Part shown: positions 1 to 64,000 of the stretch, in pieces
How positions within the stretch are numbered: position 1 is the first letter of the stretch
Layout of the letters: each line of letters begins with the position of its first letter
Assembly: GCF_003860405.1 (NCBI RefSeq)
Contig: NZ_CP034170.1
Location: 1,612,001-1,676,000, forward strand
Source: Nakamurella antarctica
Lineage (GTDB): Bacteria > Actinomycetota > Actinomycetes > Mycobacteriales > Nakamurellaceae
Length of the DNA stretch: 64,000 bases
Direction of reading: 5' to 3'
Made by a program: the position numbers and the translations under genes
Notes under the pieces: model-generated
What the model saw: only the letters and a program-made list of their open reading frames with translations
The model's database searches: none
What the model was told of the DNA's origin: nothing

Positions 1-1385
1 TCGGCGGCCACAGCGTCGCGGGCCTCCCTGGAGACGTTGACGCATCGATCCAGCACTGATTCGGGTGCACCTTTTGTGACGAGCGTCAGGACGCCCGCAC
101 CATCTCGGACCAGTACGGAAACCATGTTGCGATCGTGATCGAATGGGAGCAGCCCGAGCTGGGTGTAATCCGTGAGCGCAGCATGCTCGGCCGTCGCGGC
201 AGTGGAAACGCTCAGCGCACGGTCGAGCGGGTTGCCGCCGACTGCTTGCCCGTCCTGGACGGTGCACTCTGTGCATAGAAGTCCCCAGCGCAGCACGCCG
301 ACATCGTCGAGACTGGTTGGCACGCTGCGGGTGTAGTCGACGCGGCCTGCGGTCAGCGTCCCAGTTTTGTCGGTGAACAAAACCTCCACGTTGCCGAGAT
401 CTTCGATACAGACGAGCCGTTTGACGAGCACCTTGCGACGGCTCATCCGGCGCGAGCCTGCGGCCAGGCTGCTCGAAACCACAGCAGGCAACAACTGCGG
501 TGTGATGCCCACCGCGATAGCCAGGGAGAACAGCAGAGCGTCCATGATCGGCTTATGCACAACGACATTGAGAACGAAGATTGACGTGGTCAGGGTGCCC
601 GCGACGTAGACCAGAAGCATCGAGAAGCGGCGCAAACCCCGTTGAAATTCTGTTTCTAATTGGTGCCCACTCAACCCGGCCGCAATCTTGCCGAACTCGG
701 TCCGCCCCCCGGTCGTCACCACCACGGCGCGGCCGCTACCAGCGTTGACAACGGTGCCCATCAGCGCGCAGCCAGTCAGGTCCGCCAGCGCTGTCCCAAC
801 AGGAACGGCCGATACGCGTTTGTCGACCGGCAGCGACTCCCCCGTGAGTATTGATTCGTCGCAGGCCAAACCTGATACCTCCAACAACCGGACGTCAGCA
901 GGCACGATGTCGCCCAACTGCAACCGGACGATGTCTCCCGGCACCAACTCTGTGACGTCAATCGAGGCCGCCCGACCGTCTCGGACAACCGTGCACCGGT
1001 GTCGAATCTGGTCGTGCAGCGACTCAGCAGCCTTCTCGGCGCGATATTCGTTCACGAACCCGAGTCCCACGGAAAGCGCGACAATCGCGCCGATAATTAC
1101 CGCGTCGCTGCGCTGGCCCACAAAATATGACGCGGTGGCTGCGGTGAGTAACAGGGCCAGCAGCGGCGAACGAAGCTGGTGCCAGAGCACTAAGAGCAGT
1201 CGGGCTTTGTGCGAGGACACTGAGTTTGGGCCGTACTGGTCTGCGCGACGCAACGCTTCTTCGGTCGACAACCCCTCCGCTGCTGTGCTTCCCAGAGTGG
1301 AGAGCACGTCGCTGCTCTCGGTGACCGCGGCCTCGATGATGCCACCGAGCCCGGCCGTCGACGGTGACTTCCCCGGCTGCTTCAC
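1..1385 (-). CDS. Cation-translocating P-type ATPase (MgtA-like), C-terminus beyond window
   Basis: The minus strand reads as an uninterrupted P-type ATPase whose C-terminal part lies outside the window. Visible in order are an N-terminal cation-ATPase segment (GLSTEEALRRADQYGPNSV), an actuator domain with the TGES loop, a fourth membrane segment with TPQLLPAVV, and the phosphorylation site DKTGTLT. The stretch from TPQLLP through KVLVKR to DKTGTLT resembles bacterial Mg2+ importers of the MgtA/MgtB type, so magnesium is the likely substrate, but the selectivity residues of the last helices are not seen. The start is GTG at 1385; an in-frame GTG at 1415 is an alternative. Neither has a clear ribosome binding site. 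DUF4342 and YccF genes lie upstream on the same strand. Confidence 0.9.
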   Translation of the reverse strand, partial: MKQPGKSPSTAGLGGIIEAAVTESSDVLSTLGSTAAEGLSTEEALRRADQYGPNSVSSHKARLLLVLWHQLRSPLLALLLTAATASYFVGQRSDAVIIGAIVALSVGLGFVNEYRAEKAAESLHDQIRHRCTVVRDGRAASIDVTELVPGDIVRLQLGDIVPADVRLLEVSGLACDESILTGESLPVDKRVSAVPVGTALADLTGCALMGTVVNAGSGRAVVVTTGGRTEFGKIAAGLSGHQLETEFQRGLRRFSMLLVYVAGTLTTSIFVLNVVVHKPIMDALLFSLAIAVGITPQLLPAVVSSSLAAGSRRMSRRKVLVKRLVCIEDLGNVEVLFTDKTGTLTAGRVDYTRSVPTSLDDVGVLRWGLLCTECTVQDGQAVGGNPLDRALSVSTAATAEHAALTDYTQLGLLPFDHDRNMVSVLVRDGAGVLTLVTKGAPESVLDRCVNVSREARDAVAA

Positions 1386-1469
1386 GGTGTGAGTCTCGGA
1401 GTCAGCAGTATTCACGAGGTAGTGCTCTGGCCCGCGCCGACCTGCCTTACCCGGAGACCTGACCCGGAA

Positions 1470-1760
1470 TCAGCTCGGGTCTTTACGGTGCACCTCGATC
1501 TTCCAATCATTGGCGAGCGCCGCAAGTGCCCCCACTGCGGTGATGATGGGAAGGCCCACTGCGGCAACTACTCCCGCCGTCACCGGGATTTCCATCACGG
1601 TGTGGCCGTCCTCGTCTTTGACCACGATGCGACGAACGTTGCCCTCGTGCAAGAGTTCCTTGACCTTGTCGCCCAATGCTTGGCCGGTCAATTTCAGAGA
1701 TTCTTGAGGTTCAGCGGCAGCAGCCGACTGGTGAACGTGATCATCTTTAACAGTGCTCAT
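1470..1760 (-). CDS. DUF4342 family protein
   Basis: A 96-residue protein. The core (KVKELLHEGNVRRIVVKDEDG, then a hydrophobic stretch VVAAVGLPIITAVGALAAL) matches the small DUF4342 family as I know it, in which an amphipathic region precedes one or two hydrophobic segments. The function is unknown; membrane association is inferred from the hydrophobic stretch at about residues 62-83. A good ribosome binding site (AGGGAA) sits about 7 bases before the ATG. It lies 85 bases upstream of the P-type ATPase start on the same strand and could be co-transcribed with it. Confidence 0.75.
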   Translation of the reverse strand: MSTVKDDHVHQSAAAAEPQESLKLTGQALGDKVKELLHEGNVRRIVVKDEDGHTVMEIPVTAGVVAAVGLPIITAVGALAALANDWKIEVHRKDPS

Positions 1761-1886
1761 GACGTTTCCCTTCGCGTGGAATCCTCAGCATGCGCCGATC
1801 TTTCGGCGCCCGACCGGGGCGAAAGTCCCTGAAACTGGGGACCATCGGCGAGAAACTTGGGAGCCGGTCAACGCAAAAATTCAGCG

Positions 1887-2270
1887 TCAGTGAGCGCTGA
1901 CAATTTCTTTCCCCAGGGGGGCTAAAGACACTGGGATGAGCTTGAAGTTGGCTAGCCCCAGGGGGATTCCAATAACGGTGACACACATGAGGACCCCGCT
2001 GATGAGGTGGCCGATTGCTAACCAGATGCCGGCGAGTAGGAACCACATCACGTTGCCAATCGTCGATGCAGCGCCACCCGTGGCTCCCCCGGGTCTGGAA
2101 ACCACAGTCCGACCAAAAGGCCACAACGCGAAGAAACCAATGCGAAACGCAGCAATACCAAAGGGAATTGTCACCACGAAGACGCACATGACGACTCCCG
2201 CTAGCAGGTAGCCCAAGAACATGAAGAAACCGCCGAAGACCAGCCAGATGAGATTCAGAATAAGGCGCAT
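1887..2270 (-). CDS. YccF family inner-membrane protein
   Basis: A 127-residue protein with two repeated hydrophobic halves, each containing a long helix followed by an IPFGIAAFR or IPLGLANFK type motif. This is the hallmark of YccF-domain proteins. The role of the family is unknown and it is predicted to be embedded in the cytoplasmic membrane. A TAGGCT hexamer at 2279-2284 (minus strand) lies 8 bases before the ATG, which would give a nearly leaderless transcript. DUF4342 follows 126 bases downstream on the same strand. Confidence 0.85.
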   Translation of the reverse strand: MRLILNLIWLVFGGFFMFLGYLLAGVVMCVFVVTIPFGIAAFRIGFFALWPFGRTVVSRPGGATGGAASTIGNVMWFLLAGIWLAIGHLISGVLMCVTVIGIPLGLANFKLIPVSLAPLGKEIVSAH

Positions 2271-2278
2271 AGTGAGTG

Positions 2279-2284
2279 AGCCTA
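2279..2284 (-). promoter_or_regulatory. Candidate -10 element for YccF gene
   Basis: TAGGCT on the minus strand fits the actinobacterial TAnnnT -10 consensus. The predicted transcript would start about 2 bases before the ATG at 2270. No convincing -35 element is visible. Confidence 0.45.
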
Positions 2285-2360
2285 GAGGTGTTCGGCGAAT
2301 GAGCTGGGCAGCGTAGGGTCAGCGACCAGTCGCCCCCGCACTCGCCCGACAGGATGCCAC

Positions 2361-3200
2361 ATGACGTCAACCACGCCCACCACCGCTCCGACTGCTGACC
2401 TCGCGGGTTGGACCCAAAAGAGTTTCACCGCAGCGGGTATCACCCATGATTGTTTCGAGAAAGCGCCTGTCGGAGGCGGACCGGGTGTGGTGTTGATCCC
2501 TGAAATTCCAGGCATGGCACCAGAGGTAATGGGTATGGCGCAGCATTTGGTGGACAACGGATTCTCCGTCGTCATTCCGTCGCTCTTTGGGCAGCCGGGC
2601 CGTGCGGTCTCGGCGGCCTATATGGCTTCCACGATCCCCAAGCTGTGCATCTCCAAAGAGTTTCGCGCTTTCGCGACCAATGCCCAGCGTCCTGTGACGG
2701 CATACCTGCGCGCATTAGCCTCCGACCTCAATGCGCGTACGCCGGGCGCTGGGGTGGGAGTCGTGGGAATGTGCTTCAGCGGAGGTTTTTCCTTAGCGAC
2801 AGCAGTGGACGACGCGGTGGTCGCGGCCGTCGCGAGCCAGCCCTCGGTGCCATTCCCGTTGGGGGCAGCGAGAAAACGCGACCCTGGGATGTCGCCGGAA
2901 GAATTCGACGCCTTGGCACGGCGGACAGCGAGCGGCGAGGTATGCCTCCTTGGATTGCGCTTTTCCGAAGACAAGGCAGCGCCTGCAGAACGCTTTGTGA
3001 CGCTCAAAGCCCGTCTTGGCGATCGCTTCGAAGTAATTGAACTCGACTCTTCGAAGGGCAACAGCGGCGGGTTCTCCTCGTCTGCGCACTGCGTCATTAC
3101 CCGCGAAGTCCGCGAAGAGCCCGCCAACGAAGCGTTTTCGGCTCGCGAACGAGTGGTGAGCTTTTTGCGCGAAAACGTTACTGGCGCCGCGAGGCAGTAA
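2361..3200 (+). CDS. Dienelactone hydrolase family protein
   Basis: A 279-residue alpha/beta hydrolase. The nucleophile elbow is GMCFSGG with Cys138, as in dienelactone hydrolases, which use Cys in place of Ser. A late Ser/His-containing segment (SSAHCV) may supply the catalytic His. An N-terminal oxyanion-type segment (VVLIPEIPGM) also fits. The substrate is not deducible: the family covers chloroaromatic lactone hydrolases and many uncharacterised esterases. An AGGA ribosome binding site lies about 7 bases before the ATG. It is transcribed toward the heliorhodopsin, 126 bases downstream, and could be co-expressed with it. Confidence 0.85.
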   Translation: MTSTTPTTAPTADLAGWTQKSFTAAGITHDCFEKAPVGGGPGVVLIPEIPGMAPEVMGMAQHLVDNGFSVVIPSLFGQPGRAVSAAYMASTIPKLCISKEFRAFATNAQRPVTAYLRALASDLNARTPGAGVGVVGMCFSGGFSLATAVDDAVVAAVASQPSVPFPLGAARKRDPGMSPEEFDALARRTASGEVCLLGLRFSEDKAAPAERFVTLKARLGDRFEVIELDSSKGNSGGFSSSAHCVITREVREEPANEAFSARERVVSFLRENVTGAARQ

Positions 3201-3326
3201 ATGCGAAATTCTCGGGTTTGCTTTTGCTAAATTTACGTCAGAACCGGCTCACGCACGGTAACCCGGGGGCCTGCCAATTAGCGGGACGTTCTGGGAATTA
3301 AATGAAGCGCCACTGAGAGGACGCCC

Positions 3327-4094
3327 ATGCAAGCCACTGGAGTTAACGAATCGAGCCTGTCTCGCTTACGCCGCTGGAACCTGGGGCTCACGATCCTGCA
3401 CGGCTTGCAAGCGGTCGGGATCCTTATCCTGGCAAAAGAGTTTGCGATCACCATCACGTCATCGTTTCCCGCGGGCCCGCCCGGCAGTGTGGTCCCAGCA
3501 CCCGAGGCGCTCTTCGATGTTCCGGTAGCTCCGGTCATTGCTCTCTTCTTGGCACTGGCAGCCCTCGATCACCTGCTGACCTCCACCGTTTTACGCACCC
3601 GCTACGAGACTGATCTGCGAGCGGGCCTCAATAGATTCCGATGGATCGAATACTCCGTTAGTTCCACACTGATGATCCTTCTCATCGGCTCGTACAACGG
3701 ACTGACGGGGATCAGCGAAATTATCCTGATTATCGGCGCAAACGTCGCGATGATCCTGTTCGGTTGGCTGCAGGAGATCATGAACCCGCCCGGGCGCAGC
3801 CGCACCACGATGATGCCGTTCTGGTTCGGCTGCATCGCTGGCTTCGCCCCGTGGGTGGCGATCTTCGTCAATCTCATTGGAGCAGCCGCAGTGCCGGGAT
3901 TCGTACTGGGCATCGCTGGTTCGTTGTTCATATTCTTCATGAGCTTCGCGCTCAACCAGTGGTTGCAGTACCGCGAGATCGGCAAATGGTCCAACTACGC
4001 CTACGGCGAAAAGGTCTACCTGGTCTTGAGTCTCGTAGCGAAGACAGCGTTGGCCTGGCAGATCTTCGGCGGCTCGCTTGCTGGAACGGGCTGA
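3327..4094 (+). CDS. Heliorhodopsin
   Basis: A 255-residue protein with seven hydrophobic segments that reads as a heliorhodopsin, a family of retinal proteins with inverted membrane topology relative to type-1 rhodopsins. Lys239 in the last helix (SLVAKTALAWQ) is the expected Schiff-base lysine. Glu108 in RFRWIEYS is the expected counter-ion in helix 3. His25 and His82 match the two histidines of the characterised freshwater protein 48C12. The ribosome binding site is GAGAGGA at 3315-3321. The family is thought to be sensory or enzyme-modulating rather than a pump; the partner is unknown. No beta-carotene cleavage (blh) or carotenoid gene is present in this window, so retinal must come from elsewhere. 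Confidence 0.94.
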   Translation: MQATGVNESSLSRLRRWNLGLTILHGLQAVGILILAKEFAITITSSFPAGPPGSVVPAPEALFDVPVAPVIALFLALAALDHLLTSTVLRTRYETDLRAGLNRFRWIEYSVSSTLMILLIGSYNGLTGISEIILIIGANVAMILFGWLQEIMNPPGRSRTTMMPFWFGCIAGFAPWVAIFVNLIGAAAVPGFVLGIAGSLFIFFMSFALNQWLQYREIGKWSNYAYGEKVYLVLSLVAKTALAWQIFGGSLAGTG

Positions 4095-4144
4095 GTGGTC
4101 ACGGGCTCATCTCTGGCTACTTACGGGGGCTGCTCCGGCTTCCG

Positions 4145-4150
4145 TAGCAT
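4145..4150 (+). promoter_or_regulatory. Leaderless -10 element for LON-domain gene
   Basis: TAGCAT lies exactly at -12 to -7 relative to the A of the ATG at 4157, and no ribosome binding site is present. This predicts a leaderless transcript starting at the initiation codon. Confidence 0.6.
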
Positions 4151-4156
4151 GGCGAT

Positions 4157-4828
4157 ATGCCTGCCACTTCACTTCCACTCTTTCCCCTGGGCACCGCCTT
4201 GTTTCCAGGAGTCGCGCTGCCGCTCAACATTTTCGAACCGCGATATCGGAATATGGTTCGCGAGCTGATGGAGCAACCGGCAGAGTCTCGTCAATTCGGC
4301 GTGGTGGCAATCAAGGCGGGGCGCGAAGTGGGGATCAACGGCATTGATGCCCTGCATGAGATCGGTTGCACCGCAAGGATTCAACATGTCGAGGCCTATG
4401 CCGACGGGGGCCTGGAAATACTTGCGGTAGGTGCCACCCGTTTCAAGCTTGTCTCCACAGACACCTCCGATGCTCTCGTGCGCGGCGAAGTCGAGTACCT
4501 CGCGGATTCATTCTCGCCGGGCGCGGCTGCGCTGGTGGGGCCCGTGTCCCGCCGCTTCGTGAATTATCGGGACTCGCTACTCGCCGCGCAGGGCCTCGAA
4601 ATGGCCGAGGGTTCGTCCCTGCCCACAGATGCAACTCGGCTTTCCTATTTGGTGGCGAGTGCGATGATTCTGGACCTGGTAGAAAAACAAGAACTGCTGG
4701 CCTGCGCCGATGCCGAACAACGTTTGCGCCTTGAGCTGCAGCTGCTGCGCCGCGAGTCCGCAATGTTTGATCAGTTGTCGACCCGTCCCGGGGTGGAGTT
4801 GTCGTCAGAGCCCTACAGCACCAACTGA
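4157..4828 (+). CDS. LON peptidase substrate-binding domain protein
   Basis: A 223-residue stand-alone Lon N-terminal (substrate-binding) domain. The start (SLPLFPLGTALFPGVALPLN followed by IFEPRYRNM) is the family signature. No ATPase or protease domain follows, so it is not Lon itself. Such proteins are common in actinobacteria and their function is undefined; binding of unfolded or damaged proteins is an inference from the domain. The start is supported by a leaderless -10 element. It lies 62 bases after the heliorhodopsin and has its own promoter. Confidence 0.9.
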   Translation: MPATSLPLFPLGTALFPGVALPLNIFEPRYRNMVRELMEQPAESRQFGVVAIKAGREVGINGIDALHEIGCTARIQHVEAYADGGLEILAVGATRFKLVSTDTSDALVRGEVEYLADSFSPGAAALVGPVSRRFVNYRDSLLAAQGLEMAEGSSLPTDATRLSYLVASAMILDLVEKQELLACADAEQRLRLELQLLRRESAMFDQLSTRPGVELSSEPYSTN

Positions 4829-4942
4829 TCCGTATCTTTCAGGGCAAGAAGGATGACAGGGCTCGTCGCGCAAGCCATCAGGGAGCCCTCTAGCGGGCCG
4901 TTGAGCCACTGTTTCGCCCCTGGGGAACTGGGTGCCTAGCAG

Positions 4943-7624
4943 ATGCAACGGGCCGCAGACGGTGGAAGGAGCGCGATGGCGGCGGACGACGTGCGAGAGA
5001 TGGATGGTGGCCATCCGATGAGGCTCACCCATCTCTCCAAAGTCCTCTACCCCAAGGCGGGCACCACAAAATCGGATGTCATCGATTATGTAGCTGCTGT
5101 TGCTTCCGTGATGCTTCCGCACCTGATCGGTAGGCCGGTGACACGCAAGCGCTGGCCGAATGGTGTGGGGACAGACCCCTTCTTCACGAAAAATCTGGAA
5201 AGGGGCGCACCCGGGTGGCTTGACAGGGTCGACATCGAACACAGCTCGAGGGTTTTGACCTACCCCCTCATTGATTCGGTCGCCGGGCTCACCTGGCTGG
5301 CCCAGGTCGGGGCGCTCGAAATCCATGTGCCGCAGTGGAGAAGCGGATACGCCCACGCCCCGGTAGCCAAAGCCCTGACCGAACAAGGAAGAACCGCAGA
5401 ACGCTATCCCGATCGGGTGGTGTTTGACCTCGACCCCGGACCGGGGGCGGGTCTGCCCGAATGTGTGCAGGTGGCGTTACTGGTTCGAGAACGGCTGGGC
5501 GCCTTGGGAGAACGGATGGTTCCGGTTACCAGCGGTAGTAAAGGGCTACACCTCTACGTGCCGATGGACGAGGCGATCACGTCAACCCAGGCCAGCGCGT
5601 GGGCATTACAGGTCGCCGAGCAAATGGAGAAGGCGCTCCCAGATCTCGTAGTTTCGACTATGTCGAAAGCGATTAGAACCGACAGGGTTCTCTTCGATTG
5701 GTCGCAAAATAATGCTGCTAAAACGACCATCGCCCCGTATTCGCTCCGCGGCCGCGAGCAACCCACCGTTGCCGCGCCGCGCACGTGGGAAGAGTTGTCC
5801 GAACCAGGCCTGGCGCAATTAGATTTTCGCGAGGTCATGGAACGAGTAGCCGCCGGAATTGATCCACTGGCAACGCTTCTCGATCCCCCGCCGGGATCAA
5901 CGCGCCGCGCTTTGCGGTCCCAGCCAGCGGCAGCTAGGGCAGCCGCAGCGAAGGCAGCCGCACCGGAAGCAGCCGCAGCGGAAGCGGCCCCAGCGGAAAC
6001 ATCAGCTGCGGCAGACCTACTGACGGAATATCGCGCGAAACGCGACGCAACCAAAACGCCGGAACCCGTCCCCATGGTCACTGTCGGCACGAAGGGGGGC
6101 GTCAAGCAGGGGCCTGGCAACACCTTCGTCATTCAAGAACACCACGCCAGCAGCCTGCATTGGGATTTGCGGCTGGAACGGGCTGGTGTTCTCGTGTCGT
6201 GGGCAGTGCCCAAAGGAATTCCGGTGCAACCGACCGGTAACCGGCTCGCAGTTCAGACCGAAGATCATCCGCTGGAATACGCGAGGTTCGAGGGCACCAT
6301 CCCCGCGAAGGAGTACGGCGGCGGGGTGATGACGATATGGGATTCCGGCACCTACGAAACCCTCAAGTGGCGAGATGACGAGGTGATGTTCGAGCTGATG
6401 GGATCTCGGGTTCAAGGCAGGTATGTCCTGATTCGCACGTCGGGTCGGCAGTGGCTGCTGCACAGACTCAAGGAGTCCAGCCAACACTTGGCGCCTGCGG
6501 AACTGGCTAAACGCCCCCACGAGCGAAGTCTCCCCTACGAGCGAAATAGCCCAGGGGGCCGTCCGCCACTCGCAGCTTCTGCTGGTGAGGTAGACCACGA
6601 TCTCCGGCCGATGCTGGCTACCGCTGGCCGTGCTGAGGAGGTTGTGGACGGGAGCGCCTGGGTGTACGAAGGCAAATGGGATGGCATGCGCGCCTTGGCC
6701 TTCATCGACAATGACACCGTGACACTGCGCAGTCGCACCGGCAAGGACAACAGTGCCACCTTCCCCGAATTGGCAGAGCTCGCTACTCTCGTCCACGGAC
6801 ATCGGGTGGTGCTGGATGGTGAAATTGTCACCTTCGATAATGCTGGCCGCACCGACTTTGGCCTGCTGCAACAACGAATGGGGCTACGAAAGGCCAGCGA
6901 TATTGCAGCAGCGGCAGCCACTATCACCGTCCACTATCTGATCTTTGACGTGCTGGAGTTGGATGGCGTGTCGTTGGTCGGGAAGAAATACACTGACCGT
7001 CGCCGCCTTCTTGATGCACTGTCAATCATGGGCGAGAATTGCTCCGTGCCGGGCCATCTCACCGGAACGCTTGAAGAGATCTTGACCCGCACCAAGGCCG
7101 ACGGTTGGGAGGGCATCATCGCCAAACGGACGGACTCCCATTACTCCCCCGGAGCTCGCTCACGAGCCTGGCGCAAGGTCAAGCACGAACTCCAAGCCGA
7201 AGTGCTGATTATCGGATGGCAGGAGGGGCAGGGACGCCGGGCGGGCGGAATTGGTTCCCTCCTGCTAGCGGTGCCGAAGGACGGTGACGGCTTGGCTAAC
7301 GAGCTTCGTTACGTCGGCAAGGTGGGCACTGGCTTCAGCGATGCGGCCCTCACCTCGCTGCGGGCGCAGCTGGGCATGTTGCACCGGGAATCTCCGCCGG
7401 TGGATATCTCAGCGGCGCCATCTCACACCCAGGACACCCACTGGGTGGAGCCTCAGCTTGTCGCCGAAGTGGCCTACGCTGAATACACAAGTAGCAACAT
7501 GCTGCGGCAGGCAAGGTGGCGCGGCTTGCGCCCGGATAAGTCTCCCGGTGACGTGAAGAACCCGGACTTTCCACCGAGGACGGGACCCGCCACTGCGAAC
7601 GCGCTAGCCCGCAACGAGGAATAA
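4943..7624 (+). CDS. ligD: Multifunctional non-homologous end-joining DNA ligase LigD (Pol-PE-Lig)
   Basis: An 893-residue protein with the mycobacterial domain order. A primase/polymerase domain comes first (TRKRWPNGV; metal-binding D162 and D164 in FDLDPGPG). Then comes the 3'-phosphoesterase domain (HHASSLHWDLRLE at about 400-412, and TEDHPLEYARFEG). The ATP-dependent ligase domain is last, with nucleotidyl-acceptor Lys578 in EGKWDG and the C-terminal SWRGLRPDK-like end (ARWRGLRPDK). A long Ala/Glu-rich linker separates Pol from PE. It repairs double-strand breaks together with Ku, but no Ku gene lies in this window. An in-frame ATG at 4976 is an alternative start. The 3' end overlaps the convergent gene at 7604-8002 by 21 bases. 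Confidence 0.95.
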   Translation: MQRAADGGRSAMAADDVREMDGGHPMRLTHLSKVLYPKAGTTKSDVIDYVAAVASVMLPHLIGRPVTRKRWPNGVGTDPFFTKNLERGAPGWLDRVDIEHSSRVLTYPLIDSVAGLTWLAQVGALEIHVPQWRSGYAHAPVAKALTEQGRTAERYPDRVVFDLDPGPGAGLPECVQVALLVRERLGALGERMVPVTSGSKGLHLYVPMDEAITSTQASAWALQVAEQMEKALPDLVVSTMSKAIRTDRVLFDWSQNNAAKTTIAPYSLRGREQPTVAAPRTWEELSEPGLAQLDFREVMERVAAGIDPLATLLDPPPGSTRRALRSQPAAARAAAAKAAAPEAAAAEAAPAETSAAADLLTEYRAKRDATKTPEPVPMVTVGTKGGVKQGPGNTFVIQEHHASSLHWDLRLERAGVLVSWAVPKGIPVQPTGNRLAVQTEDHPLEYARFEGTIPAKEYGGGVMTIWDSGTYETLKWRDDEVMFELMGSRVQGRYVLIRTSGRQWLLHRLKESSQHLAPAELAKRPHERSLPYERNSPGGRPPLAASAGEVDHDLRPMLATAGRAEEVVDGSAWVYEGKWDGMRALAFIDNDTVTLRSRTGKDNSATFPELAELATLVHGHRVVLDGEIVTFDNAGRTDFGLLQQRMGLRKASDIAAAAATITVHYLIFDVLELDGVSLVGKKYTDRRRLLDALSIMGENCSVPGHLTGTLEEILTRTKADGWEGIIAKRTDSHYSPGARSRAWRKVKHELQAEVLIIGWQEGQGRRAGGIGSLLLAVPKDGDGLANELRYVGKVGTGFSDAALTSLRAQLGMLHRESPPVDISAAPSHTQDTHWVEPQLVAEVAYAEYTSSNMLRQARWRGLRPDKSPGDVKNPDFPPRTGPATANALARNEE
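5926..6012 (+). repeat. GCAGC-rich repetitive linker inside ligD
   Basis: Imperfect short repeats of the form gcagccgcagcggaagc encode an Ala-rich linker with spaced Glu, Lys and Arg between the Pol and PE domains. The region is likely to vary in length between strains. Confidence 0.7.
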
Positions 7625-8002
7625 CAGAGCGAGCGCGTAGGCCTGTTCCGCATCCGGATCGCTGACATGCCAAGGCTTTTCGTTGACAAGCAAGTTGACG
7701 ACCCACCCCTGGTCAGTTTTTTCCAAGGACTGTAACGCGCCGCCCAACATTTCGCGAAGCTGCGCTTCCCGCGGCAGCCACAGTGCCTGTTCGGCCTCCA
7801 CCGAATCCAGAGCCCACTCGGTCGTGCCATTGAAGCCGATCACCGTGGCGCTCGGGAACTGGTGAATTTCGGCTGTCATATTGCTCAACACGAAAAAATC
7901 AGAGTCCATATCGCGATCTGCGACGACGAACCAGTCGCCGATGGCGGGTTCCCACTTAACGCCGCCTTCGTTCAGGCTTCTTGCTACTTCAATAGTGATC
8001 AC
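7604..8002 (-). CDS. Conserved actinobacterial protein of unknown function
   Basis: A 132-residue acidic, soluble protein with conserved-looking blocks [19 protein letters not shown] and [16 protein letters not shown], then [15 protein letters not shown] recognise the family from many actinobacterial genomes, where it is sometimes labelled pilus assembly protein CpaE, but nothing here resembles the CpaE ATPase, so that label is not supported. There is no signal peptide or membrane helix. It overlaps the end of ligD tail to tail and its start lies 75 bases from divergent thyA. Function unknown. Confidence 0.8.
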
Positions 8003-8064
8003 CCCGTCCAGTATTACCGAACTCTCCCACTGTGCGCGGTGGGCGGCACGGTCGAGCGCTCCAC

Positions 8065-8070
8065 TACGCT
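8065..8070 (+). promoter_or_regulatory. Near-leaderless -10 element for thyA
   Basis: TACGCT (TAnnnT type) ends 7 bases before the thyA ATG at 8078, and no ribosome binding site is seen. It supports the short start over a longer in-frame open reading frame reaching back to 7862. Confidence 0.5.
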
Positions 8071-8077
8071 GCTATGC

Positions 8078-8872
8078 ATGCAGCAGTACATGGCCCTGAT
8101 GGAAAAGATCCTGCTCGAGGGCACCGTGAAAACAGACCGCACCGGAACAGGGACTAGGTCCCTGTTCGGCTATCAGATGAGATTTGATCTGGCAGAGGGA
8201 TTTCCACTTCTCACGACAAAAAAGGTTCACCTGCGTTCGGTCATCATCGAGCTGTTGTGGTTTTTGCGAGGCGGCACCAATGTCAAGTGGCTGCAGGAGC
8301 GCGGCGTCTCGATCTGGGATGAGTGGGCGGACGCTGAAGGTGAGCTCGGGCCGGTCTATGGTCACCAATGGAGGTCCTGGCCAACTCCGGATGGCGGCAG
8401 CATCGACCAAATCGCCGCCGTTCTCGAGTCAATCCGCACCAACCCGGATTCGCGGCGCCACATCGTCTCGGCCTGGAATGTGGCGGAAGTATCTGAGATG
8501 GCTCTGCCGCCCTGCCACACGCTGTTTCAGTTCTATGTCGCCGACGGCAAACTTTCATGTCAGCTTTATCAGCGTTCAGCCGACGTGTTTCTGGGGGTCC
8601 CCTTCAACATCGCCTCCTACGCGCTTCTCACCATGATGGTGGCGAAGCAGACGGGCTTGGACGTCGGTGAGTTCGTCCACACCCTGGGGGACGCGCATTT
8701 GTACTCCAATCACATTGAGCAGGCGAAGTTGCAACTCACCCGGACGCCAAGACGACTACCGCTCCTCGAGATCGCGGACGGCGTCACGAGTTTGGACGCT
8801 TACGAATACGAGGACTTTACGGTGGTCGGATACGACCCGGACCCAGCGATCAAAGCGCCGATCGCCGTATGA
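8078..8872 (+). CDS. thyA: Thymidylate synthase
   Basis: A 264-residue enzyme, the same length as E. coli ThyA, that methylates dUMP to dTMP using 5,10-methylene-tetrahydrofolate and releases dihydrofolate. The catalytic Cys146 lies in [13 protein letters not shown]. The folate and dUMP segments [15 protein letters not shown] and DAHLYSNH are all present. The start at [10 protein letters not shown] aligns with the family start and has a TACGCT element just upstream. It overlaps dfrA by 4 bases (ATGA), so the two are translated together. DfrA recycles the dihydrofolate that ThyA produces. Confidence 0.98.
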
Positions 8873-9330
8873 GCATCACCTTGATCGCAGCGGTGTCGAG
8901 CAACGGCGTGATCGGCCGAGATAACGACTTACCCTGGCGGATCCCGGCTGATCTGAAACATTTTAAGGAGCTCACCATCGGGAAGACACTCTTGATGGGC
9001 CGGCGAACCTACGACTCCATCGGCCGAGCGCTACCCGGTCGAACCACAGTGGTAGTGACCAGGCAAGAACAGTGGAGCGCACCTGGCGTCACTACCGTCC
9101 GGTCCATTCAAGAGGCGTTGGACCTCGCGGCTGGAGATGAGCTGATGGTGGCCGGCGGCGGCGATCTGTATGCACAGTTGATGCCCACAGCTGACCGACT
9201 CGAGATCACCCACATCGCTCAGATAGTCGAGGGCGACACATATTTCCCTCATATCGATCCGGCGCAGTGGACTGAACTGAGTCGTCAAGAGGGCGACGGA
9301 TACTCATTTGTGTCCTACGGTCGAATTTAG
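8869..9330 (+). CDS. dfrA: Dihydrofolate reductase
   Basis: A 153-residue NADPH-dependent enzyme that reduces dihydrofolate to tetrahydrofolate. The N-terminal [21 protein letters not shown] segment, the [13 protein letters not shown] nucleotide-binding block and [11 protein letters not shown] are diagnostic. The length is normal for bacterial enzymes. The ATG overlaps the thyA stop (ATGA), giving the common thyA-dfrA operon. A convergent clgR-like gene begins its 3' end 35 bases downstream. Confidence 0.97.
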
Positions 9331-9365
9331 CGGCCGGAATCCACCGCAGCGGCGACCAGTCCCTA

Positions 9366-9833
9366 CTATGCGAGCGCTACTTCTTTCCCGCCTCGAGTCT
9401 TGCCGTACGGCACAACAATCCGCAGAACAGCGTCGTTACTATTTTTGCTGCCGTTCTTGACGTTGTTTTTGTTGCTGCCACCCGCAGGCTGAAGCGAGCC
9501 GTTGCGATGATCTGCCACCGGTTGACTACGAAGCAGCTCAGCATGTGCTTGGTCGTTGCTCAGAGCAGCAGACACAGTGTTCAACACATCGTGTAATTGA
9601 ACCTCGAGAGCGGCACAGATAGACGCTAGCAACTCGCTTGAGGCTTCCTTGCGACCGCGTTCCACCTCGGAAAGGTATCCCAGCGAGACATTGGCCGCAT
9701 GAGAAACATCCCGCAAGGTGCGATTTTGCCGTGTCCGAGCATCACGCAATGTTTCGCCCAGCGCATCTCTTAGCAGCACATCAACCTCCCAATCAGACAG
9801 CTCACAACCACTTTTTTCTTGCCGTCCTGTCAC
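9366..9833 (-). CDS. clgR: XRE-family transcriptional regulator, ClgR-like
   Basis: A 155-residue regulator with one helix-turn-helix (LRDVSHAANVSLGYLSEVERGRKEASSELLASI), nearly identical in pattern to ClgR, the activator of clp protease and chaperone genes in actinobacteria. The rimO-pgsA-cinA-clgR order supports this. The C-terminus ends in VALA. In Streptomyces, terminal alanines of ClgR make it a ClpP substrate, so the same feedback control is plausible here. The start given is GTG at 9833. Internal GTG codons just before VLLRDALGETLRDAR would match homologues that begin there. Confidence 0.88.
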   Translation of the reverse strand: MTGRQEKSGCELSDWEVDVLLRDALGETLRDARTRQNRTLRDVSHAANVSLGYLSEVERGRKEASSELLASICAALEVQLHDVLNTVSAALSNDQAHAELLRSQPVADHRNGSLQPAGGSNKNNVKNGSKNSNDAVLRIVVPYGKTRGGKEVALA

Positions 9834-9922
9834 CGTACTCGCTGGCGCCGACAGCCGCGCTTCAACGCCGCTATCAGGTCAACGTAGAACTGACCGGTTT
9901 CTGTTCCCTGATGCGGACAACC

Positions 9923-10468
9923 TCAGGCCGGCTGGCTCTGGGTGAGGCCGGCGAGCAGCTGGATCGCCGACCGCACGGCTGCAGCGCGAATGTCCGCACG
10001 AGTCCCGTCGGCGGCCAACTCCAGAACGCGGGAGTAATGACCTTCGCGCGGTTGCACACTCCCATCGCAGTCGGCTGCCATCGATAGCGCCACGAAGACC
10101 GTCCCGACTGCTTTCCCATCCTGAGGATCAGGTCCCGCAACTCCGGTCAAGCCAATGCCGATCGAGGATTGGCACCGCCGGCGTGTCCCTGCAGCCAGAG
10201 CCAGCGCGACGTCGGCATCAACGGCGCCCACGCGGTCAAGCAAGTGGCTATCGACACCGGCCAGTTGATGTTTGAGATCGGTGGCGTAGACGACCAGGCC
10301 GCCGCGGATCACGGCGCTGGCGCCTGGGATCTCTGTCAGGACCGCAAGCATCAATCCGCCGGTGAGCGACTCTGCGACCGATACCGTGAGCGACTTCGAC
10401 GCCAGCGCACGGAGCAGCTCTGCCACCTTGTGGTCCTCAAGTCCCACGTACGTAGACAGCGTGTTCAT
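9923..10468 (-). CDS. CinA C-terminal domain / nicotinamide-nucleotide amidohydrolase (PncC-like)
   Basis: A 181-residue stand-alone CinA C-terminal domain, expected to deamidate nicotinamide mononucleotide in NAD recycling. Family signatures are VSVAESLTGGLM, GGLVVYATDLK and GIGLTGVAGPD. The start ATG overlaps the stop of pgsA by 4 bases (ATGA), which picks this start over a longer open frame reaching 10774. It is the third gene of a rimO-pgsA-cinA-clgR run. The N-terminal molybdopterin-like half of full CinA is absent, as is usual in actinobacteria. Confidence 0.92.
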   Translation of the reverse strand: MNTLSTYVGLEDHKVAELLRALASKSLTVSVAESLTGGLMLAVLTEIPGASAVIRGGLVVYATDLKHQLAGVDSHLLDRVGAVDADVALALAAGTRRRCQSSIGIGLTGVAGPDPQDGKAVGTVFVALSMAADCDGSVQPREGHYSRVLELAADGTRADIRAAAVRSAIQLLAGLTQSQPA

Positions 10469-11070
10469 GCTGATTCGGTGGAGTTTGTCTTGTTCGTTGC
10501 CCGCTTGCGACCGGAGGCGACAATCTTTACCGCCTTGACGATGTAATCCAGGCCCGTACCGACAGTGAGCAGCAGCGCAAGGGCCATAAATCCGAATCTG
10601 AACCATTCCAGGAAACCGGGAAATGGAAGGACGTACAGACCGATGGCGCAGATTTGAACAAAGGTTTTGAGCTTGCCGCCGGCGCTTGCCGCAATCACCT
10701 CGTAGCGCAGCAGGGCGAGTCGAAGCAGCGTGATTCCAATTTCCCTGGAGAGGATGACAATGGTTACCCACCAATAAATGTCACCCAGGATCGACAGGCT
10801 TACCAGTGCCGCACCCGTCAGTGCTTTGTCAGCAATCGGGTCAGCTATTTTGCCGAAGTTTGTGATCAAACCGCGCTTACGAGCGATGTGACCGTCGTAG
10901 CGGTCAGTGATGGCGGCGATCGCAAAGATGGTCCAGGCCGCGACTCGCCACCACGGCTCGTGCCCGTCACCCTGAAACAGAAAGATCAGACCGATTGGAA
11001 CCAGCAAGATCCTGGAAACGGTCAGGATATTGGGCAGGTTGACGAGCGGAACCGGCCGATCCGGGATCAT
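10465..11070 (-). CDS. pgsA: CDP-diacylglycerol--glycerol-3-phosphate 3-phosphatidyltransferase
   Basis: A 201-residue integral membrane CDP-alcohol phosphatidyltransferase with the motif DRYDGHIAR, eight residues, G, then DPIAD (the DGx2ARx8Gx3Dx3D signature). It makes phosphatidylglycerol phosphate from CDP-diacylglycerol and glycerol-3-phosphate. Several hydrophobic segments flank the motif. The C-terminus is basic. It overlaps rimO upstream and cinA downstream by 4 bases each, so the three genes form a translationally coupled operon. A related phosphatidylinositol-type specificity cannot be excluded, but the neighbourhood favours PgsA. Confidence 0.92.
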
Positions 11071-12593
11071 CCGCGGGCACCCGCCCCATCAGGACGCGGT
11101 AGGACTTCGATCACCCTCGCTTTCAGGTCGATACCTTCTGAGCCGGTGACAATAGCGCGGACCAGATCGCCGAGCTCGACGCCGAGAGCGCCCGTGAGGG
11201 TGGTGATTCCGTCAACCTCGGGTGCCTGATGCGCTGCGCGGCCGACGATGGTGGCGCCGCTGGCATCGGAGTGCAGCCCGTCGGAGTAATCGCCAATACC
11301 GCCGTCACCATCGACCAGGACGATGACTTCGGTACCGATACGGTCCTCTGCGCGTTGGGTGACCAACTCGTCGACTAACGCTGTGATCCGCTCAACTCGA
11401 GCGGCGACCACGTCCTCCTCGAGATGATCCGGCAGATTTTCCGCTGCTGTGCCGTCCTCGTCGGAGTAGCCAAAAACCCCTACCGCGTCCATCCGTGCAC
11501 CGATCAGGAACGCTTCCAGTTCGGCCAGATCGGCTTCCGTCTCACCGGGAAAGCCCACGATCACATTGGAGCGAATTCCCGCTTCGGGGGCTGCTGCCCG
11601 AATCTGCTCGACTAGCCCGAGGAAGGACTCCCGGTTGCCGAATCGGCGCATTCGCCGAAGGACGGGTTCGGAGGCGTGCTGGAAGGACATGTCGTAATAG
11701 TCCGCGACGCCCGGGGTGTGCGCGATGGTCTGCACCAAAGACGCTTTGGTCTCCGCCGGTTGAAGGTAGGACAGGCGGACTCGGGTAATCCCAGGAACTG
11801 CAGCAAGGCGCATGAGAACAGATTCGAGCTGTCCATCCCCTGGCAAGTCCTTACCGTACGACGTGGAGTTTTCACTCACGAGGACAATTTCACGCACTCC
11901 CTGGCCGGCAAGCCAGACGGCCTCGGCGACGATCTCGTCTGCGGAGCGAGAAACGAAGGAGCCGCGGAAGGACGGGATTGCACAGAATGTGCACCGCCGG
12001 TCGCAACCAGAGGCGATCTTGAGCGGCGCGACTGGGCCCTTGTGCAGCAACTTGCGCACCAGCGTCGGGCCAGTCTGCGGGAAGGCGCCAGTTCCGTCGT
12101 CGGTGTGGGAATGGCTGGTGGTGGAATGGCTGGTGGTGGAATGGCCGGGCACTGAGATGCCCTGGGCAGCGCTGGGCCGTGACACGGGCGAAATGGGAAG
12201 GAGTGTGCGCCGGTCAACCGGTGTGTGTGCGGCTGGTCGGTGGCCGTCGATAACATCCCCCAGCAGGCCTGCTAGCTCAGGGTAGGAATCGAAGCCCAGT
12301 ACCGCATCGGCCTCGGGCAGCGCAGCCGCCAACTCCGCTCCGTAGCGCTCGGCCAGGCAGCCGACCGCAACCACCTTGGCGCCGGTGTCTGCGGCTGCCA
12401 GCAAGGTATCGATGGAGTCCTTTTTTGCGCTGGCAACGAAGGCGCACGTATTGACCACGACCACGTCAGCTGGACCATCATCCTCGACGAGCTCGTACCC
12501 ACCCAGTGCCAGGCGACCAGCAATTTCTGAGGAGTCAACTTCGTTTCGGGCGCAGCCCAGGGTCAGGAGCGAAACACGCGGCGAGGCAGACAC
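11067..12593 (-). CDS. rimO: Ribosomal protein S12 methylthiotransferase RimO
   Basis: A 508-residue radical-SAM enzyme that adds a methylthio group to an aspartate of ribosomal protein S12. It has an N-terminal UPF0004 domain ([19 protein letters not shown]), the radical-SAM cysteines in [10 protein letters not shown], and a C-terminal TRAM domain. Between the first and second domains is an unusual insertion containing two tandem HSTTS units encoded by 15-base repeats, which probably forms a disordered linker. It is the first gene of a run overlapping pgsA by 4 bases. Divergent argA starts 94 bases away. Confidence 0.96.
12107..12146 (-). repeat. 15-bp tandem repeat inside rimO
   Basis: About two and a half copies of a 15-base unit (ggaatggctggtggt on the plus strand) encode HSTTS repeats in the linker before the radical-SAM domain. 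Being in frame, copy changes would keep the gene open. Confidence 0.75.
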
Positions 12594-12687
12594 ACCTTAC
12601 AGAGTAGTCGCCTGGGGCAGACCTGATTCCCGTTCGCGCCACCGCGCGTTTCGCTCCCTTCGCGCGCGTGCACTACTCTCACAGCGC

Positions 12688-13227
12688 GTGAGAGTTGAAA
12701 CATCCGCAGCATCCCGGTCGGGCGAGGCCCAGGGGCCACAGGTCCGCCGGGCCAGACCGGCAGACGTACGACGCATCAAGCAACTAGTCGATGCCTACGC
12801 AGGTCCCATCCTTCTCGAAAAAACCCTCGCCAACCTCTATGAAGACGTCACGGAGTTCTGGGTCGCCGAGCTCGACGGCGACGTGGTTGGCTGCGGCGCA
12901 CTGCACGTGCTGTGGGAGGACCTGGCTGAGATTCGAACCGTGGCAACGGATCCGGCGCTGCGAAGCCACGGCATTGGACGCGCCGTGTGCTCTGGCATCA
13001 TCACACACGCCCGCGAGATGGGGCTGGAGCGGCTGTTCTGTCTCACCTTCGAAGTGTCCTTCTTCGCAGGCTTGGGGTTTGCGCCCATCAAGGAGCTGGA
13101 CCTGAGACCGGAGGCACTCGTGGAGTTGAGGCGGTCCTACGATGCCGGGGTGGCCGAGTTCCTTGACCTTCCGTACGTCAAACCCAACACGCTCGGAAAC
13201 ACCCGGATGCTCAAGTATCTGACCTGA
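12688..13227 (+). CDS. argA: Amino-acid N-acetyltransferase, ArgA-like (GNAT)
   Basis: A 179-residue GNAT protein resembling the short mycobacterial N-acetylglutamate synthase, which makes the first intermediate of arginine synthesis from glutamate and acetyl-CoA. It starts with the acceptor-site block VRRARPADVRRIKQLVD, has the acetyl-CoA loop RSHGIGRAVC, and ends with LPYVKPNTLGNTRMLKYL. The GTG start at 12688 is preceded by TACTCT at 12674-12679 and no ribosome binding site, so the message is probably nearly leaderless. A longer open frame into the rimO promoter region is rejected. The arginine gene argG is 43 kb away in this window. Confidence 0.85.
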   Translation: MRVETSAASRSGEAQGPQVRRARPADVRRIKQLVDAYAGPILLEKTLANLYEDVTEFWVAELDGDVVGCGALHVLWEDLAEIRTVATDPALRSHGIGRAVCSGIITHAREMGLERLFCLTFEVSFFAGLGFAPIKELDLRPEALVELRRSYDAGVAEFLDLPYVKPNTLGNTRMLKYLT

Positions 13228-13245
13228 GACGTCGGTAGATACAGA

Positions 13246-13281
13246 AAGGGGCGGCCACCGAAAGGTCGGTGGCCGCCCCTT
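13246..13281. terminator. Bidirectional hairpin terminator between argA and secG
   Basis: A perfect 15-base-pair GC-rich stem with a 6-base loop (arms 13246-13260 and 13267-13281) lies between two convergent genes. It is flanked by AA on one side and TT on the other, so it can serve both strands. Confidence 0.85.
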
Positions 13282-13292
13282 GTCGGAGACAC

Positions 13293-13553
13293 TCAGGTGG
13301 GTCGGATGGTGGAATCGACCTTCAGGATTAACCCGACCCCGATGATGGCGATAACCCAGACCAACGCTACGAAAAGCGTGAGACGGTCGAGGTTCTTTTC
13401 CACCACGCTGGACCCGGACAAGGACGACTGAACTCCGCCACCGAACATGGTCGACAACCCGCCGCCCTTACCCCGGTGCAACAGCACCAGCAGGATCAGC
13501 GCCAAGCTGGAAAGCAGCAGCACTACGTCGAGAATGACTGTGAGGATGTTCAT
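13293..13553 (-). CDS. secG: Preprotein translocase subunit SecG
   Basis: An 86-residue protein with two hydrophobic helices separated by the conserved loop LLHRGKGGGLSTMFGG. It is the small accessory subunit of the SecYEG channel. Its position after gap-pgk-tpiA is the usual actinobacterial arrangement. It lies 106 bases downstream of tpiA on the same strand and ends at a strong hairpin. Confidence 0.96.
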   Translation of the reverse strand: MNILTVILDVVLLLSSLALILLVLLHRGKGGGLSTMFGGGVQSSLSGSSVVEKNLDRLTLFVALVWVIAIIGVGLILKVDSTIRPT

Positions 13554-13659
13554 TGCCTACCTTGTGTATGCGGACAGCGTGGAGCCGACCTGGAATTTCG
13601 CGGTGTTTCTACAACCTTGGAGAGCATACCTGCAAAGTGGCAGAGACTCCGATAGGCCC

Positions 13660-14445
13660 CTAAGCCAGGATGCCCACCGTGTTGGCGCACAAGGTGGCGA
13701 ATTCGGTCGCATCCAGGCTTGCGCCTCCCACGAGTGCGCCGTCGACGTCAGCTTGGGCGACAATTTCCGCTACGTTCGCCGCCTTGACGCTTCCCCCATA
13801 GAGAACTCGGACACCCTCGGCAAGCTCTGCCGAATATTTCGTAGCGAGCGCAGCCCGAAGTGCGCCGCACACTTCTTGAGCGTCCGCCGGAGTTGCCACC
13901 CGGCCGGTGCCGATGGCCCAGATGGGCTCGTAGGCGAGAACGATGGATGCGGCCTGCTCTGCAGTCACGTCTTCAAGCGCGCCGAGCAACTGGCTGACCG
14001 AATGTTCGATCTGGTTACCGGCTTCGCGTACTTCCAGGCCTTCACCCACACACAGAATCGGCGTGAGGCCGTGTCGATAGGCGGCTTTGACTTTCGAGTT
14101 GACGACGGCGTCTGCCTCGTAATGGTTGTCCCGTCGCTCCGAGTGGCCGATAGCCACGTAGGTGCATCCGAGTTTCGCCAGCATCGAACCAGAAATATCG
14201 CCGGTATAGGCACCGGATTCGTGCGGGGAGACGTCTTGCGCGCCGTACACGAGCTTGAGCTTGTCGCCGTCGACCAAAGTCTGAACCGAGCGAAGGTCGG
14301 TGAAGGGGGGCAGCACCGCCACCTCGACCTTATCGAAGTACTTGTCTGGCAACGTGAATGCGATTTTCTGGACCAATGCGATGCCCTCCAGGTGGTTGAG
14401 GTTCATCTTCCAGTTGCCAGCGACCAAGAGCTTGCGTACTGCCAT
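13660..14445 (-). CDS. tpiA: Triosephosphate isomerase
   Basis: A 261-residue glycolytic enzyme that interconverts dihydroxyacetone phosphate and glyceraldehyde-3-phosphate. The N-terminal AGNWKMN holds the active-site lysine, AIGHSERR the catalytic histidine, and [13 protein letters not shown] the catalytic glutamate. The start is the ATG one base after the pgk stop (TGA-G-ATG), which gives the expected [15 protein letters not shown] start. The longer open frame back to 14826 lies inside pgk and is a shadow. Confidence 0.98.
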
Positions 14446-14446
14446 C

Positions 14447-15643
14447 TCAGGACTCCAATACGTTGATGCCGGGGAGTTCGCTGCCCTCGAGGAACTCCAA
14501 GGAAGCACCCCCTCCGGTGGAAATGTGGGAAAAACCAGCCTCGTCGACGCCGAGAGTGCGCACGGCTGCTGCCGAGTCGCCACCGCCGACGACGGAGAAC
14601 GCGTCCGATGCGGCGATGGCGTTAGCCACCGCTGTGGTTCCGGCCGAGAACGGTGCCATCTCGAATACGCCCACGGGCCCATTCCAGAACACTGTCTTGG
14701 CTTCGGTGAGAATCGCCGCAAAAGCAGCGCGAGTGTCGGGGCCAATATCGAGACCCTGCCAGCCGTCGGGAATCTCCGAGGCAGCGACGATCTTGGTGTT
14801 GGCATCCGCTGCGAAGGCATCAGCAATGACGAAGTCTGTCGGCAACACGATTTTGCCCGGGTAGCCCTCCAGCAACGCCTTCACGGTATCGATCTGGTCG
14901 GCCTGCAGCAACGAGTCGCCGACACCGTGACCTTGCGCAGCCAGGAAGGTATACGCCATGCCGCCACCGATCAGGATGCGATCAACCTTTGGCAGCAGCG
15001 CTTTAATCACACCCAGCTTGTCGGAAACTTTGGAGCCACCAAGGACAACGACGTAGGGGCGTTCCGGGTCGGTTGTGAGAGTGCGCAGAACCTTGGTCTC
15101 CGCCGAGACGAGATACCCGCCGTAATTGGGTAGCAACTTGGCCACGTCGTAGACCGATGCCTGTTTCCGGTGAACGACACCGAACCCGTCTGACACGAAT
15201 GCGGCCTCATCGCCGACCAAGCCTGCGAGTTCAGCGGCTAATTCTTCGCGCTCAGCCTGGTCTTTCGACGTTTCGCGCGGATCAAACCGAACGTTCTCCA
15301 GCAGTGCGACGTGCCCGTTTTGCAAGCCAGCAACGGCTGACTTCGCCGAACTGCCCGTGAGGTCGGTGGCAAAGGTTACTTCCGCGCCGAGCAGTTCGCT
15401 CAACCGGGCACGAACGGGAGCCAAACTGTATTTGGCTTCGGGTACGCCACTGGGGCGGCCCAGGTGTGCGGTAACAACCACACGGGCACCCGCCGCGGTC
15501 AACGCCCGCAAGGTGGGCAACGATGCGCGGATACGCCCATCGTCGGTGATGGTGGCACCGTCCAGCGGGACATTAAGGTCGGCGCGCACCAAAACGGTAC
15601 GGCCTGCCAAGTCGGTGGCTAAGAGGTCATCAAGGGTATGCAC
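14447..15643 (-). CDS. pgk: Phosphoglycerate kinase
   Basis: A 398-residue enzyme that transfers phosphate from 1,3-bisphosphoglycerate to ADP. The signatures [46 protein letters not shown] and [10 protein letters not shown] all occur in order. It is separated from tpiA by one base, so the two are coupled. A GC-rich hairpin lies between gap and pgk, which may make pgk-tpiA-secG partly independent of gap. Confidence 0.98.
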
Positions 15644-15714
15644 GGGTAACTGCGCTCCTGCTCAGTCTGGAATGTGATCAAGGCCCCTAGTGGGCGGTAG
15701 TCGTAAGACACAAC

Positions 15715-15750
15715 GGGCCTGCCACCACCGATATCGGTCGTGGCAGGCCC
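15715..15750. terminator. Hairpin between gap and pgk
   Basis: Perfect 11-base arms GGGCCTGCCAC (15715-15725) and its complement (15740-15750) enclose a further small palindrome. It follows gap on the minus strand. The T-tract is weak, so it may only reduce read-through into pgk. Confidence 0.6.
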
Positions 15751-15772
15751 TTTCAGCAAGTACCAGCGAGCG

Positions 15773-16822
<1,050 letters not shown>

Positions 16823-16950
16823 TTATCCCACTACCAGACTATCGGAATCGATCAAGAAACACAGTGTCTGAAACCGGCTGGTAACGCCAATTCTACGCAC
16901 CCCGTCGAATTCGGAAACTAGCACCCTGTTTCACCAGGTAGGGCAGTTCT

Positions 16951-17931
16951 TTAGTTGTCGAGCATGTCCGGCGTTACCGCCGACTCGGTGTCCGGGATTC
17001 CGTCGTCCTGAGCGCGCTTATCCGCCATGGTGAGCAAACGGCGGATTCGGCCCGCGATGGCATCCTTGGTCATCGGTGGATTCGCCAATTGCCCCAGTTC
17101 CTCCAGGGAGGCCTGCCCGTGTTCAATGCGCAGCCGCCCAGCTTCAGCGAGGTGGTCGGGCGCATCTTCACCCAAAATGAACAGTGCTCGCTCTACGCGA
17201 GCTGATGCGGCAACTGCGGCTCGCGCGGACCGGCGCAGATTCGCGTCATCAAAATTGGCCAAGCGATTGGCAGTGGCTCGCACCTCGCGCCGAAGCCGGC
17301 GGTCCTCCCAAACCAACACGGACGAGTGTGCGCCCAGCCGCGTCAACATCGCCGCAATCGCATCTCCGTCACGGACCACCACGCGATCAGCTCCGCGGAC
17401 CTCCCGGGCTTTGGTCGCAATCCCCATGCGACGAGCCGCTCCCACCAGTGCTAACGCCGCCTCCGGCCCGGGGCAGGTTACCTCCAGCGATGCTGACCGG
17501 CCTGGCTCGGTGAGGGACCCGTGGGCCAAGAATGCTCCACGCCACGCGGCTTCCGAATCTGCTACTGAACCAGCAACGATTTGCGGTGGCAGTCCGCGCA
17601 CAGGCCGACCGCGAAGATCGAGCAAACCGGTCTGACGAGCCAGCGCATCCCCGCCGGCAACAACGCGGATGATGTAGCGGGTCCCTTTGCGGAGACCGGA
17701 TGCTGCGAGCATCTGAACTTCAACTTGGTGGCCGTAGAGTTCGGCGATTTCTTTCCGCACGCGGCGAGCAACCGCTCCGGTATCAATCTCTGCCTCGACT
17801 ACCACGCGGCCAGCGACGATATGCAACCCCCCGGCAAAACGCAGAATAGTCGAGACTTCCGCCTTCCGTGCCGAAACCTTTGCGACGACCACCCGGCTCA
17901 GTTCGTCCTTCACATCGGCCGTCATCGCCAT
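16951..17931 (-). CDS. whiA: DNA-binding protein WhiA
   Basis: A 326-residue sporulation/division regulator. It has the LAGLIDADG-like N-terminal domain ([37 protein letters not shown]) and the C-terminal helix-turn-helix ([21 protein letters not shown]). In Streptomyces WhiA works with WhiB on division genes such as ftsZ. A ribosome binding site AGGGGA lies about 7 bases before the ATG. It ends the uvrC-rapZ-yvcK-whiA run, 75 bases after yvcK. Confidence 0.97.
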
Positions 17932-18006
17932 GTATCGATCCCCTTGTTCTATCTCTGCATCGCACGCTGATGTACTTCTCTGCCCCGCTGAGTCTTGCCG
18001 TTCGCA

Positions 18007-19062
18007 CTATCGTCGCGGCACCACTGCCTGCGCCACCACCGGGGCGATGGCGCGGGCCAGAGCCAGCGAATCGTGTCGCGGTGCACCTGCTGGATCCGCT
18101 ACCGATGTGAGCAACAGCTGCGCTTCCAAGCGAGCAACCGCCGACGCTAGACGAAGCGGTAATACAACTGCACCAGTGTCGGCTAAAACCGTGTTGATGT
18201 GAAACCCGGGGGCATACCGGGCTAGAACCTCAAGATGCTGTTCGGGCGAAAACCCGTCGGTCTCCCCCGCTTGGGGTTCGATGTTCAGGATCACCATACG
18301 GTGCGCAGCGGTCGCGGAGAGAGCCTTCTCCAAATCGGGTAGCAGTAAATGCGGAAGCACGCTTGTCATCCACGAACCGGGGCCGAGGGTGATGAGGTCT
18401 GCATTCATGATGGCCGCGATGGCCTCCGGGCACGCGGGAGTGCCCGATGGTTCGAGGTAGATCCGCTGTACGCAGCCTGGGGTGGTTGCGACTGCAACCT
18501 GTCCGCGGATATGCCGAACAGCCGCCGGATCCTCATCCAGCCCCGTGACATCGGCGACGATGTCCAACGGCGCGCACGCCATGGGGAGCACCCTTCCCAG
18601 GGTTCCCAGCAGCTCGCCCGCGGCATCCAACGCTTTGACGGGGTCTTCGGTTACTTGGGACAGACCTGCCAGCAGCAGGTTACCCACCGGGTGTCCCGCG
18701 AGCGCACCTTGGCCACCGAACCGATGCTGGAATGTGGAGCCCCACAGACGCCCGTGTTCAGAGTCAGGCGTCAGAGCGCCCAGCGCCATGCGAAGATCCC
18801 CAGGCGGCAACATGTGTGGGAGTTCGCGTCTGAGGCGGCCCGAGGAGCCGCCGTCATCGGCGACAGTCACGACAGCTGTGATGTCTACGTCCATCGTGAT
18901 CAACGCCCGCAAAATAGCCCACAAGCCGTGGCCGCCACCGAGTGCCACCACTCTCGGGCGGCGTCGCGGTTCGGCGGCGGGCGCCAGCGGGGTGGCTGGT
19001 GCGGGTGATTCGAAGGACGCAGACTGGTTATCTGCATTCGCCTCAGGTATCGAGGCACTCAT
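18007..19062 (-). CDS. Gluconeogenesis factor YvcK/CuvA-like (CofD family)
   Basis: A 351-residue protein of the YvcK family, which binds UDP-sugars and influences carbon use and cell-wall shape. The glycine-rich start VVALGGGHGLWAIL, VTVADDGGSSGRLR, and LVTLGPGSW-like ITLGPGSWMTS are diagnostic. The start ATG overlaps the rapZ stop by 4 bases (ATGA), so a longer open frame to 19170 is not used. It sits between rapZ and whiA, the standard order. Confidence 0.95.
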   Translation of the reverse strand: MSASIPEANADNQSASFESPAPATPLAPAAEPRRRPRVVALGGGHGLWAILRALITMDVDITAVVTVADDGGSSGRLRRELPHMLPPGDLRMALGALTPDSEHGRLWGSTFQHRFGGQGALAGHPVGNLLLAGLSQVTEDPVKALDAAGELLGTLGRVLPMACAPLDIVADVTGLDEDPAAVRHIRGQVAVATTPGCVQRIYLEPSGTPACPEAIAAIMNADLITLGPGSWMTSVLPHLLLPDLEKALSATAAHRMVILNIEPQAGETDGFSPEQHLEVLARYAPGFHINTVLADTGAVVLPLRLASAVARLEAQLLLTSVADPAGAPRHDSLALARAIAPVVAQAVVPRR

Positions 19063-19976
19063 TCGCGGCCCAAGTCGCGGTGCACCACCGTCACGGCCAT
19101 ATCTTCTGTCCCAAGCCGAGCCGCGAGCTCCTGCGCCGTTGCCACACTCCGATGTTTGCCGCCGGTACAACCGATGGCCAGAGTCAGGTACTTTTTTCCT
19201 TCGCGCAGGTAGCCACCGGATACCAGATTGAACAGTTCGACGTAGCGGGTCAAGAACTCACCCGCTCCCTCCTGGGAGAGCACGTACTCGGAGACTTCGG
19301 GGTCTAGGCCTGTCTGTTCACGCAGTTCGGGGATCCAAAAAGGGTTGGGCAAAAATCGCATGTCGATGACAAGGTCAGCATCCAACGGAAGCCCGTATTT
19401 GTATCCGAACGAAAGTAGCGTCAGCGTCGTCTTCACCGGCGCTCCCATGAAGGCCTGCTCAATGGTGGAACGCAGCTGATGCACCGAGAGGTCGGAGGTA
19501 TCAATAACGAGCTCTGCTGCATCTCGAAGCGGGCCTAGAAGTGAGCGTTCGGAGGTGAGGCCATCGACGAGGCGACCGCCGCCCTGAAGCGGATGCTCAC
19601 GCCTATTGGCTTCGTACCGCCTGATCAGCACCGCATCCGAGGCTTCCAAGAACAACAGTCGAGGCCTGTATCCGCGAGCGTCAAGGTCACGGATCACTGA
19701 AGCAAGATCGCGAGTGAACGCCCGAGAACGCACATCGAGCACAATCGCTATCCGCGTTACCGATCCGCTGGCCTTCGCGCCAAGCTCCATCATGGTGGCG
19801 ATCAGTTCCGGTGGCAGGTTGTCTACAACGAACCAGCCCAGGTCCTCCAGGCATTTTGCCGCGGTCGAACGGCCAGCTCCGGACAAACCCGAAACGATGG
19901 CAACTTCGATTCCGGTAGCGCCTTTCGCCGGGGCGGCCGGGCTAGCGCCCTGGTGCGGTGATTCCGACATCGTCAT
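19059..19976 (-). CDS. rapZ: RNase adapter protein RapZ family (nucleotide-binding)
   Basis: A 305-residue P-loop protein. Walker A is GLSGAGRS at residues 30-37. The family blocks [47 protein letters not shown] and the C-terminal [10 protein letters not shown] are present. In enterobacteria RapZ directs RNase E to small RNAs; in actinobacteria it binds nucleotides but its target is unknown. It overlaps both uvrC and yvcK by 4 bases, so the three are translated in series. Confidence 0.96.
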
Positions 19977-22039
19977 TGGTGTATCTCCTGGGCAGCCGCC
20001 ATTACCGCGACGGGAGTTTCTTCGGGAAGCCCCAGCGTAGGCGAGCGCTTCGCGGATGTGACGGCCGGTGCACCCGGGTCCGAGCCTGAGGCGCTAGAAC
20101 CAGAATCGCCGCCCAGCGCGATCACGATTGCCTGGGCAGTTGAAAGGCCGATTCCAGGAATTTCACTGATTTGCTCAGCCGTAGCGGCTCGTACTTTGGC
20201 CACAGACCCAAATTGCTTGATCAAGGCTGTCCGCCGAGAGGGTCCCAGCCCGGCGATGGTGTCAAGGGCGGACGCCGTCATCGCTTTGGAACGTTTGGCA
20301 CGGTGGAAGGTGATGGCAAACCTGTGAGCTTCGTCCCGCAGGCGTTGCATCAGATACAGGGCCTCACTTGTTCTCGGCAGGATGATCGGGTCGTCGTCTC
20401 CTGGCAGCCATACCTCTTCAAGTCGCTTGGCCAAACCCACCACAGTAATGTCAGCGATCCCGAGGTCGGTCAAAACCGCAGAGGCTGCGTTGACTTGCGG
20501 CTGCCCGCCGTCGACGACCAAGAGTTGCGGCGGGTAGGCAAATCGACGGACTCGTCCGGTCAAGGGGTCAATACCCGGGCGGGACTCGCCGTCAGAAGCG
20601 ACCTCTCCCGACTGCTCGACATCCTTGGGAAGTTGTTCGCCTGCGCCCCTGCTAAATCTGCGCCGCACCACCTCAGCGATGGAGGCAACGTCGTCTCCGG
20701 GCGCTTCCCTTATTGCGAATCGCCGATAGTCAGACTTCTTGGCTATCCCGTCTTCGAAGACCACCAGGGACGCGACCACGTTGGTGCCCTGGACGTGGGA
20801 GATGTCCACGCATTCAATCCGCAGCGGACTTGCGTCCATGCCGAGGGCATCGGCCAGTTCTGTGAGTGCAGCCGAGCGCGATGTGAGGTCGCTAGCGCGC
20901 TTGAGGCGGTATCTACCAAGGGCCTGCTGGGCATTTAGCGCAGCAGTCTCCGCCAAATGTCGCTTGTCGCCGCGCTGGGCTATCCGCAGTGACACCCTCG
21001 AGCCCCGCAGCCCGCTGAGCCACTGGCTCATCTCTTCGTGGTCGGTCGGCAGCGCGGGCACCAAAATTTCACGCGGGACGGCGGTGCCGCCGTCATCGTC
21101 GGCGCGGCCGCCGTAAAACTGTAGGAGAAAGTCCTGCACCTGGGAGGCCAAATCTGCGCCCGAGTCGAGATCAACGATCCAGCCGCGTTCACCGCGTACT
21201 CGACCTCCGCGGACGTGAAAAATTTGTACGGAAGCTTGCAGCTCATCGCCATAGATCCCGACGAGGTCCGCATCCGTGCCGTCGCCCAGCACAACAGTCT
21301 GTTTCTCCATCGCGCGGCGCAGCGCGCCGATGTCGTCGCGAAGCCGGGCCGCACGTTCGAAATCAAGGTCTGCAGACGCTGTCTGCATCCGTTTGTCGAG
21401 TTGTCGAAGCAGAGGGTCAGCGCGGCCAGCCATAAAGTCGCAGAACTGATTAACGATCTCGCGATGTTCTTCAGCGCTCACCCGACCAACACACGGCGCA
21501 GAGCATTTGTCGATGTACCCGAGGAGACATGGCCGCCCAATCTGCTCGGATCGACGAAACACCCCGTTGGAACACGTGCGTGCCGGAAATACCCGTAGAA
21601 GCAGATCGAGCGTTTCCCGGATAGCCCAGGCGTGCGCGTAAGGACCGAAATACCGCACGCCCTTCTTATGTTCGCCGCGCATCACCTGTAACCGCGGGTA
21701 TTCCTCCCCCAGCGTGACCGCGAGCTCGGGATAGGACTTGTCGTCCTTGAACTTGACGTTGAACCGTGGATCGAATTCTTTGATCCAGTTGTATTCCAGC
21801 TGCAGCGCCTCGACTTCGGTGTTGACCACCGTCCATTGAACAGCGCAGGCGGTGGTGACCATCTGTGCTGTTCGTGGGTGCAGGCCACTGATATCGGCGA
21901 AATAAGAATTAAGCCGCTGTCGGAGGCTCTTTGCCTTGCCGACATAGATTACCCGACCCTCCGAGTCACGAAATCGGTACACCCCGGGGGCCTCCGGGAT
22001 AGTGCCGGGTGCCGGTCGGTAAGTCGCTGGATCTGCCAC
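19973..22039 (-). CDS. uvrC: Excinuclease ABC subunit C
   Basis: A 688-residue nucleotide-excision repair nuclease. It has the GIY-YIG domain at the N-terminus ([20 protein letters not shown]), a UvrB-binding UVR segment in the middle, the RNase-H-like catalytic domain ([20 protein letters not shown]) and C-terminal helix-hairpin-helix repeats ([15 protein letters not shown]). The start is GTG at 22039, giving [12 protein letters not shown] as in mycobacterial UvrC. It is set by a TACCCT element exactly at -12 to -7. An ATG at 22084 would add 15 unconserved residues. It is the first gene of the rapZ-yvcK-whiA run. Confidence 0.95.
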
Positions 22040-22045
22040 ATGGCA

Positions 22046-22051
22046 AGGGTA
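22046..22051 (-). promoter_or_regulatory. Leaderless -10 element for uvrC
   Basis: TACCCT on the minus strand lies at -12 to -7 relative to the GTG at 22039. It coincides with the start position expected from mycobacterial UvrC. Confidence 0.6.
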
Positions 22052-22239
22052 GATCAGTGCACCGACGGTCGGTTCCGCGCGCAACTCGCGTACCCCAGCA
22101 GGGAGCGCGGTTCACTAAGGTGAAGGTCCACCGGTAGTTGCTCGACGCGATCTGGAGCGACGTGCAGCTCACTGTCGGTTGTAGGAAAAAATGCAGGCAA
22201 CGCTGCGAAAAGACTGTGCTGGGAAGAGAACACACACCG

Positions 22240-24492
22240 ATGACCGATACGCGAACTGCCCCCGTCGAAATATGGCCCGGGTCGGCCTACCCCCTGGGTG
22301 CCACCTTCGACGGTACTGGTACAAACTTTGCCCTCTTCACCGAAATCGCGGACAAGGTCGAGCTCTGCCTGTTTGACGATAAAGGGGCCGAAACGGCCCT
22401 ACTGATGTACGAGAAGGACGGCTACGTGTGGCACGCCTACCTGCCGCAAATTCAGCCGGGCCAGCGGTACGGCTTTCGGGTGTACGGACCCTACGACCCT
22501 GCGGCAGGCCATCGGTGCAACCCACACAAGTTGCTGCTCGATCCGTATGCGAAGGCCGTGACCGGCTCGATCGATTGGGACCCCGCGTTGTATTCGTACA
22601 ACATGGGCGATCCTGGATCTTTCAACGATGCTGATTCGGCCTCGCACATGTTCCTCGGTGTGGTGATTAACCCGTTTTTCGACTGGGCCGGTGACCGAGC
22701 TCCGAAGACGCCGTACCACCAGAGTGTGATTTACGAGGCGCATGTTAAAGGTCTGACCAAATTGCATCCCGCGGTCCCCGAGTCACAGCGTGGCAGTTAT
22801 GCAGGGCTCGCCCATCCAGCCGTCATAGAACACCTCCAAAAGCTCGGAGTTACGGCGCTGGAATTGATGCCGGTACATCAATTCGTCCAGGACAACACAC
22901 TTCTCGACAAGGGACTGTCGAATTATTGGGGATATAACAGCATTGGATTCTTTGCTCCCCATAATTCCTATGCCTCGGGCGGGGATCTCGGGCAGCAGGT
23001 CCAAGAGTTCAAAGGCATGGTGCGTGCTATGCATGCGGCGGGGATCGAGGTGATCCTGGACGTCGTCTACAACCACACGGCCGAGGGAAACCATCTCGGT
23101 CCGACACTGTCTTTCCGGGGTATCGACAACGCGGCCTACTACCGGCTTGTCGAAGGCGATGAGCAGTACTACATGGACTACACGGGCACCGGCAACTCGC
23201 TCAATGTCCGACAGCCGCATTCGTTACAGCTGCTGATGGACTCGCTCAGATACTGGGTCACTGAAATGCATGTGGACGGCTTTCGTTTCGACCTCGCAGC
23301 TACCCTTGCTCGAGAATTCTACGAAGTCGATCGACTTTCTACGTTCTTCGAGCTGGTTCAACAGGATCCGATCACTTCGCAGGTCAAGCTGATCGCCGAG
23401 CCCTGGGACGTCGGTCCGGGCGGCTACCAGGTGGGGAATTTTCCGCCGTTATGGACGGAGTGGAATGGGAAATATCGAGACACAATCCGCGATTTGTGGC
23501 GGGGTGAGTCCTCCGCCGTTGGCGAGTTTGCCTCTCGCCTGACGGGGTCGGCCGACCTGTACGAGCACAACGGCCGTCGGCCCATGGCCTCCATTAATTT
23601 CGTGACCGCGCATGACGGTTTCACGCTTGCGGACTTGGTGTCCTACAACGAGAAGCACAATGAGGCCAACGGCGAGAATAACCAGGACGGCGAATCGCAC
23701 AACCGCTCGTGGAATAGCGGTGTCGAGGGACCGTCGTCGGAGCCGGAGATTGTGGCCTTGCGCAGCCGCCAGCAACGCAACTTCATCACCACGCTGTTGC
23801 TCTCGCAGGGCGTCCCGATGGTGCTCGCTGGGGATGAAATGGGGCGCACTCAACGGGGTAATAACAATGCGTACTGCCAGGACTCGGAGCTGACTTGGGT
23901 GCATTGGGACCAAGCCGACCATGATCTGGTTCGCTTCACCGCCTCCGTGGCCGCTTTGCGCAAGGCACACCCCACCTTCCGCCGACGACGGTTTTTCCGT
24001 GGCACCCCGGTAGCGCGTGGCGTTGGTGAACCCTTGCCCGATATTTGTTGGCTGACACCAACTGCAGAAGAAATGACGCCGGAAAATTGGGAATCGGGCT
24101 TCGGCCGTTCGATCGGCGTCTTTCTGAATGGCAACGGCATCCATGGCCGGGACTCCCGCGGGCAGCACGTTGTGGACGCGCATTTTTTGATGTTTTTCAA
24201 CGCCCATGACGACACGGTGGACTTCACCGTGCCGGGGGCGGAGTTCAGCGCGTTATGGCAGGTGGTCGTAGATACGGCCGGAGCTCTCCACGATGCGGAT
24301 CCATTCACCAGCGGTGCACGGATACCGGTTCCGGGGAAGGCCGTGATGGTGCTTCGAGCGCTCGATACGCCCGCCGAGGATCAAGAAGTCGCGGATCTGG
24401 GTAGTTTCGGAGCGGTACCCGCCCCTCGGCCGGCGCCACAACGTCCGGCATCCAGCCGCGCCGCAGTGGATGCGGTCGCGTCACAGGAGTGA
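22240..24492 (+). CDS. glgX: Glycogen debranching protein GlgX/TreX
   Basis: A 750-residue GH13 isoamylase-type enzyme that removes alpha-1,6 branches from glycogen. A CBM48 domain (YPLGATFDGTGTNFALFTE) precedes the barrel. Catalytic regions include DVVYNHTAEG, VDGFRFDLA (nucleophile Asp), LIAEPWD (acid Glu) and FVTAHDGF. The start is the ATG at 22240, with a purine-rich GGGAAGAG upstream. The C-terminal 40 residues are a Pro/Ala-rich tail not typical of the family. Together with treY and treZ it forms the route from glycogen to trehalose. Confidence 0.96.
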   Translation: MTDTRTAPVEIWPGSAYPLGATFDGTGTNFALFTEIADKVELCLFDDKGAETALLMYEKDGYVWHAYLPQIQPGQRYGFRVYGPYDPAAGHRCNPHKLLLDPYAKAVTGSIDWDPALYSYNMGDPGSFNDADSASHMFLGVVINPFFDWAGDRAPKTPYHQSVIYEAHVKGLTKLHPAVPESQRGSYAGLAHPAVIEHLQKLGVTALELMPVHQFVQDNTLLDKGLSNYWGYNSIGFFAPHNSYASGGDLGQQVQEFKGMVRAMHAAGIEVILDVVYNHTAEGNHLGPTLSFRGIDNAAYYRLVEGDEQYYMDYTGTGNSLNVRQPHSLQLLMDSLRYWVTEMHVDGFRFDLAATLAREFYEVDRLSTFFELVQQDPITSQVKLIAEPWDVGPGGYQVGNFPPLWTEWNGKYRDTIRDLWRGESSAVGEFASRLTGSADLYEHNGRRPMASINFVTAHDGFTLADLVSYNEKHNEANGENNQDGESHNRSWNSGVEGPSSEPEIVALRSRQQRNFITTLLLSQGVPMVLAGDEMGRTQRGNNNAYCQDSELTWVHWDQADHDLVRFTASVAALRKAHPTFRRRRFFRGTPVARGVGEPLPDICWLTPTAEEMTPENWESGFGRSIGVFLNGNGIHGRDSRGQHVVDAHFLMFFNAHDDTVDFTVPGAEFSALWQVVVDTAGALHDADPFTSGARIPVPGKAVMVLRALDTPAEDQEVADLGSFGAVPAPRPAPQRPASSRAAVDAVASQE

Positions 24493-24595
24493 GCTGCGTC
24501 CGGCACGCAGTGTTTTTTCGGGCATATACACACACGTTCACCAACTACAGCGGTCCGGCCGCTCGGCCATCTGGCCAGTACGGGAGTCCACAGCG

Positions 24596-26983
24596 ATGAG
24601 AACACCGAAGTCCACCTACCGGCTGCAGATTTCGCCCCGATTCACCTTGCAGCACGCCGCAGATCACGTCGATTATCTGAGCAACCTGGGTGCAGATTGG
24701 GCCTACCTCTCACCCGTCCTGCAATCGGAGAGGGGATCAGACCACGGGTATGACGTCACTGATCACAGCCTGACTGACGAGCAACGCGGCGGACCCGAGG
24801 GCCTCAAGGTGCTGAGCGACACCGCCCATCAACACGCGATGGGTGTGTTGGTAGACATCGTCCCCAACCATGTCGGCGTTGCTAGCCCTGCCCAGTCGAA
24901 GTGGTGGTGGGACCTGCTGTTGCGGGGGCAAGAGTCGGCGTACGCCTTGGCCTTTGATGTGGACTGGGACTTCGGCAACGGACGAGTTCGGGTACCGATC
25001 TTGGGGGACGGACCAGACGAACTTGCGGCTCTCACCATTTCCGATGGCTTGCTGCACTACTACGACCACGTCCTACCTATTGCTGAAGGCACAGGGTCGG
25101 GTACTGCGCAGCAGGTGCATGAGCGGCAACATTATGAGCTTGTCAGTTGGCGCCGCGCCGATGCTGAACTGAATTACCGACGGTTCTTTGCCGTCAGCAC
25201 GCTTGCCGGGATCCGTGTCGAGGTGCCCGCAGTATTTGCCGAATCGCACGCGGAGATTCTGCGGTGGGTGCATTCCGAGCTGGCCGACGGACTTCGTATC
25301 GATCATCCGGATGGGCTGTACGACCCTGCTGCCTATCTGGACGAGCTGGCGGCGGCTACGGGCGGCATGTACGTTCTGGTTGAGAAAATCCTGGAAGGCG
25401 AAGAGCCGCTGCCCACCGATTGGAAGTGCGCCGGAACCACGGGGTATGACGTTTTGGCGTTGATTGACCGGGTGTTCGTTGACGAAGCCGGTGAAGCCGA
25501 GCTGACCAGGGTAGATCGCGAATTGCGCGGCGCCGAGGCCGACTGGAAAACCCTCATCCATCAGACGAAGCGCGGAATCGCCGATGGTATTTTGCGCTCG
25601 GAGGTGGTGCGGTTAGCCAGGCTTGTCCAAGCGCACTCTCCCTCAATTGCTGATCCGGCCGACGCGCTCGCCGAATTACTCACCTGCTTCCCGGTTTATC
25701 GGTCCTACTTAACGCAACCCGCTGGATCGGGGGCGCCTCGACGCAAGACCGCCGACGCCGCGCGAGACGGCGCTGACCTGCAGTGCGCGCTGGACCTCGC
25801 CCTCCTGTACCGGCCGGACATTGCCGATGCATTGCACGCCGTCGCGTCGCTGTTGGCCGACCCCACGTTGGAAGTGTCGCGTCGTTTCCAGCAGACCTCG
25901 GGCATGGTGATGGCCAAGGGCGTGGAGGACACCGCTTTCTACCAATTCACCCGCCTGACATCGCTCACCGAGGTAGGTGCTGATCCCGACGAATTTAGTA
26001 TCGATGTGGCCGACTTCCATCGTCGTCAGGCAAACAGGCACGCCGAATGGCCAGCCTCGATGGTGACGCTGTCCACGCACGACACCAAGCGCAGCGAAGA
26101 CGTGAGGGCACGGCTCAACGTGCTCGCCGAAATCCCTGAGCAGTGGTCTGCTGCAGTGTCGACGTGGCGGCAACAGTTGGCCGATTTTGACCTCGTCATG
26201 GCTGACGGGCCGTTGGTCAATTTGTTGTGGCAGGCCGTTGTCGGAGCGTGGCCCATTTCGCGGGAGCGTATGCACGCCTACGCAGAGAAGGCAAGCCGAG
26301 AGGCCGGCAACAGCACTAACTGGTGGCACCCGAACGAAGCCTTCGAGGACCAGATGCACGGCATGCTCGATGCCATCTTCGACGATCTCGCGGTCCGGAG
26401 AACCTTTGAAGAAGTAGTCGAAAAGCTCACCGCACCAGGTTGGTCCAACTCGTTAGCCGCCAAACTTGTGTCTATCACCGGGCCAGGAGTTCCAGATGTC
26501 TATCAAGGCACGGAGCTATGGGACTACTCCCTCGTGGATCCGGATAACAGGCGACTGGTCGACTACGACCAGCGTCGCGCGCTTCTTGCCAAGATCAACG
26601 ATGGATTTGTCCCCGCAGTGGACCAGAGTGGCGCCGCCAAAATGCTGGTTACCGCTTCAGCCCTGCGGCTTCGCCGAGATTCGCCGGAGCTGTTCAACAG
26701 CTATCAACCCCTGTACGCCAGCGGTTCGGCTGCCAAGCATGTGCTGGCGTTCGACCGCGGCGGCGCGGTCACGGTGGCGACCAGGCTGCCTGTGGGCCTT
26801 CAGGGAGCGGGCGGATGGCACGAAAGCGTGCTGGCTCTTCCCGAGGCAGATGGCTACCTCGACGTTCTGACAAACCGGTTCTTTACCGCGGGCGTTGTTC
26901 CTGTACCGCTCTCGGATTTGCTCGCGCAGTACCCCGTTGCCTTGCTGATCCCTGCGGAAGGACCCGCCCTCGATGTTGCATGA
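24596..26983 (+). CDS. treY: Malto-oligosyltrehalose synthase
   Basis: A 795-residue GH13 enzyme that turns the reducing-end linkage of maltodextrins into an alpha,alpha-1,1 trehalose bond. Its start (TPKSTYRLQISPRFTLQHAA), VDIVPNHVG, DGLRIDHPDGL and YVLVEKILEG are diagnostic of TreY. GGGAG lies about 9 bases before the ATG. It lies 103 bases after glgX and overlaps treZ by 11 bases. Confidence 0.97.
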   Translation: MRTPKSTYRLQISPRFTLQHAADHVDYLSNLGADWAYLSPVLQSERGSDHGYDVTDHSLTDEQRGGPEGLKVLSDTAHQHAMGVLVDIVPNHVGVASPAQSKWWWDLLLRGQESAYALAFDVDWDFGNGRVRVPILGDGPDELAALTISDGLLHYYDHVLPIAEGTGSGTAQQVHERQHYELVSWRRADAELNYRRFFAVSTLAGIRVEVPAVFAESHAEILRWVHSELADGLRIDHPDGLYDPAAYLDELAAATGGMYVLVEKILEGEEPLPTDWKCAGTTGYDVLALIDRVFVDEAGEAELTRVDRELRGAEADWKTLIHQTKRGIADGILRSEVVRLARLVQAHSPSIADPADALAELLTCFPVYRSYLTQPAGSGAPRRKTADAARDGADLQCALDLALLYRPDIADALHAVASLLADPTLEVSRRFQQTSGMVMAKGVEDTAFYQFTRLTSLTEVGADPDEFSIDVADFHRRQANRHAEWPASMVTLSTHDTKRSEDVRARLNVLAEIPEQWSAAVSTWRQQLADFDLVMADGPLVNLLWQAVVGAWPISRERMHAYAEKASREAGNSTNWWHPNEAFEDQMHGMLDAIFDDLAVRRTFEEVVEKLTAPGWSNSLAAKLVSITGPGVPDVYQGTELWDYSLVDPDNRRLVDYDQRRALLAKINDGFVPAVDQSGAAKMLVTASALRLRRDSPELFNSYQPLYASGSAAKHVLAFDRGGAVTVATRLPVGLQGAGGWHESVLALPEADGYLDVLTNRFFTAGVVPVPLSDLLAQYPVALLIPAEGPALDVA

Positions 26984-28817
26984 AACAGAATCACTTAATC
27001 CTGGAAGCTCTGCGATGAACCTGACGGAGAAAGGAACGCAGTGGCCCACACCCGCTGGCGCGCTGCGAGTGTGGGCGCCCAAGGTGGATCGCGTTCGTGT
27101 GGTGGTGGGCGGCGGCGACTCGTCCGGCATCGAAATGACGGCAGACGGTGACGGCTGGTTCTCCGCCCCGGCGCTGCAACCAAATACCGATTATGGCTTC
27201 CTCCTCGGCGGGGGAACCCAGCCCCTTCCCGATCCTCGGTCGCGCCGGCAACCCTATGGCGTGCATGGGCTTTCGCGTACCTACGATGCAGATTCCTTCC
27301 CGTGGACCGACGAGTCGTGGACGGGGCGACAGCTGGCTGGCGGCGTGATTTATGAACTGCACATCGGAACATTCACCGTCCAGGGAACCTTTGATGCAGC
27401 GATCGAGAAGTTGGACCATGTCGCCTCGCTGGGAGTCAGTTTCGTGGAAATCCTTCCCGTCAATGCCTTTAACGGTGTGCGGAACTGGGGATACGACGGC
27501 GTCGACTGGTATGCGGTGCAAGAAACCTACGGCGGCCCCGCGGGGTATCAGCGTCTGGTTGACGCGTGCCACCAACGCGGTTTGGCCGTTGTCCAGGACG
27601 TCGTTTACAACCACTTGGGTCCGAGTGGGAATTACTTGCCCGAGTTCGGGCCCTACCTGCACTCGGGCAGCTCCAACACGTGGGGCGATTCGCTGAACCT
27701 TGACGGTCCTGACTCGGAGCCGGTCCGGCGCCACATCATTGATAACGCCCTGATGTGGTTCCGCGACTATCACGTCGATGCTCTGCGGTTGGATGCTGTT
27801 CACGCACTGGTGGACCACAGCGCTATCGGATTGCTAGAGCAAATGGCCATGGAGGTCGCGGCGCTTTCGGTTCATCTCGGCCGTCCACTGACCTTGATCG
27901 CCGAATCAGATATGAACGACTCCCGGCTGATCACTCCCCGAGTTGCCGGCGGCACGGGGATCGACGCCCAGTGGAGTGATGATTTCCATCATGTGGTGCA
28001 TGTGGCGCTAACAGGCGAAAAGACCGGTTACTACGGTGATTTCGGCTCCATGAAGTCAATTGCGAAGGTACTCACCCGTGGTTTCTTCCATGACGGCACC
28101 TGGTCCAGCTTTCGTGGCCGCCCCCATGGTCGCCCGGTTCGCACGGACACAACCGAAACGTGGCGGTTCGTCGTGTTCGCGCAGGACCATGACCAGATTG
28201 GCAATCGCGCCACCGGCGACCGGCTCAGCGCCACACTGGACGCTGGCTCGTTGGCGATGTCAGCAGTGTTGCTGATGACATCTCCGTTCACCCCGATGCT
28301 GTTCATGGGTGAGGAGTGGGGCGCGAAGACGCCGTGGCAGTTCTTTACCTCTCATCCCGAGCAGGATTTGGGTGAAGCAACGGCTCGGGGTCGCATCGCG
28401 GAATTTGCGAAAATGGGGTGGGACGAGTCGAAAGTGCCGAACCCGCAGGATGAGTCGACGTTTTTGAACTCGAAGCTCAACTGGTCGGAGCCCGAACGCC
28501 CAGAACACGCGGAGCTCTTGGATACCTACCGACGGTTGGCTGTGCTGCGCCGGGATCGGCCAGAGCTCACAGATCCCCGCTTCGGGGCCACTACGGTGTC
28601 CTACGACGACGACGCGTGTTGGTTGATCGTTGAACGGGGCCCTGTCAACGGCAGAACTTTGAACGGCAGAACTGTGACGATTGCTTACAATTTTGCCCAC
28701 ATGCCGGTGACGCTTGAGATAGGCAGCGGCGAAGTGTTACTGGCCACAGGCGAGCCCGAGCGGGTTACCGGTGGGTGGACCCTGGCGGCGCGCTCGGCCA
28801 TGATCGTGGCCCGGTAG
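26973..28817 (+). CDS. treZ: Malto-oligosyltrehalose trehalohydrolase
   Basis: A 614-residue GH13 enzyme that releases free trehalose from the TreY product. An N-terminal E-set/CBM48 region (GALRVWAPKVDRVRVVV) is followed by the barrel with IYELHIGTFT, VVYNHLGPSGNY, DALRLDAVHAL (nucleophile), LIAESDMND and FAQDHDQIGNR. It overlaps the treY end by 11 bases, with GGAAGGA upstream. An in-frame ATG at 27015, with GGAAGC before it, is an equally possible start. Trehalose is a stress protectant and the precursor of surface glycolipids in many actinobacteria. Confidence 0.96.
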   Translation: MLHETESLNPGSSAMNLTEKGTQWPTPAGALRVWAPKVDRVRVVVGGGDSSGIEMTADGDGWFSAPALQPNTDYGFLLGGGTQPLPDPRSRRQPYGVHGLSRTYDADSFPWTDESWTGRQLAGGVIYELHIGTFTVQGTFDAAIEKLDHVASLGVSFVEILPVNAFNGVRNWGYDGVDWYAVQETYGGPAGYQRLVDACHQRGLAVVQDVVYNHLGPSGNYLPEFGPYLHSGSSNTWGDSLNLDGPDSEPVRRHIIDNALMWFRDYHVDALRLDAVHALVDHSAIGLLEQMAMEVAALSVHLGRPLTLIAESDMNDSRLITPRVAGGTGIDAQWSDDFHHVVHVALTGEKTGYYGDFGSMKSIAKVLTRGFFHDGTWSSFRGRPHGRPVRTDTTETWRFVVFAQDHDQIGNRATGDRLSATLDAGSLAMSAVLLMTSPFTPMLFMGEEWGAKTPWQFFTSHPEQDLGEATARGRIAEFAKMGWDESKVPNPQDESTFLNSKLNWSEPERPEHAELLDTYRRLAVLRRDRPELTDPRFGATTVSYDDDACWLIVERGPVNGRTLNGRTVTIAYNFAHMPVTLEIGSGEVLLATGEPERVTGGWTLAARSAMIVAR

Positions 28818-28850
28818 AAGCGAGGCAACAAAGACGGTTCGGAGATCGCA

Positions 28851-31800
28851 TCACTTGGCGGCGAAGTACTTCGCCTCCGGGTGGTGCGCCACCAGCGCCG
28901 ACGTCGATTGCTCGGGGTGCAATTGGAACTCCTCCGACAACTCCACGCCGATCCGGCCGGGATCAAGCAGCGTCATGATCTTGGTCTGATCAGACAAGTC
29001 GGGACACGCCGGATACCCGAATGCGAAACGAGCACCGCGATAGGCGAGGTCGAAGAATCGTTCAACCTCGTCCGGGTCTTCTGCGGCAGCCGTGGTCCCG
29101 TCCGGAAAGACAAGTTCGGACCTGATGCGTTGATGCCAGAATTCGGCGAGGGCTTCCGTGAGCTGTACCGAAATCCCATGCACCTCAAGGTATTCGCGGT
29201 AGGAGTTTGCCGCAAAAAGGGTGTTCGCGAATTCGGAAATTCTATTGCCCATGGTGACGACGTCGAAGGAGATCACGTCGACGACGCCGGCGGACTTGGG
29301 ACGATAGAAGTCGGCGAGGCACAGATGGCGGTCCCGCTGCTGACGCGGGAAAGTGAACCTGAATAGCTCCTCGGCATCGATATGCGGTTCCGCGAGGATC
29401 ACCACCGAATCCTTTTCGGAGTAGCACGGGAAGTAGCCGTAAACGACGGCCGCTTCGAGAACCTTCTCGGTGTGCAATCTTTCGAGCCAGTAGCGCAGGC
29501 GCGGACGCCCTTCGGTGGCAACGAGGTCTTCGTAGCTGGGGCCGTTTTGCCCCTTGGCGCCGCGCAGACCCCACTGACCCATAAAGGTGGCGCGCTCGTC
29601 GAGCAGCTTCGAATAGTCCGCGAGCGGAATTCCCTTCACGACTCGCGATCCCCAAAACGGCGGGGTGGGCACAGCGTTGTCGAGCGCCACATCTGATCGT
29701 TCCGGAATCGGCAGTGCGGTGAGCGCTGCCTCTGCCTTGCGGGCGAGAGCGATCCGTTGACTGCGCTCATGACGTGTGCGACGTTCGGCGGCTTTTTGCC
29801 GTTCCGCGGCATCCTCTGCCGGGGCCAATCCGCGTTTTCGAGCCATCACTCCATCCATCAGCCGGAGTCCTTCAAAGGCGTCGCGGGCATAGCGCACATC
29901 CCCTTGAAAAACCGCAGACAGGTCGTTTTCGACATAGGACCGGGTCAAAGCGGCACCGCCGAGGAGAACGGGGAAGCGCTCGGCGATCCCGCGCGTGTTC
30001 ATCTCTTCGAGATTCTCGCGCATGATGACGGTCGATTTCACCAGCAGACCGGACATGCCAATGGCATCGGCGGAATTCTCCTCCGCAGCAGTGATGATGG
30101 TGGAGATCGGTTGTTTAATACCGATGTTCACCACCGAATAGCCGTTGTTGGACAAAATGATGTCGACGAGGTTTTTGCCGATGTCGTGTACGTCACCCTT
30201 GACGGTGGCTAGCACGATGGTGCCCTTCCCCGCCGAATCCAACTTCTCCATGTGTGGTTCGAGGTGCGCGACTGCCATCTTCATCACCTCGGCCGAGGTG
30301 AGGACGAACGGCAGTTGCATAGCGCCGGAGCCGAAGAGCTCGCCGACGGTCTTCATTCCCTCGAGCAGCGTGTCATTGATAATTTCCAACGCCGAGCGGC
30401 GGACCAGCGCTTCGTCGAGATCTGCTTCCAGGCCGATCTTCTCGCCGTCAATGATGCGCTGCTTGAGTCTTTCATCGAGCGGCATCGCGGCAAGTTCGGC
30501 AGCCCTGGTCGCCTTCCCTTCGGCGGTGGTGACGCCATCAAACAACTCTAGAAACTTCTGCAGCGGGTCGTAACCCTCGCGCCGACGGTCGTAGACCATG
30601 TCCAGTGCGACGGTGCGACGGTCCTCTGGGATGCGAGACATTGGCAAGATTTTGGATGAGTTGACGATCGCCGAATCAAGGCCTGCGTCAACGCATTCGG
30701 CGAGGAAGACCGAGTTGAGCACTTGCCGCGCGGCGGGGTTGAGACCGAACGAAATGTTTGAAAGTCCCAGTGTAGTCAACACATCCGGGTGGCGGCGCTT
30801 GAGTTCCTTGATGGCTTCGATGGTTTCGATGCCGTCACGCCGTGTTTCTTCTTGGCCTGTGGCGATGGGGAATGTCAGGCAGTCCACGACGATGTCGTGT
30901 TCGGCCATCCCCCAGTTCTCCGTCAGGTCCGCGATCAGCCGTTCGGCGATTGCCACCTTATGGTCTTTGGTGCGCGCCTGACCTTCCTCGTCGATGGTCA
31001 GAGCCACGACGGCGGCGCCATGTTCGGAGACCAGCTCCATTATTTTGGTGTAGCGCGAATTTGGCCCGTCGCCGTCCTCGAAGTTGACCGAGTTCACCAT
31101 GGAGCGACCGCCTAAGTGCTCCAGCCCCGCTTTGATCACGGCTGGTTCGGTCGAGTCAAGCATCATCGGCAACGTCGAAGCGGTGGCGAATCGAGAGGCG
31201 ATTTCTTGCATATCCGTCACGCCGTCACGCCCGACGTAGTCGATGCAGACGTCCAGGATGTGGGCGCCGTCGCGGGTTTGCGAGCGCGCGATTTCCACGC
31301 ACTGATTCCAATTTTCGCCCAACATGGCCTCTTTGAAGGCCTTGGAACCGTTGGCGTTGGTCCGCTCCCCGATCATCAGCACCGAGGCATCCTGGGCAAA
31401 AGGCACCGATGCGTAGAGCGAAGCGAGCCCGGGTTCGCTTCGTGGCCGACGTACCGCCGGGGTGAGTCCCTTCACCGCTTCGACCACATGCCGCAAATGC
31501 TCCGGGGTCGTGCCACAACATCCGCCGACCAATGTAAGCCCGAATTCCGTGACGAAGCCGGAGAGCGACTGGGCAAGAGCTTCGGGTCCGAGCGGATATA
31601 CCGCGCCCTTGGGCCCGAGTTCGGGAAGTCCCGCATTCGGCATCACCGACACTTGGGCAGTGGTGTGCCGGGAGAGATACCGCAGGTGCTCGCTCATCTC
31701 AGCGGGGCCGGTTGCGCAGTTCAGACCGATCAAATCGATGCCCAAGGGTTCGAGAGCGGTAAGTGCTGCTCCGATCTCGGAGCCCAACAACATGGTGCCC

Positions 31801-32396
31801 GTAGTCTCGACTGTCACGTGACAGATGAGCGGCACCTTAATGCCGAGCGCCGTCATCGCGCGTTTTGCCCCGATGATGGCCGATTTGGCTTGCAACAGGT
31901 CTTGGCAGGTTTCTACGACGACCGCGTCAATTCCACCTTCGAGCATGCCGCTCACTTGCTGGAAGTAGGCATCGCGAAGGGTTGCGTACGGCGTGTGGCC
32001 GAGGGTGGGAAGTTTGGTTCCCGGCCCCACGGATCCGAGGACGAATCGGGGCTTCTCGGTGGTACTGAACGCATCGGCCTCTGCCCTGGCGAGCGCGGCA
32101 CCCGCCAGTGATAGTTCGTGGATGCGCTCCGGGATGTCGTACTCAGCGAGGTTGGCAAAGTTCGAGCCGAATGTGTTCGTCTCGATCGCGTCGACACCCA
32201 CCTCGAGGTAGGCGCGATGGACGGCCCGAACCATGTCAGGGCGTGTGACGTTCAGTATCTCGTTGCACCCTTCCAGACCCGCGTAGTCATCCAGAGTGGG
32301 ATCCTGAGCCTGCAACATCGTGCCCATGGCGCCGTCAGCTACAACCACTCGTTCGGACAATGCGGAGAGCAACGGGTGCCTGAGCGGGGTGTTCAC
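28851..32396 (-). CDS. metH: Cobalamin-dependent methionine synthase
   Basis: A 1181-residue multidomain enzyme. The homocysteine-binding barrel (VADGAMGTML, zinc cysteines in LVGGCCGTTP) comes first. It is followed by the pterin-binding barrel (MIGERTNANGSKAF), the B12 domain (TVKGDVHDIGKN), and the C-terminal SAM-dependent reactivation domain ending near FGYPACPDLSDQ. It methylates homocysteine using methyl-tetrahydrofolate. The start is GTG at 32396 with a leaderless TAAGCT element. The 112-base upstream gap is too short to hold a full cobalamin riboswitch, and none is recognised. Confidence 0.98.
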   Translation of the reverse strand: MNTPLRHPLLSALSERVVVADGAMGTMLQAQDPTLDDYAGLEGCNEILNVTRPDMVRAVHRAYLEVGVDAIETNTFGSNFANLAEYDIPERIHELSLAGAALARAEADAFSTTEKPRFVLGSVGPGTKLPTLGHTPYATLRDAYFQQVSGMLEGGIDAVVVETCQDLLQAKSAIIGAKRAMTALGIKVPLICHVTVETTGTMLLGSEIGAALTALEPLGIDLIGLNCATGPAEMSEHLRYLSRHTTAQVSVMPNAGLPELGPKGAVYPLGPEALAQSLSGFVTEFGLTLVGGCCGTTPEHLRHVVEAVKGLTPAVRRPRSEPGLASLYASVPFAQDASVLMIGERTNANGSKAFKEAMLGENWNQCVEIARSQTRDGAHILDVCIDYVGRDGVTDMQEIASRFATASTLPMMLDSTEPAVIKAGLEHLGGRSMVNSVNFEDGDGPNSRYTKIMELVSEHGAAVVALTIDEEGQARTKDHKVAIAERLIADLTENWGMAEHDIVVDCLTFPIATGQEETRRDGIETIEAIKELKRRHPDVLTTLGLSNISFGLNPAARQVLNSVFLAECVDAGLDSAIVNSSKILPMSRIPEDRRTVALDMVYDRRREGYDPLQKFLELFDGVTTAEGKATRAAELAAMPLDERLKQRIIDGEKIGLEADLDEALVRRSALEIINDTLLEGMKTVGELFGSGAMQLPFVLTSAEVMKMAVAHLEPHMEKLDSAGKGTIVLATVKGDVHDIGKNLVDIILSNNGYSVVNIGIKQPISTIITAAEENSADAIGMSGLLVKSTVIMRENLEEMNTRGIAERFPVLLGGAALTRSYVENDLSAVFQGDVRYARDAFEGLRLMDGVMARKRGLAPAEDAAERQKAAERRTRHERSQRIALARKAEAALTALPIPERSDVALDNAVPTPPFWGSRVVKGIPLADYSKLLDERATFMGQWGLRGAKGQNGPSYEDLVATEGRPRLRYWLERLHTEKVLEAAVVYGYFPCYSEKDSVVILAEPHIDAEELFRFTFPRQQRDRHLCLADFYRPKSAGVVDVISFDVVTMGNRISEFANTLFAANSYREYLEVHGISVQLTEALAEFWHQRIRSELVFPDGTTAAAEDPDEVERFFDLAYRGARFAFGYPACPDLSDQTKIMTLLDPGRIGVELSEEFQLHPEQSTSALVAHHPEAKYFAAK

Positions 32397-32402
32397 ACCG
32401 AA

Positions 32403-32408
32403 AGCTTA
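32403..32408 (-). promoter_or_regulatory. Leaderless -10 element for metH
   Basis: TAAGCT on the minus strand lies exactly at -12 to -7 relative to the GTG at 32396. There is no ribosome binding site. Confidence 0.6.
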
Positions 32409-32496
32409 GTCGTCGGGTGCCGGCCCCGTTGTCTTGACGAACCGGGAAAAAGCCGCGCAAACCACCTCGCTCCGGCCGGTGATCAGAGCGCGGACG

Positions 32497-32502
32497 TAGG
32501 CT
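32497..32502 (+). promoter_or_regulatory. Leaderless -10 element for PAC2 gene
   Basis: TAGGCT lies exactly at -12 to -7 relative to the GTG at 32509. The divergent metH element is 88 bases away, so two back-to-back leaderless promoters share this gap. Confidence 0.6.
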
Positions 32503-32508
32503 TGTCCA

Positions 32509-33390
32509 GTGATGCAACCCCAACAATTAAGAGATCCGGTGCTGATCGCCGCTTTCGAAGGGTGGAACGACGCGGGTGATGCCGCTACCTCCGCAGTGGA
32601 GCATCTCGCGCTTACCTGGGATGCGACCCCGCTGGCGGAAATAGACCCGGAGAACTTCTACGACTTCCAAGTTTCCAGGCCAACTGTCAAGATTCTTCAG
32701 GGGGTTACTCGACACATCGAATGGCCCACAACCAAGCTAACGGTATGCCGGCTGCCCGATCAGAGCCGCGACGTGATCTTGGTTCACGGAATAGAGCCGA
32801 ACTTTAGGTGGAAGGCATTTTGTGCCGAGTTGGTCCAGTTGGCCCTGGACAACGGGGTGACCACCATGATCAGCCTCGGTGCGCTACTCGCCGACGTCGC
32901 GCACACCAGGCCTGTTCAGGTCACCGGATCCGCCCATGATGCCGAGACGGCGGACCAGCTGGGGATCATCAAATCCACCTATGAGGGGCCCACCGGAATC
33001 TCGGGAGTGTTTCAGGATGCTTGCTTGCAGGCAGGTATCCCCGGGGTCGCATTCTGGGCGTCCGTGCCGCACTACGTCTCTCATGCGCCGTCTCCGAAAG
33101 CGACTCTGGCGTTGCTGCATCGCGTGGAGGATTTCCTCGACATTGCGGTGACACCTGGCAACTATCCGGAGCAGTCTGAGGAGTGGGAATCGGAGGTTTC
33201 GCAGATTGCCGAAGATGACGACGAGATTTCCGAGTACATCAAGAGCTTGGAGGAGCGCGACTCTGAAGAAGAACCGCTGACTCCGGCTAGCGGTGATGCC
33301 ATCGCCGCGGAGTTCGAACGCTACTTGCGGCGGCGTGGCCCGAAAAGTTGGGGTGATAAGCCGGACAAGCCAGGGCGAGATGGCCGGTAG
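32509..33390 (+). CDS. PAC2 family protein
   Basis: A 293-residue protein of the PAC2 family (proteasome assembly chaperone 2-like). Conserved blocks are LIAAFEGWNDAGDAATSA, VHGIEPNFRWKAF, SLGALLADVAHTRPV and GIPGVAFWASVPHYV. In actinobacteria the family is widespread and uncharacterised; a role with the proteasome is inferred only from the fold family. The C-terminus is acidic, then basic and probably flexible. The start is GTG at 32509, followed at once by ATG. It ends at a strong hairpin. Confidence 0.9.
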   Translation: MMQPQQLRDPVLIAAFEGWNDAGDAATSAVEHLALTWDATPLAEIDPENFYDFQVSRPTVKILQGVTRHIEWPTTKLTVCRLPDQSRDVILVHGIEPNFRWKAFCAELVQLALDNGVTTMISLGALLADVAHTRPVQVTGSAHDAETADQLGIIKSTYEGPTGISGVFQDACLQAGIPGVAFWASVPHYVSHAPSPKATLALLHRVEDFLDIAVTPGNYPEQSEEWESEVSQIAEDDDEISEYIKSLEERDSEEEPLTPASGDAIAAEFERYLRRRGPKSWGDKPDKPGRDGR

Positions 33391-33421
33391 AACCCGGCGG
33401 TAGCTACGAAACCTGAATACA

Positions 33422-33465
33422 ACTGCGGGGCGGGGCATCCATGAAGGAATGCCCCGCCCCGCAGT
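33422..33465. terminator. Bidirectional hairpin terminator
   Basis: A perfect 17-base-pair stem (33422-33438 with 33449-33465), very GC rich, with a 10-base loop, lies between the convergent PAC2 and surface-protein genes. There is no long T-tract. Confidence 0.8.
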
Positions 33466-33476
33466 GTGTGTGCAAC

Positions 33477-35867
33477 CTACCGAGCGATGTGGCTGCCCCC
33501 CTTGACGCGGCGACGGGCTAGGAAGGCGCAACCAACTCCCAGGAGCACGAGGGCGAATCCGATCCACAGCTGGGTTCCCACCTGAACGCCAGTGACCGCA
33601 AGGGTGGATGTCGGGCGCTGCGATGGTGTGATGACCCCCGTTGACCTACCCACGAGGGTGGTGCTCCCGACCGTCGCGGTTGTCTGACGCACCGACGTGT
33701 TGCCGCTGGTGCCGGACGTGGTCGTGCCGGACGTGGTCGTGCCGGACGTGGTCGTGCCCGAGGTGGTCGTGCCCGAGGTGGTCGTGCCGGACGTGGTCGT
33801 GCCCGAGGTGGTGGTGCCGGACGTGGTCGTGCCCGAGGTGCTGGTGCCGGACGTTGTCGTGTCCGAGGTGCTGGTACCGGACGTGCTGGTACCGGACGTG
33901 GTCGTGCCGGACGTGGTCGTGCCGGACGTGGTCGTGCCGGACGTGGTCGTGCCGGACGTGGTCGTGCCGGACGTGGTCGTGCCCGAGGTGGTCGTGCCCG
34001 AGGTGGTCGTGCCCGAGGTGGTCGTGCCGGTTGTGGTGGCGACAACTGGTGCCCAGGTGATCGTGTTATCAATGGACGTGGAGGCTTTGCTCAGGTTTCC
34101 TGCAGTGTCTTTGGCAAAACCTGGCAGCAAGGAGAAGGTTACGATTCCCGGGGTCGTCATTAAGGATATCGACGCCTCATAGGTGTCTCCGGAACCGGTC
34201 AAACCGGGGTCAAGCGTTCCGCCCGCTGTTGACGTCACGGTCGTGTACTGGGAGATGTCTGCAATAGTGACCGGTTCGGAGAACTTCAGAGTGAAACGGA
34301 GTGGGCCGCTCGAAGCGGGGTCGCTCTGTCCCGCTGCCTGTTCGACCGTGACAGTGGGCGCCGTGGTGTCTGCTGGCGGGACCACAGGAGTGTCGGTGAT
34401 GGTGATAGTAACCGTGTCATTGCCGAGGATCATGCCAGCGGGGATACTGTCCGGATCGAGACTGACAGTCAGCGTCTCGTCACCTTCAACGAGCGCATCA
34501 ACCGTGGTCAACAGTGTTGACTTCACATTTGGTGTGTTGGCGAGGAACACCAGCGGCGAGGTGGCCGGGGTGTAGTCGGCTAGGGTCGCTGTCCCCGGCG
34601 TGGTGACAAGTACGGGGCTAAATGCCGCGTGCGTGGTGTCGGAAACGGACACGGGAATCGCGATCGATCCACCCTCGGGAACGGTCAGGGTCTTGGGCAG
34701 GCTGACAACGTTTGACGCTTTCACCGAAAATGTGACAGTGCCAAAATCAGCCCCAGTGAGATCCGGAATTTCTACTCCCCCGACAGCTGACACTGGCAAG
34801 CCGTTGTGTCCTAGGTCGTGGACGAATGTGATCAGTTGGCAGTCGCCGGTGGTGTTGTTGGCAACAAACCCGATCTGGGAAAGGGCGTAGTTAACTTCCT
34901 TCAGACTGCCGATCGCAGCAATCGCCTCGTGCGGATCCGAAGGGTTACCGGTGGCAAAGGTCTGCCCTGAGATGCTGGCTGGCAGCAGGCCGACGACGGT
35001 ATCGGCCAAAGCGGGGGTGAAGCCGGCCTGGTCGATGAGCAGCTGTTTAATGTCGTTTTCAATGGTCAGTTGTCCGCCGCGTAGACGTACCTGACCGCAC
35101 GTTGCAGCCACTACGAGCAGCATCTGGTCGTTGCCGATATCTGGGTCAGACACGGAGAAATCGCCTGGGTCGCCCATGGCAGGTGCCGCCACCGGAAGGT
35201 ATGTGGTCGATCCACCGGCGACCGCGTACGGACCTGCTGGCACCGTGAGCGTGGGGCCAACATTCTTGTGTTTGATCATGATGTTGACGTCTTTGGTGCT
35301 GTTGTCGGTGCTGTTGGCCGTCACAGGGTGGGTGACTGTGATGTGCAAGGTCTCCGTCTTGTTCGAGTCATTGGCAACGGACTCAAAACCGTTGTCCGGG
35401 GTGTACACCAGGTTCGCCATGGCAGCGTTGAGCGATGCCATCGTTCCATTGATGTTGAGACTCTTGCCGGTGGCGTTGCCATTTTGGCTACTGACGGCAA
35501 TAGCACCGCCGGGCAGCAGGGCTTCGGCGTTGGGGCTGTTGATGACTGACGCACCCGCGATGGACAGATTGCCATGCGAGGTGGTCATCTGGATTCGGGC
35601 ACAGCCGGTAATGAAGTAGCCCGGTGACTGGGGGGCGCAATTGGTGGAGTCTGCGGTCGTGAGAACGATGGCTCGATTATTACTGGTGAGCGGATCGACC
35701 CCGGTGAACGGCAGTGGCAGGTTGGTTGCCCCGACGACGTCGGTCGGCGCGCTAAACACCGGCTGCGCAGCGGAGGCCGCCCCGGTTCCTAAAACGATAG
35801 ATCCCAGCACTAGCCCTGTTACCGCGGTGATCCTCGCGATCATCGATGGCAGCGACACTTGCGTCAT
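33477..35867 (-). CDS. Sortase-anchored surface protein with Calx-beta and Ig-like domains and TTSGT repeats
   Basis: A 796-residue secreted protein. A signal peptide (hydrophobic VTGLVLGSIVLGTG, cleaved near AASAAQ) starts it. The middle holds beta-rich adhesin-like segments, a Calx-beta-like domain (VPEGGSIAIPVSVSD to VEGDETLTVSLD) and an Ig-like domain (LRFTLKFSEPVTIAD). Then comes a Ser/Thr stalk of about 22 TTSGT units. The end is a sortase signal: LAVTG at 756-760, a membrane helix, then RRR. LAxTG is the motif of actinobacterial class E sortases. The start ATG has GAGGAA 9 bases upstream. The role is likely adhesion or surface structure; no sortase gene lies in the window. Confidence 0.9.
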   Translation of the reverse strand: MTQVSLPSMIARITAVTGLVLGSIVLGTGAASAAQPVFSAPTDVVGATNLPLPFTGVDPLTSNNRAIVLTTADSTNCAPQSPGYFITGCARIQMTTSHGNLSIAGASVINSPNAEALLPGGAIAVSSQNGNATGKSLNINGTMASLNAAMANLVYTPDNGFESVANDSNKTETLHITVTHPVTANSTDNSTKDVNIMIKHKNVGPTLTVPAGPYAVAGGSTTYLPVAAPAMGDPGDFSVSDPDIGNDQMLLVVAATCGQVRLRGGQLTIENDIKQLLIDQAGFTPALADTVVGLLPASISGQTFATGNPSDPHEAIAAIGSLKEVNYALSQIGFVANNTTGDCQLITFVHDLGHNGLPVSAVGGVEIPDLTGADFGTVTFSVKASNVVSLPKTLTVPEGGSIAIPVSVSDTTHAAFSPVLVTTPGTATLADYTPATSPLVFLANTPNVKSTLLTTVDALVEGDETLTVSLDPDSIPAGMILGNDTVTITITDTPVVPPADTTAPTVTVEQAAGQSDPASSGPLRFTLKFSEPVTIADISQYTTVTSTAGGTLDPGLTGSGDTYEASISLMTTPGIVTFSLLPGFAKDTAGNLSKASTSIDNTITWAPVVATTTGTTTSGTTTSGTTTSGTTTSGTTTSGTTTSGTTTSGTTTSGTTTSGTSTSGTSTSDTTTSGTSTSGTTTSGTTTSGTTTSGTTTSGTTTSGTTTSGTTTSGTTTSGTSGNTSVRQTTATVGSTTLVGRSTGVITPSQRPTSTLAVTGVQVGTQLWIGFALVLLGVGCAFLARRRVKGGSHIAR
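33706..34035 (-). repeat. 15-bp minisatellite encoding TTSGT stalk
   Basis: About 22 tandem 15-base units. Two main forms, gtcgtgccggacgtg and gtcgtgcccgaggtg (plus strand), encode the same pentapeptide and are interspersed in blocks. A few variants occur around 33841-33900. In-frame length variation is expected. Confidence 0.95.
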
Positions 35868-36082
35868 GTGAGTGTGTTCCTCGTTTTCTGATGTAAGACA
35901 CTGACCCAAAGCCCGCGGAGCACTACATAAATAGTGTTTCCGCCAGGAACTCCTCGACCGTTTCTCGGCTTCGGTGGGTGTGAGGTCGAAATGCGGCCCG
36001 ATGGGCAGCGTGACCTCTCTGTGTCAAGACAGTAGCGACATTTCAGGCGGTCGGGCACGGGTGCCTCCACCACAAACGCCAA
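35868..36082. other. Intergenic region upstream of the surface protein
   Basis: This is non-coding sequence between the surface-protein start and the mshC hairpin. The ribosome binding site GAGGAA lies near its left end. I see no RNA gene and no clear -35/-10 pair. Confidence 0.5.
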
Positions 36083-36115
36083 GGCGTACACCACTATCGG
36101 GATGTGGTGTACGCC
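36083..36115 (-). terminator. Hairpin terminator downstream of mshC
   Basis: Perfect 12-base arms (ggcgtacaccac and its complement) with a 9-base loop lie 26 bases past the mshC stop on the minus strand. It marks the probable end of a seven-gene transcription unit. Confidence 0.7.
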
Positions 36116-36140
36116 CACCGGCAACGTGCGTCAGATCGCG

Positions 36141-37361
36141 TCAGGGAGCGAGGGTGATTCCCAACAGGGCATCTACTGCCATCGCCACCGACCATCCGTC
36201 GAGGTCGGGGTTTGCCGCCCATTCATCAATCACCGCAATAGCTTTCGGTGTATCCAGGTCTTGCGCCATCGCTGCTCGCAACGACGCAACGACTGCCGAC
36301 GCGTCAGCCGCGACACGAGTGGCGGCTGCGCGCCAGCAAGTCAGACGCTCTCCCGCTTCGATCAGCAAGTCGGCAGTCCACAGGCGGTCTGCCCGATAAT
36401 GGCCGGATAGCAGAGCTAATCGAATGGCCATCGGGTCGACGCCTTCGTAGCGAAGTTTGCTGACAAACACCAGGTTTCCTCGAGACTTTGACATTTTTTC
36501 GCCGTCTAAGCCGATCATTCCTGCATGTGTGTAGTGCCTTGCGAACGGATGGACCCCGCTCAACGATTCCGCGTGCGCCGCGGAGTATTCATGGTGCGGA
36601 TAAATAAGGTCGCTGCCGCCTCCTTGAACATCGATGCTGGGGCCGATTCGATTGCCAGCAATCGCCGCGCATTCGATATGCCACCCCGGCCGCCCGCGTC
36701 CGACTGGCGAATCCCACGCCGGCTCCCCCGCGCGTTCCAGCCGCCACAGCAACGGGTCTAGGCGGTTTCGCTTTCCCACGCGATCCGGGTCGCCTCCGCG
36801 TTCGCCAAAAAGCGATGTCATCGTCTCTTCGTTGTATCCGGACTCGTAACCGAATCTGCCCGATGTCCGGATGTCGAAATACACATCCTCATATTCGTCA
36901 CCGGAGAGCCGATATGCTGCGCCGTTTTCGAGAAGCGCTGCTACAGCTGCTGAAACCTCATCCATCGCTTCGACAGCGCCGACGTACTCACGAGGCGGTA
37001 GCACGCGCAGCGCAGCCATATCGTCACGAAAAAGCTGGATTTGGGTCTGCGCCAAGTCGGACCAGTCAACGTTGTCGCGGGCCGCGCGCTCCAACAGCGG
37101 GTCGTCAATATCGGTCACGTTTTGCACGTAGTGAATGTCGTGACCGTTGTCGAGCCAGACCCGTTGAACAAGATCGAACGCTAGATAGGTGGCTGCATGT
37201 CCGAGGTGGGTTGCGTCGTACGGAGTAATGCCGCAGACGTAGATCTTAGCGATCTGGCCGGGTTCGGTGAGGCGAACTTCGCGGGTCGCTGCATCAAAGA
37301 GCGAGAGCGGCGAGGCGACACCGGGGATGCGGGGAACGCTAACGGATGACCAAGACTGCAC
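36141..37361 (-). CDS. mshC: L-cysteine:1D-myo-inositol 2-amino-2-deoxy-alpha-D-glucopyranoside ligase (mycothiol ligase)
   Basis: A 406-residue class-I cysteinyl-tRNA-synthetase-like enzyme that joins cysteine to glucosaminyl-inositol in mycothiol synthesis. The zinc and HIGH-like regions are [15 protein letters not shown] (Cys43), and Cys231 in WHIECAA and the KMSKS loop at 289-293 ([10 protein letters not shown]) follow. The N-terminal [12 protein letters not shown] and the lack of the tRNA-binding C-terminal domain distinguish it from CysS. The start is GTG. It is the last gene of the run that holds SCO1664-like and DUF3090 genes. In Streptomyces coelicolor mshC (SCO1663) neighbours the same families. 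Confidence 0.96.
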
Positions 37362-37422
37362 AGGAATAACCTCACGGACGACGAGAGCGACGGAGTAAAA
37401 CTGATGGACGAATCTGGGCGAC

Positions 37423-38160
37423 CTAGTGGCGGACGCCAGGGATCACATGACGATTACCGTGCAGCACGGCAGACTGCAGTTTATTCATGGAAGTACCCCG
37501 AATATCTGCCGGTGGGCTGGACATCGGAAACATCAAGTTGTCCTTATCGGGATGGTGCGGCAGGTTGCAGGCATGGCCAAGCTCATGTGCCAGCACGGTT
37601 TCGTCATAGGAATGCGGTGCTTCGTCGTCGAAAAGTGAGGCCTGCACAATCACCCAATCGGCAGAGATACCCAGTGAACAACCGGTTGTTTGGCCCGCGA
37701 TGTTGCGGACTACGATCGCGGTGATTGGCTTCCCCACCACATCCAGTAACGAACCCGCCTCGCTGAAATCTGCAAGCTCGCTGCGGTAGAAGTCATTTCG
37801 CCCGGTTAACTCGTCGAGCAGCAACAACTTGTTTGCTCTGGGGTCGAGCGCCGCTGTAGGTGCGGGCCGCCCCGACACACGGGTACCGACGTGGCGAACT
37901 CGGACCCCGGACTCATCAAGTAGGACATTGCTGGCCCGGTTGATCGACGCGGTCAATTTTCCCGGTGCGATCAGGGGAGCCCCGTTTTCGTCGCACAAGA
38001 TAAGCATGTTCAGGCGTAGCGTCGCTGGCCCCGCTCGAGTGCCGGTGACCGCACCGACTGCCGACTCGCCCAGTTTGACCCAGGCGCTGGCGAGGTCGGC
38101 GGCGAAGGAGAGCGAGGACCGCGTTAGATAGCTGGTGGCTGCGATCAGCGGGTTCCTCAC
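37423..38160 (-). CDS. Putative metzincin-like zinc metallopeptidase
   Basis: A 245-residue protein with the zinc motif [12 protein letters not shown] starting at His192 (HExxHxxNxxH, Asn in place of the usual Gly). About 10 residues later comes NLMFPMS, which looks like a metzincin Met-turn. The GTG start overlaps the stop of the SCO1664-like gene by 4 bases (GTGA). No clear signal peptide is seen from this start; a moderately hydrophobic N-terminal stretch could be membrane-associated. The substrate is unknown. It lies inside the mshC gene run, 61 bases before mshC, where I do not expect a protease from the Streptomyces order. Confidence 0.75.
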
Positions 38161-39047
38161 AACGCCGGCCACGGGATAGGACTTCGGTGCTGCGGCGGGT
38201 GCGTGAACAGCGGGGATTCGACGAGATGCGCGACCCGATCGCACAAAGCGCGAAGTTCGGTGATGGTGATCAGAGCGGAGAGATCTTCCCCTAACGCCCC
38301 TTCGAGTTGTTCAGTGAGTCGATGCAGGCCTTCGACACCCTCCTCGGGAATCTCGCGACCGGCCCATCCCCACAGCACCGTCCGGAGCTTGTCCTCGTAG
38401 TGCAGGGTAAGGCCGTGATCGACCCCGAGAACTGGCCCGCCGGTGACGGGCAGAATATGCGGGGCCTTCCGGTCTGCGTTGTTGACCACCATGTCAAACG
38501 TGGCCAATAGCGCTAGTTCCGGGGTGTCAGCATGGGCCAAAACTAGGGGCCGGCCGCGCTCGTCGGCAGCTCTGAGCACGGGAAGCCAACTCTTAGGCAG
38601 TTTGGACGGCTTAAAAATGTTCACGGTGTCGTCTTGGTCGGTTCCGTCGATCCACTGCTGGACCATTCCCTCGCCCAGGGGCCCCTCGCGTAGATACGTC
38701 GGGGGAACGCAGTTCCACTGCGCCGCGCGGGCGATCATCGCGGATCCCACCTCACGCGCCGCCAAACTGCCATCGGGGAAATCCCACAGGGGTCGCTCGC
38801 CGCGAACTGGCTTATAGACGCACTCCACGCTGACGCCCCCGAGCGTCGAGACCGCGAGAGCAGTCAAGTTTGAGGCATCGGTGAGGCGGCCACGAATCTC
38901 AAGTTCGCCGTTTACCAGCACGTCCGCAAGCTGGTCAGGAGTCAGATCCGGTATCGCGACGGTTGGCAAGCCCGCGTCCTCGGCCGGATCCAATTTAGCC
39001 GCGGTCACCGCGGTGGTACCCATTGAGCCGCGGGCAGATGTGCCCAT
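38157..39047 (-). CDS. SCO1664 family protein
   Basis: A 296-residue protein of the actinobacterial SCO1664 family, distantly similar to phosphatidylinositol 3/4-kinase catalytic folds. Visible kinase-like blocks are ECVYKPVRGERPLWDFP (nucleotide lysine), LATFDMVVNNADRKAPHIL (catalytic loop with NNADRK) and VLGVDHGLTLH (metal-binding Asp). Its substrate is unknown. It overlaps DUF3090 by 53 bases from this start; in-frame ATG at 39023 or GTG at 39008 would shorten the overlap. The downstream metzincin-like gene overlaps by 4 bases. Confidence 0.9.
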   Translation of the reverse strand: MGTSARGSMGTTAVTAAKLDPAEDAGLPTVAIPDLTPDQLADVLVNGELEIRGRLTDASNLTALAVSTLGGVSVECVYKPVRGERPLWDFPDGSLAAREVGSAMIARAAQWNCVPPTYLREGPLGEGMVQQWIDGTDQDDTVNIFKPSKLPKSWLPVLRAADERGRPLVLAHADTPELALLATFDMVVNNADRKAPHILPVTGGPVLGVDHGLTLHYEDKLRTVLWGWAGREIPEEGVEGLHRLTEQLEGALGEDLSALITITELRALCDRVAHLVESPLFTHPPQHRSPIPWPAL

Positions 39048-39549
39048 CCGGGTTGAGCGGGTTGCTGCACAACGGGCACGGTGGACGGCCAGCGGAGATG
39101 ATGCGCTCAGCTTGAGCTGCGAACGACTGTGCTTCGTTTAGGGAAAGAAAGACTCGAAGAGCATCCGGGCCGTCGGCACTGTCGTCGAGCACAGACTCCT
39201 CCGTGACGTCGGCTTCGGTGATAGCCAGCAATTCGACCACAATTCGCGAGCCTTCGCCGTCCCAGGCCAGACCCATGGTGCCCACCCGAAACTCGGGATC
39301 CACCGGAGTTTCCAGGGCAGGCTCGGTGGTGTCTATCGCGGGCAGCTTTTCGCCGAACCTGCGGACAACCTCGCCGATCAGTGAGCCGAGCTTGTCAGCC
39401 AGAACAGCCACCTGCTGTTTCTCGCAGGACACCGACACCACGCGGCTGCCGTCGACCGCCTGCAAATAGAATTCGCGGTCGCCGGGCTGCCCGACGGTTC
39501 CGGCGAGGAATCGGTCGGGGGAACGGAAAATGAATACCTGGCGGTCCAT
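38995..39549 (-). CDS. DUF3090 family protein
   Basis: A 184-residue protein with the family start RQVFIFRSPDRFLAGTVGQPG and a C-terminal zinc-ribbon-like CPLCSNPLNPDGHICPRLNG. Function unknown. DUF3090, SCO1664-like and phosphomutase-like genes are kept together across actinobacteria, which suggests a shared process. The start is the ATG at 39549, preceded by a strong GGAGG; an upstream in-frame start at 39570 is less likely. It lies 38 bases after the phosphomutase-like gene. Confidence 0.93.
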   Translation of the reverse strand: MDRQVFIFRSPDRFLAGTVGQPGDREFYLQAVDGSRVVSVSCEKQQVAVLADKLGSLIGEVVRRFGEKLPAIDTTEPALETPVDPEFRVGTMGLAWDGEGSRIVVELLAITEADVTEESVLDDSADGPDALRVFLSLNEAQSFAAQAERIISAGRPPCPLCSNPLNPDGHICPRLNGYHRGDRG

Positions 39550-39587
39550 ATTGCCTCCTATCTTATCCACGGGCGCTGGCGGGTTCC

Positions 39588-40286
39588 CTATCTACTACCG
39601 CCACCCACGACCCCATCAGTGCTCGGTACACCGTCACTGGAGGTCTTCGAATCTGCCGTTGCGGGCAGCAGGGCAGTGAGGTCGCCGCTATCGTTCACCC
39701 GCTCCACAATGGGGCGGGTCGCGGTGTACGTGACCACGGATAATGAAGCGGGCGCAACGTGAATGCGCTGGAAAGCATCGAGGTGCAAGCCCAGTGCATC
39801 GGCCACGATTGCTTTGATGACATCCCCGTGGGAGCAGATCACCAACGGACCAGGATCCGGTGAATTTTTCAGCTGACGGCGCACAGCGGCGACGGCTCGA
39901 GCTGACACCTGAGCGAGGCCCTCACCGCCTGGAAACACGGCGGCGGATGCATGCTGTTGGACCACTTTCCACAGATCCTCCGAGGCAAGATCCTTCAAGG
40001 GCCGTCCAGTCCAGGTTCCGTAGTCAACTTCGGCGAGATCGGCGTCGATTTCTATTTCCAGCCCCGTCAGGCGGGCCAGCGGCGCGAGTGTCTCGAGACA
40101 TCTCTCCAGCGGCGAACTCACAATCTTGCTGACCTTCAGGTCAACCAAACGGGTCGCTACCTTTTCGGCTTGGTTCGTGCCCCACTCATCTAGGTGGACT
40201 CCTTCGGTGTGCCCGGCCAAAATCCCGGCTGTATTGGCCGTAGAGCGGCCGTGCCGGAGCAGGATGACGGTCCTGGTTTCGCTCAT
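39588..40286 (-). CDS. Histidine phosphatase / MSMEG_4193-type phosphomutase-like protein
   Basis: A 232-residue histidine-phosphatase superfamily protein. The phosphorylated histidine is in LLRHGRSTAN, EVDYGTWTGRPL carries the acid residue region, and ICSHGDVIKA holds the second histidine. It matches the family annotated as MSMEG_4193, which lies next to DUF3090 and SCO1664 genes. The substrate is unknown. The C-terminal 40 residues are Ser/Gly-rich and probably disordered. GGAGGAG lies 7 bases before the ATG. Confidence 0.92.
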   Translation of the reverse strand: MSETRTVILLRHGRSTANTAGILAGHTEGVHLDEWGTNQAEKVATRLVDLKVSKIVSSPLERCLETLAPLARLTGLEIEIDADLAEVDYGTWTGRPLKDLASEDLWKVVQQHASAAVFPGGEGLAQVSARAVAAVRRQLKNSPDPGPLVICSHGDVIKAIVADALGLHLDAFQRIHVAPASLSVVTYTATRPIVERVNDSGDLTALLPATADSKTSSDGVPSTDGVVGGGSR

Positions 40287-40330
40287 ACTGGTTCTCCTCC
40301 CTGGAGCAGTTGGAACTAAAGCGGTTAAAT

Positions 40331-40370
40331 CTGGCGCGGTTGAATCTGGCGCGGTTGAAACTGGCGCGGT
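40331..40370. repeat. Short 15-bp tandem repeat between uppP and phosphomutase-like gene
   Basis: Two full copies and one partial copy of ctggcgcggttgaat lie in the 90-base non-coding gap. A degenerate copy precedes them. No function is evident. Confidence 0.7.
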
Positions 40371-40376
40371 ACCCGC

Positions 40377-41204
40377 TTAGGTAGCGCTGAGCCAGCCTGC
40401 CGAAAGCACCACGATCAGCACCGCGCCGAGCGCCCAGCGGTACCACACGAAAACGGTGATCTTGTGCCCTGATACGTATTTCATCAGCCAAGCCACGCTG
40501 GCGTAGGCAACGAAGAAGCTGACGACGGTCCCTACGAGGGTTGGCGCCCACCCGACGCCCTCGCCGAGGGCCGATGGCAGTTCGTACACACCGGCGCCGA
40601 GAAGGGCAGGGATCCCAAGCAGGAAGGCGAGCCGCGTGGCTGCAACGCGGTCGAGGCCGCGCATGAGTCCCACCGAAATCGTCGCACCCGATCGCGAGAC
40701 ACCGGGGATCAGCGCCAGGCACTGGGCAAATCCGATCAGCAATACGTCCATGAGGTTTAAATCGGCTTCTTGGCGATTTTGCTTGGCGACCGCTTCGGCG
40801 GCCAGCATCACCACGCCCCAAATGATCAACGCGAAGGCAACTACCCACAGCGAGCGCAGAGGGCCTTTGATGATGTCCTTCGCCGCAAAGCCCACGAACA
40901 CGATCGGCAGCGAGCCGATGATAACCAGCCACGCCATGCGGTAGTCCGGGTGAGTGCGCGCTTGTTTGCTGCGCAGTCCCTTGACCCACGCGAGGAAGAG
41001 CCTCGAAATATCGGACCAGAAGTAAATCAAGACCGCGAAGATCGCGCCGACTTGGATGACTGCTGTGAAAGCGGTGACCGCGGAGTCGTCAATCCTCAAA
41101 CCGAGCATCTTCGACACAATCGTCAGATGCCCAGTGGAAGAAACGGGGAGAAATTCGGTGAGGCCCTCAACAATTCCGAGGATGATGGCGTCCAAGAAGT
41201 TCAA
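40377..41204 (-). CDS. uppP: Undecaprenyl-diphosphatase
   Basis: A 275-residue membrane enzyme (UppP/BacA) that recycles undecaprenyl diphosphate for cell-wall synthesis. The catalytic motifs are GLTEFLPVSSTGHL near the start and PGVSRSGATIS in the middle. About eight membrane helices are expected. The ATG overlaps the end of the LLM gene by 4 bases (ATGA), so the two are coupled. Confidence 0.97.
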   Translation of the reverse strand: MNFLDAIILGIVEGLTEFLPVSSTGHLTIVSKMLGLRIDDSAVTAFTAVIQVGAIFAVLIYFWSDISRLFLAWVKGLRSKQARTHPDYRMAWLVIIGSLPIVFVGFAAKDIIKGPLRSLWVVAFALIIWGVVMLAAEAVAKQNRQEADLNLMDVLLIGFAQCLALIPGVSRSGATISVGLMRGLDRVAATRLAFLLGIPALLGAGVYELPSALGEGVGWAPTLVGTVVSFFVAYASVAWLMKYVSGHKITVFVWYRWALGAVLIVVLSAGWLSAT

Positions 41205-42268
41205 GCGAGTACTCCAGCTTTCGTAGCGGCGTGCATGGTCGTTTCCAAAATGTCGATTCGATCGGCCAGCGAATGCCCGGATGCGGCGACATTTACAGAG
41301 GTAATTCCCACATCGTGCAAACGCTTCAGCCCCGCAGCGATGTCGTCCAGCGTGCCCACGAGGCTGGTTCGGGTGAGGAACTCCAGCGGCACGGCTCGGG
41401 CTGCGCCAGCATAGTCCTTCGACAAGAACAAACGCTGCACCTCGTCAGCCTCTGCCTCAAAGCCCATGGAGCTGGCGATCCGGTGATAGAAGTTGGTGGC
41501 CTTTGATCCCATTCCGCCGATATACAGCGCTGCGTTAGGCCGGAGTGCTGCAGCGGCGCCTTCCTGGTCTGGACCCACCGCTACCCCCACACTTGCCGAG
41601 TAGTCGATAGCATTCGGATCGCGGCCAGCGGCAACTGCGGCCTCGGCAATAGTCCGGACGTTCGCCGCGCCCAGTTCTGGGTCAAAAAAGATGGCCAGCC
41701 ACCCGTCGCAGATTCGTCCGGTCAGCTCAAGGTTTTTTGGCCCCACCGCTGCCAGGTAGATCGGAATGTCGGTGCGAACTGGTTTCATCGCCAGCGACAG
41801 CGGTTTACCCTGGGCGGGTTTACCGTCCAGTCCGGGGAGAGGCAACGTGAAGTGTGTGCCACTGACTTCCACCCGTTGTCGGGTGAGAACCTGCTTCACA
41901 ATCGCCACATACTCCGCCGTGCGTCCCAACGGGTCGGCATAGTAAACACCGTGCCACCCCTCGGAAACCTGGGGGCCGGAGACCCCCAGACCCAGCCGCA
42001 TCCGGCCGCCGGAAATCGCGTCCAACGTGGCGGCCGTCATCGCCGTCATCGCCGCTGAGCGCGCCGGAATCTGCATAATTCCCGCTCCGATCCCGATCGT
42101 GCTCGTGCGGCTGGCGATCGCCGAGAGCACCGTGGGACTGTCGGTCCCGTAGGCCTCCGCAACCCAGGCGACGTCATACCCCAGTGCCTCCGCCGCTTGC
42201 GTGAGCTCGATTGCTTCCGAGATCTCCCGCGCTGACGAGAAGTAGCCGAGGCTGATGCCGAGTTTCAT
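41201..42268 (-). CDS. LLM class (F420-dependent type) oxidoreductase
   Basis: A 355-residue luciferase-like TIM-barrel protein beginning MKLGISLGYFSS with typical blocks VAEAYGTDSPTVLSAIASRT, GRMRLGLGVSGPQV and IYLAAVGPKNLELTG. F420 rather than FMN is inferred from the close likeness to actinobacterial F420-dependent LLM proteins. The substrate is unknown. The start at 42268 follows AAAGGG and gives the family N-terminus; an open frame to 42337 is not supported. It heads the seven-gene run ending with mshC. Confidence 0.9.
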   Translation of the reverse strand: MKLGISLGYFSSAREISEAIELTQAAEALGYDVAWVAEAYGTDSPTVLSAIASRTSTIGIGAGIMQIPARSAAMTAMTAATLDAISGGRMRLGLGVSGPQVSEGWHGVYYADPLGRTAEYVAIVKQVLTRQRVEVSGTHFTLPLPGLDGKPAQGKPLSLAMKPVRTDIPIYLAAVGPKNLELTGRICDGWLAIFFDPELGAANVRTIAEAAVAAGRDPNAIDYSASVGVAVGPDQEGAAAALRPNAALYIGGMGSKATNFYHRIASSMGFEAEADEVQRLFLSKDYAGAARAVPLEFLTRTSLVGTLDDIAAGLKRLHDVGITSVNVAASGHSLADRIDILETTMHAATKAGVLA

Positions 42269-42411
42269 GGTTGCCCTTTTCGAAAATGTGACGCTGGACA
42301 TAGGTAAGTAGGTGAGCGCCCACAGCGGTTTCCGCACAGCTCCCTAGCAGTACCTGGGACTCGGCCAACGCTACAGGCGGCCTGTTGGCCGAATCCAGGC
42401 TGCACGCCCAG

Positions 42412-42417
42412 TAGGTT
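42412..42417 (+). promoter_or_regulatory. Leaderless -10 element for aldo/keto reductase
   Basis: TAGGTT lies exactly at -12 to -7 relative to the ATG at 42424. There is no ribosome binding site. Confidence 0.6.
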
Positions 42418-42423
42418 TGTTCC

Positions 42424-43359
42424 ATGGAATCCAGGCGGGTAGGTCGTAGCGGTTTGCAGGTTTCGCGGCTCGGACTGGGCACCATGACGTGGGGAAGGGA
42501 TACCGACGCGGACGAGGCTGCCGCTCAGCTGGAAGCCTTTGTCGCCGCTGGCGGAACACTGATCGATACTGCCAACATTTACGGCGAGGGTGATGCCGAG
42601 TCGATCATCGGAACGCTCGTCCCGGATGTGGTACCGAGGTCTGCGGTCGTCCTCGCCACGACCACCGTGGGAACCGGAGGCGGTCGCGGTTCTCTGCTAG
42701 CGGCTCTGGATGCCTCGCTGGTGAGGTTAGCCACCGACTACGTTGACCTCTGGCAGGTCCATGGGTGGGATGTGCACGTTCCGTTCGAGGAAACCTGCGC
42801 GACATTGGCCACCGCTGTGAGCAGTGGCCGCGCAAGATATATCGGGGTTTCCGGGTACGCGGGGTGGCAGCTCGCCACCATGGCGACGTGGCTCCGCCGA
42901 GAAGGCATGCCGCTGGCCAGTATTGAAGTGGAGTACTCACTGCTTGAGCGCGAAGCCGAAACTTCGGTCTTGCCCGCTGCGGGCCTGCACGGCGTCGGAC
43001 TGCTGGCCTGGGCGCCGCTGGGGCGCGGTGTGCTCACGGGCAAATACAGGCACGGCACACCTGCCGATTCACGTGGCGCGTCTCCCCATTTCGCCCGCTA
43101 CGTAGGTCGGCATCGCGGCGAGTCCTCGGCGCGCATTGTCGAGGCCGTAGCCACCGCCGCCGACGGTCTTGGCACCTCTCCCCTTGCCGTGGCGTGTGCT
43201 TGGGCTCGGGATCGTCCGGGAGTGGCAGCGGCGATCGTCGGTGCCAGGGACAGCGCCCAACTGCTCGGGTCGCTGGCGGCTGAGGAAATCGAGCTTCCGG
43301 CGGAGATTGTCGCCGCTCTGATGGACGTCACCGATTCAGACCAGGACGAGGATGCCTGA
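42424..43359 (+). CDS. Aldo/keto reductase family protein lacking the usual catalytic lysine
   Basis: A 311-residue TIM-barrel protein that starts RRVGRSGLQVSRLGLGTMTWG and has the catalytic-type Asp48 and Tyr53 (DTANIYGEGD), His113 (LWQVHGWD) and the C-terminal NADPH-binding block AAIVGARDSAQLLGSL. Where the family has ATK with the catalytic lysine, this protein reads LATTTVG (Thr79-Thr81). Loss of activity, or a changed reaction, is therefore possible. The start is leaderless. It overlaps the RecD2-like helicase gene by 8 bases. Confidence 0.88.
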   Translation: MESRRVGRSGLQVSRLGLGTMTWGRDTDADEAAAQLEAFVAAGGTLIDTANIYGEGDAESIIGTLVPDVVPRSAVVLATTTVGTGGGRGSLLAALDASLVRLATDYVDLWQVHGWDVHVPFEETCATLATAVSSGRARYIGVSGYAGWQLATMATWLRREGMPLASIEVEYSLLEREAETSVLPAAGLHGVGLLAWAPLGRGVLTGKYRHGTPADSRGASPHFARYVGRHRGESSARIVEAVATAADGLGTSPLAVACAWARDRPGVAAAIVGARDSAQLLGSLAAEEIELPAEIVAALMDVTDSDQDEDA

Positions 43360-45334
43360 ACCCGCAACTTTCACCGAATTCTGCAATGCCGGTCTGTGGC
43401 CCGGGGTGGGAAAGGTGCTCGCGGCTGACCTCACCGCCGCCGGGATACGCGGGCCAAGAGACGTAAACCTTGCCACGCTCAGCAAGCTCCCCCGCGTCAC
43501 CGCCAAGCGCGCCGATCGTCTGTACACCTCGTGGATCGGCGCGGGCCTTGCCTACGACGTCGCGGAACTCCTTGTCCCCGAGGAGATTTCCATTCGATGG
43601 GTCGCGAGGTTGATGGAATCCCTCGGTGAGAATGCGGCCCAAATCCTGCGCGGCGACCCGTGGCGCCTTCTCGTACTACCGGAAGCCCTTGTCTCCCAAG
43701 CAGACCAGCTCGCCAGGTCGCTGGACCCAGGCGTGCGACGCGAAGACCCCCGCCGCGGCCGAGCACTCGTGGCTTGGACGTTAAATCGTTTCGCCCGTGA
43801 GGGGCATACCGCCACCTCGGCAGCCGATGTCGCCGCTGGACTTCGTCCTTTCGGATGTGACCCGGCGCTGTCCATTCAAGCCTCGATGGACGCTGGCGAG
43901 GTGGTTCCGGTACCCGATCCCACCATTGATCCCTTGGCCGATGACGACGCCGAATTCGAGCCAGGCGACAACTCTGACGACATGGCTGAATCGCGGCTGG
44001 GTGAAACCCCCTGGATCGCCACCTTGAGTTTGGCCGAGGCGGAAGCATCCATCGCGGAAAATCTGGCCCGCCTGCAGGCCACCGCGAAGCCTCTGGCTCA
44101 ACCCGCCGTCGTTACAGCCTCGTCGAAAGGGCTGGATTCGGTTCAGATCAGCGCGGTGATGCATGCCGCCGTGCACGGCGTGAGTTTGCTGACAGGAGGC
44201 CCCGGAACCGGCAAATCCCGCACGGTGGCCGCCATTGTCGAGGTTGCTCGCGCGGCAAGTGTCGTCATCGCCCTAGCCGCCCCCACCGGTCGCGCGGCCA
44301 AGCGACTCGAGGAACTGACAGGGGCCGAGGCGACCACTATCCACCGGTTGCTGGGAGCACGCGGCGGTCCCGTCAACAGCGGCGACAGGTTTGAGAAAAA
44401 CAGCGAGAACCAGATCGAAGCCGACGTCATCGTCATCGATGAGGCATCGATGCTGGATGTAGAACTCGCAGCTGCCCTGCTGGAGTCCATTGCTGACGGG
44501 ACGCACCTCGTGATCGTCGGTGACCCTGCCCAACTGCCCTCCATCGGGCCAGGCCGGGTGTTGGGTGACCTGCTGGACACCAAAGTGCTGCCCACTACCC
44601 ACCTTTCGACCCTGTATCGACAGAGTGAAGGTGGCTCCATCGCCAGGCTCGCCACCGCAGTACGCGGCGGCACTGTGCCGCCCGTGAATGACCCCACGCA
44701 CGAAGTGGTGGTCGTCACTGCACGAAGCTCCGGCGAGGCTGCACATCGAGTGGTCCAGTTGGTGACGGACTCGATTCCCCGAGTGTTTCAGACCCCGGCG
44801 GATCAGATCCAGGTGGTGACCCCCGTTCACAAGGGCGAGGCTGGAACCCAAGCCCTGAACCGCGCACTCAAGGCTGCCCTCAATCCGGGCCGCGGCCAGG
44901 TGCGCGGCTTCGACAAAGGGGACCGGGTAGTGGCGACAGCCAACCACCTGGACGCCGAACCGAATGGCTACGCCAACGGCGAGGTGGGCACCGTGATCGC
45001 CGCCGACGACAACAGCCTCAGAGTCGCGTTCAGCGTGGGTGAATCGACCATTGCGGGGAAGGCTCTCAATGACCTCCTGCACGGCTGGGCCATCACGGTG
45101 CACCGCGCCCAGGGAAGCGAGTGGGAAACGGTGGTGGTCGTGGTACCGGCGGAGGCCGGCAACATGCTGTCCCGGCCGCTTTTTTACACGGCGCTCACTC
45201 GCGCCCGCCACCATCTCTCGATCGTGCACGCCGCAGGCCCAGCATTGGCCAGGGCTGTCGAGCAGATCGGCGAGCGTCCCCGGCGCACCCGGCTGTGGTC
45301 GTTGGTCCGTGAGGAAATCGGCTCACTGAGCTAG
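43352..45334 (+). CDS. RecD2-like SF1B DNA helicase
   Basis: A 660-residue protein. The N-terminus has helix-hairpin-helix-like segments (GVGKVLAADL, LPRVTAKRADRLY). The helicase core has Walker A TGGPGTGKS (Lys288), Walker B VIVIDEASMLD, VGDPAQLPSIGPG, and the late motif WAITVHRAQGSEWETVVV. It lacks RecB/RecC neighbours and resembles RecD2, a stand-alone 5'-3' helicase of repair and replication stress. It overlaps the aldo/keto reductase gene by 8 bases, probably as one message. Confidence 0.92.
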   Translation: MPEPATFTEFCNAGLWPGVGKVLAADLTAAGIRGPRDVNLATLSKLPRVTAKRADRLYTSWIGAGLAYDVAELLVPEEISIRWVARLMESLGENAAQILRGDPWRLLVLPEALVSQADQLARSLDPGVRREDPRRGRALVAWTLNRFAREGHTATSAADVAAGLRPFGCDPALSIQASMDAGEVVPVPDPTIDPLADDDAEFEPGDNSDDMAESRLGETPWIATLSLAEAEASIAENLARLQATAKPLAQPAVVTASSKGLDSVQISAVMHAAVHGVSLLTGGPGTGKSRTVAAIVEVARAASVVIALAAPTGRAAKRLEELTGAEATTIHRLLGARGGPVNSGDRFEKNSENQIEADVIVIDEASMLDVELAAALLESIADGTHLVIVGDPAQLPSIGPGRVLGDLLDTKVLPTTHLSTLYRQSEGGSIARLATAVRGGTVPPVNDPTHEVVVVTARSSGEAAHRVVQLVTDSIPRVFQTPADQIQVVTPVHKGEAGTQALNRALKAALNPGRGQVRGFDKGDRVVATANHLDAEPNGYANGEVGTVIAADDNSLRVAFSVGESTIAGKALNDLLHGWAITVHRAQGSEWETVVVVVPAEAGNMLSRPLFYTALTRARHHLSIVHAAGPALARAVEQIGERPRRTRLWSLVREEIGSLS

Positions 45335-45392
45335 GTATTTCCCCCCGACACCACGCCTACCTGCTACTACGCCCACCCGCGCGGAAGCGACG

Positions 45393-45398
45393 TAGGGT
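45393..45398 (+). promoter_or_regulatory. Leaderless -10 element for DUF2236 gene
   Basis: TAGGGT ends 5 bases before the GTG at 45404. With no ribosome binding site, a leaderless or almost leaderless message is likely. Confidence 0.5.
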
Positions 45399-45403
45399 GT
45401 GGT

Positions 45404-46279
45404 GTGAGTGTAAATCCTGTTTCCCTGGTCCGCACCAAGCTTGCCGCGGCTCTACGTGGCCGAGTCGCGGGCGAGGATGCGTTGGAAGTTTCGCGCCAGA
45501 TCTGGACCGCCCCCGGCGAGCGCTGGTTCACCCCCGAAGACGCCATTCATATGATCCACCAGGACGCGTCGATGTTTGTCGGAGGTATTCGGTCGTTGCT
45601 CTTGCAATCCCTACATCCGCTGGCCATGGCGGGGGTAGCCGGGCACTCCGGGTATCGAGCAGATCCGTGGGGGCGGTTGCAGAGAACCAGCACCTATCTG
45701 GCCGTCACTACCTTTGGCACGCAGGACCAAGCCGAGGAGTTAATTGCAAAGATTCGCGGCATTCATGAACGTGTCCGCGGCAAGGCAGAGGATGGTCGGC
45801 CTTACCGGGCCAGCGATCCACACCTGCTGCGGTGGGTGCATGTTGCCGAGGTGGACAGTTTTCTTGCCGGTTATTCCGCTTTTGGCCGCGAGAAGCTGAG
45901 CGAAGAGCGCCGCGATGATTACGTCCGGCAGTCCTCTTTCGTGGCTGCAAAGCTTGGCGCGACTGATCTTCCGCAGACCTATGCGCAGCTGCAACAACAG
46001 CTCACGGATTTCCGGCCGGAGCTGGCGAGCACCAACGGCGCCCGCGATGCAGCCCGCTTCCTCCTTCTCTCCCCTCCGCTGCCACTGCCCGCCAGGCCCG
46101 GATACGGATTGCTGGCTGCCGCAGCGGTGTCGACCTTGCCCGTGTGGGCGCGTGCCGAACTTCGACTGCCGCGAATCCCGTTGGCAGACAAGGCAATTGG
46201 GACCGGAATGGGAGCCGTCGCAACGTCGGCTATTCGGTGGGCAATGGACGCGCCCACCACCGGTTTGAAAGGTGACTAG
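45404..46279 (+). CDS. DUF2236 / MpaB-type oxygenase family protein
   Basis: A 291-residue protein of the MpaB/latex-clearing-like heme oxygenase family (DUF2236). Blocks include FVGGIRSLLLQSLHPLAMAGVAGHSGYRADPWGRLQRTSTYLA, split here as the N-terminal heme-site region, and DPHLLRWVHVAEVDSFL with conserved His. Many actinobacteria have several copies and most substrates are unknown. The start is a GTG with a TAGGGT element upstream. Confidence 0.88.
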   Translation: MSVNPVSLVRTKLAAALRGRVAGEDALEVSRQIWTAPGERWFTPEDAIHMIHQDASMFVGGIRSLLLQSLHPLAMAGVAGHSGYRADPWGRLQRTSTYLAVTTFGTQDQAEELIAKIRGIHERVRGKAEDGRPYRASDPHLLRWVHVAEVDSFLAGYSAFGREKLSEERRDDYVRQSSFVAAKLGATDLPQTYAQLQQQLTDFRPELASTNGARDAARFLLLSPPLPLPARPGYGLLAAAAVSTLPVWARAELRLPRIPLADKAIGTGMGAVATSAIRWAMDAPTTGLKGD

Positions 46280-46320
46280 CAAGTGCTGTGTTCCACCAAT
46301 GGTTTGACAGAATACGTGCC

Positions 46321-46551
46321 ATGCCTGAGATGACGTCGGCGGCGGGAAAAGAATCTGATGACGGTTTCGAGTACCGCCGACTGAAGATCGATCCCCATTT
46401 ATCCCGGTCCGCCACGGCCGCGATGTTATCCATTCGCGCTGAATTCACCGGCTGGGAGCTGGCCCGTTCGCTCAAATTCTACGATGGCAGCCGGTTGGTC
46501 TATCTGAGACGACGCCGCACCTCAGGTCTGCTTCCCGACCTGAGTGTGTAG
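46321..46551 (+). CDS. DUF5703 family small protein
   Basis: A 76-residue protein whose core FEYRRLKIDPHLSRSA, followed by GWELARSLKFYDGSRLVYLRRR, matches the small DUF5703 family of actinobacteria. It is probably cytoplasmic and its function is unknown. An upstream in-frame start at 46288 would add 11 residues. It lies 41 bases after the DUF2236 gene. Confidence 0.75.
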   Translation: MPEMTSAAGKESDDGFEYRRLKIDPHLSRSATAAMLSIRAEFTGWELARSLKFYDGSRLVYLRRRRTSGLLPDLSV

Positions 46552-46606
46552 CTGCCCGCCCCTGTACGCGCGCTAGTAATCTGTTATCCCCTACGGTGGT
46601 CTGGCT

Positions 46607-47368
46607 ATGGATGATCCCTCCGCCCCCGAATCTGCCACCTGGGCTGCCGCGCGCGGGCGCATCGTTCGGGACGCCCTCGGCGTTTCCCTCGCCACCGGCG
46701 CTTACGCCTTGTCGTTCGGCGCGATTTCCATTGCCTCCGGCCTGACCGTTCTGCAGACCTGCATCTTGAGCGTGGTGATGTTCACCGGCGGATCCCAATT
46801 CGCGTTAGTGGGCGTGATCGCAGGCGGGGGCAGCCCGTTGGCCGGCGCCGCAACCGCCGTCATGCTGGGGAGCAGAAACGCCCTTTACGGCCTGCGCTTA
46901 GCCTCGATTCTGCAGGTGAGAAGCTGGCGCCGGTTCGCCGCCGCGCAGTTCGTCATTGACGAAACCACGGCTATGTCGGTGGGTCGCCCCTCCCGCCGCG
47001 CGGCGCTCTGGGGCTTCTATTCAACTGGCATTTTGCTGTTCAGCTTGTGGAATCTAGGCACGCTCATTGGCGCACTCGGAGCCAATGCCATCCAGGACCC
47101 CAAGGTGTTCGGTCTGGACGCTGCCGTGACCGGGGCCTTCGTTGCGCTACTGGCGCCGCAGGTCCGCAGCAGGCAAGCGTGCATGATTGCGCTGTGCGCC
47201 GCTGCTGTGGCTGTTGCGGCCGCACCGTATGTGCCCGCCGGGGTTCCGGTACTGGTGGCTGCTGCCGTGGCGGCTGTTTTTGGACTCCGCAAACAGCGCG
47301 GGAAGGGTAGGGATCGCAGTATCGCGGTAGACGACGCGCCGCCTCCAACCTCAGGATCCGCGTCATGA
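46607..47368 (+). CDS. azlC: AzlC family branched-chain amino-acid exporter subunit
   Basis: A 253-residue membrane protein. The AzlC signature GVSLATGAYALSFGAISIASGLT and TGGSQFALVGVIAGGG are present, with the rest made of hydrophobic helices. Together with AzlD it forms an exporter of branched-chain amino acids or related analogues. A TACGGT element at 46592-46597 lies close to the ATG. The C-terminus overlaps azlD by 4 bases. Confidence 0.93.
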   Translation: MDDPSAPESATWAAARGRIVRDALGVSLATGAYALSFGAISIASGLTVLQTCILSVVMFTGGSQFALVGVIAGGGSPLAGAATAVMLGSRNALYGLRLASILQVRSWRRFAAAQFVIDETTAMSVGRPSRRAALWGFYSTGILLFSLWNLGTLIGALGANAIQDPKVFGLDAAVTGAFVALLAPQVRSRQACMIALCAAAVAVAAAPYVPAGVPVLVAAAVAAVFGLRKQRGKGRDRSIAVDDAPPPTSGSAS

Positions 47369-47673
47369 TCTGGCTAGGTATCGCGCTGGGAAGTATCGGG
47401 TGCTACGCCCTCAAGGTAGCCGGCCTGTCCATTCCGCTGCGGGTGCTCGACAACCCGCGTGTCCAGCGGGTTGCCACGGCGCTGCCCGTAGCGCTGCTGG
47501 CCGCGCTCGTTGCCATTCAATCCTTTGCAAGTGGGCAACACCTCGCTGTAGATGCTCGCGTCGTCGGGTTGGTGGTCGCGCTGTTCGCGGTATGGCGCAA
47601 ATGGCCATTTCTGGTGGTCGTGCTTCTTGCAGCAGCCAGCACCGCGTTGGTTCGATCCTTCTTGGGCTGGTAG
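47365..47673 (+). CDS. azlD: AzlD family transporter subunit
   Basis: A 102-residue protein with three to four hydrophobic helices of the AzlD type (CYALKVAGLSIPLRVLDNPRVQRVATALPVALL, given here in part). It is the small partner of AzlC. Its ATG overlaps the azlC stop (ATGA). The M20 peptidase gene ends 9 bases beyond, on the other strand. Confidence 0.9.
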   Translation: MIWLGIALGSIGCYALKVAGLSIPLRVLDNPRVQRVATALPVALLAALVAIQSFASGQHLAVDARVVGLVVALFAVWRKWPFLVVVLLAAASTALVRSFLGW

Positions 47674-47682
47674 CCCTTCGCG

Positions 47683-49014
47683 TCAGCAGGTCCGCAGGAA
47701 TGTGTCCAGGACCCGAGTTCCAAAGGTCAACGCGTCCACCGGTACTCGCTCATCAACGCCGTGGAACAGCGCAGAAAAATCCAAGTCGCTCGGCAACCGG
47801 AGTGGAGAAAATCCGTAGCCTTGGATGCCCAACGTAGCGAAGATTTTGTTGTCGGTGCCGCCCGAAAGCATGTACGGAATAGCAGTGCCATCGGCGTCCT
47901 CGCTGAGTAGCGCCGCCTTCATCGCCTCGACCAACGCGCCCTCGAAAGGCACCTCGAGTGGTGGATTCCAGACCCATTCGATCTGCACGTCGGGGCCCAC
48001 GATTTCGGACACTAACTTGCGGAAAGAGTCCTCTGTCCCCGGGAGGACACGGCAGTCGACACAGGCCTGTGCTGTGGAGGGGATGACGTTCATTTTGTAG
48101 CCGGCGTTGAGCATGGTGGGGTTCGCTGTGTTTCGGAGCGTTGAATTAACGATGCGCGCGATTCCGCCCAGTTTCGAGACGCTGCCCTCGAGGTCGTCAT
48201 CCGGGAATTCCACACCCGTCAGACGTGTCATTGCCGCCAAAAACGCATCGACGGTAGCGGTGCGGACAATCGGGAATTCGTAACTCCCGAGTGCTGTGAC
48301 TGCAGCAGCGATCCGGGTTACCGCGTTATCGCTGTTGGTCATAGAACCGTGGCCGGCGGTGCCCGATGCTTTCAGCGTCGCCCACGCAACGCCTTTTTCG
48401 GCAGCAGCGATCAAATAGGCCCGGCGTGTTTCGTCCAGGGAAATGGAGAATCCGCCGACCTCACTGATGGCCTCTGTGGCACCTGCGAAGAGTTCGGGAT
48501 GGTTCTCCACCAACCAGATCGCCCCGTAGTACCCGCCAGCCTCTTCGTCGGACATGAAGGCAAAGATCAGGTCGCGCGGGGGCACCACACCGCGGCGTTT
48601 GAAATCCAGAGCAACGGCGAGGGTCATCGCGACCATGTCTTTCATGTCCACTGCCCCCCGGCCCCACACGTATCCGTCCTGGATGGCGCCCGAAAAGGGA
48701 TCAACGGTCCACTCAGCCGCATTCGCGGGTACCACGTCGACGTGCCCGTGGATCAGTAGCGCTCCCCTGCTGGGGTCTGCGCCCTTGAGTCGGCAGATGA
48801 CGTTCCCGCGGCCGGGGATGGACTCGAGGTAGGTCGTCTCGTACCCGACTTCGTCCAGCTTTGCCTGGATGTACTTGGCAGCCAGCGCTTCGCCGTCACC
48901 GATGGTCGCCAGATCACCGGTATTCACCGACTCGATTTGGATCAACTCGCTACAGAGTTGCACCACCTCGTTCTCAGCATCGGAGGGAATTCGGGACTCG
49001 GTGGCATGGGTCAT
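47683..49014 (-). CDS. M20/M25/M40 family metallopeptidase
   Basis: A 443-residue cytoplasmic zinc peptidase or deacylase. Metal-binding segments are HGHVDVVPANAAEW, WGRGAVDMKDM, and SDEEAGGYYG with the catalytic Glu pair. The C-terminal GGTDNK supplies the last metal ligand region. Likely substrates are dipeptides or N-acylated amino acids; the sequence does not narrow this. The ATG start is 156 bases from the divergent tRNA gene. Confidence 0.93.
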   Translation of the reverse strand: MTHATESRIPSDAENEVVQLCSELIQIESVNTGDLATIGDGEALAAKYIQAKLDEVGYETTYLESIPGRGNVICRLKGADPSRGALLIHGHVDVVPANAAEWTVDPFSGAIQDGYVWGRGAVDMKDMVAMTLAVALDFKRRGVVPPRDLIFAFMSDEEAGGYYGAIWLVENHPELFAGATEAISEVGGFSISLDETRRAYLIAAAEKGVAWATLKASGTAGHGSMTNSDNAVTRIAAAVTALGSYEFPIVRTATVDAFLAAMTRLTGVEFPDDDLEGSVSKLGGIARIVNSTLRNTANPTMLNAGYKMNVIPSTAQACVDCRVLPGTEDSFRKLVSEIVGPDVQIEWVWNPPLEVPFEGALVEAMKAALLSEDADGTAIPYMLSGGTDNKIFATLGIQGYGFSPLRLPSDLDFSALFHGVDERVPVDALTFGTRVLDTFLRTC

Positions 49015-49170
49015 GCCTACTTACTACCACCCCTGCGTTTCGACGAGTGGACCCATCCTTGCTCCCGACGGTGCTGGCACAGCAAGCATGTGCCCGTACC
49101 TGGTGATTGGGCGCACGGCCAACAATCGAGTACCGTAGAACAGTCGAGCGGGAACGCAATCGATGCACCT

Positions 49171-49253
49171 GTCCGGGTGGCGGAATGGCAGACGCGCTAG
49201 CTTGAGGTGCTAGTGCCCGCAAGGGCGTGAGGGTTCAAGTCCCTTCTCGGACA
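49171..49253 (+). tRNA. tRNA-Leu(GAG)
   Basis: A class II tRNA with a long variable arm. The acceptor GTCCGGG (49171-49177) pairs with CTCGGAC (49246-49252) with one G-U. The anticodon stem CTAGC/GCTAG encloses the loop TTGAGGT, giving anticodon GAG (codons CUC and CUU). The T-loop GGTTCAAGTCC is present. No CCA is encoded. A strong terminator follows. Confidence 0.96.
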
Positions 49254-49274
49254 CGCAGTTGAGACAGTGAAAAT

Positions 49275-49313
49275 GAAGACCCCCGGTGTCCACACACCGG
49301 GGGTCTTCTTTTT
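49275..49313 (+). terminator. Rho-independent terminator of tRNA-Leu
   Basis: A perfect 14-base-pair stem (49275-49288 with 49295-49308), a 6-base loop, then TTTTT. This is the best intrinsic terminator in the window. Confidence 0.92.
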
Positions 49314-49330
49314 CCGAGCTGCTGGGCTGA

Positions 49331-50632
49331 TTAGGGAGCCTCTACCAACGCACCCCCGGACGCTGCCAATTCTGCCACCGTTCGACTCGACTCGCGCTTG
49401 GAGCGACGCAGTGCCTTGGACTCCGGACTGTTGCCCCGCTGATAGGGATCCTCTGGACGGGTGGCTAAAGTGGCTAGTTGCCGCACGACACTACCCATCT
49501 GCTTCGAGAGACGACCGGAGTTGTAGGTGAGGCCATATTTCTCAACCAGGCGGTGGACGTCCACCGCCACCTCTGCGTAGCGGCGCGCAGGGATGTCAGG
49601 GAAAATGTGATGCTCAATCTGAAAGCTCAGGTTGCCGGTCAAAAGGTGAAAAACCTTGCCGCCGTTAATGTTCGCTGAACCCAACAGCTGGCGAAGATAC
49701 CACTGACCGCGGTTCTCGTTCTCTGCATCGGCTTTGGCGAAAGTCTGCACCTCAGCGGGAAAATGGCCGCAGAAGATGATGATGAAGGTCCAGATATTGC
49801 GGACGATGTTGACGACAAAGTTGGCGCCGAATACTGCCAGCGGCACCCACCACGACGTAAATGGCACAAGCGCGAGAGACAGCACCGGATAGAGGACATA
49901 GTCCTTGAACAGCTGTTTGCGGATTTTCTTGAATGCCCGTTTCTTACGGACGTCAAACTCTTTCTTCGGCATGTTGCCACTCAAATATTCATCCAGTTCC
50001 AGGCCGTGGTACATCACGCCCCACTCAAAGACGAGCATCAAGAGGAAAGCCAGCGGCAGATTGAAACGATGGTTCGGGTACCAGGGCTGGTCCTTGTCGA
50101 TTCGGAACAGGTTGTAGCCGATGTCGCGGTCCATGCCATGAATGTTGGTGTAGGTGTGGTGCATGTAGTTATGGCCGTTTTTCCAGTCTTCAGCGGGGGC
50201 AATGATGTCCCACTCGTACTTCTTACCGTCGACCATCGGATCGTTCATCCAGTCGTACTGCCCGTGCATGACGTTGTGGCCGATCTCCATGTTCTCGATG
50301 ATCTTGGCCAGTGACAGACAAACAATGCCCAGTACGAAAACTGGCCAGAAGAAGGGAAAGAAGATTCCGATTCGGCCAACGATTTCAAACGTGCGCTGCA
50401 CCTTGATTACGCGTCTGATGTAGTTCGCATCACGCTGACCAAGATCGTTCAGGATCCGACCACGGATCTCGTCAAGCTCGGCGCCGAATTCTTCCAGCTG
50501 CGAGTACGTCATGTACTCCAGGCCGATGGTGGAGAGCTTGGACGGGTCGGCGCCGACCAAGGTCAGCGGTGCCGCATTGTGACCGGCCGCGCTACGGGCC
50601 TTGATCGGAGCTTTCTTTTTTCTTCCGAACAT
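49331..50632 (-). CDS. Membrane fatty-acid (acyl-CoA type) desaturase
   Basis: A 433-residue di-iron membrane desaturase. The three histidine boxes are HNVMH (119-123), HNYMHH (154-159) and QIEHH in the C-terminal third, with long hydrophobic stretches between. It introduces a double bond into acyl chains using electrons from a reductase. The adjacent ferredoxin-reductase gene, 92 bases upstream, is the likely electron donor, as in the mycobacterial DesA3-Rv3230c pair. The regiospecificity is not known. AGGAAG precedes the ATG. Confidence 0.94.
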   Translation of the reverse strand: MFGRKKKAPIKARSAAGHNAAPLTLVGADPSKLSTIGLEYMTYSQLEEFGAELDEIRGRILNDLGQRDANYIRRVIKVQRTFEIVGRIGIFFPFFWPVFVLGIVCLSLAKIIENMEIGHNVMHGQYDWMNDPMVDGKKYEWDIIAPAEDWKNGHNYMHHTYTNIHGMDRDIGYNLFRIDKDQPWYPNHRFNLPLAFLLMLVFEWGVMYHGLELDEYLSGNMPKKEFDVRKKRAFKKIRKQLFKDYVLYPVLSLALVPFTSWWVPLAVFGANFVVNIVRNIWTFIIIFCGHFPAEVQTFAKADAENENRGQWYLRQLLGSANINGGKVFHLLTGNLSFQIEHHIFPDIPARRYAEVAVDVHRLVEKYGLTYNSGRLSKQMGSVVRQLATLATRPEDPYQRGNSPESKALRRSKRESSRTVAELAASGGALVEAP

Positions 50633-50724
50633 ATTTTTGTCTTCCTGTGGTGAACGCTGGCTGATGCTGTCTGAATTATGGGCTAATGCTGTGAAGCGAA
50701 TCTGCGGTGCGCGATAGTGAGGTC

Positions 50725-51888
50725 CTAGAGAGCCACGGTGACGTCACCCACCGGAACGTTCACGCAAATTTTGATTGTCTCGCCGGTATTAGCATTGATC
50801 TCGCCACTAATGACGTGACGAACTGCGCCGTATTCCTTTTTGATCGCGCAGGTGTTACATACGCCCATGCGGCAGCCGAACGCGGGGGCGAGCCCTGCGG
50901 CCTCGGCTTGCTCAAGGATTGTCGCGCCGCTGTTTGGAGCATCTGAGCCGGCAATTTCAAACGACAAGGTACCGGTGGCATCTGCTGCGTGGACGTCGAT
51001 CGATGGGACCTTGAAATATTCGGTCTGCAACATCGCGCTGGCACCCATTTCGTCATACGTTTCTCGCATGCTGGAGATGAGACCGCTGGGGCCGCAGACA
51101 TAGGTCAGAGTGCTTGCTGGGTCGATCCCGAGGTGTTTGAGGTGATCCACCGAATAACGGCCAGCTAGCGCCGCGCCAACTTCGGGTTCGCGGGTGTAAA
51201 TCCGTTGGACCGTGACATTGGGCATGGCAGAGGAGATCTCGTCCAGTTCGCGAGAGAACATTTCGTCCGACTTCGAGCGGGCGTAATGCAGGAACACCAC
51301 CGCACCCTGGTGGTTGCTGTCGCGAAGAGAGCGAAGCATGGACATGACGGGGGTGATGCCGCTGCCGCCGCTGGCAAGCACCAGGTGGTCCGGTACCTGG
51401 CGGGGTAAGACAAAATCGCCCTCTGCTTGGGAAAGGTGGACCAACGTGCCGGGTTGGAGTTCGTTATGCAGGAACTGCGATACAAATCCGTCGGGATGCG
51501 CCTTGACCGACACACTGAAAAGTTTCTTCTTACCGGCAGTCGAGCTGGAGATAGAAAAGCAGCGAATCCTTCTCGTTCCGTTGACCTCGATACCGAATTG
51601 CACATGTTGGCCGGGCTTGAAACCGCGCCAGACCCCGTTGGTGCGGAGCTCGACGGTACTGGCATCGCCTGTTTCGCGCAGTACCCGAACCACACGTGCT
51701 CGCACCAGACCCACGGTAAGCATGGGGTGCAGGTGCTCGAGATAGTGGTCGACCGTGTGCGGTGAGGTGAAGGACGCCACTGCACGCGAGCGGAGTACCC
51801 GGCGAATGATGGCGATAACTGACTCCCTGACATGAGTGCACGCTTGTACACTAGAAATTGTGCCTCGTAATCGGCGATCGCGCAACAA
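50725..51888 (-). CDS. Ferredoxin reductase with C-terminal 2Fe-2S domain (desaturase electron donor)
   Basis: A 387-residue protein. The flavin-binding barrel (RIRCFSISSS), the NAD(P)H domain (LVLASGGSGITPVMSML, TYVCGPSGLI) and a plant-type 2Fe-2S domain (CRMGVCNTC plus a later Cys) follow in order. It probably passes electrons from NADPH to the neighbouring desaturase. The start is uncertain: TTG at 51888 keeps the conserved-looking LRSRAVASFTSPHTVDHYLE, while the next strong candidate, GTG at 51780, would cut into it. A divergent TetR regulator lies next to it. Confidence 0.9.
   Translation of the reverse strand: MLRDRRLRGTISSVQACTHVRESVIAIIRRVLRSRAVASFTSPHTVDHYLEHLHPMLTVGLVRARVVRVLRETGDASTVELRTNGVWRGFKPGQHVQFGIEVNGTRRIRCFSISSSTAGKKKLFSVSVKAHPDGFVSQFLHNELQPGTLVHLSQAEGDFVLPRQVPDHLVLASGGSGITPVMSMLRSLRDSNHQGAVVFLHYARSKSDEMFSRELDEISSAMPNVTVQRIYTREPEVGAALAGRYSVDHLKHLGIDPASTLTYVCGPSGLISSMRETYDEMGASAMLQTEYFKVPSIDVHAADATGTLSFEIAGSDAPNSGATILEQAEAAGLAPAFGCRMGVCNTCAIKKEYGAVRHVISGEINANTGETIKICVNVPVGDVTVAL
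51836..51851. promoter_or_regulatory. Candidate operator, imperfect palindrome
   Basis: GTGCAC and GTACAC half-sites, 4 bases apart, form a 5-of-6 inverted repeat between the reductase and TetR genes. A second TGTACAC lies at 51923-51929, inside the TetR promoter. Binding by the adjacent TetR protein is an inference. Confidence 0.35.
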
Positions 51889-51914
51889 CGCAGTTCAGCG
51901 CACTCCGCCGCAGG

Positions 51915-51944
51915 TTCACAGATGTACACCCAGACCCGTATGGT
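51915..51944 (+). promoter_or_regulatory. Promoter of TetR gene (leaderless)
   Basis: A -35-like TTCACA at 51915-51920 and TATGGT at 51939-51944 are spaced by 18 bases. The -10 lies exactly at -12 to -7 relative to the ATG at 51951, which settles this start. TGTACAC at 51923-51929 falls in the spacer, a good position for autorepression. Confidence 0.6.
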
Positions 51945-51950
51945 GGGGCC

Positions 51951-52637
51951 ATGCAGCCACGCGTGGGTCCAGCCTCACTGGCCGCAACATCGGCGCAACA
52001 GGGCACTTCACGATCCGAGCCGGGCGGCACGCGGCAGGAACAAAAGGAACGGACCCGAGAGACAATTATGGCCTCGGCGCTTACTTTGAGCCAGACCTAT
52101 GGTTTTGCTCAGATCAGTCTGCGGCAGGTCGCGGTGCAGGCCGGCGTAGTGCCCACGGCTTTCTACCGGCACTTCGAGTCGATGGAGAACCTCGGACTGG
52201 TTCTCGTCGAGCAGTCGTTTTCTACCCTGCGGGCGATGATTCGAGATGCTCAGCGCAACCCCAGCGTTTTCGAGAACATTATTAACGCCTCGGCGGAGGT
52301 TTTGGTAGAGGCGGTGAAAAACAACAAGGCGCATTTTGCCTTCGTCGCTCGAGAGCGTCTTGGCGGGACTGCTGCGATTCGCCAGGCAATTGCTCACGAA
52401 CTCAACCAGTTCTCGACCGAGCTGGCGATCATGTTGGGTCGCTTGCCACATATCTCTCGTTGGGCCGCTGACGACGTGCAGATGGTCGCACAGCTTTTCG
52501 TGCGGAACATGGTCTCAAAGGCGGAGGACGTGACCGAGATTCCTGACGGGCGGACTGATTTGGAGGAACGAATCAAAGAGTCTGCGCGTCGAGAAATGCG
52601 GTTGATAGTGATCGGATTTAAGGAGTGGCGTTCTTAA
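51951..52637 (+). CDS. TetR family transcriptional regulator
   Basis: A 228-residue regulator. An N-terminal Ser/Gly/Gln-rich extension precedes the helix-turn-helix (FAQISLRQVAVQAGVVPTAFYRHF). The C-terminal ligand domain is not assigned to a ligand. Its divergent position next to a desaturase/reductase pair suggests that it senses acyl-CoA or fatty acids and controls membrane unsaturation; that is inference. The leaderless promoter sets the ATG at 51951 over the longer frame from 51858. Confidence 0.92.
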   Translation: MQPRVGPASLAATSAQQGTSRSEPGGTRQEQKERTRETIMASALTLSQTYGFAQISLRQVAVQAGVVPTAFYRHFESMENLGLVLVEQSFSTLRAMIRDAQRNPSVFENIINASAEVLVEAVKNNKAHFAFVARERLGGTAAIRQAIAHELNQFSTELAIMLGRLPHISRWAADDVQMVAQLFVRNMVSKAEDVTEIPDGRTDLEERIKESARREMRLIVIGFKEWRS

Positions 52638-52652
52638 TCAAGGCTCGGGCGT

Positions 52653-53114
52653 CTAGTTCTTTCGCCGGCTGATGAACACCACCGCAGCAACCGCGGCTAG
52701 GACTCCGGAAATTAGTCCGGCCTGCCCCACTCTGGAGACGCGCTGCCACAGCAACGGCACTGTAATCAGCGGTGCGCCCGGCGCAAATTGGTCGCTCCCC
52801 GTCACGAGTTTGCCAAGAAGTGAGGGTGAAGCGCCACCGAGCCTGGCAACTACCCCGCGCGGGCCTGTGACGTCGACTTGGAGGCCGACAGCGGACAGTT
52901 GTTGCGCAAGTGCACCCAGCGATTTCAATCCACCGATATTGCTGAAACCATCGGGCATTTCGGCCCCAGCGGCTTCTCTCCACAGCTGGGCTGGATTCTC
53001 GGTGTGGAGGACCAGATGACGGCCTGAACCGGATAAATCAGCCACGAGGCCATTCACCTCGATGCGCAGATCCGCCGTGACGAGCAGGCGCGTCATCTGA
53101 TCCTGAACCGTCAT
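52653..53114 (-). CDS. Unknown protein with C-terminal membrane anchor
   Basis: A 153-residue protein I do not recognise. The first 115 residues look like a small soluble alpha/beta domain (LRIEVNGLVADLSGSGRHLVLHT). The last 25 form a membrane helix (GQAGLISGVLAAVAAVVF) followed by SRRKN, so it is probably tail-anchored facing the cytoplasm. Its ATG overlaps the preceding 77-residue gene by 4 bases, so the two are likely to act together. Confidence 0.7.
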   Translation of the reverse strand: MTVQDQMTRLLVTADLRIEVNGLVADLSGSGRHLVLHTENPAQLWREAAGAEMPDGFSNIGGLKSLGALAQQLSAVGLQVDVTGPRGVVARLGGASPSLLGKLVTGSDQFAPGAPLITVPLLWQRVSRVGQAGLISGVLAAVAAVVFISRRKN

Positions 53115-53344
53115 CCCTGCGACGCACCCTCAGAGGTGGTGATGCGCAGTGTTCCGTTGAGGCGCCAGTTGGCCCGAGGGGCGTTGTCGCCGGTGCTACG
53201 AGGAACTTCGACGATCATGTCCTTGAACTCGTAGTTGATCGCTGCACCCTTGCCGGTGAGATACGACCACATTTCCTTACCCAAGTCGGCGAAACTGCTG
53301 ACTTCGCCCGTCATGGGGCCTTCTGTTGCGTGACTATCTGACAT
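53111..53344 (-). CDS. Small conserved-looking protein of unknown function
   Basis: A 77-residue soluble protein starting MSDSHATEGPMTGEVSSFAD with a core AAINYEFKDMIVEVPRSTG then ANWRLNGTLRITTSEG, predicted mostly beta. GAGAGGA lies about 7 bases before the ATG, which favours this start over an upstream one at 53380. It is translationally coupled to the tail-anchored protein downstream. I do not recognise the family. Confidence 0.7.
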   Translation of the reverse strand: MSDSHATEGPMTGEVSSFADLGKEMWSYLTGKGAAINYEFKDMIVEVPRSTGDNAPRANWRLNGTLRITTSEGASQG

Positions 53345-53503
53345 TGCCAATCCTCTCGTAGGCCGGAAGCGACCGTTCACCTGCGGTGAAACCCACCGTA
53401 CGCTTCCTTCAATTTGGTGCCCTAGGCCACCTGATACCCAGCGTCACTTTGAGGCACTGACCGGCCTCTACCATTGCGACGCTCTAGTGGTTGGTTGCCG
53501 AGT

Positions 53504-55054
53504 TCAGGTCCGGCGGCGACGTCCGGTGACAGTCAGCATCGCGCCCGCAAGCAGAGCAATAATTCCGGCGCTCAACCAGACGGCGGGGTTGACGCCGGTC
53601 TGTGCAAGTTCGGGCCGCGCGAGTGCGGGAGCTGGCACCGGTGCACCCGATGTCCGGTGTGCAAGCGGCGCACTCGCAGTCGAGTTATCCGGATCTGTGC
53701 TGGACGCAGCCAAGACGATGATGGAAGCCGACGCAGTCCTGCTGGAGTCGCCGATCAGCTGGATGCTGTGCGCTCCCGGTGCGGTGTTTGGGCCGATGGT
53801 GACAACGCCAGCAACAGTGCCGTTTGCGTCCGCGACTACCCGGCCAAGCAAAATTGGATCGGAGTTCAACCACACCGCCACTGATTCGCCGGGGATAAAG
53901 CCTGAGCCCGTGAACGAGAGCGAGCCGCCTGCCACCACAGTTTCGGCAGACACCTTCACCGTCGTACCGGGCCCGGGTGTGGGCATCGGGTTTGAAGTGC
54001 TGGGTGCTGTGGTGCTGGGTGCTGTGGTGCTGGGTGCTGTGGTGCTGGGTGCTGTGGTGCTGGGTGTCCCGGACGGAGTGGTCGTCTCGGGCGCGGTGCT
54101 GGTGCTAGTGCTAGTGCTAGTGCTAGGGCTAGTGCTAGTGCTAGTGCTAGTGCTGGGGCCCGCGGGCAATGGTGTGCAGTTGATGGTGCCGCTTCGCAGC
54201 GCATGCCCCCCATCGTTGGTGTCGTCTGCGTAGTACACCGGCTTCACGCCATCAGCGCAGAGCGCTTGGGGCGCGATCGCAAACCCCTCGTTGTTGTAGT
54301 TCGGCATGCCTGCTGGCCGCTCATAGACGGTGTTGACGACGAACCGTCCTGCGGCTGGACCGGACTGCGCGATCTTAAGAACTGAGGTGCGGCCGTCGCA
54401 TGTGTCATCACAGGCAGCCCAGAGGCTGTTGGTCTCGGCTTCATACTCGAGATCCATCACCCCCGAAAAGCCACTGGAAATGGTTGCGACGCGTGTGTAG
54501 GCACCGCTGGTTTGATCCAGGGCGTAGGCGTAGATGGTTCCGTTAGCTTCCAGGCCGACGAAGAACAGCCCGGACCCATGGTGTGGATAAGCGTTGGGGT
54601 TGTAGGCAGCGTTGGTGTGCTCATCGTAAAAGCCCTGGGAGACAAGGAACGTGTCGGATAACCAGGAGATTGCCTCGAGGCCGCTGTTTGGCGCGACGAC
54701 CGGAAGATCAGCGGTGAGGTCCCAACTGTTGGACGCCAGCAGGGAGGATCCAGATGTGGTGGCGTCGAATCGCAGCACCATGGGTTTGCTGACCTTCCCA
54801 ACTTTATTGTCACGCTCTGTCGAGACGAATATTCCACCAGCCAGCCCCGAATCGGTGAGTGCGACCCCTTCTGCGTCCGGGTCACCCAGACCGTTCGCGT
54901 AGTGCAAGGGCTTGCCGGCGCCCCAGTCCCCTGCTTCGGGCACCCAGGCGGTGCCGTCAAAAATGAGCTTGTACAGCGTGCTCGGGCCATTTTTGACCGC
55001 CCAGAGCGTCCCAGGCGTTGCCCCGCCCGAGGCTTCGTAGGCGAGGCCGCTCAC
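53504..55054 (-). CDS. C-terminal part of LAxTG surface protein (propeller-like, Thr/Ser stalk, Ig-like)
   Basis: A 516-residue open frame without a signal peptide. It has a beta-propeller-like domain (GLAYEASGGATPGTLWAVKN, DPDAEGVALTDSG, FSGVMDLEYEAETNSLWA) resembling phytase-like or esterase-like repeats. A TSTSTS/TTAPS stalk and an Ig-like domain (VVAGGSLSFTGSGFIPGE) follow. It ends with LAQTG at 483-487, a membrane helix and RRRR. The GTG at 55054 overlaps the stop of the frame upstream (55051-55989), which carries the signal peptide. One added G in the run at 55059-55063 would join the two into one sortase-anchored protein. Confidence 0.75.
   Translation of the reverse strand: MSGLAYEASGGATPGTLWAVKNGPSTLYKLIFDGTAWVPEAGDWGAGKPLHYANGLGDPDAEGVALTDSGLAGGIFVSTERDNKVGKVSKPMVLRFDATTSGSSLLASNSWDLTADLPVVAPNSGLEAISWLSDTFLVSQGFYDEHTNAAYNPNAYPHHGSGLFFVGLEANGTIYAYALDQTSGAYTRVATISSGFSGVMDLEYEAETNSLWAACDDTCDGRTSVLKIAQSGPAAGRFVVNTVYERPAGMPNYNNEGFAIAPQALCADGVKPVYYADDTNDGGHALRSGTINCTPLPAGPSTSTSTSTSPSTSTSTSTSTAPETTTPSGTPSTTAPSTTAPSTTAPSTTAPSTSNPMPTPGPGTTVKVSAETVVAGGSLSFTGSGFIPGESVAVWLNSDPILLGRVVADANGTVAGVVTIGPNTAPGAHSIQLIGDSSRTASASIIVLAASSTDPDNSTASAPLAHRTSGAPVPAPALARPELAQTGVNPAVWLSAGIIALLAGAMLTVTGRRRRT
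53997..54066 (-). repeat. 15-bp repeats encoding TTAPS-type stalk
   Basis: Four to five copies of gtgctgggtgctgtg (plus strand) encode Thr-Ala-Pro-Ser units in the stalk of the LAxTG surface protein. Confidence 0.9.
54096..54156 (-). repeat. 6-bp repeats encoding TS dipeptides
   Basis: About ten copies of gtgcta, with one ggcta variant, encode alternating Thr-Ser in the same stalk. Confidence 0.9.
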
Positions 55055-55989
55055 GTTGCCCCCAGGGTGTCCTTCGTGTCAGCAGTGGAAACAGCCGCAC
55101 CTCCGGGCCACACGGAGGTCATCACATCTCCCGGGCAGCTATTGGCCGCGCCCTTGGTTGCGGCGGTGGTGACGGCGAAATTTCCGGTGCCGTTGGGGCA
55201 GCGTCCGTACGTGGTGCTCGCATGTGCGGTCCAGCTGTAGGAATCAATCAGAGTCGTGCCGTCGGCGGCGAACAGTCGCACGGAATCAGCTCCGCCCAGG
55301 CCGAATCCGAGGGATGCTTCTTCGACGACGTAGTAGCCGCCGGGCGCAACCGTAGTGCCGGTGGGGATGAGCGACTGGGTGTGGGTGTCATCGCTGTCGA
55401 GAAGCCCGAAGCCCGAGATGTCTACGGCTGTCGCACCACTGTTAAACAGTTCGACCCAATCACCCGGAACGCCACCGTTCGACTCAATCTCATTGATTTT
55501 GATCGGGATACTGCAGTCGTTGGCCGCGCCCTTGGTTGCGGCGGTGGTGACGGCGAAATTTCCGGTGCCGTTGGGGCAGCGTCCGTACGTGGTGCTCGCG
55601 TGTGCGGTCCAGCTGTAGGAATCAATCAGAGTCGTGCCGTCGGCGGCGAACAGTCGCACGGAATCAGCTCCGCCCAGGCCGAATCCGAGGGATGCTTCTT
55701 CGACGACGTAGTAGCCGCCGGGCGCAACCGTAGTGCCGGTGGGGATGAGCGACTGGGTGTGGGTGTCATCGCTGTCGAGAAGCCCGAAGCCCGAGATGTC
55801 TACGGCTGTCGCACCACTGTTGAACAGTTCGACCCAATCACCCGGAACGCCACCGTTCGACTCAATCTCATTGATAACGATCGTGGGGGGCGCCGCAGCG
55901 ACTGCACTGCTTACCCCCACCAGCAGCGGCACCATCGCCATCGAAGAGGCGGTCGCTGCGGAAAGTGTTCTACGCCAATAGGTTCGCAA
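55051..55989 (-). CDS. N-terminal part of LAxTG surface protein: signal peptide and two lamin-tail domains
   Basis: A 312-residue frame from a TTG start preceded by GAGGA 8 bases upstream. The N-terminus is a signal peptide (RTYWRR, then SSMAMVPLLVGVSSAVAAA). Two lamin-tail (LTD) domains of 126 residues each follow, nearly identical (INEIESNGGVPGDWVELFNS in both). It stops shortly after NSCPGDVMTSVWPGGAA, just where the frame at 53504-55054 takes over. An ATG at 56082 would precede the signal with an untypical stretch and is less likely. It is probably the front half of one frameshifted gene. Confidence 0.75.
   Translation of the reverse strand: MRTYWRRTLSAATASSMAMVPLLVGVSSAVAAAPPTIVINEIESNGGVPGDWVELFNSGATAVDISGFGLLDSDDTHTQSLIPTGTTVAPGGYYVVEEASLGFGLGGADSVRLFAADGTTLIDSYSWTAHASTTYGRCPNGTGNFAVTTAATKGAANDCSIPIKINEIESNGGVPGDWVELFNSGATAVDISGFGLLDSDDTHTQSLIPTGTTVAPGGYYVVEEASLGFGLGGADSVRLFAADGTTLIDSYSWTAHASTTYGRCPNGTGNFAVTTAATKGAANSCPGDVMTSVWPGGAAVSTADTKDTLGAT
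55142..55497. repeat. LTD duplication, copy 1
   Basis: A 356-base segment repeated at 55520-55875 with an offset of exactly 378 bases (126 codons). By eye I see only two differences between the copies. Confidence 0.95.
55520..55875. repeat. LTD duplication, copy 2
   Basis: The second copy of the 356-base lamin-tail-domain segment. The near identity at synonymous positions points to a recent duplication or gene conversion. Confidence 0.95.
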
Positions 55990-56287
55990 GTCTTTATCCT
56001 CTTCGTTCGGGTGCCACACAGCTTCTTGAGGTGTGGCCTTAGCCAGAATGGGGTACTTGCCGAAACGAAAGATGAACGGCACACTAACGCGGTTTCAACA
56101 GTGCACTCTGGGCACCCTGGCGATCCCGCTGAATGCGACACTGCGATTTCTTCCGGCCGACTCTTGCGAAGTACGGTGAATGACGCAGGCGCGAAATGCG
56201 ATGGGCGCGAGTCGGGCTCCCGCCGCAGCTCTGGGACCGATACCAGCGTCCGGCCTGATACCAGCATCGAGAGGGGGAGTACGCGCA

Positions 56288-56740
56288 ATGACGAACACGC
56301 TGCAGCAGATCCTCCTCACCGCCCAGAAGCGACCGCACGTGGTGGCCGATGTGCGAGCGCTGATCGATAGTGAGGTCGCCGGCAAGGGTGGCGTCAGCGG
56401 GTTGATGCTCAAAGCCGGATTCGCCGCAGCCAAGGCAATTAAGCCCGGGGTCGTGCTGGCCGCCGTCGATGGCTTCCTGGATGAACTGGTCGGCGCTCTT
56501 GATCCGTTCTACCAGCAGTATGGATTGACCAAAGATGTTCACTTTGGTCAGTACCTGGCTGGTCGCAGTGACGAATCATCGGAGGCGTTGCTGACCGTCA
56601 CTGACGCTTGGACGGAACGCACTAGCCGAGATGGAATTAAGAAGATCTACGGAACGTTGCGCCCGAGCGCGAAAAAGCACGTGGTGGACGCACTCCCCCA
56701 GCTCGGCGCCATCATCGAAAAATACGCCGCGACTTCGTGA
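56288..56740 (+). CDS. DUF6918-like protein
   Basis: A 150-residue protein, largely helical, with RPHVVADVRALIDSEVAGKGGVSG near the start (shown in part) and SAKKHVVDALPQLGAIIEKYA at the end. I recognise it as the actinobacterial family labelled DUF6918; the role is unknown. A strong purine-rich site GAGAGGGGGAG lies just before the ATG, so the longer frame from 56180 is not used. It lies 38 bases before argG, which has its own promoter. Confidence 0.75.
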   Translation: MTNTLQQILLTAQKRPHVVADVRALIDSEVAGKGGVSGLMLKAGFAAAKAIKPGVVLAAVDGFLDELVGALDPFYQQYGLTKDVHFGQYLAGRSDESSEALLTVTDAWTERTSRDGIKKIYGTLRPSAKKHVVDALPQLGAIIEKYAATS

Positions 56741-56766
56741 GCGTGGGAAGGCGACGATGAGTCCGC

Positions 56767-58191
<1,425 letters not shown>

Positions 58192-58198
58192 TGAACAA

Positions 58199-58238
58199 AC
58201 GAGTGAGGCCGACTCCCCGGGGAGTCGGCCTCACTCGT
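58199..58238. terminator. Perfect palindrome terminator after argG
   Basis: Two perfect 20-base arms (58199-58218 and 58219-58238) meet without a spacer, so the hairpin can serve both argG and the convergent small gene at 58258-58368. Confidence 0.8.
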
Positions 58239-58257
58239 GCGTCAAGCAGGTGCGTTG

Positions 58258-58368
58258 TTAGTTGCCGTAATTCTTGGTGGAAGCTTTGGCCTTTTTATCG
58301 GCGCGCTTTTCCTTCAAGGACTTAGCGGCTGCGGTCTTGTTTTCTGGCTTTGATGACTTTTCTGCCAT
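58258..58368 (-). CDS. Small lysine-rich protein (36 aa)
   Basis: A 36-residue very basic protein, MAEKSSKPENKTAAAK followed by SLKEKRADKKAKASTKNYGN. AGGAGA lies 11 bases before the ATG. It lies alone between two terminated or divergent units, with the argG hairpin at its 3' end. Similar tiny Lys/Ala-rich proteins with a KSIKEKRA-like core occur in actinobacteria, as far as I recall. RNA or DNA binding is a guess from charge only. Confidence 0.65.
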   Translation of the reverse strand: MAEKSSKPENKTAAAKSLKEKRADKKAKASTKNYGN

Positions 58369-58562
58369 GAGCACTCGATTCTCCTGAAGAAGCGCGGTGG
58401 CCTCGGTACATCCGGATCATACGCTGCCACTCGGCGAGCCCGATGTGCGGCTCTGGCCCTGGCCCTCTGCGCACCATCGGGAGCTTCGCCAGCTGCGGGT
58501 TTCGTCAACTTGTCCAACGGGCAGAGTCTTTTCAGCCCTTTCCACCTCGCCGAGGAGTAGTA

Positions 58563-59768
58563 ATGCCAGATAACGCCGACCACAAGACCATCAGTACGGA
58601 ACCGGTCGACACGCCTGCGCACCCAGGCGTGCCCGTTCAGTACTCCGTCAACAACATCCGCAATACGGTGGCGCCGGGGATGCGTATTGCCGCCGCTTGG
58701 TCGTGGCGGATCATTGTGGTTCTCGCTGCAACTGCCCTTGTCGTGTACATCATCGGTTTTATGTCTGAACTCACGATCCCCATCGCTATTGCGCTGCTGC
58801 TTTCCGCACTTTTGACGCCGCTGAAGAACTTTCTGATCCGTAAAGGGCTCGGTGCGTCAATTGCTGCCATCGTGGTTTTCGTCTGCGGGTTAGCCGCGGG
58901 CATCGGATTAGTGACGCTTGTTGTTCGGCAGTTTATTTCGGGTGCGAAGGACCTATCCGACCAAGTAAGCGGTGGGCTCGGCAAGGTTCAGGACTGGCTA
59001 GTCACTGGTCCACTGAAGATCTCCCAAGATCAGATTGATTCTGCAACGACATCGATTAAAAACAGCGTAGTGGAAAACAAGGACTCGTTGACCTCAGGAG
59101 CACTGAATACGGCGACTTCCGCTGGCCATCTCATCACGGGGTTTGTCCTCGTGCTATTCATTCTCTTCTTCTTCTTGCGCGATGGCAGCGTGATCTGGCA
59201 CTGGTTGGTGGGAATCACCCCCGCCCAATCGAGGGTGCGACTGCGTGGAGCTGGCGAGCGAGCGTGGGCTACTTTAACGGGATATGTGCGGGCCACCGTT
59301 CTGGTGGCTTTTGTCGATGCAGTGGGCATCGGGTTGGGCTTGGTGATTGTCGGCGTGCCGCTCGCGGTCCCATTGACCGCGTTCGTTTTCCTCTCCTCCT
59401 TCATTCCCATCATCGGAGCACTGCTCAGCGGAATCGTGGCCGTGCTGGTTGCCCTGGTGGCGCTTGGACCAGTACAAGCGGTCATTATTTTGGCTGTGGT
59501 AGTTGCTGTTCAACAGCTCGAAGGCCATGTGCTGCAACCGATCTTGCTCGGCCGAGCCGTGAGCCTGCACCCTCTGGGGGTCGCACTTTCCATAGCGGCC
59601 GGTGTGATCGCCTATGGCATTACCGGCGCATTACTGGCCGTGCCGCTGGTGGCATGTATGAACGCGGCGATTAAATTTTTAGCGGGTGAAAGCCGTGCGA
59701 TGTCTACCGCATCGACCGCCTCGGCATCGAGTATTTCGACGGTATCGCAACCCACACCCGCGCCGTGA
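58563..59768 (+). CDS. AI-2E family transporter (PerM-like)
   Basis: A 401-residue membrane protein of the AI-2E/PerM family. It has about eight hydrophobic helices, the segment IPIAIALLLSALLTPLKNFL near the start, LFFFLRDG-like FILFFFLRDGSVIWHWL in the middle and LEGHVLQPILLGRAVSLHPL near the end. Substrates of this family vary and are mostly unknown. GAGGAG sits 5-6 bases before the ATG. The N- and C-terminal tails are Pro/Thr/Ser-rich. It is the last core-like gene before the accessory region. Confidence 0.93.
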   Translation: MPDNADHKTISTEPVDTPAHPGVPVQYSVNNIRNTVAPGMRIAAAWSWRIIVVLAATALVVYIIGFMSELTIPIAIALLLSALLTPLKNFLIRKGLGASIAAIVVFVCGLAAGIGLVTLVVRQFISGAKDLSDQVSGGLGKVQDWLVTGPLKISQDQIDSATTSIKNSVVENKDSLTSGALNTATSAGHLITGFVLVLFILFFFLRDGSVIWHWLVGITPAQSRVRLRGAGERAWATLTGYVRATVLVAFVDAVGIGLGLVIVGVPLAVPLTAFVFLSSFIPIIGALLSGIVAVLVALVALGPVQAVIILAVVVAVQQLEGHVLQPILLGRAVSLHPLGVALSIAAGVIAYGITGALLAVPLVACMNAAIKFLAGESRAMSTASTASASSISTVSQPTPAP

Positions 59769-59838
59769 GTTAACGTCGGTCGTAATCCGTTGGCATCGTG
59801 GAGCGGCGAGCGGAAGCTTTTCTCTCTAAGGAGCCACC

Positions 59839-59970
59839 ATGTCCAGTCCCTATTACCCCACTCGGGGTGTTGGTAACGGTACTGTCATCGGCCCCAACGG
59901 AGTCAGGGATCCGTTGACCTCTGGGCCGTCCTGTCGGTGCGTATGTGTCGGTAAATGGTCATGGGAGTGA
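59839..59970 (+). pseudogene. Small ORF, possibly the 5' end of an interrupted gene
   Basis: A 43-codon frame MSSPYYPTRGVGNGTVIGPN with an ideal ribosome binding site AAGGAG 5 bases before the ATG. From about residue 25 onward it runs through the end of the resolvase gene on the other strand. A well-initiated frame that dives into a mobile-element gene suggests a resident gene cut by an insertion. It may also be a real short peptide. The family is not recognised. Confidence 0.4.
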
Positions 59971-60490
59971 CGGCGCAGGAGGTGGCAATTTCGGCCATGG
60001 TGAACTGCCGGGCGTTGTACATCCGCTGGGCCTTGCCGATCAGCTCCGGGGTCATCTTCGGTTTCCGGCCGCCGTGGCGGCCGCGGCTGCGGGCCGCGAG
60101 CAGGCCGGCCGTCGTTCGCTCTCGAATCAAGGCTGCTTCGTAGTCGGCCATCAGGGCAAACATGCCGAACACCAGCTTGCCGTGGGCGGTGGTGGTGTCG
60201 ACGATGCCGTTGGTCAACGACTGGACGCCCACTTCCCTGCCTTCCAGGGTGGTGACGATGTCGATCAGGTCCCGCAGGTTCCGGCCGAGTCGGTCGATCT
60301 TCCAGATGACCAGGGTGTCGCCGGGTCGGAGATCCTCCTGGCATCGAATCCACTGCGGCCGGTCGGCCTTTGTGCCGGTGGCGGTGTCCGTGTACACCTT
60401 GAGGCACCCCGCGGCGCTCAGCGCGTCGAGCTGCATCTCCGGGTTCTGGTCGGCGGTGCTGACCCTGGCGTACCCGATTTTGTCTCCCAC
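59903..60490 (-). CDS. Serine recombinase (resolvase/invertase family)
   Basis: A 195-residue small serine recombinase. The catalytic serine is in GYARVSTADQN, followed by LVIWKIDRLGRNLRDL and ALIRERTTAGLLAARSRGRHGG. A C-terminal helix-turn-helix (FTMAEIATSCAVTPMTIYRHI) ends it. Such proteins resolve Tn3-type transposition or invert DNA. No transposase, res site or terminal inverted repeats are seen nearby, so this is either a remnant or a stand-alone recombinase. It borders the bacteriocin-like locus. Confidence 0.95.
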   Translation of the reverse strand: MGDKIGYARVSTADQNPEMQLDALSAAGCLKVYTDTATGTKADRPQWIRCQEDLRPGDTLVIWKIDRLGRNLRDLIDIVTTLEGREVGVQSLTNGIVDTTTAHGKLVFGMFALMADYEAALIRERTTAGLLAARSRGRHGGRKPKMTPELIGKAQRMYNARQFTMAEIATSCAVTPMTIYRHIRTDRTAQRSTDP

Positions 60491-60647
60491 GGAACGAGAG
60501 CCTATCGAAAGTCAGCGACCTAGCAGTGTTTCGTTGCGGTGATTATGTGATGAGATTGCGATAGCCCTTGTCAGGCGTCGTCGGAGGTCGCTAGCTCCCG
60601 GCGATCGGGGTCCATCACAGACGTTGGTTTGCGTTAGAGCCGAAACC
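60491..60647. other. Non-coding gap between resolvase and RHH gene
   Basis: About 160 bases upstream of the resolvase. I find no gene and no convincing res site. It probably holds the resolvase promoter. Confidence 0.4.
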
Positions 60648-60672
60648 GGGGGCGGCAAGTTCTGCCGCCTCC
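60648..60672 (-). terminator. Hairpin downstream of RHH gene
   Basis: A 10-base-pair GC-rich stem (GGCGGCA/TGCCGCC core) with a 5-base loop lies 22 bases past the stop of the 51-residue gene. Confidence 0.55.
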
Positions 60673-60694
60673 CTGTGAGTTTTGCGGTCGGGGG

Positions 60695-60850
60695 CTACTT
60701 CAGAAATACCGATCCGTTCTCTGCGATCTCCTTCTGCAGAAGTTCTAGGGCCTTGTGGATAGCATCTGTTCTGGATGTGAACTCCTGCCTGGCGACCAGG
60801 CTGTCGAGGAACTCGATATCTTTGGGCTGTAGCTCGATGGTCGTATCCAT
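60695..60850 (-). CDS. Ribbon-helix-helix (CopG/ParD-like) small protein
   Basis: A 51-residue protein with the pattern of a ribbon-helix-helix regulator: beta strand TTIELQPK, helix DIEFLDSLVARQE, turn FTSRTD, helix AIHKALELLQKEIA. The ATG comes one base after the stop of the fulvocin-like gene (TGACATG), so translation is coupled. There is no toxin partner of the ParE or RelE type beside it. It could regulate the bacteriocin operon, or be an antitoxin-like immunity factor; both are inferences. Confidence 0.75.
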   Translation of the reverse strand: MDTTIELQPKDIEFLDSLVARQEFTSRTDAIHKALELLQKEIAENGSVFLK

Positions 60851-60851
60851 G

Positions 60852-61415
60852 TCAGTTACGGCACAGACCGTTGCAGTTGTAGTTCCACCACGACCCACAG
60901 TCGACATGGTTCTGGCAGTTGGTGCTGAAGCAGTGGGTGGAGTTGTCACACCAGTCATCCTCAGTGGAGCAGGTGCAGGACCGCTGGTCAGCAGGCTGTG
61001 CCACACCGGCGGGGGTCGCGTTTTCTGGTCCGAGGACGGCCATTAACTGCCGCGTCTGGGTGCGCCCGAAGGCCTTCTCCGAAGCCGTCCGCAGCTCCTG
61101 GTCGCTGCGTGACAGCGTAGAGGTGGTGGCTACGGCAGCGAAGGTTGCTGGATTCGCTACGGTTGCCGCCGCTGAGTCCAGAACTTTTACTTGCGCGACT
61201 GTTAGCTGGCCATGGGCGGAGCGGAAGCGCGCGAGTTGCTCGATCCAGAGTTTGCTCTTGGCCGAGGGCGTCAGAGTCTGATAGATCGCCTTCCGGTACT
61301 CCATGGTGTGTGCCGTGATGGCGTCGTAGGTCGAGGGGAGGTTACTCGCGTTTGCTGCCACCCAAGCTCCGGCTTTGTCGGCGCTGGCGTAGGCGGGTAG
61401 TTTCCCGGTGACCAT
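60852..61415 (-). CDS. Fulvocin-C-like bacteriocin precursor, C-terminal part
   Basis: A 187-residue frame resembling bacteriocin fulvocin C-related proteins. A helical leader-like domain is followed by a 42-residue tail with eight cysteines at 147, 149, 156, 162, 167, 173, 181 and 185 (CTCSTEDDWC to NGLCRN). As I recall, myxobacterial fulvocin C is a 45-residue peptide with eight disulfide-bonded cysteines. Just upstream, in the same frame but without a start codon, is a Tat-like signal NRKRFLQLGAGALVAGG. It joins to the thioredoxin-like frame at 61271-61828 if one G is added at 61475-61478. Target and activity are unknown. Confidence 0.78.
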   Translation of the reverse strand: MVTGKLPAYASADKAGAWVAANASNLPSTYDAITAHTMEYRKAIYQTLTPSAKSKLWIEQLARFRSAHGQLTVAQVKVLDSAAATVANPATFAAVATTSTLSRSDQELRTASEKAFGRTQTRQLMAVLGPENATPAGVAQPADQRSCTCSTEDDWCDNSTHCFSTNCQNHVDCGSWWNYNCNGLCRN

Positions 61416-61828
61416 GAGACCACCGGCGACCAGGGCTCCGGCCCCGAGCTGCAGGAACCGTTTGCGGTTGACGGCCCCGGCGGAGTTGAAGCGAGTTCGT
61501 CAGTTGGAGACCCGTTGACCTCGCGTAATTGTCCTAGAGCTCGCAGGACGCTCAGCGTCGAACCGAGACCGAGCCGGCGGACCAACGGAACACCCATCGC
61601 TCTCCCGGTCCAGCCGCGGACTTTCTCACCGTCGACGCTAAACAGGGCCGGTTCCCACACAGCCTGGGATCCAAAAGCTTCCTCCCGCCATCGCACCACC
61701 TCCTGATGGGCCAGAGGTAGGACCTCGAGCTTCCCATCACAGGACGAGGCCATTCGAGCGGACAGTTGCCGGCACTTGGCGCACGACGCATCGAACGCGA
61801 GGACCCAACGGACTTCGGTTTTTTCCAT
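61271..61828 (-). CDS. Thioredoxin-fold CxxC (DCC/DUF393-like) domain, N-terminal part of fulvocin-like gene
   Basis: From the ATG at 61828 the first 105 or so residues form a thioredoxin-like domain (RWVLAFDASCAKCRQLSARM, with CxxC; VWEPALFSVDGEKVRGWTG). After about REVNGSPTDELA the frame turns into low-quality Pro/Ser sequence, because it overlaps the Tat-like signal and start of the fulvocin-like frame. The natural product is probably one protein: CxxC domain, Tat-like signal, leader, Cys-rich tail. The upstream in-frame stretch to 62041 runs into the divergent GntR gene and is rejected. Confidence 0.7.
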   Translation of the reverse strand: MEKTEVRWVLAFDASCAKCRQLSARMASSCDGKLEVLPLAHQEVVRWREEAFGSQAVWEPALFSVDGEKVRGWTGRAMGVPLVRRLGLGSTLSVLRALGQLREVNGSPTDELASTPPGPSTANGSCSSGPEPWSPVVSWSPGNYPPTPAPTKPELGWQQTRVTSPRPTTPSRHTPWSTGRRSIRL

Positions 61829-61842
61829 GGACCGGACGCTAG

Positions 61843-61861
61843 CACTACTAGTCAAATAGTG
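61843..61861. promoter_or_regulatory. Candidate GntR operator between divergent units
   Basis: CACTA and TAGTG arms, 9 bases apart, lie in the 46-base gap between the bacteriocin-like gene and the GntR gene, and TAGTG recurs at 61865-61869. This is a natural site for control of both units by the GntR protein, but binding is inferred. Confidence 0.4.
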
Positions 61862-61874
61862 GAATAGTGAAGAA

Positions 61875-62267
61875 ATGATCCGATTCACTTTGGACCCCCA
61901 GTCCGGCGTCTCCACGTATCTGCAGCTTGTCCACCAGGTCAGACACGCCATCAGGCTGGGTTTGCTGGCCCCCGGCGACCAGCTACCGACCGCTAAAGAT
62001 GTTGTCGCGGACCTAGCCATCAATCCCAATACCGTCCTCAAGGCCTACCGCGACTTGGAACGCGACGGTCTGGTGCAACCCCGGCCCGGGCTGGGAACCT
62101 TCATCAGTGCGACTCTGGGTGATAGTTCACGAGCTGAGAAGGCCCGACTGCAGGAGGAGCTTTCGGACTGGGTGCGTGATGCACTTGAAGCGGGGCTGGA
62201 GCAGGAGGACATCCGGGCGCTGTTCAGCCGTGCATTGCTTGACATCGCCACGAGGGAGTCAGCATGA
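61875..62267 (+). CDS. YtrA-like GntR family regulator
   Basis: A 130-residue regulator, the short YtrA-type with only a winged helix (YLQLVHQVRHAIRLGLLAPGDQLPTAKDVVADLAINPNTVLKAYRDLE, quoted in part) and a brief C-terminal helix region. This subfamily usually sits in front of ABC transporter genes and responds to cell-wall-active compounds. Its stop overlaps the ABC ATPase start by 4 bases. It is divergent from the fulvocin-like gene, 46 bases away, so it may control both. Confidence 0.9.
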   Translation: MIRFTLDPQSGVSTYLQLVHQVRHAIRLGLLAPGDQLPTAKDVVADLAINPNTVLKAYRDLERDGLVQPRPGLGTFISATLGDSSRAEKARLQEELSDWVRDALEAGLEQEDIRALFSRALLDIATRESA

Positions 62268-63247
62268 AGAGCCCCACAACCATCGGCACGGCCAGATTGA
62301 GTTCGGTGACCGCCCTACCGGACCTGCGAAATTGCGAGCTGGAGATCACGGTGTGCCCGGCCATCGAAACCTTTCAGCTGGGCAGACGTTATCGGGGACG
62401 CGCCGCGCTGCATGACTGCTCGATGAGCATCCCGCAGGGCCGGGTGGTGGCGTTGGTCGGTCCGAACGGCTCCGGTAAAACCACGTTGCTGCAGTTGGCC
62501 GTGGGACTGCTGGCCCCGTCGACCGGGACGATCCGGGTTCTTGGCCGCACCCCTGGGCCGGACCTGACCACGCTGAGCAACGTCGCGTTCCTACCTCAGG
62601 AGAAGCCCCTGTACGCCGGTTTCACGGTCAAGGAAATGTTAAAGCTTGGCCAGCGGCTCAACCCTTCCTGGGATGATGAGGCCGCCCGCCGCCGTCTGGC
62701 CGGGCTAAATATCGCCTTAAGCTGGCGGATCGGGAAGCTTTCCGGGGGGCAACACACCCAGGTTGCGCTGACCCTGGCCCTGGCCAAACGCCCGAAACTG
62801 CTGCTGCTCGATGAGCCGTTGGCGGACCTGGACCCGCTGGCCCGGCACGAGGTCATGGCATCGGTCATGACCGCCGTCGCCGAAGACCAACTCACCGTCG
62901 TCCTGTCGTCCCACGTGATGCCTGATCTGAAGGAAACTTGCGATTGGTTGGTGGTGCTCAATAACGGCCGTGTCCAGGTCAGCGGTGATATCACCGACCT
63001 ATTGGAAGACCACCAGGTGCTCACCGGACCGCTCGAACTGGCCGACCACCTGAACTCCCGGATCGAGGTGGTCGACGAGATCCGCACCGACCGTCAAGTC
63101 ACCATGCTGGTGCGACACGCACAACCCCGTTGCATCCTGGACCCCCGGTGGGAAACCCGTCCGGTCGGCTTGGAGCAACTGGTGCTGGGCTATATGCGCG
63201 CTCCCGGGCAGTCCACCTTTCAACACCCCGTTGCGGCGAGGTCATGA
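62264..63247 (+). CDS. ABC transporter ATP-binding protein
   Basis: A 327-residue ATPase. An untypical 45-residue N-terminal stretch precedes the fold. Walker A is LVGPNGSGKTT, the Q-loop is VAFLPQEKPLYAGFT, the signature is KLSGGQHTQ and Walker B is LLLLDEPLADLDP. The C-terminal 90 residues are an accessory domain. It is cotranslated with the GntR gene and followed by a permease gene 16 bases later. Export of, or immunity to, the adjacent bacteriocin-like product is possible. Confidence 0.93.
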   Translation: MKSPTTIGTARLSSVTALPDLRNCELEITVCPAIETFQLGRRYRGRAALHDCSMSIPQGRVVALVGPNGSGKTTLLQLAVGLLAPSTGTIRVLGRTPGPDLTTLSNVAFLPQEKPLYAGFTVKEMLKLGQRLNPSWDDEAARRRLAGLNIALSWRIGKLSGGQHTQVALTLALAKRPKLLLLDEPLADLDPLARHEVMASVMTAVAEDQLTVVLSSHVMPDLKETCDWLVVLNNGRVQVSGDITDLLEDHQVLTGPLELADHLNSRIEVVDEIRTDRQVTMLVRHAQPRCILDPRWETRPVGLEQLVLGYMRAPGQSTFQHPVAARS

Positions 63248-63263
63248 CCAGGAGGGAACGACC

Positions 63264-64000
63264 ATGCTGTGGCTAACGCTCCGCCAGTACCGCACTCACC
63301 TGCTCGCCACCGGGGGCATTCTGTTGGCCTTGGCCGCGGTGCTACTGATCCATGGCCTGCTGACCCAATCGTTCATCGCCCAGTCAGCGCCGTTGGGTTG
63401 CCCGTCAACGGCGGCTCGTTGCACCGCCTTCGACCAGCAACTCAAAGGTCGCTATCAACAACTTCAGCCGCTGTTGCAGTACCTGCCCCTGCTCCCTGCC
63501 CTATCGGGGCGTTCTGGGGTGCGCCGTTGCTGGCCCGGGAATACGAACGAGGCACCTACAAACTCGTCTGGACGCAAACAGTTTCACGGCAGAAGTGGCT
63601 GACAGTAAAGCTCAGCGTCATCGGCGCGGCCGCGGCGGTGGGTGGCCTGGCACTGGGTTTGATGATCAGTGCGTGGCTCTCCGTGTTCCGCGGGACCACT
63701 TTCCCCGGCGTCTACCCGGACCGCAGCTTTTTTGAACTCCGTGGAATTGTGCCGGCCGGCTGGTGGCTGTTCTCGTTCATGATCGGCGCCGCCGCTGGCG
63801 CTGTGATCCGCCGGACCCTACCGGCCATGGCCGTCACCATCGTGCTGGCCGTCGCGTTGCTCATGTCATTCAACTCTGCCCGTGACTACGTCTACGCGGC
63901 CCCCGACCAGCTGGTGGTCACCACGCTGCCCGTATCGGCGGCAATACCGGTCGGGTCGTCCTACGTCGACTCGTGGTGGCTTGATCCGCAGGGTAACGCG
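63264..64000 (+). CDS. ABC transporter permease, frameshifted and cut by window end
   Basis: From the ATG at 63264 (AGGAGG about 10 bases upstream) the frame encodes a first membrane helix (GGILLALAAVLLIHGLLT) and a second start of helix (LLQYLPLLPAL). Near 63501 it loses phase. From there the next frame reads on to the window end with permease-like sequence (GAFWGAPLLAREYERGTYK, LVWTQTVSRQKW, then further helices) and no stop. One inserted base near 63501 restores a single membrane protein. It is the partner of the ATPase before it. Confidence 0.75.

Follow-up and report, generated by a model that had tools for sequence, protein, structure and literature searches.

The question raised by this locus is whether a cysteine-rich, bacteriocin-like gene of Nakamurella antarctica and the ribbon-helix-helix (RHH), regulator and transporter genes around it form one conserved system. 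They lie in a 64,000-nucleotide stretch of contig NZ_CP034170.1 (positions 1,612,001 to 1,676,000), hereafter the window, and the initial annotation had read them as a self-contained five-gene unit. The parts proved to be real, but the unit consists of transposon cargo with frame breaks and is not supported as a conserved five-gene system; what appeared to be a new bacteriocin system became a concrete mobile element. At the level of sequence, the locus is almost certainly cargo within a complete transposon of the Tn3 family, with the following features:

59839..59863, plus strand: 5' end of an interrupted host membrane-protein gene, continued at L023 11604-12133, beyond the window end
59859-59863: left target-site duplication, CACTC, the last 5 bases of the interrupted gene's 5' end
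59864..59901, plus strand: left 38-bp terminal inverted repeat, 33/38 identical to the right repeat
59903..60490, minus strand: serine resolvase TnpR, 195 aa (PF00239, 140.4 bits)
60491..60694, no strand: candidate res site, a 204-bp gap between tnpR and the RHH gene with short dyads
G000:C1 1676553-1679525, minus strand: tnpA, Tn3 transposase, 990 aa (PF01526, 388.5 bits)
G000:C1 1679561-1679598, past the window end: right terminal repeat, matching the left repeat at 33/38 positions

The element is 7,735 bp long (G000:C1 1671864-1679598); its left part occupies the window from 59864 onward and its right end lies beyond the window end. It is bounded by the two 38-bp terminal inverted repeats and flanked on both sides by the 5-bp duplication CACTC, 5 bp being the size of the target-site duplication in the Tn3 family. 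Joining the halves of the host gene as an empty site gave one frame of 184 aa, in L132, L133 and L135 the alignment with the homologues runs from residue 1 through the insertion junction, and the gene is uninterrupted in congeners. By these comparisons, the transposon has inserted into a small membrane-protein gene. The initial annotation did not reach as far as the transposase, the resolvase and the terminal repeat, by which the locus is defined.

The likeness to the Tn3 family comprises the 990-aa TnpA with its Tn3 DDE domain, the serine resolvase, the 38-bp terminal repeats and the 5-bp duplication. Two related transposons with other cargo were found, G520 (11,060 bp, perfect 5-bp duplication TACTT/TACTT) and G706 (10,673 bp, perfect 5-bp duplication GAGTA/GAGTA), whose terminal repeats have 9 and 11 mismatches, respectively, with the 38 positions of the left repeat here. 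TnpA is 82% identical to that of G520, and its best plasmid relatives (H1-H9, 61.2–73.5% identity) come from Streptomyces, Rhodococcus, Nocardia and Pseudonocardia. Short inverted repeats are present in the 204-bp gap adjoining tnpR, and by analogy with the Tn3 elements treated in the available part of PMC7157771 we infer that res would lie in this gap between tnpR and the RHH gene. Simple scans of 59840-62300 found no promoter (mean of shuffles 0.4) and no terminator (mean of shuffles 1.9).

The same part of that source names resistance, virulence, catabolic and toxin-antitoxin genes as passengers of the Tn3 family, whereas the transposon here carries an RHH gene and a GntR-ABC module together with a fulvocin-related gene. 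Searches of open-access literature gave no bacteriocin-like gene among the cargo of Tn3-family elements, and a report elsewhere is quite possible. A Tn3 context for other fulvocin-related genes was considered and rejected: a Tn3-type transposase match occurred at 1 of the 45 other non-redundant loci, L045 of Nonomuraea, about 1.2 kb downstream of the fulvocin gene. Of 74 inverted repeats at L045, the 25 longest contained no pair resembling transposon ends, and a scan for the repeat of the present transposon gave none either.

The cargo falls into two parts: first, a gene related to fulvocin C and the RHH gene coupled to it; second, a set of GntR regulator, ABC ATPase and ABC-2 permease genes that runs divergently from them:

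60695..60850, minus strand: RHH protein, 51 aa, 1 nt past the Cys-tail stop (RHH_1, 20.1 bits)
60852..61484, minus strand: hydrophobic signal-like segment, middle region and 8-Cys tail of the fulvocin-C-related protein (NF033852)
61487..61828, minus strand: N-terminal CxxC (thioredoxin-like) domain of the fulvocin-C-related protein, a separate frame in this assembly
61829..61874, no strand: divergent gap of 46 bp, with an operator-like palindrome, ACTA-N6-TAGT, at 61847-61860
61875..62267, plus strand: small YtrA-like GntR regulator, 130 aa (PF00392, 54 bits)
62264..63247, plus strand: ABC ATPase, 327 aa (PF00005, 90.6 bits)
63231..64000, on to G000:C1 1676288, plus strand: ABC-2 permease gene (PF12679, 34.4 bits)

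That the transposon unites two separate modules, including the way in which the cargo would work, we regard as reasonably probable. The precursor would have a cytoplasmic thioredoxin-like CxxC domain, an internal signal/anchor segment with an A-x-A-like motif at its end, and a C-terminal domain with a tail of 8 Cys that would be disulfide-bonded outside the cell and act as a bacteriocin-like peptide, and the RHH protein would repress or autoregulate its own operon. The GntR-ABC genes would have evolved independently, as an autoregulated envelope module belonging to the host genus or to a relative, and would have been acquired by the transposon; as the GntR operator would lie in the 46-bp gap common to both arms, the regulator may act on the fulvocin promoter too, and the pump may lend the carrier some protection. 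A more ambitious version appears quite improbable: a disulfide peptide fused to a thioredoxin domain and repressed by the RHH protein would be combined with an envelope-stress GntR-pump arm controlling both promoters from a single 46-bp operator region, the carrier being armed and protected together and the transposon, with the Tn3 family as vehicle, spreading by killing kin that lack it. If the cargo were indeed weapon plus shield, it would widen the known cargo range of such transposons.

The fulvocin-C-like assignment of the cysteine-rich gene was borne out by its score against NF033852, 'bacteriocin fulvocin C-related' (114.6 bits against a curated cut-off of 35, over 150/150 profile positions), which was also matched by all 31 aligned relatives at E <= 0.1. 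The family is already recognised but little studied, and Streptomyces plasmid records bear the same 'fulvocin C-related' name. The profile represents the C-terminal part only, the fused CxxC domain and signal-like segment lying outside it; the full architecture (CxxC, internal signal-like segment, Cys tail) was not found in searches of open-access literature, and a report elsewhere is again quite possible. Fulvocin C of Myxococcus fulvus was reportedly described by Tsai and Hirsch in 1981, a reference cited by PMC8708641. It is a small peptide with 8 Cys; the likeness to it is by NCBIfam name only, and the Cys tail here, in contrast, closes a precursor of some 325 aa that is not known to have activity.

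The open reading frame with the 8-Cys tail (60852-61484) and the CxxC frame (61487-61828) both exist, as first described, and lie on the minus strand. They stand in different frames here, the break falling between the CxxC domain and the Cys tail and leaving the NF033852-matching part intact, whereas the two share a frame in 17 of the 18 other places found with the tail profile alone. Most relatives have the CxxC domain, the hydrophobic segment and the Cys tail in one protein. A single frame of 325 aa encodes P0004 (cluster of 32 members), whose identity is 99% with the tail part here and nearly complete with the CxxC part; another intact homologue is that of Kutzneria viridogrisea (L041). Among 46 full-length relatives (single-frame proteins of at least 290 aa covering residues 10 to 300 of P0004), CxxC is present in 46/46 and the 8 tail Cys in 33/46; because these proteins were chosen as single-frame, their fusion is a product of selection, the unselected figure being 17/18. 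The set includes close pairs (for example, L024-L026, L027/L028, L046/L049 and two copies each in L053 and L056) and leaves out five duplicate loci and L119 (like L113), as well as split copies (the window and, elsewhere, L031, L066 and L072) and partial ones (L067-L070, L073, L117 and L118).

The Tat-like signal proposed at first was too loose a label. An arginine motif, R-x-x-F/L-L/F, is common in the 46 relatives (RR in 4, RK in 16, other R-x-x in 20, none by the pattern used in 6), and the best hydrophobic window begins at residue 106-141 in 45/46, away from the N-terminus. With a true RR in just 4/46, the proteins do not qualify as Tat substrates, which carry a twin-arginine at an N-terminal signal peptide. 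By sequence, the CxxC domain resembles thioredoxin only weakly (best PDB thioredoxin profile E 0.026, profile positions 16-86; weak Pfam Thioredoxin match in 4/31 relatives, best E 0.0057). The initial annotation had the CxxC domain help to form disulfides in the tail, a role that is hypothetical: the domain is normally fused to the tail, but, being N-terminal to the only strong hydrophobic segment, it probably remains in the reducing cytoplasm.

The distribution of the family is patchy: it was found in 4/61 relatives and 14/397 genomes of the order (own genome included), and in a phylum-wide sample 1/396 scored above the cut-off (own genome), with two further weak matches below. A first scan of genome contigs for fulvocin-related genes matched 48 stretches, 0 of them confirmed. 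Rubrobacter and Thermomicrobium matched in the N-terminal half only. The gene is carried by 10 Streptomyces plasmids; 5 of these 10 copies were examined, and their annotated neighbours were unrelated, with nothing that matched GntR, ABC or RHH. A phage origin was rejected, since a search of 50,697 phage records gave nothing at E <= 1e-5; 80 stretches of viral contigs matched a pattern, none confirmed. Neighbouring paralogues with different tails occur in L053 and L056. A conserved immunity or maturation neighbour was sought by all-against-all comparison of open reading frames within 7 kb of 46 loci (51 minus 5 duplicates), and among the 30 largest clusters listed no family was present at more than 7/46 loci. 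In one further large neighbour cluster (42 loci, 108 open reading frames), the 14 members listed are out-of-frame shadows of the gene.

The fulvocin-related protein might instead be an envelope redox or developmental protein, membrane-anchored and thioredoxin-like with a disulfide-rich extracellular domain, and not a bacteriocin. We consider this unlikely, yet of some weight. The fusion of CxxC to the tail in nearly all tail-profile places is, in our judgement, unusual for a bacteriocin precursor, and the neighbour comparison gave no widespread family such as an immunity gene. With K+R 1 and D+E 5 among the final 42 residues of P0004, the tail is acidic, unlike many antimicrobial peptides, which are cationic. 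These points are countered by membership of a family named for fulvocin C, and by the patchy distribution, plasmid copies and adjoining paralogues with different tails, which favour competition over a housekeeping gene.

Turning to the second module of the favoured two-module reading, the gntR gene was found exactly 46 bases from the CxxC start and followed by the ABC ATPase gene, as originally placed. The permease frame is broken near 63494, as seen from homologue matches. A small GntR, then an ABC ATPase and an ABC-2 permease, with an operator-like palindrome upstream, resembles YtrA-type operons, of which B. subtilis ytrGABCDEF is given as an example of YtrA-type GntR plus ABC genes in the part of PMC12772383 available; the module here differs in being transposon cargo and divergent from a bacteriocin-like gene. 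The best NCBIfam relative of the ATPase is PmtA (136.3 bits, below the cut-off of 350) and the GntR protein scored 41 against a cut-off of 200 for PmtR, both far under the thresholds for these families. A GntR relative with an adjacent ABC gene, 45–60% identical, is present in at least 9/16 congeners and the fulvocin family in 0/16; the GntR-pump module is carried separately by relatives. The palindrome ACTA-N6-TAGT occurs twice in the window against 0.06 expected, and it stands in a similar place before congener gntR genes (by eye, 7/14 exact and 2 with one mismatch; 5/14 upstream regions are without it). Genome-wide it is not enriched: it occurs at 8 places and gives 15 strand hits, where the backwards control gives 29. 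Control of both arms by GntR through the shared 46-bp gap is possible.

It is doubtful that the locus is a single co-adapted bacteriocin system, with both arms under GntR control and the ABC transporter serving for peptide export or immunity. Such a system would account for the shared divergent gap with its palindrome and for the presence of both arms on one mobile element; PmtA is a peptide exporter, though the match lies far below its cut-off, and an ABC match lies within 1.6 kb of two other fulvocin loci (L052 at 320 nt, L042 at 1,567 nt). On the other hand, a GntR match within 5 kb was found at 0/45 other non-redundant fulvocin-related loci and an ABC match at 4/45, by tblastn with the window's proteins at E <= 1e-3, with which remote GntR proteins could be missed; the 45 loci include partial and split copies, and some flanks are shorter than 5 kb. 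Congeners hold the GntR-ABC pair without a fulvocin gene, and relatives without a transporter nearby presumably manage without one. Enrichment of ABC genes near fulvocin genes was considered and not seen: the flanks have about 1 match per 105 kb and the own genome 94 per 3,378 kb, rates that come from two different programs. The initial annotation had held that the link would be accidental if homologues of the Cys-rich gene routinely lacked the GntR-ABC arm, and this is the outcome observed, with a GntR match within 5 kb at none of the 45 loci and no GntR match in the 5 plasmid copies examined. Nor is a conserved five-gene unit supported by the RHH gene, which was found beside just 1 other fulvocin locus, L033 (58 loci tallied, duplicates and own included; another neighbour tally used 51).

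The coupling of the 51-residue RHH-like gene to the Cys-tail stop nevertheless stood up, in that the pair recurs in L033, from a distant genome. There, an RHH gene follows the fulvocin-related gene by 23 nt, and the match has E 3.4e-6 with a profile built without L033. The RHH protein here scores just below the Pfam cut-off for RHH_1 (20.5 bits), and its homologue P0014 (23.0 bits) above it. The extra N-terminus of P0012, from a 12,232-bp contig, is an out-of-frame reading of a fulvocin 3' end, and P0015 and P0005 both come from 5,987-bp jgi contigs; the RHH-fulvocin pair is probably present on two metagenome contigs too. The RHH gene was not found in 297 other genomes at E <= 1e-6, a threshold that a remote RHH such as that of L033 would escape. 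The recurrence supports the RHH gene as a true partner of the fulvocin-related gene in two lineages, a partnership that was not found in searches of open-access literature and may quite possibly have been reported elsewhere. A zeta toxin gene adjoins the pair in L033.

It is distinctly unlikely that the RHH protein is the orphan antitoxin of a Tn3 toxin-antitoxin module, linked to the fulvocin gene by chance. Type II toxin-antitoxin pairs, several with RHH/ParD antitoxins, are counted in 39/190 Tn3-family transposons in the available part of PMC7157771. A ParD-like score is weak (17.5 against a cut-off of 46.2 for TIGR02606), and the zeta toxin gene of L033 would also fit an antitoxin. Against this, the RHH gene follows the fulvocin gene here, in L033 and, by the out-of-frame extension, on the P0012 contig, and none of the 8 open reading frames scanned here matched a toxin family, so that the locus does not qualify as a type II toxin-antitoxin pair.

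As both the fulvocin-like gene and the permease gene are broken in the sequence, this copy may be inactive or the assembly may contain errors. Programmed recoding of the fulvocin gene was rejected as a default, given that single frames are found in P0004, which is near-identical, and in 17/18 tail-profile places. A natural and meaningful break, giving two coupled proteins or recoding, is very improbable: L031, the eighteenth tail-profile place, is split near the linker that is broken here, and the frames of P0008 and P0005 start on the tail side, but the single-frame copies, the broken permease close by and the further broken copies L066 and L072 speak for error or decay.

Open reading frames (ORFs) on both strands were catalogued across positions 59,500–64,000 of the window, which lies in a genome of 3.38 Mb (3,377,955 bases; one contig, 98% complete). 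Every feature that the initial annotation had named was present in this region; it had missed that the CxxC domain and the Cys-rich tail lie in different frames, and that a transposon encloses the locus. With the resolvase of the transposon added, the features were:

59903–60490: resolvase (PF00239)
60695–60850, minus strand: 51-aa ribbon-helix-helix (RHH)-like ORF, 1 base past the stop of the tail ORF
60852–61484, minus strand: ORF with the hydrophobic segment RKRFLQLGAGALVAGG and the 8-Cys tail
61487–61828, minus strand: CxxC ORF
61875–62267, opposite strand to the CxxC, tail and RHH ORFs: GntR gene, 46 bases off
62264–63247, next after the GntR gene: ABC ATPase

Sequence comparison identified the locus as a Tn3-family transposon with two cargo modules. 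A region reaching past the window end (L023, contig positions 1668001–1686000) encoded a 990-aa Tn3 transposase (TnpA; PF01526, 388.5 bits) beyond that end. Inverted repeats (33 of 38 bp identical) bounded positions 3864–11598 of L023, giving an element of 7,735 bp, from window position 59864 to contig position 1679598, with the resolvase inside. CACTC bordered the terminal repeats on both sides, and the target duplication of the Tn3 family is 5 bp. Removing the element in silico rejoined a 184-aa membrane-protein frame, the downstream part of which had homologues in 14 of 16 same-genus genomes (congeners). Of seven congener loci aligned to the rejoined frame, three (L132, L133 and L135) matched from residue 1 across the junction, and in the other four the match started at residue 18–30. 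The other family features used for comparison were those in PMC7157771.

Related elements in two other genomes had similar terminal repeats and different cargo: one in G520 (L128 31–11090; 11,060 bp, TnpA 82%) with a perfect 5-bp duplication, TACTT, and one in G706 (L127 7470–18142; 10,673 bp, transposase match in two pieces) with a perfect 5-bp duplication, GAGTA. By eye, their cargo included an MFS-like and an ABC-transporter-like ORF, respectively. The nine best plasmid TnpA relatives (61.2–73.5%) came from Streptomyces, Rhodococcus, Nocardia and Pseudonocardia, and TnpA matched at E ≤ 1e-100 in 13 of the 397 order-sample genomes, the own genome included. Among the open-access papers listed by literature searches, none was recognised as describing a bacteriocin carried by a Tn3 element. 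At a Nonomuraea sp. SBT364 locus (L045), a fulvocin-related gene (10001–10981) was followed, about 1.2 kb downstream, by a Tn3-type transposase match (12136–15034, 51% identical); matching terminal repeats were sought there among the 25 longest of 74 inverted repeats and with the repeat of the present element, and none were seen.

The tail part matched the whole of the NCBIfam profile NF033852 (bacteriocin fulvocin C-related protein) with 114.6 bits (cut-off 35), and had five relatives among 5.8 billion proteins. The nearest, P0004 (99%, cluster of 32), was a single 325-aa protein with both CxxC domain and tail. The NF033852 profile sees the tail only and is blind to the CxxC part; in the order sample it found 18 other places, 17 of them in open frames of 321–403 aa that also matched the CxxC part of P0004, and the last (L031) in a split gene. 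Named genomes yielded 33 more loci (Kutzneria, Actinokineospora, Streptomyces, Nocardia, Nonomuraea and others); one of these, in a Bacteroidetes genome, was a weak match that lacked the CxxC part. Among 46 relatives picked as single-frame and full-length, close pairs included, all had a CxxC near the N-terminus, 33 had 8 Cys within the last 75 residues (range 4–14), and 45 had their best hydrophobic window starting at residue 106–141. The arginine motif was a true RR in 4, RK in 16, another R-x-x in 20 and none by pattern in 6. In a 31-row alignment, every row of which matched NF033852, both CxxC cysteines and four tail cysteines were invariant and the other cysteines nearly so. From these counts, conservation and profile matches, the predicted architecture is, from N to C, a thioredoxin-like domain (on weak evidence), an internal signal or anchor, a middle region and the Cys tail. 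Because it is placed N-terminal to the hydrophobic segment, the CxxC domain most likely faces the cytoplasm, and a part for it in tail disulfide formation is therefore doubtful.

Paired fulvocin-related genes were observed in Actinokineospora fastidiosa (L053; adjacent, divergent), Streptantibioticus parmotrematis (L056; tandem) and Streptomyces violaceus (L066; tandem, both copies broken). Plasmids of Rubrobacter radiotolerans (L117 3989–5149) and Thermomicrobium roseum (L118 4001–5020) encoded proteins with the CxxC-side half and an unmatched tail, each close to genes for an S8-family peptidase and a response regulator.

In this assembly the fulvocin-related gene was split into two frames between CxxC domain and tail, and a further split, near 63,494, affected the permease gene, which lies at the opposite cargo end. 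Natural intact fulvocin-related copies exist; further split copies were L031 (near residues 133–138), L066 and L072, and the relatives P0008 and P0005 start as tail-side frames. Sequencing error, real decay or both may be the cause.

The RHH gene is paired with a fulvocin-related gene elsewhere too. A profile built from five close RHH proteins, with L033 left out, located another RHH gene in L033, 23 nt past the end of the fulvocin-related gene. This gene scored E 3.4e-6 in a search of 13,580 stop-to-stop frames, was 36% identical across 45 residues, and belongs to the sole other such pair seen in a genome in this analysis. The order in L033 was zeta-toxin (5451–6323; PF06414, 107 bits), directly followed by the fulvocin-related gene (6386–7423) and RHH (7447–7617), possibly an operon. 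None of the other fulvocin loci had an RHH match (58 scanned with the profile, duplicates and own included), and no close RHH was found in 297 other genomes. In the relative P0012 (86%), the N-terminal extension was a fulvocin 3' end read out of frame; P0015 and P0005 come from jgi contigs that have the same length and are probably identical.

The proposal of a self-contained five-gene unit did not hold in other genomes. With the window's own GntR and ABC proteins as queries, the 45 other non-redundant fulvocin loci gave no GntR match inside 5 kb (in three of them one lay 5.8–8.7 kb away), and four (L042, L052, L057 and L059) had an ABC match within 5 kb. This ABC rate, about 1 per 105 kb (422,098 flank bases), compares with 94 in the own 3,377,955-base genome, counted with a different program. 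Among the 30 largest ORF clusters, no neighbour family was common to more than 7 of 46 fulvocin loci, after setting aside a 42-locus cluster (108 ORFs), the 14 listed members of which were out-of-frame gene shadows. Five of ten Streptomyces plasmid copies were opened; their neighbours were unrelated. GntR relatives (E ≤ 1e-10) occurred in 11 of 16 congeners, and of the 19 congener GntR loci read, 14, from 9 genomes, had an ABC match directly adjoining. Since GntR and ABC genes pair up in congeners, where NF033852 was found in 0 of 16, the GntR-ABC arm is an independent module. In three loci of genus g268, family f14 (L024–L026), the fulvocin-related gene was followed by ORFs named by eye as CsoR-like (short), rhodanese-like, sulfur-type (longer) and TauE-like (membrane), possibly a sulfur or persulfide neighbourhood.

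The fulvocin arm would be controlled by the RHH protein and yield a disulfide-rich peptide that is exported, and the GntR-ABC arm would be a YtrA-like envelope module; that the two cooperate seems rather unlikely. According to PMC12772383, lipid II cycle inhibitors induce the YtrA-type counterpart of B. subtilis, which its authors conclude is no dedicated antibiotic defence. Fulvocins are counted among the few known myxobacterial RiPPs in PMC8708641, and the family name serves as a search word in PMC12333140.

In the 46-bp gap, ACTAGTCAAATAGT (61847–61860) fits ACTA-N6-TAGT, found twice in the window against 0.06 expected. Before congener gntR genes (14 loci, by eye) the motif was exact in 7, had one mismatch in 2 and was lacking in 5. 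Genome-wide, a slightly longer form occurred at 8 places and showed no enrichment, its hits being outnumbered by those of the backwards control. On this motif evidence GntR plausibly regulates its own gene, and it might also act on the fulvocin promoter. A second perfect palindrome of the same type as this operator-like motif, CACTACATAAATAGTG, lay near other genes at window positions 35921–35936.
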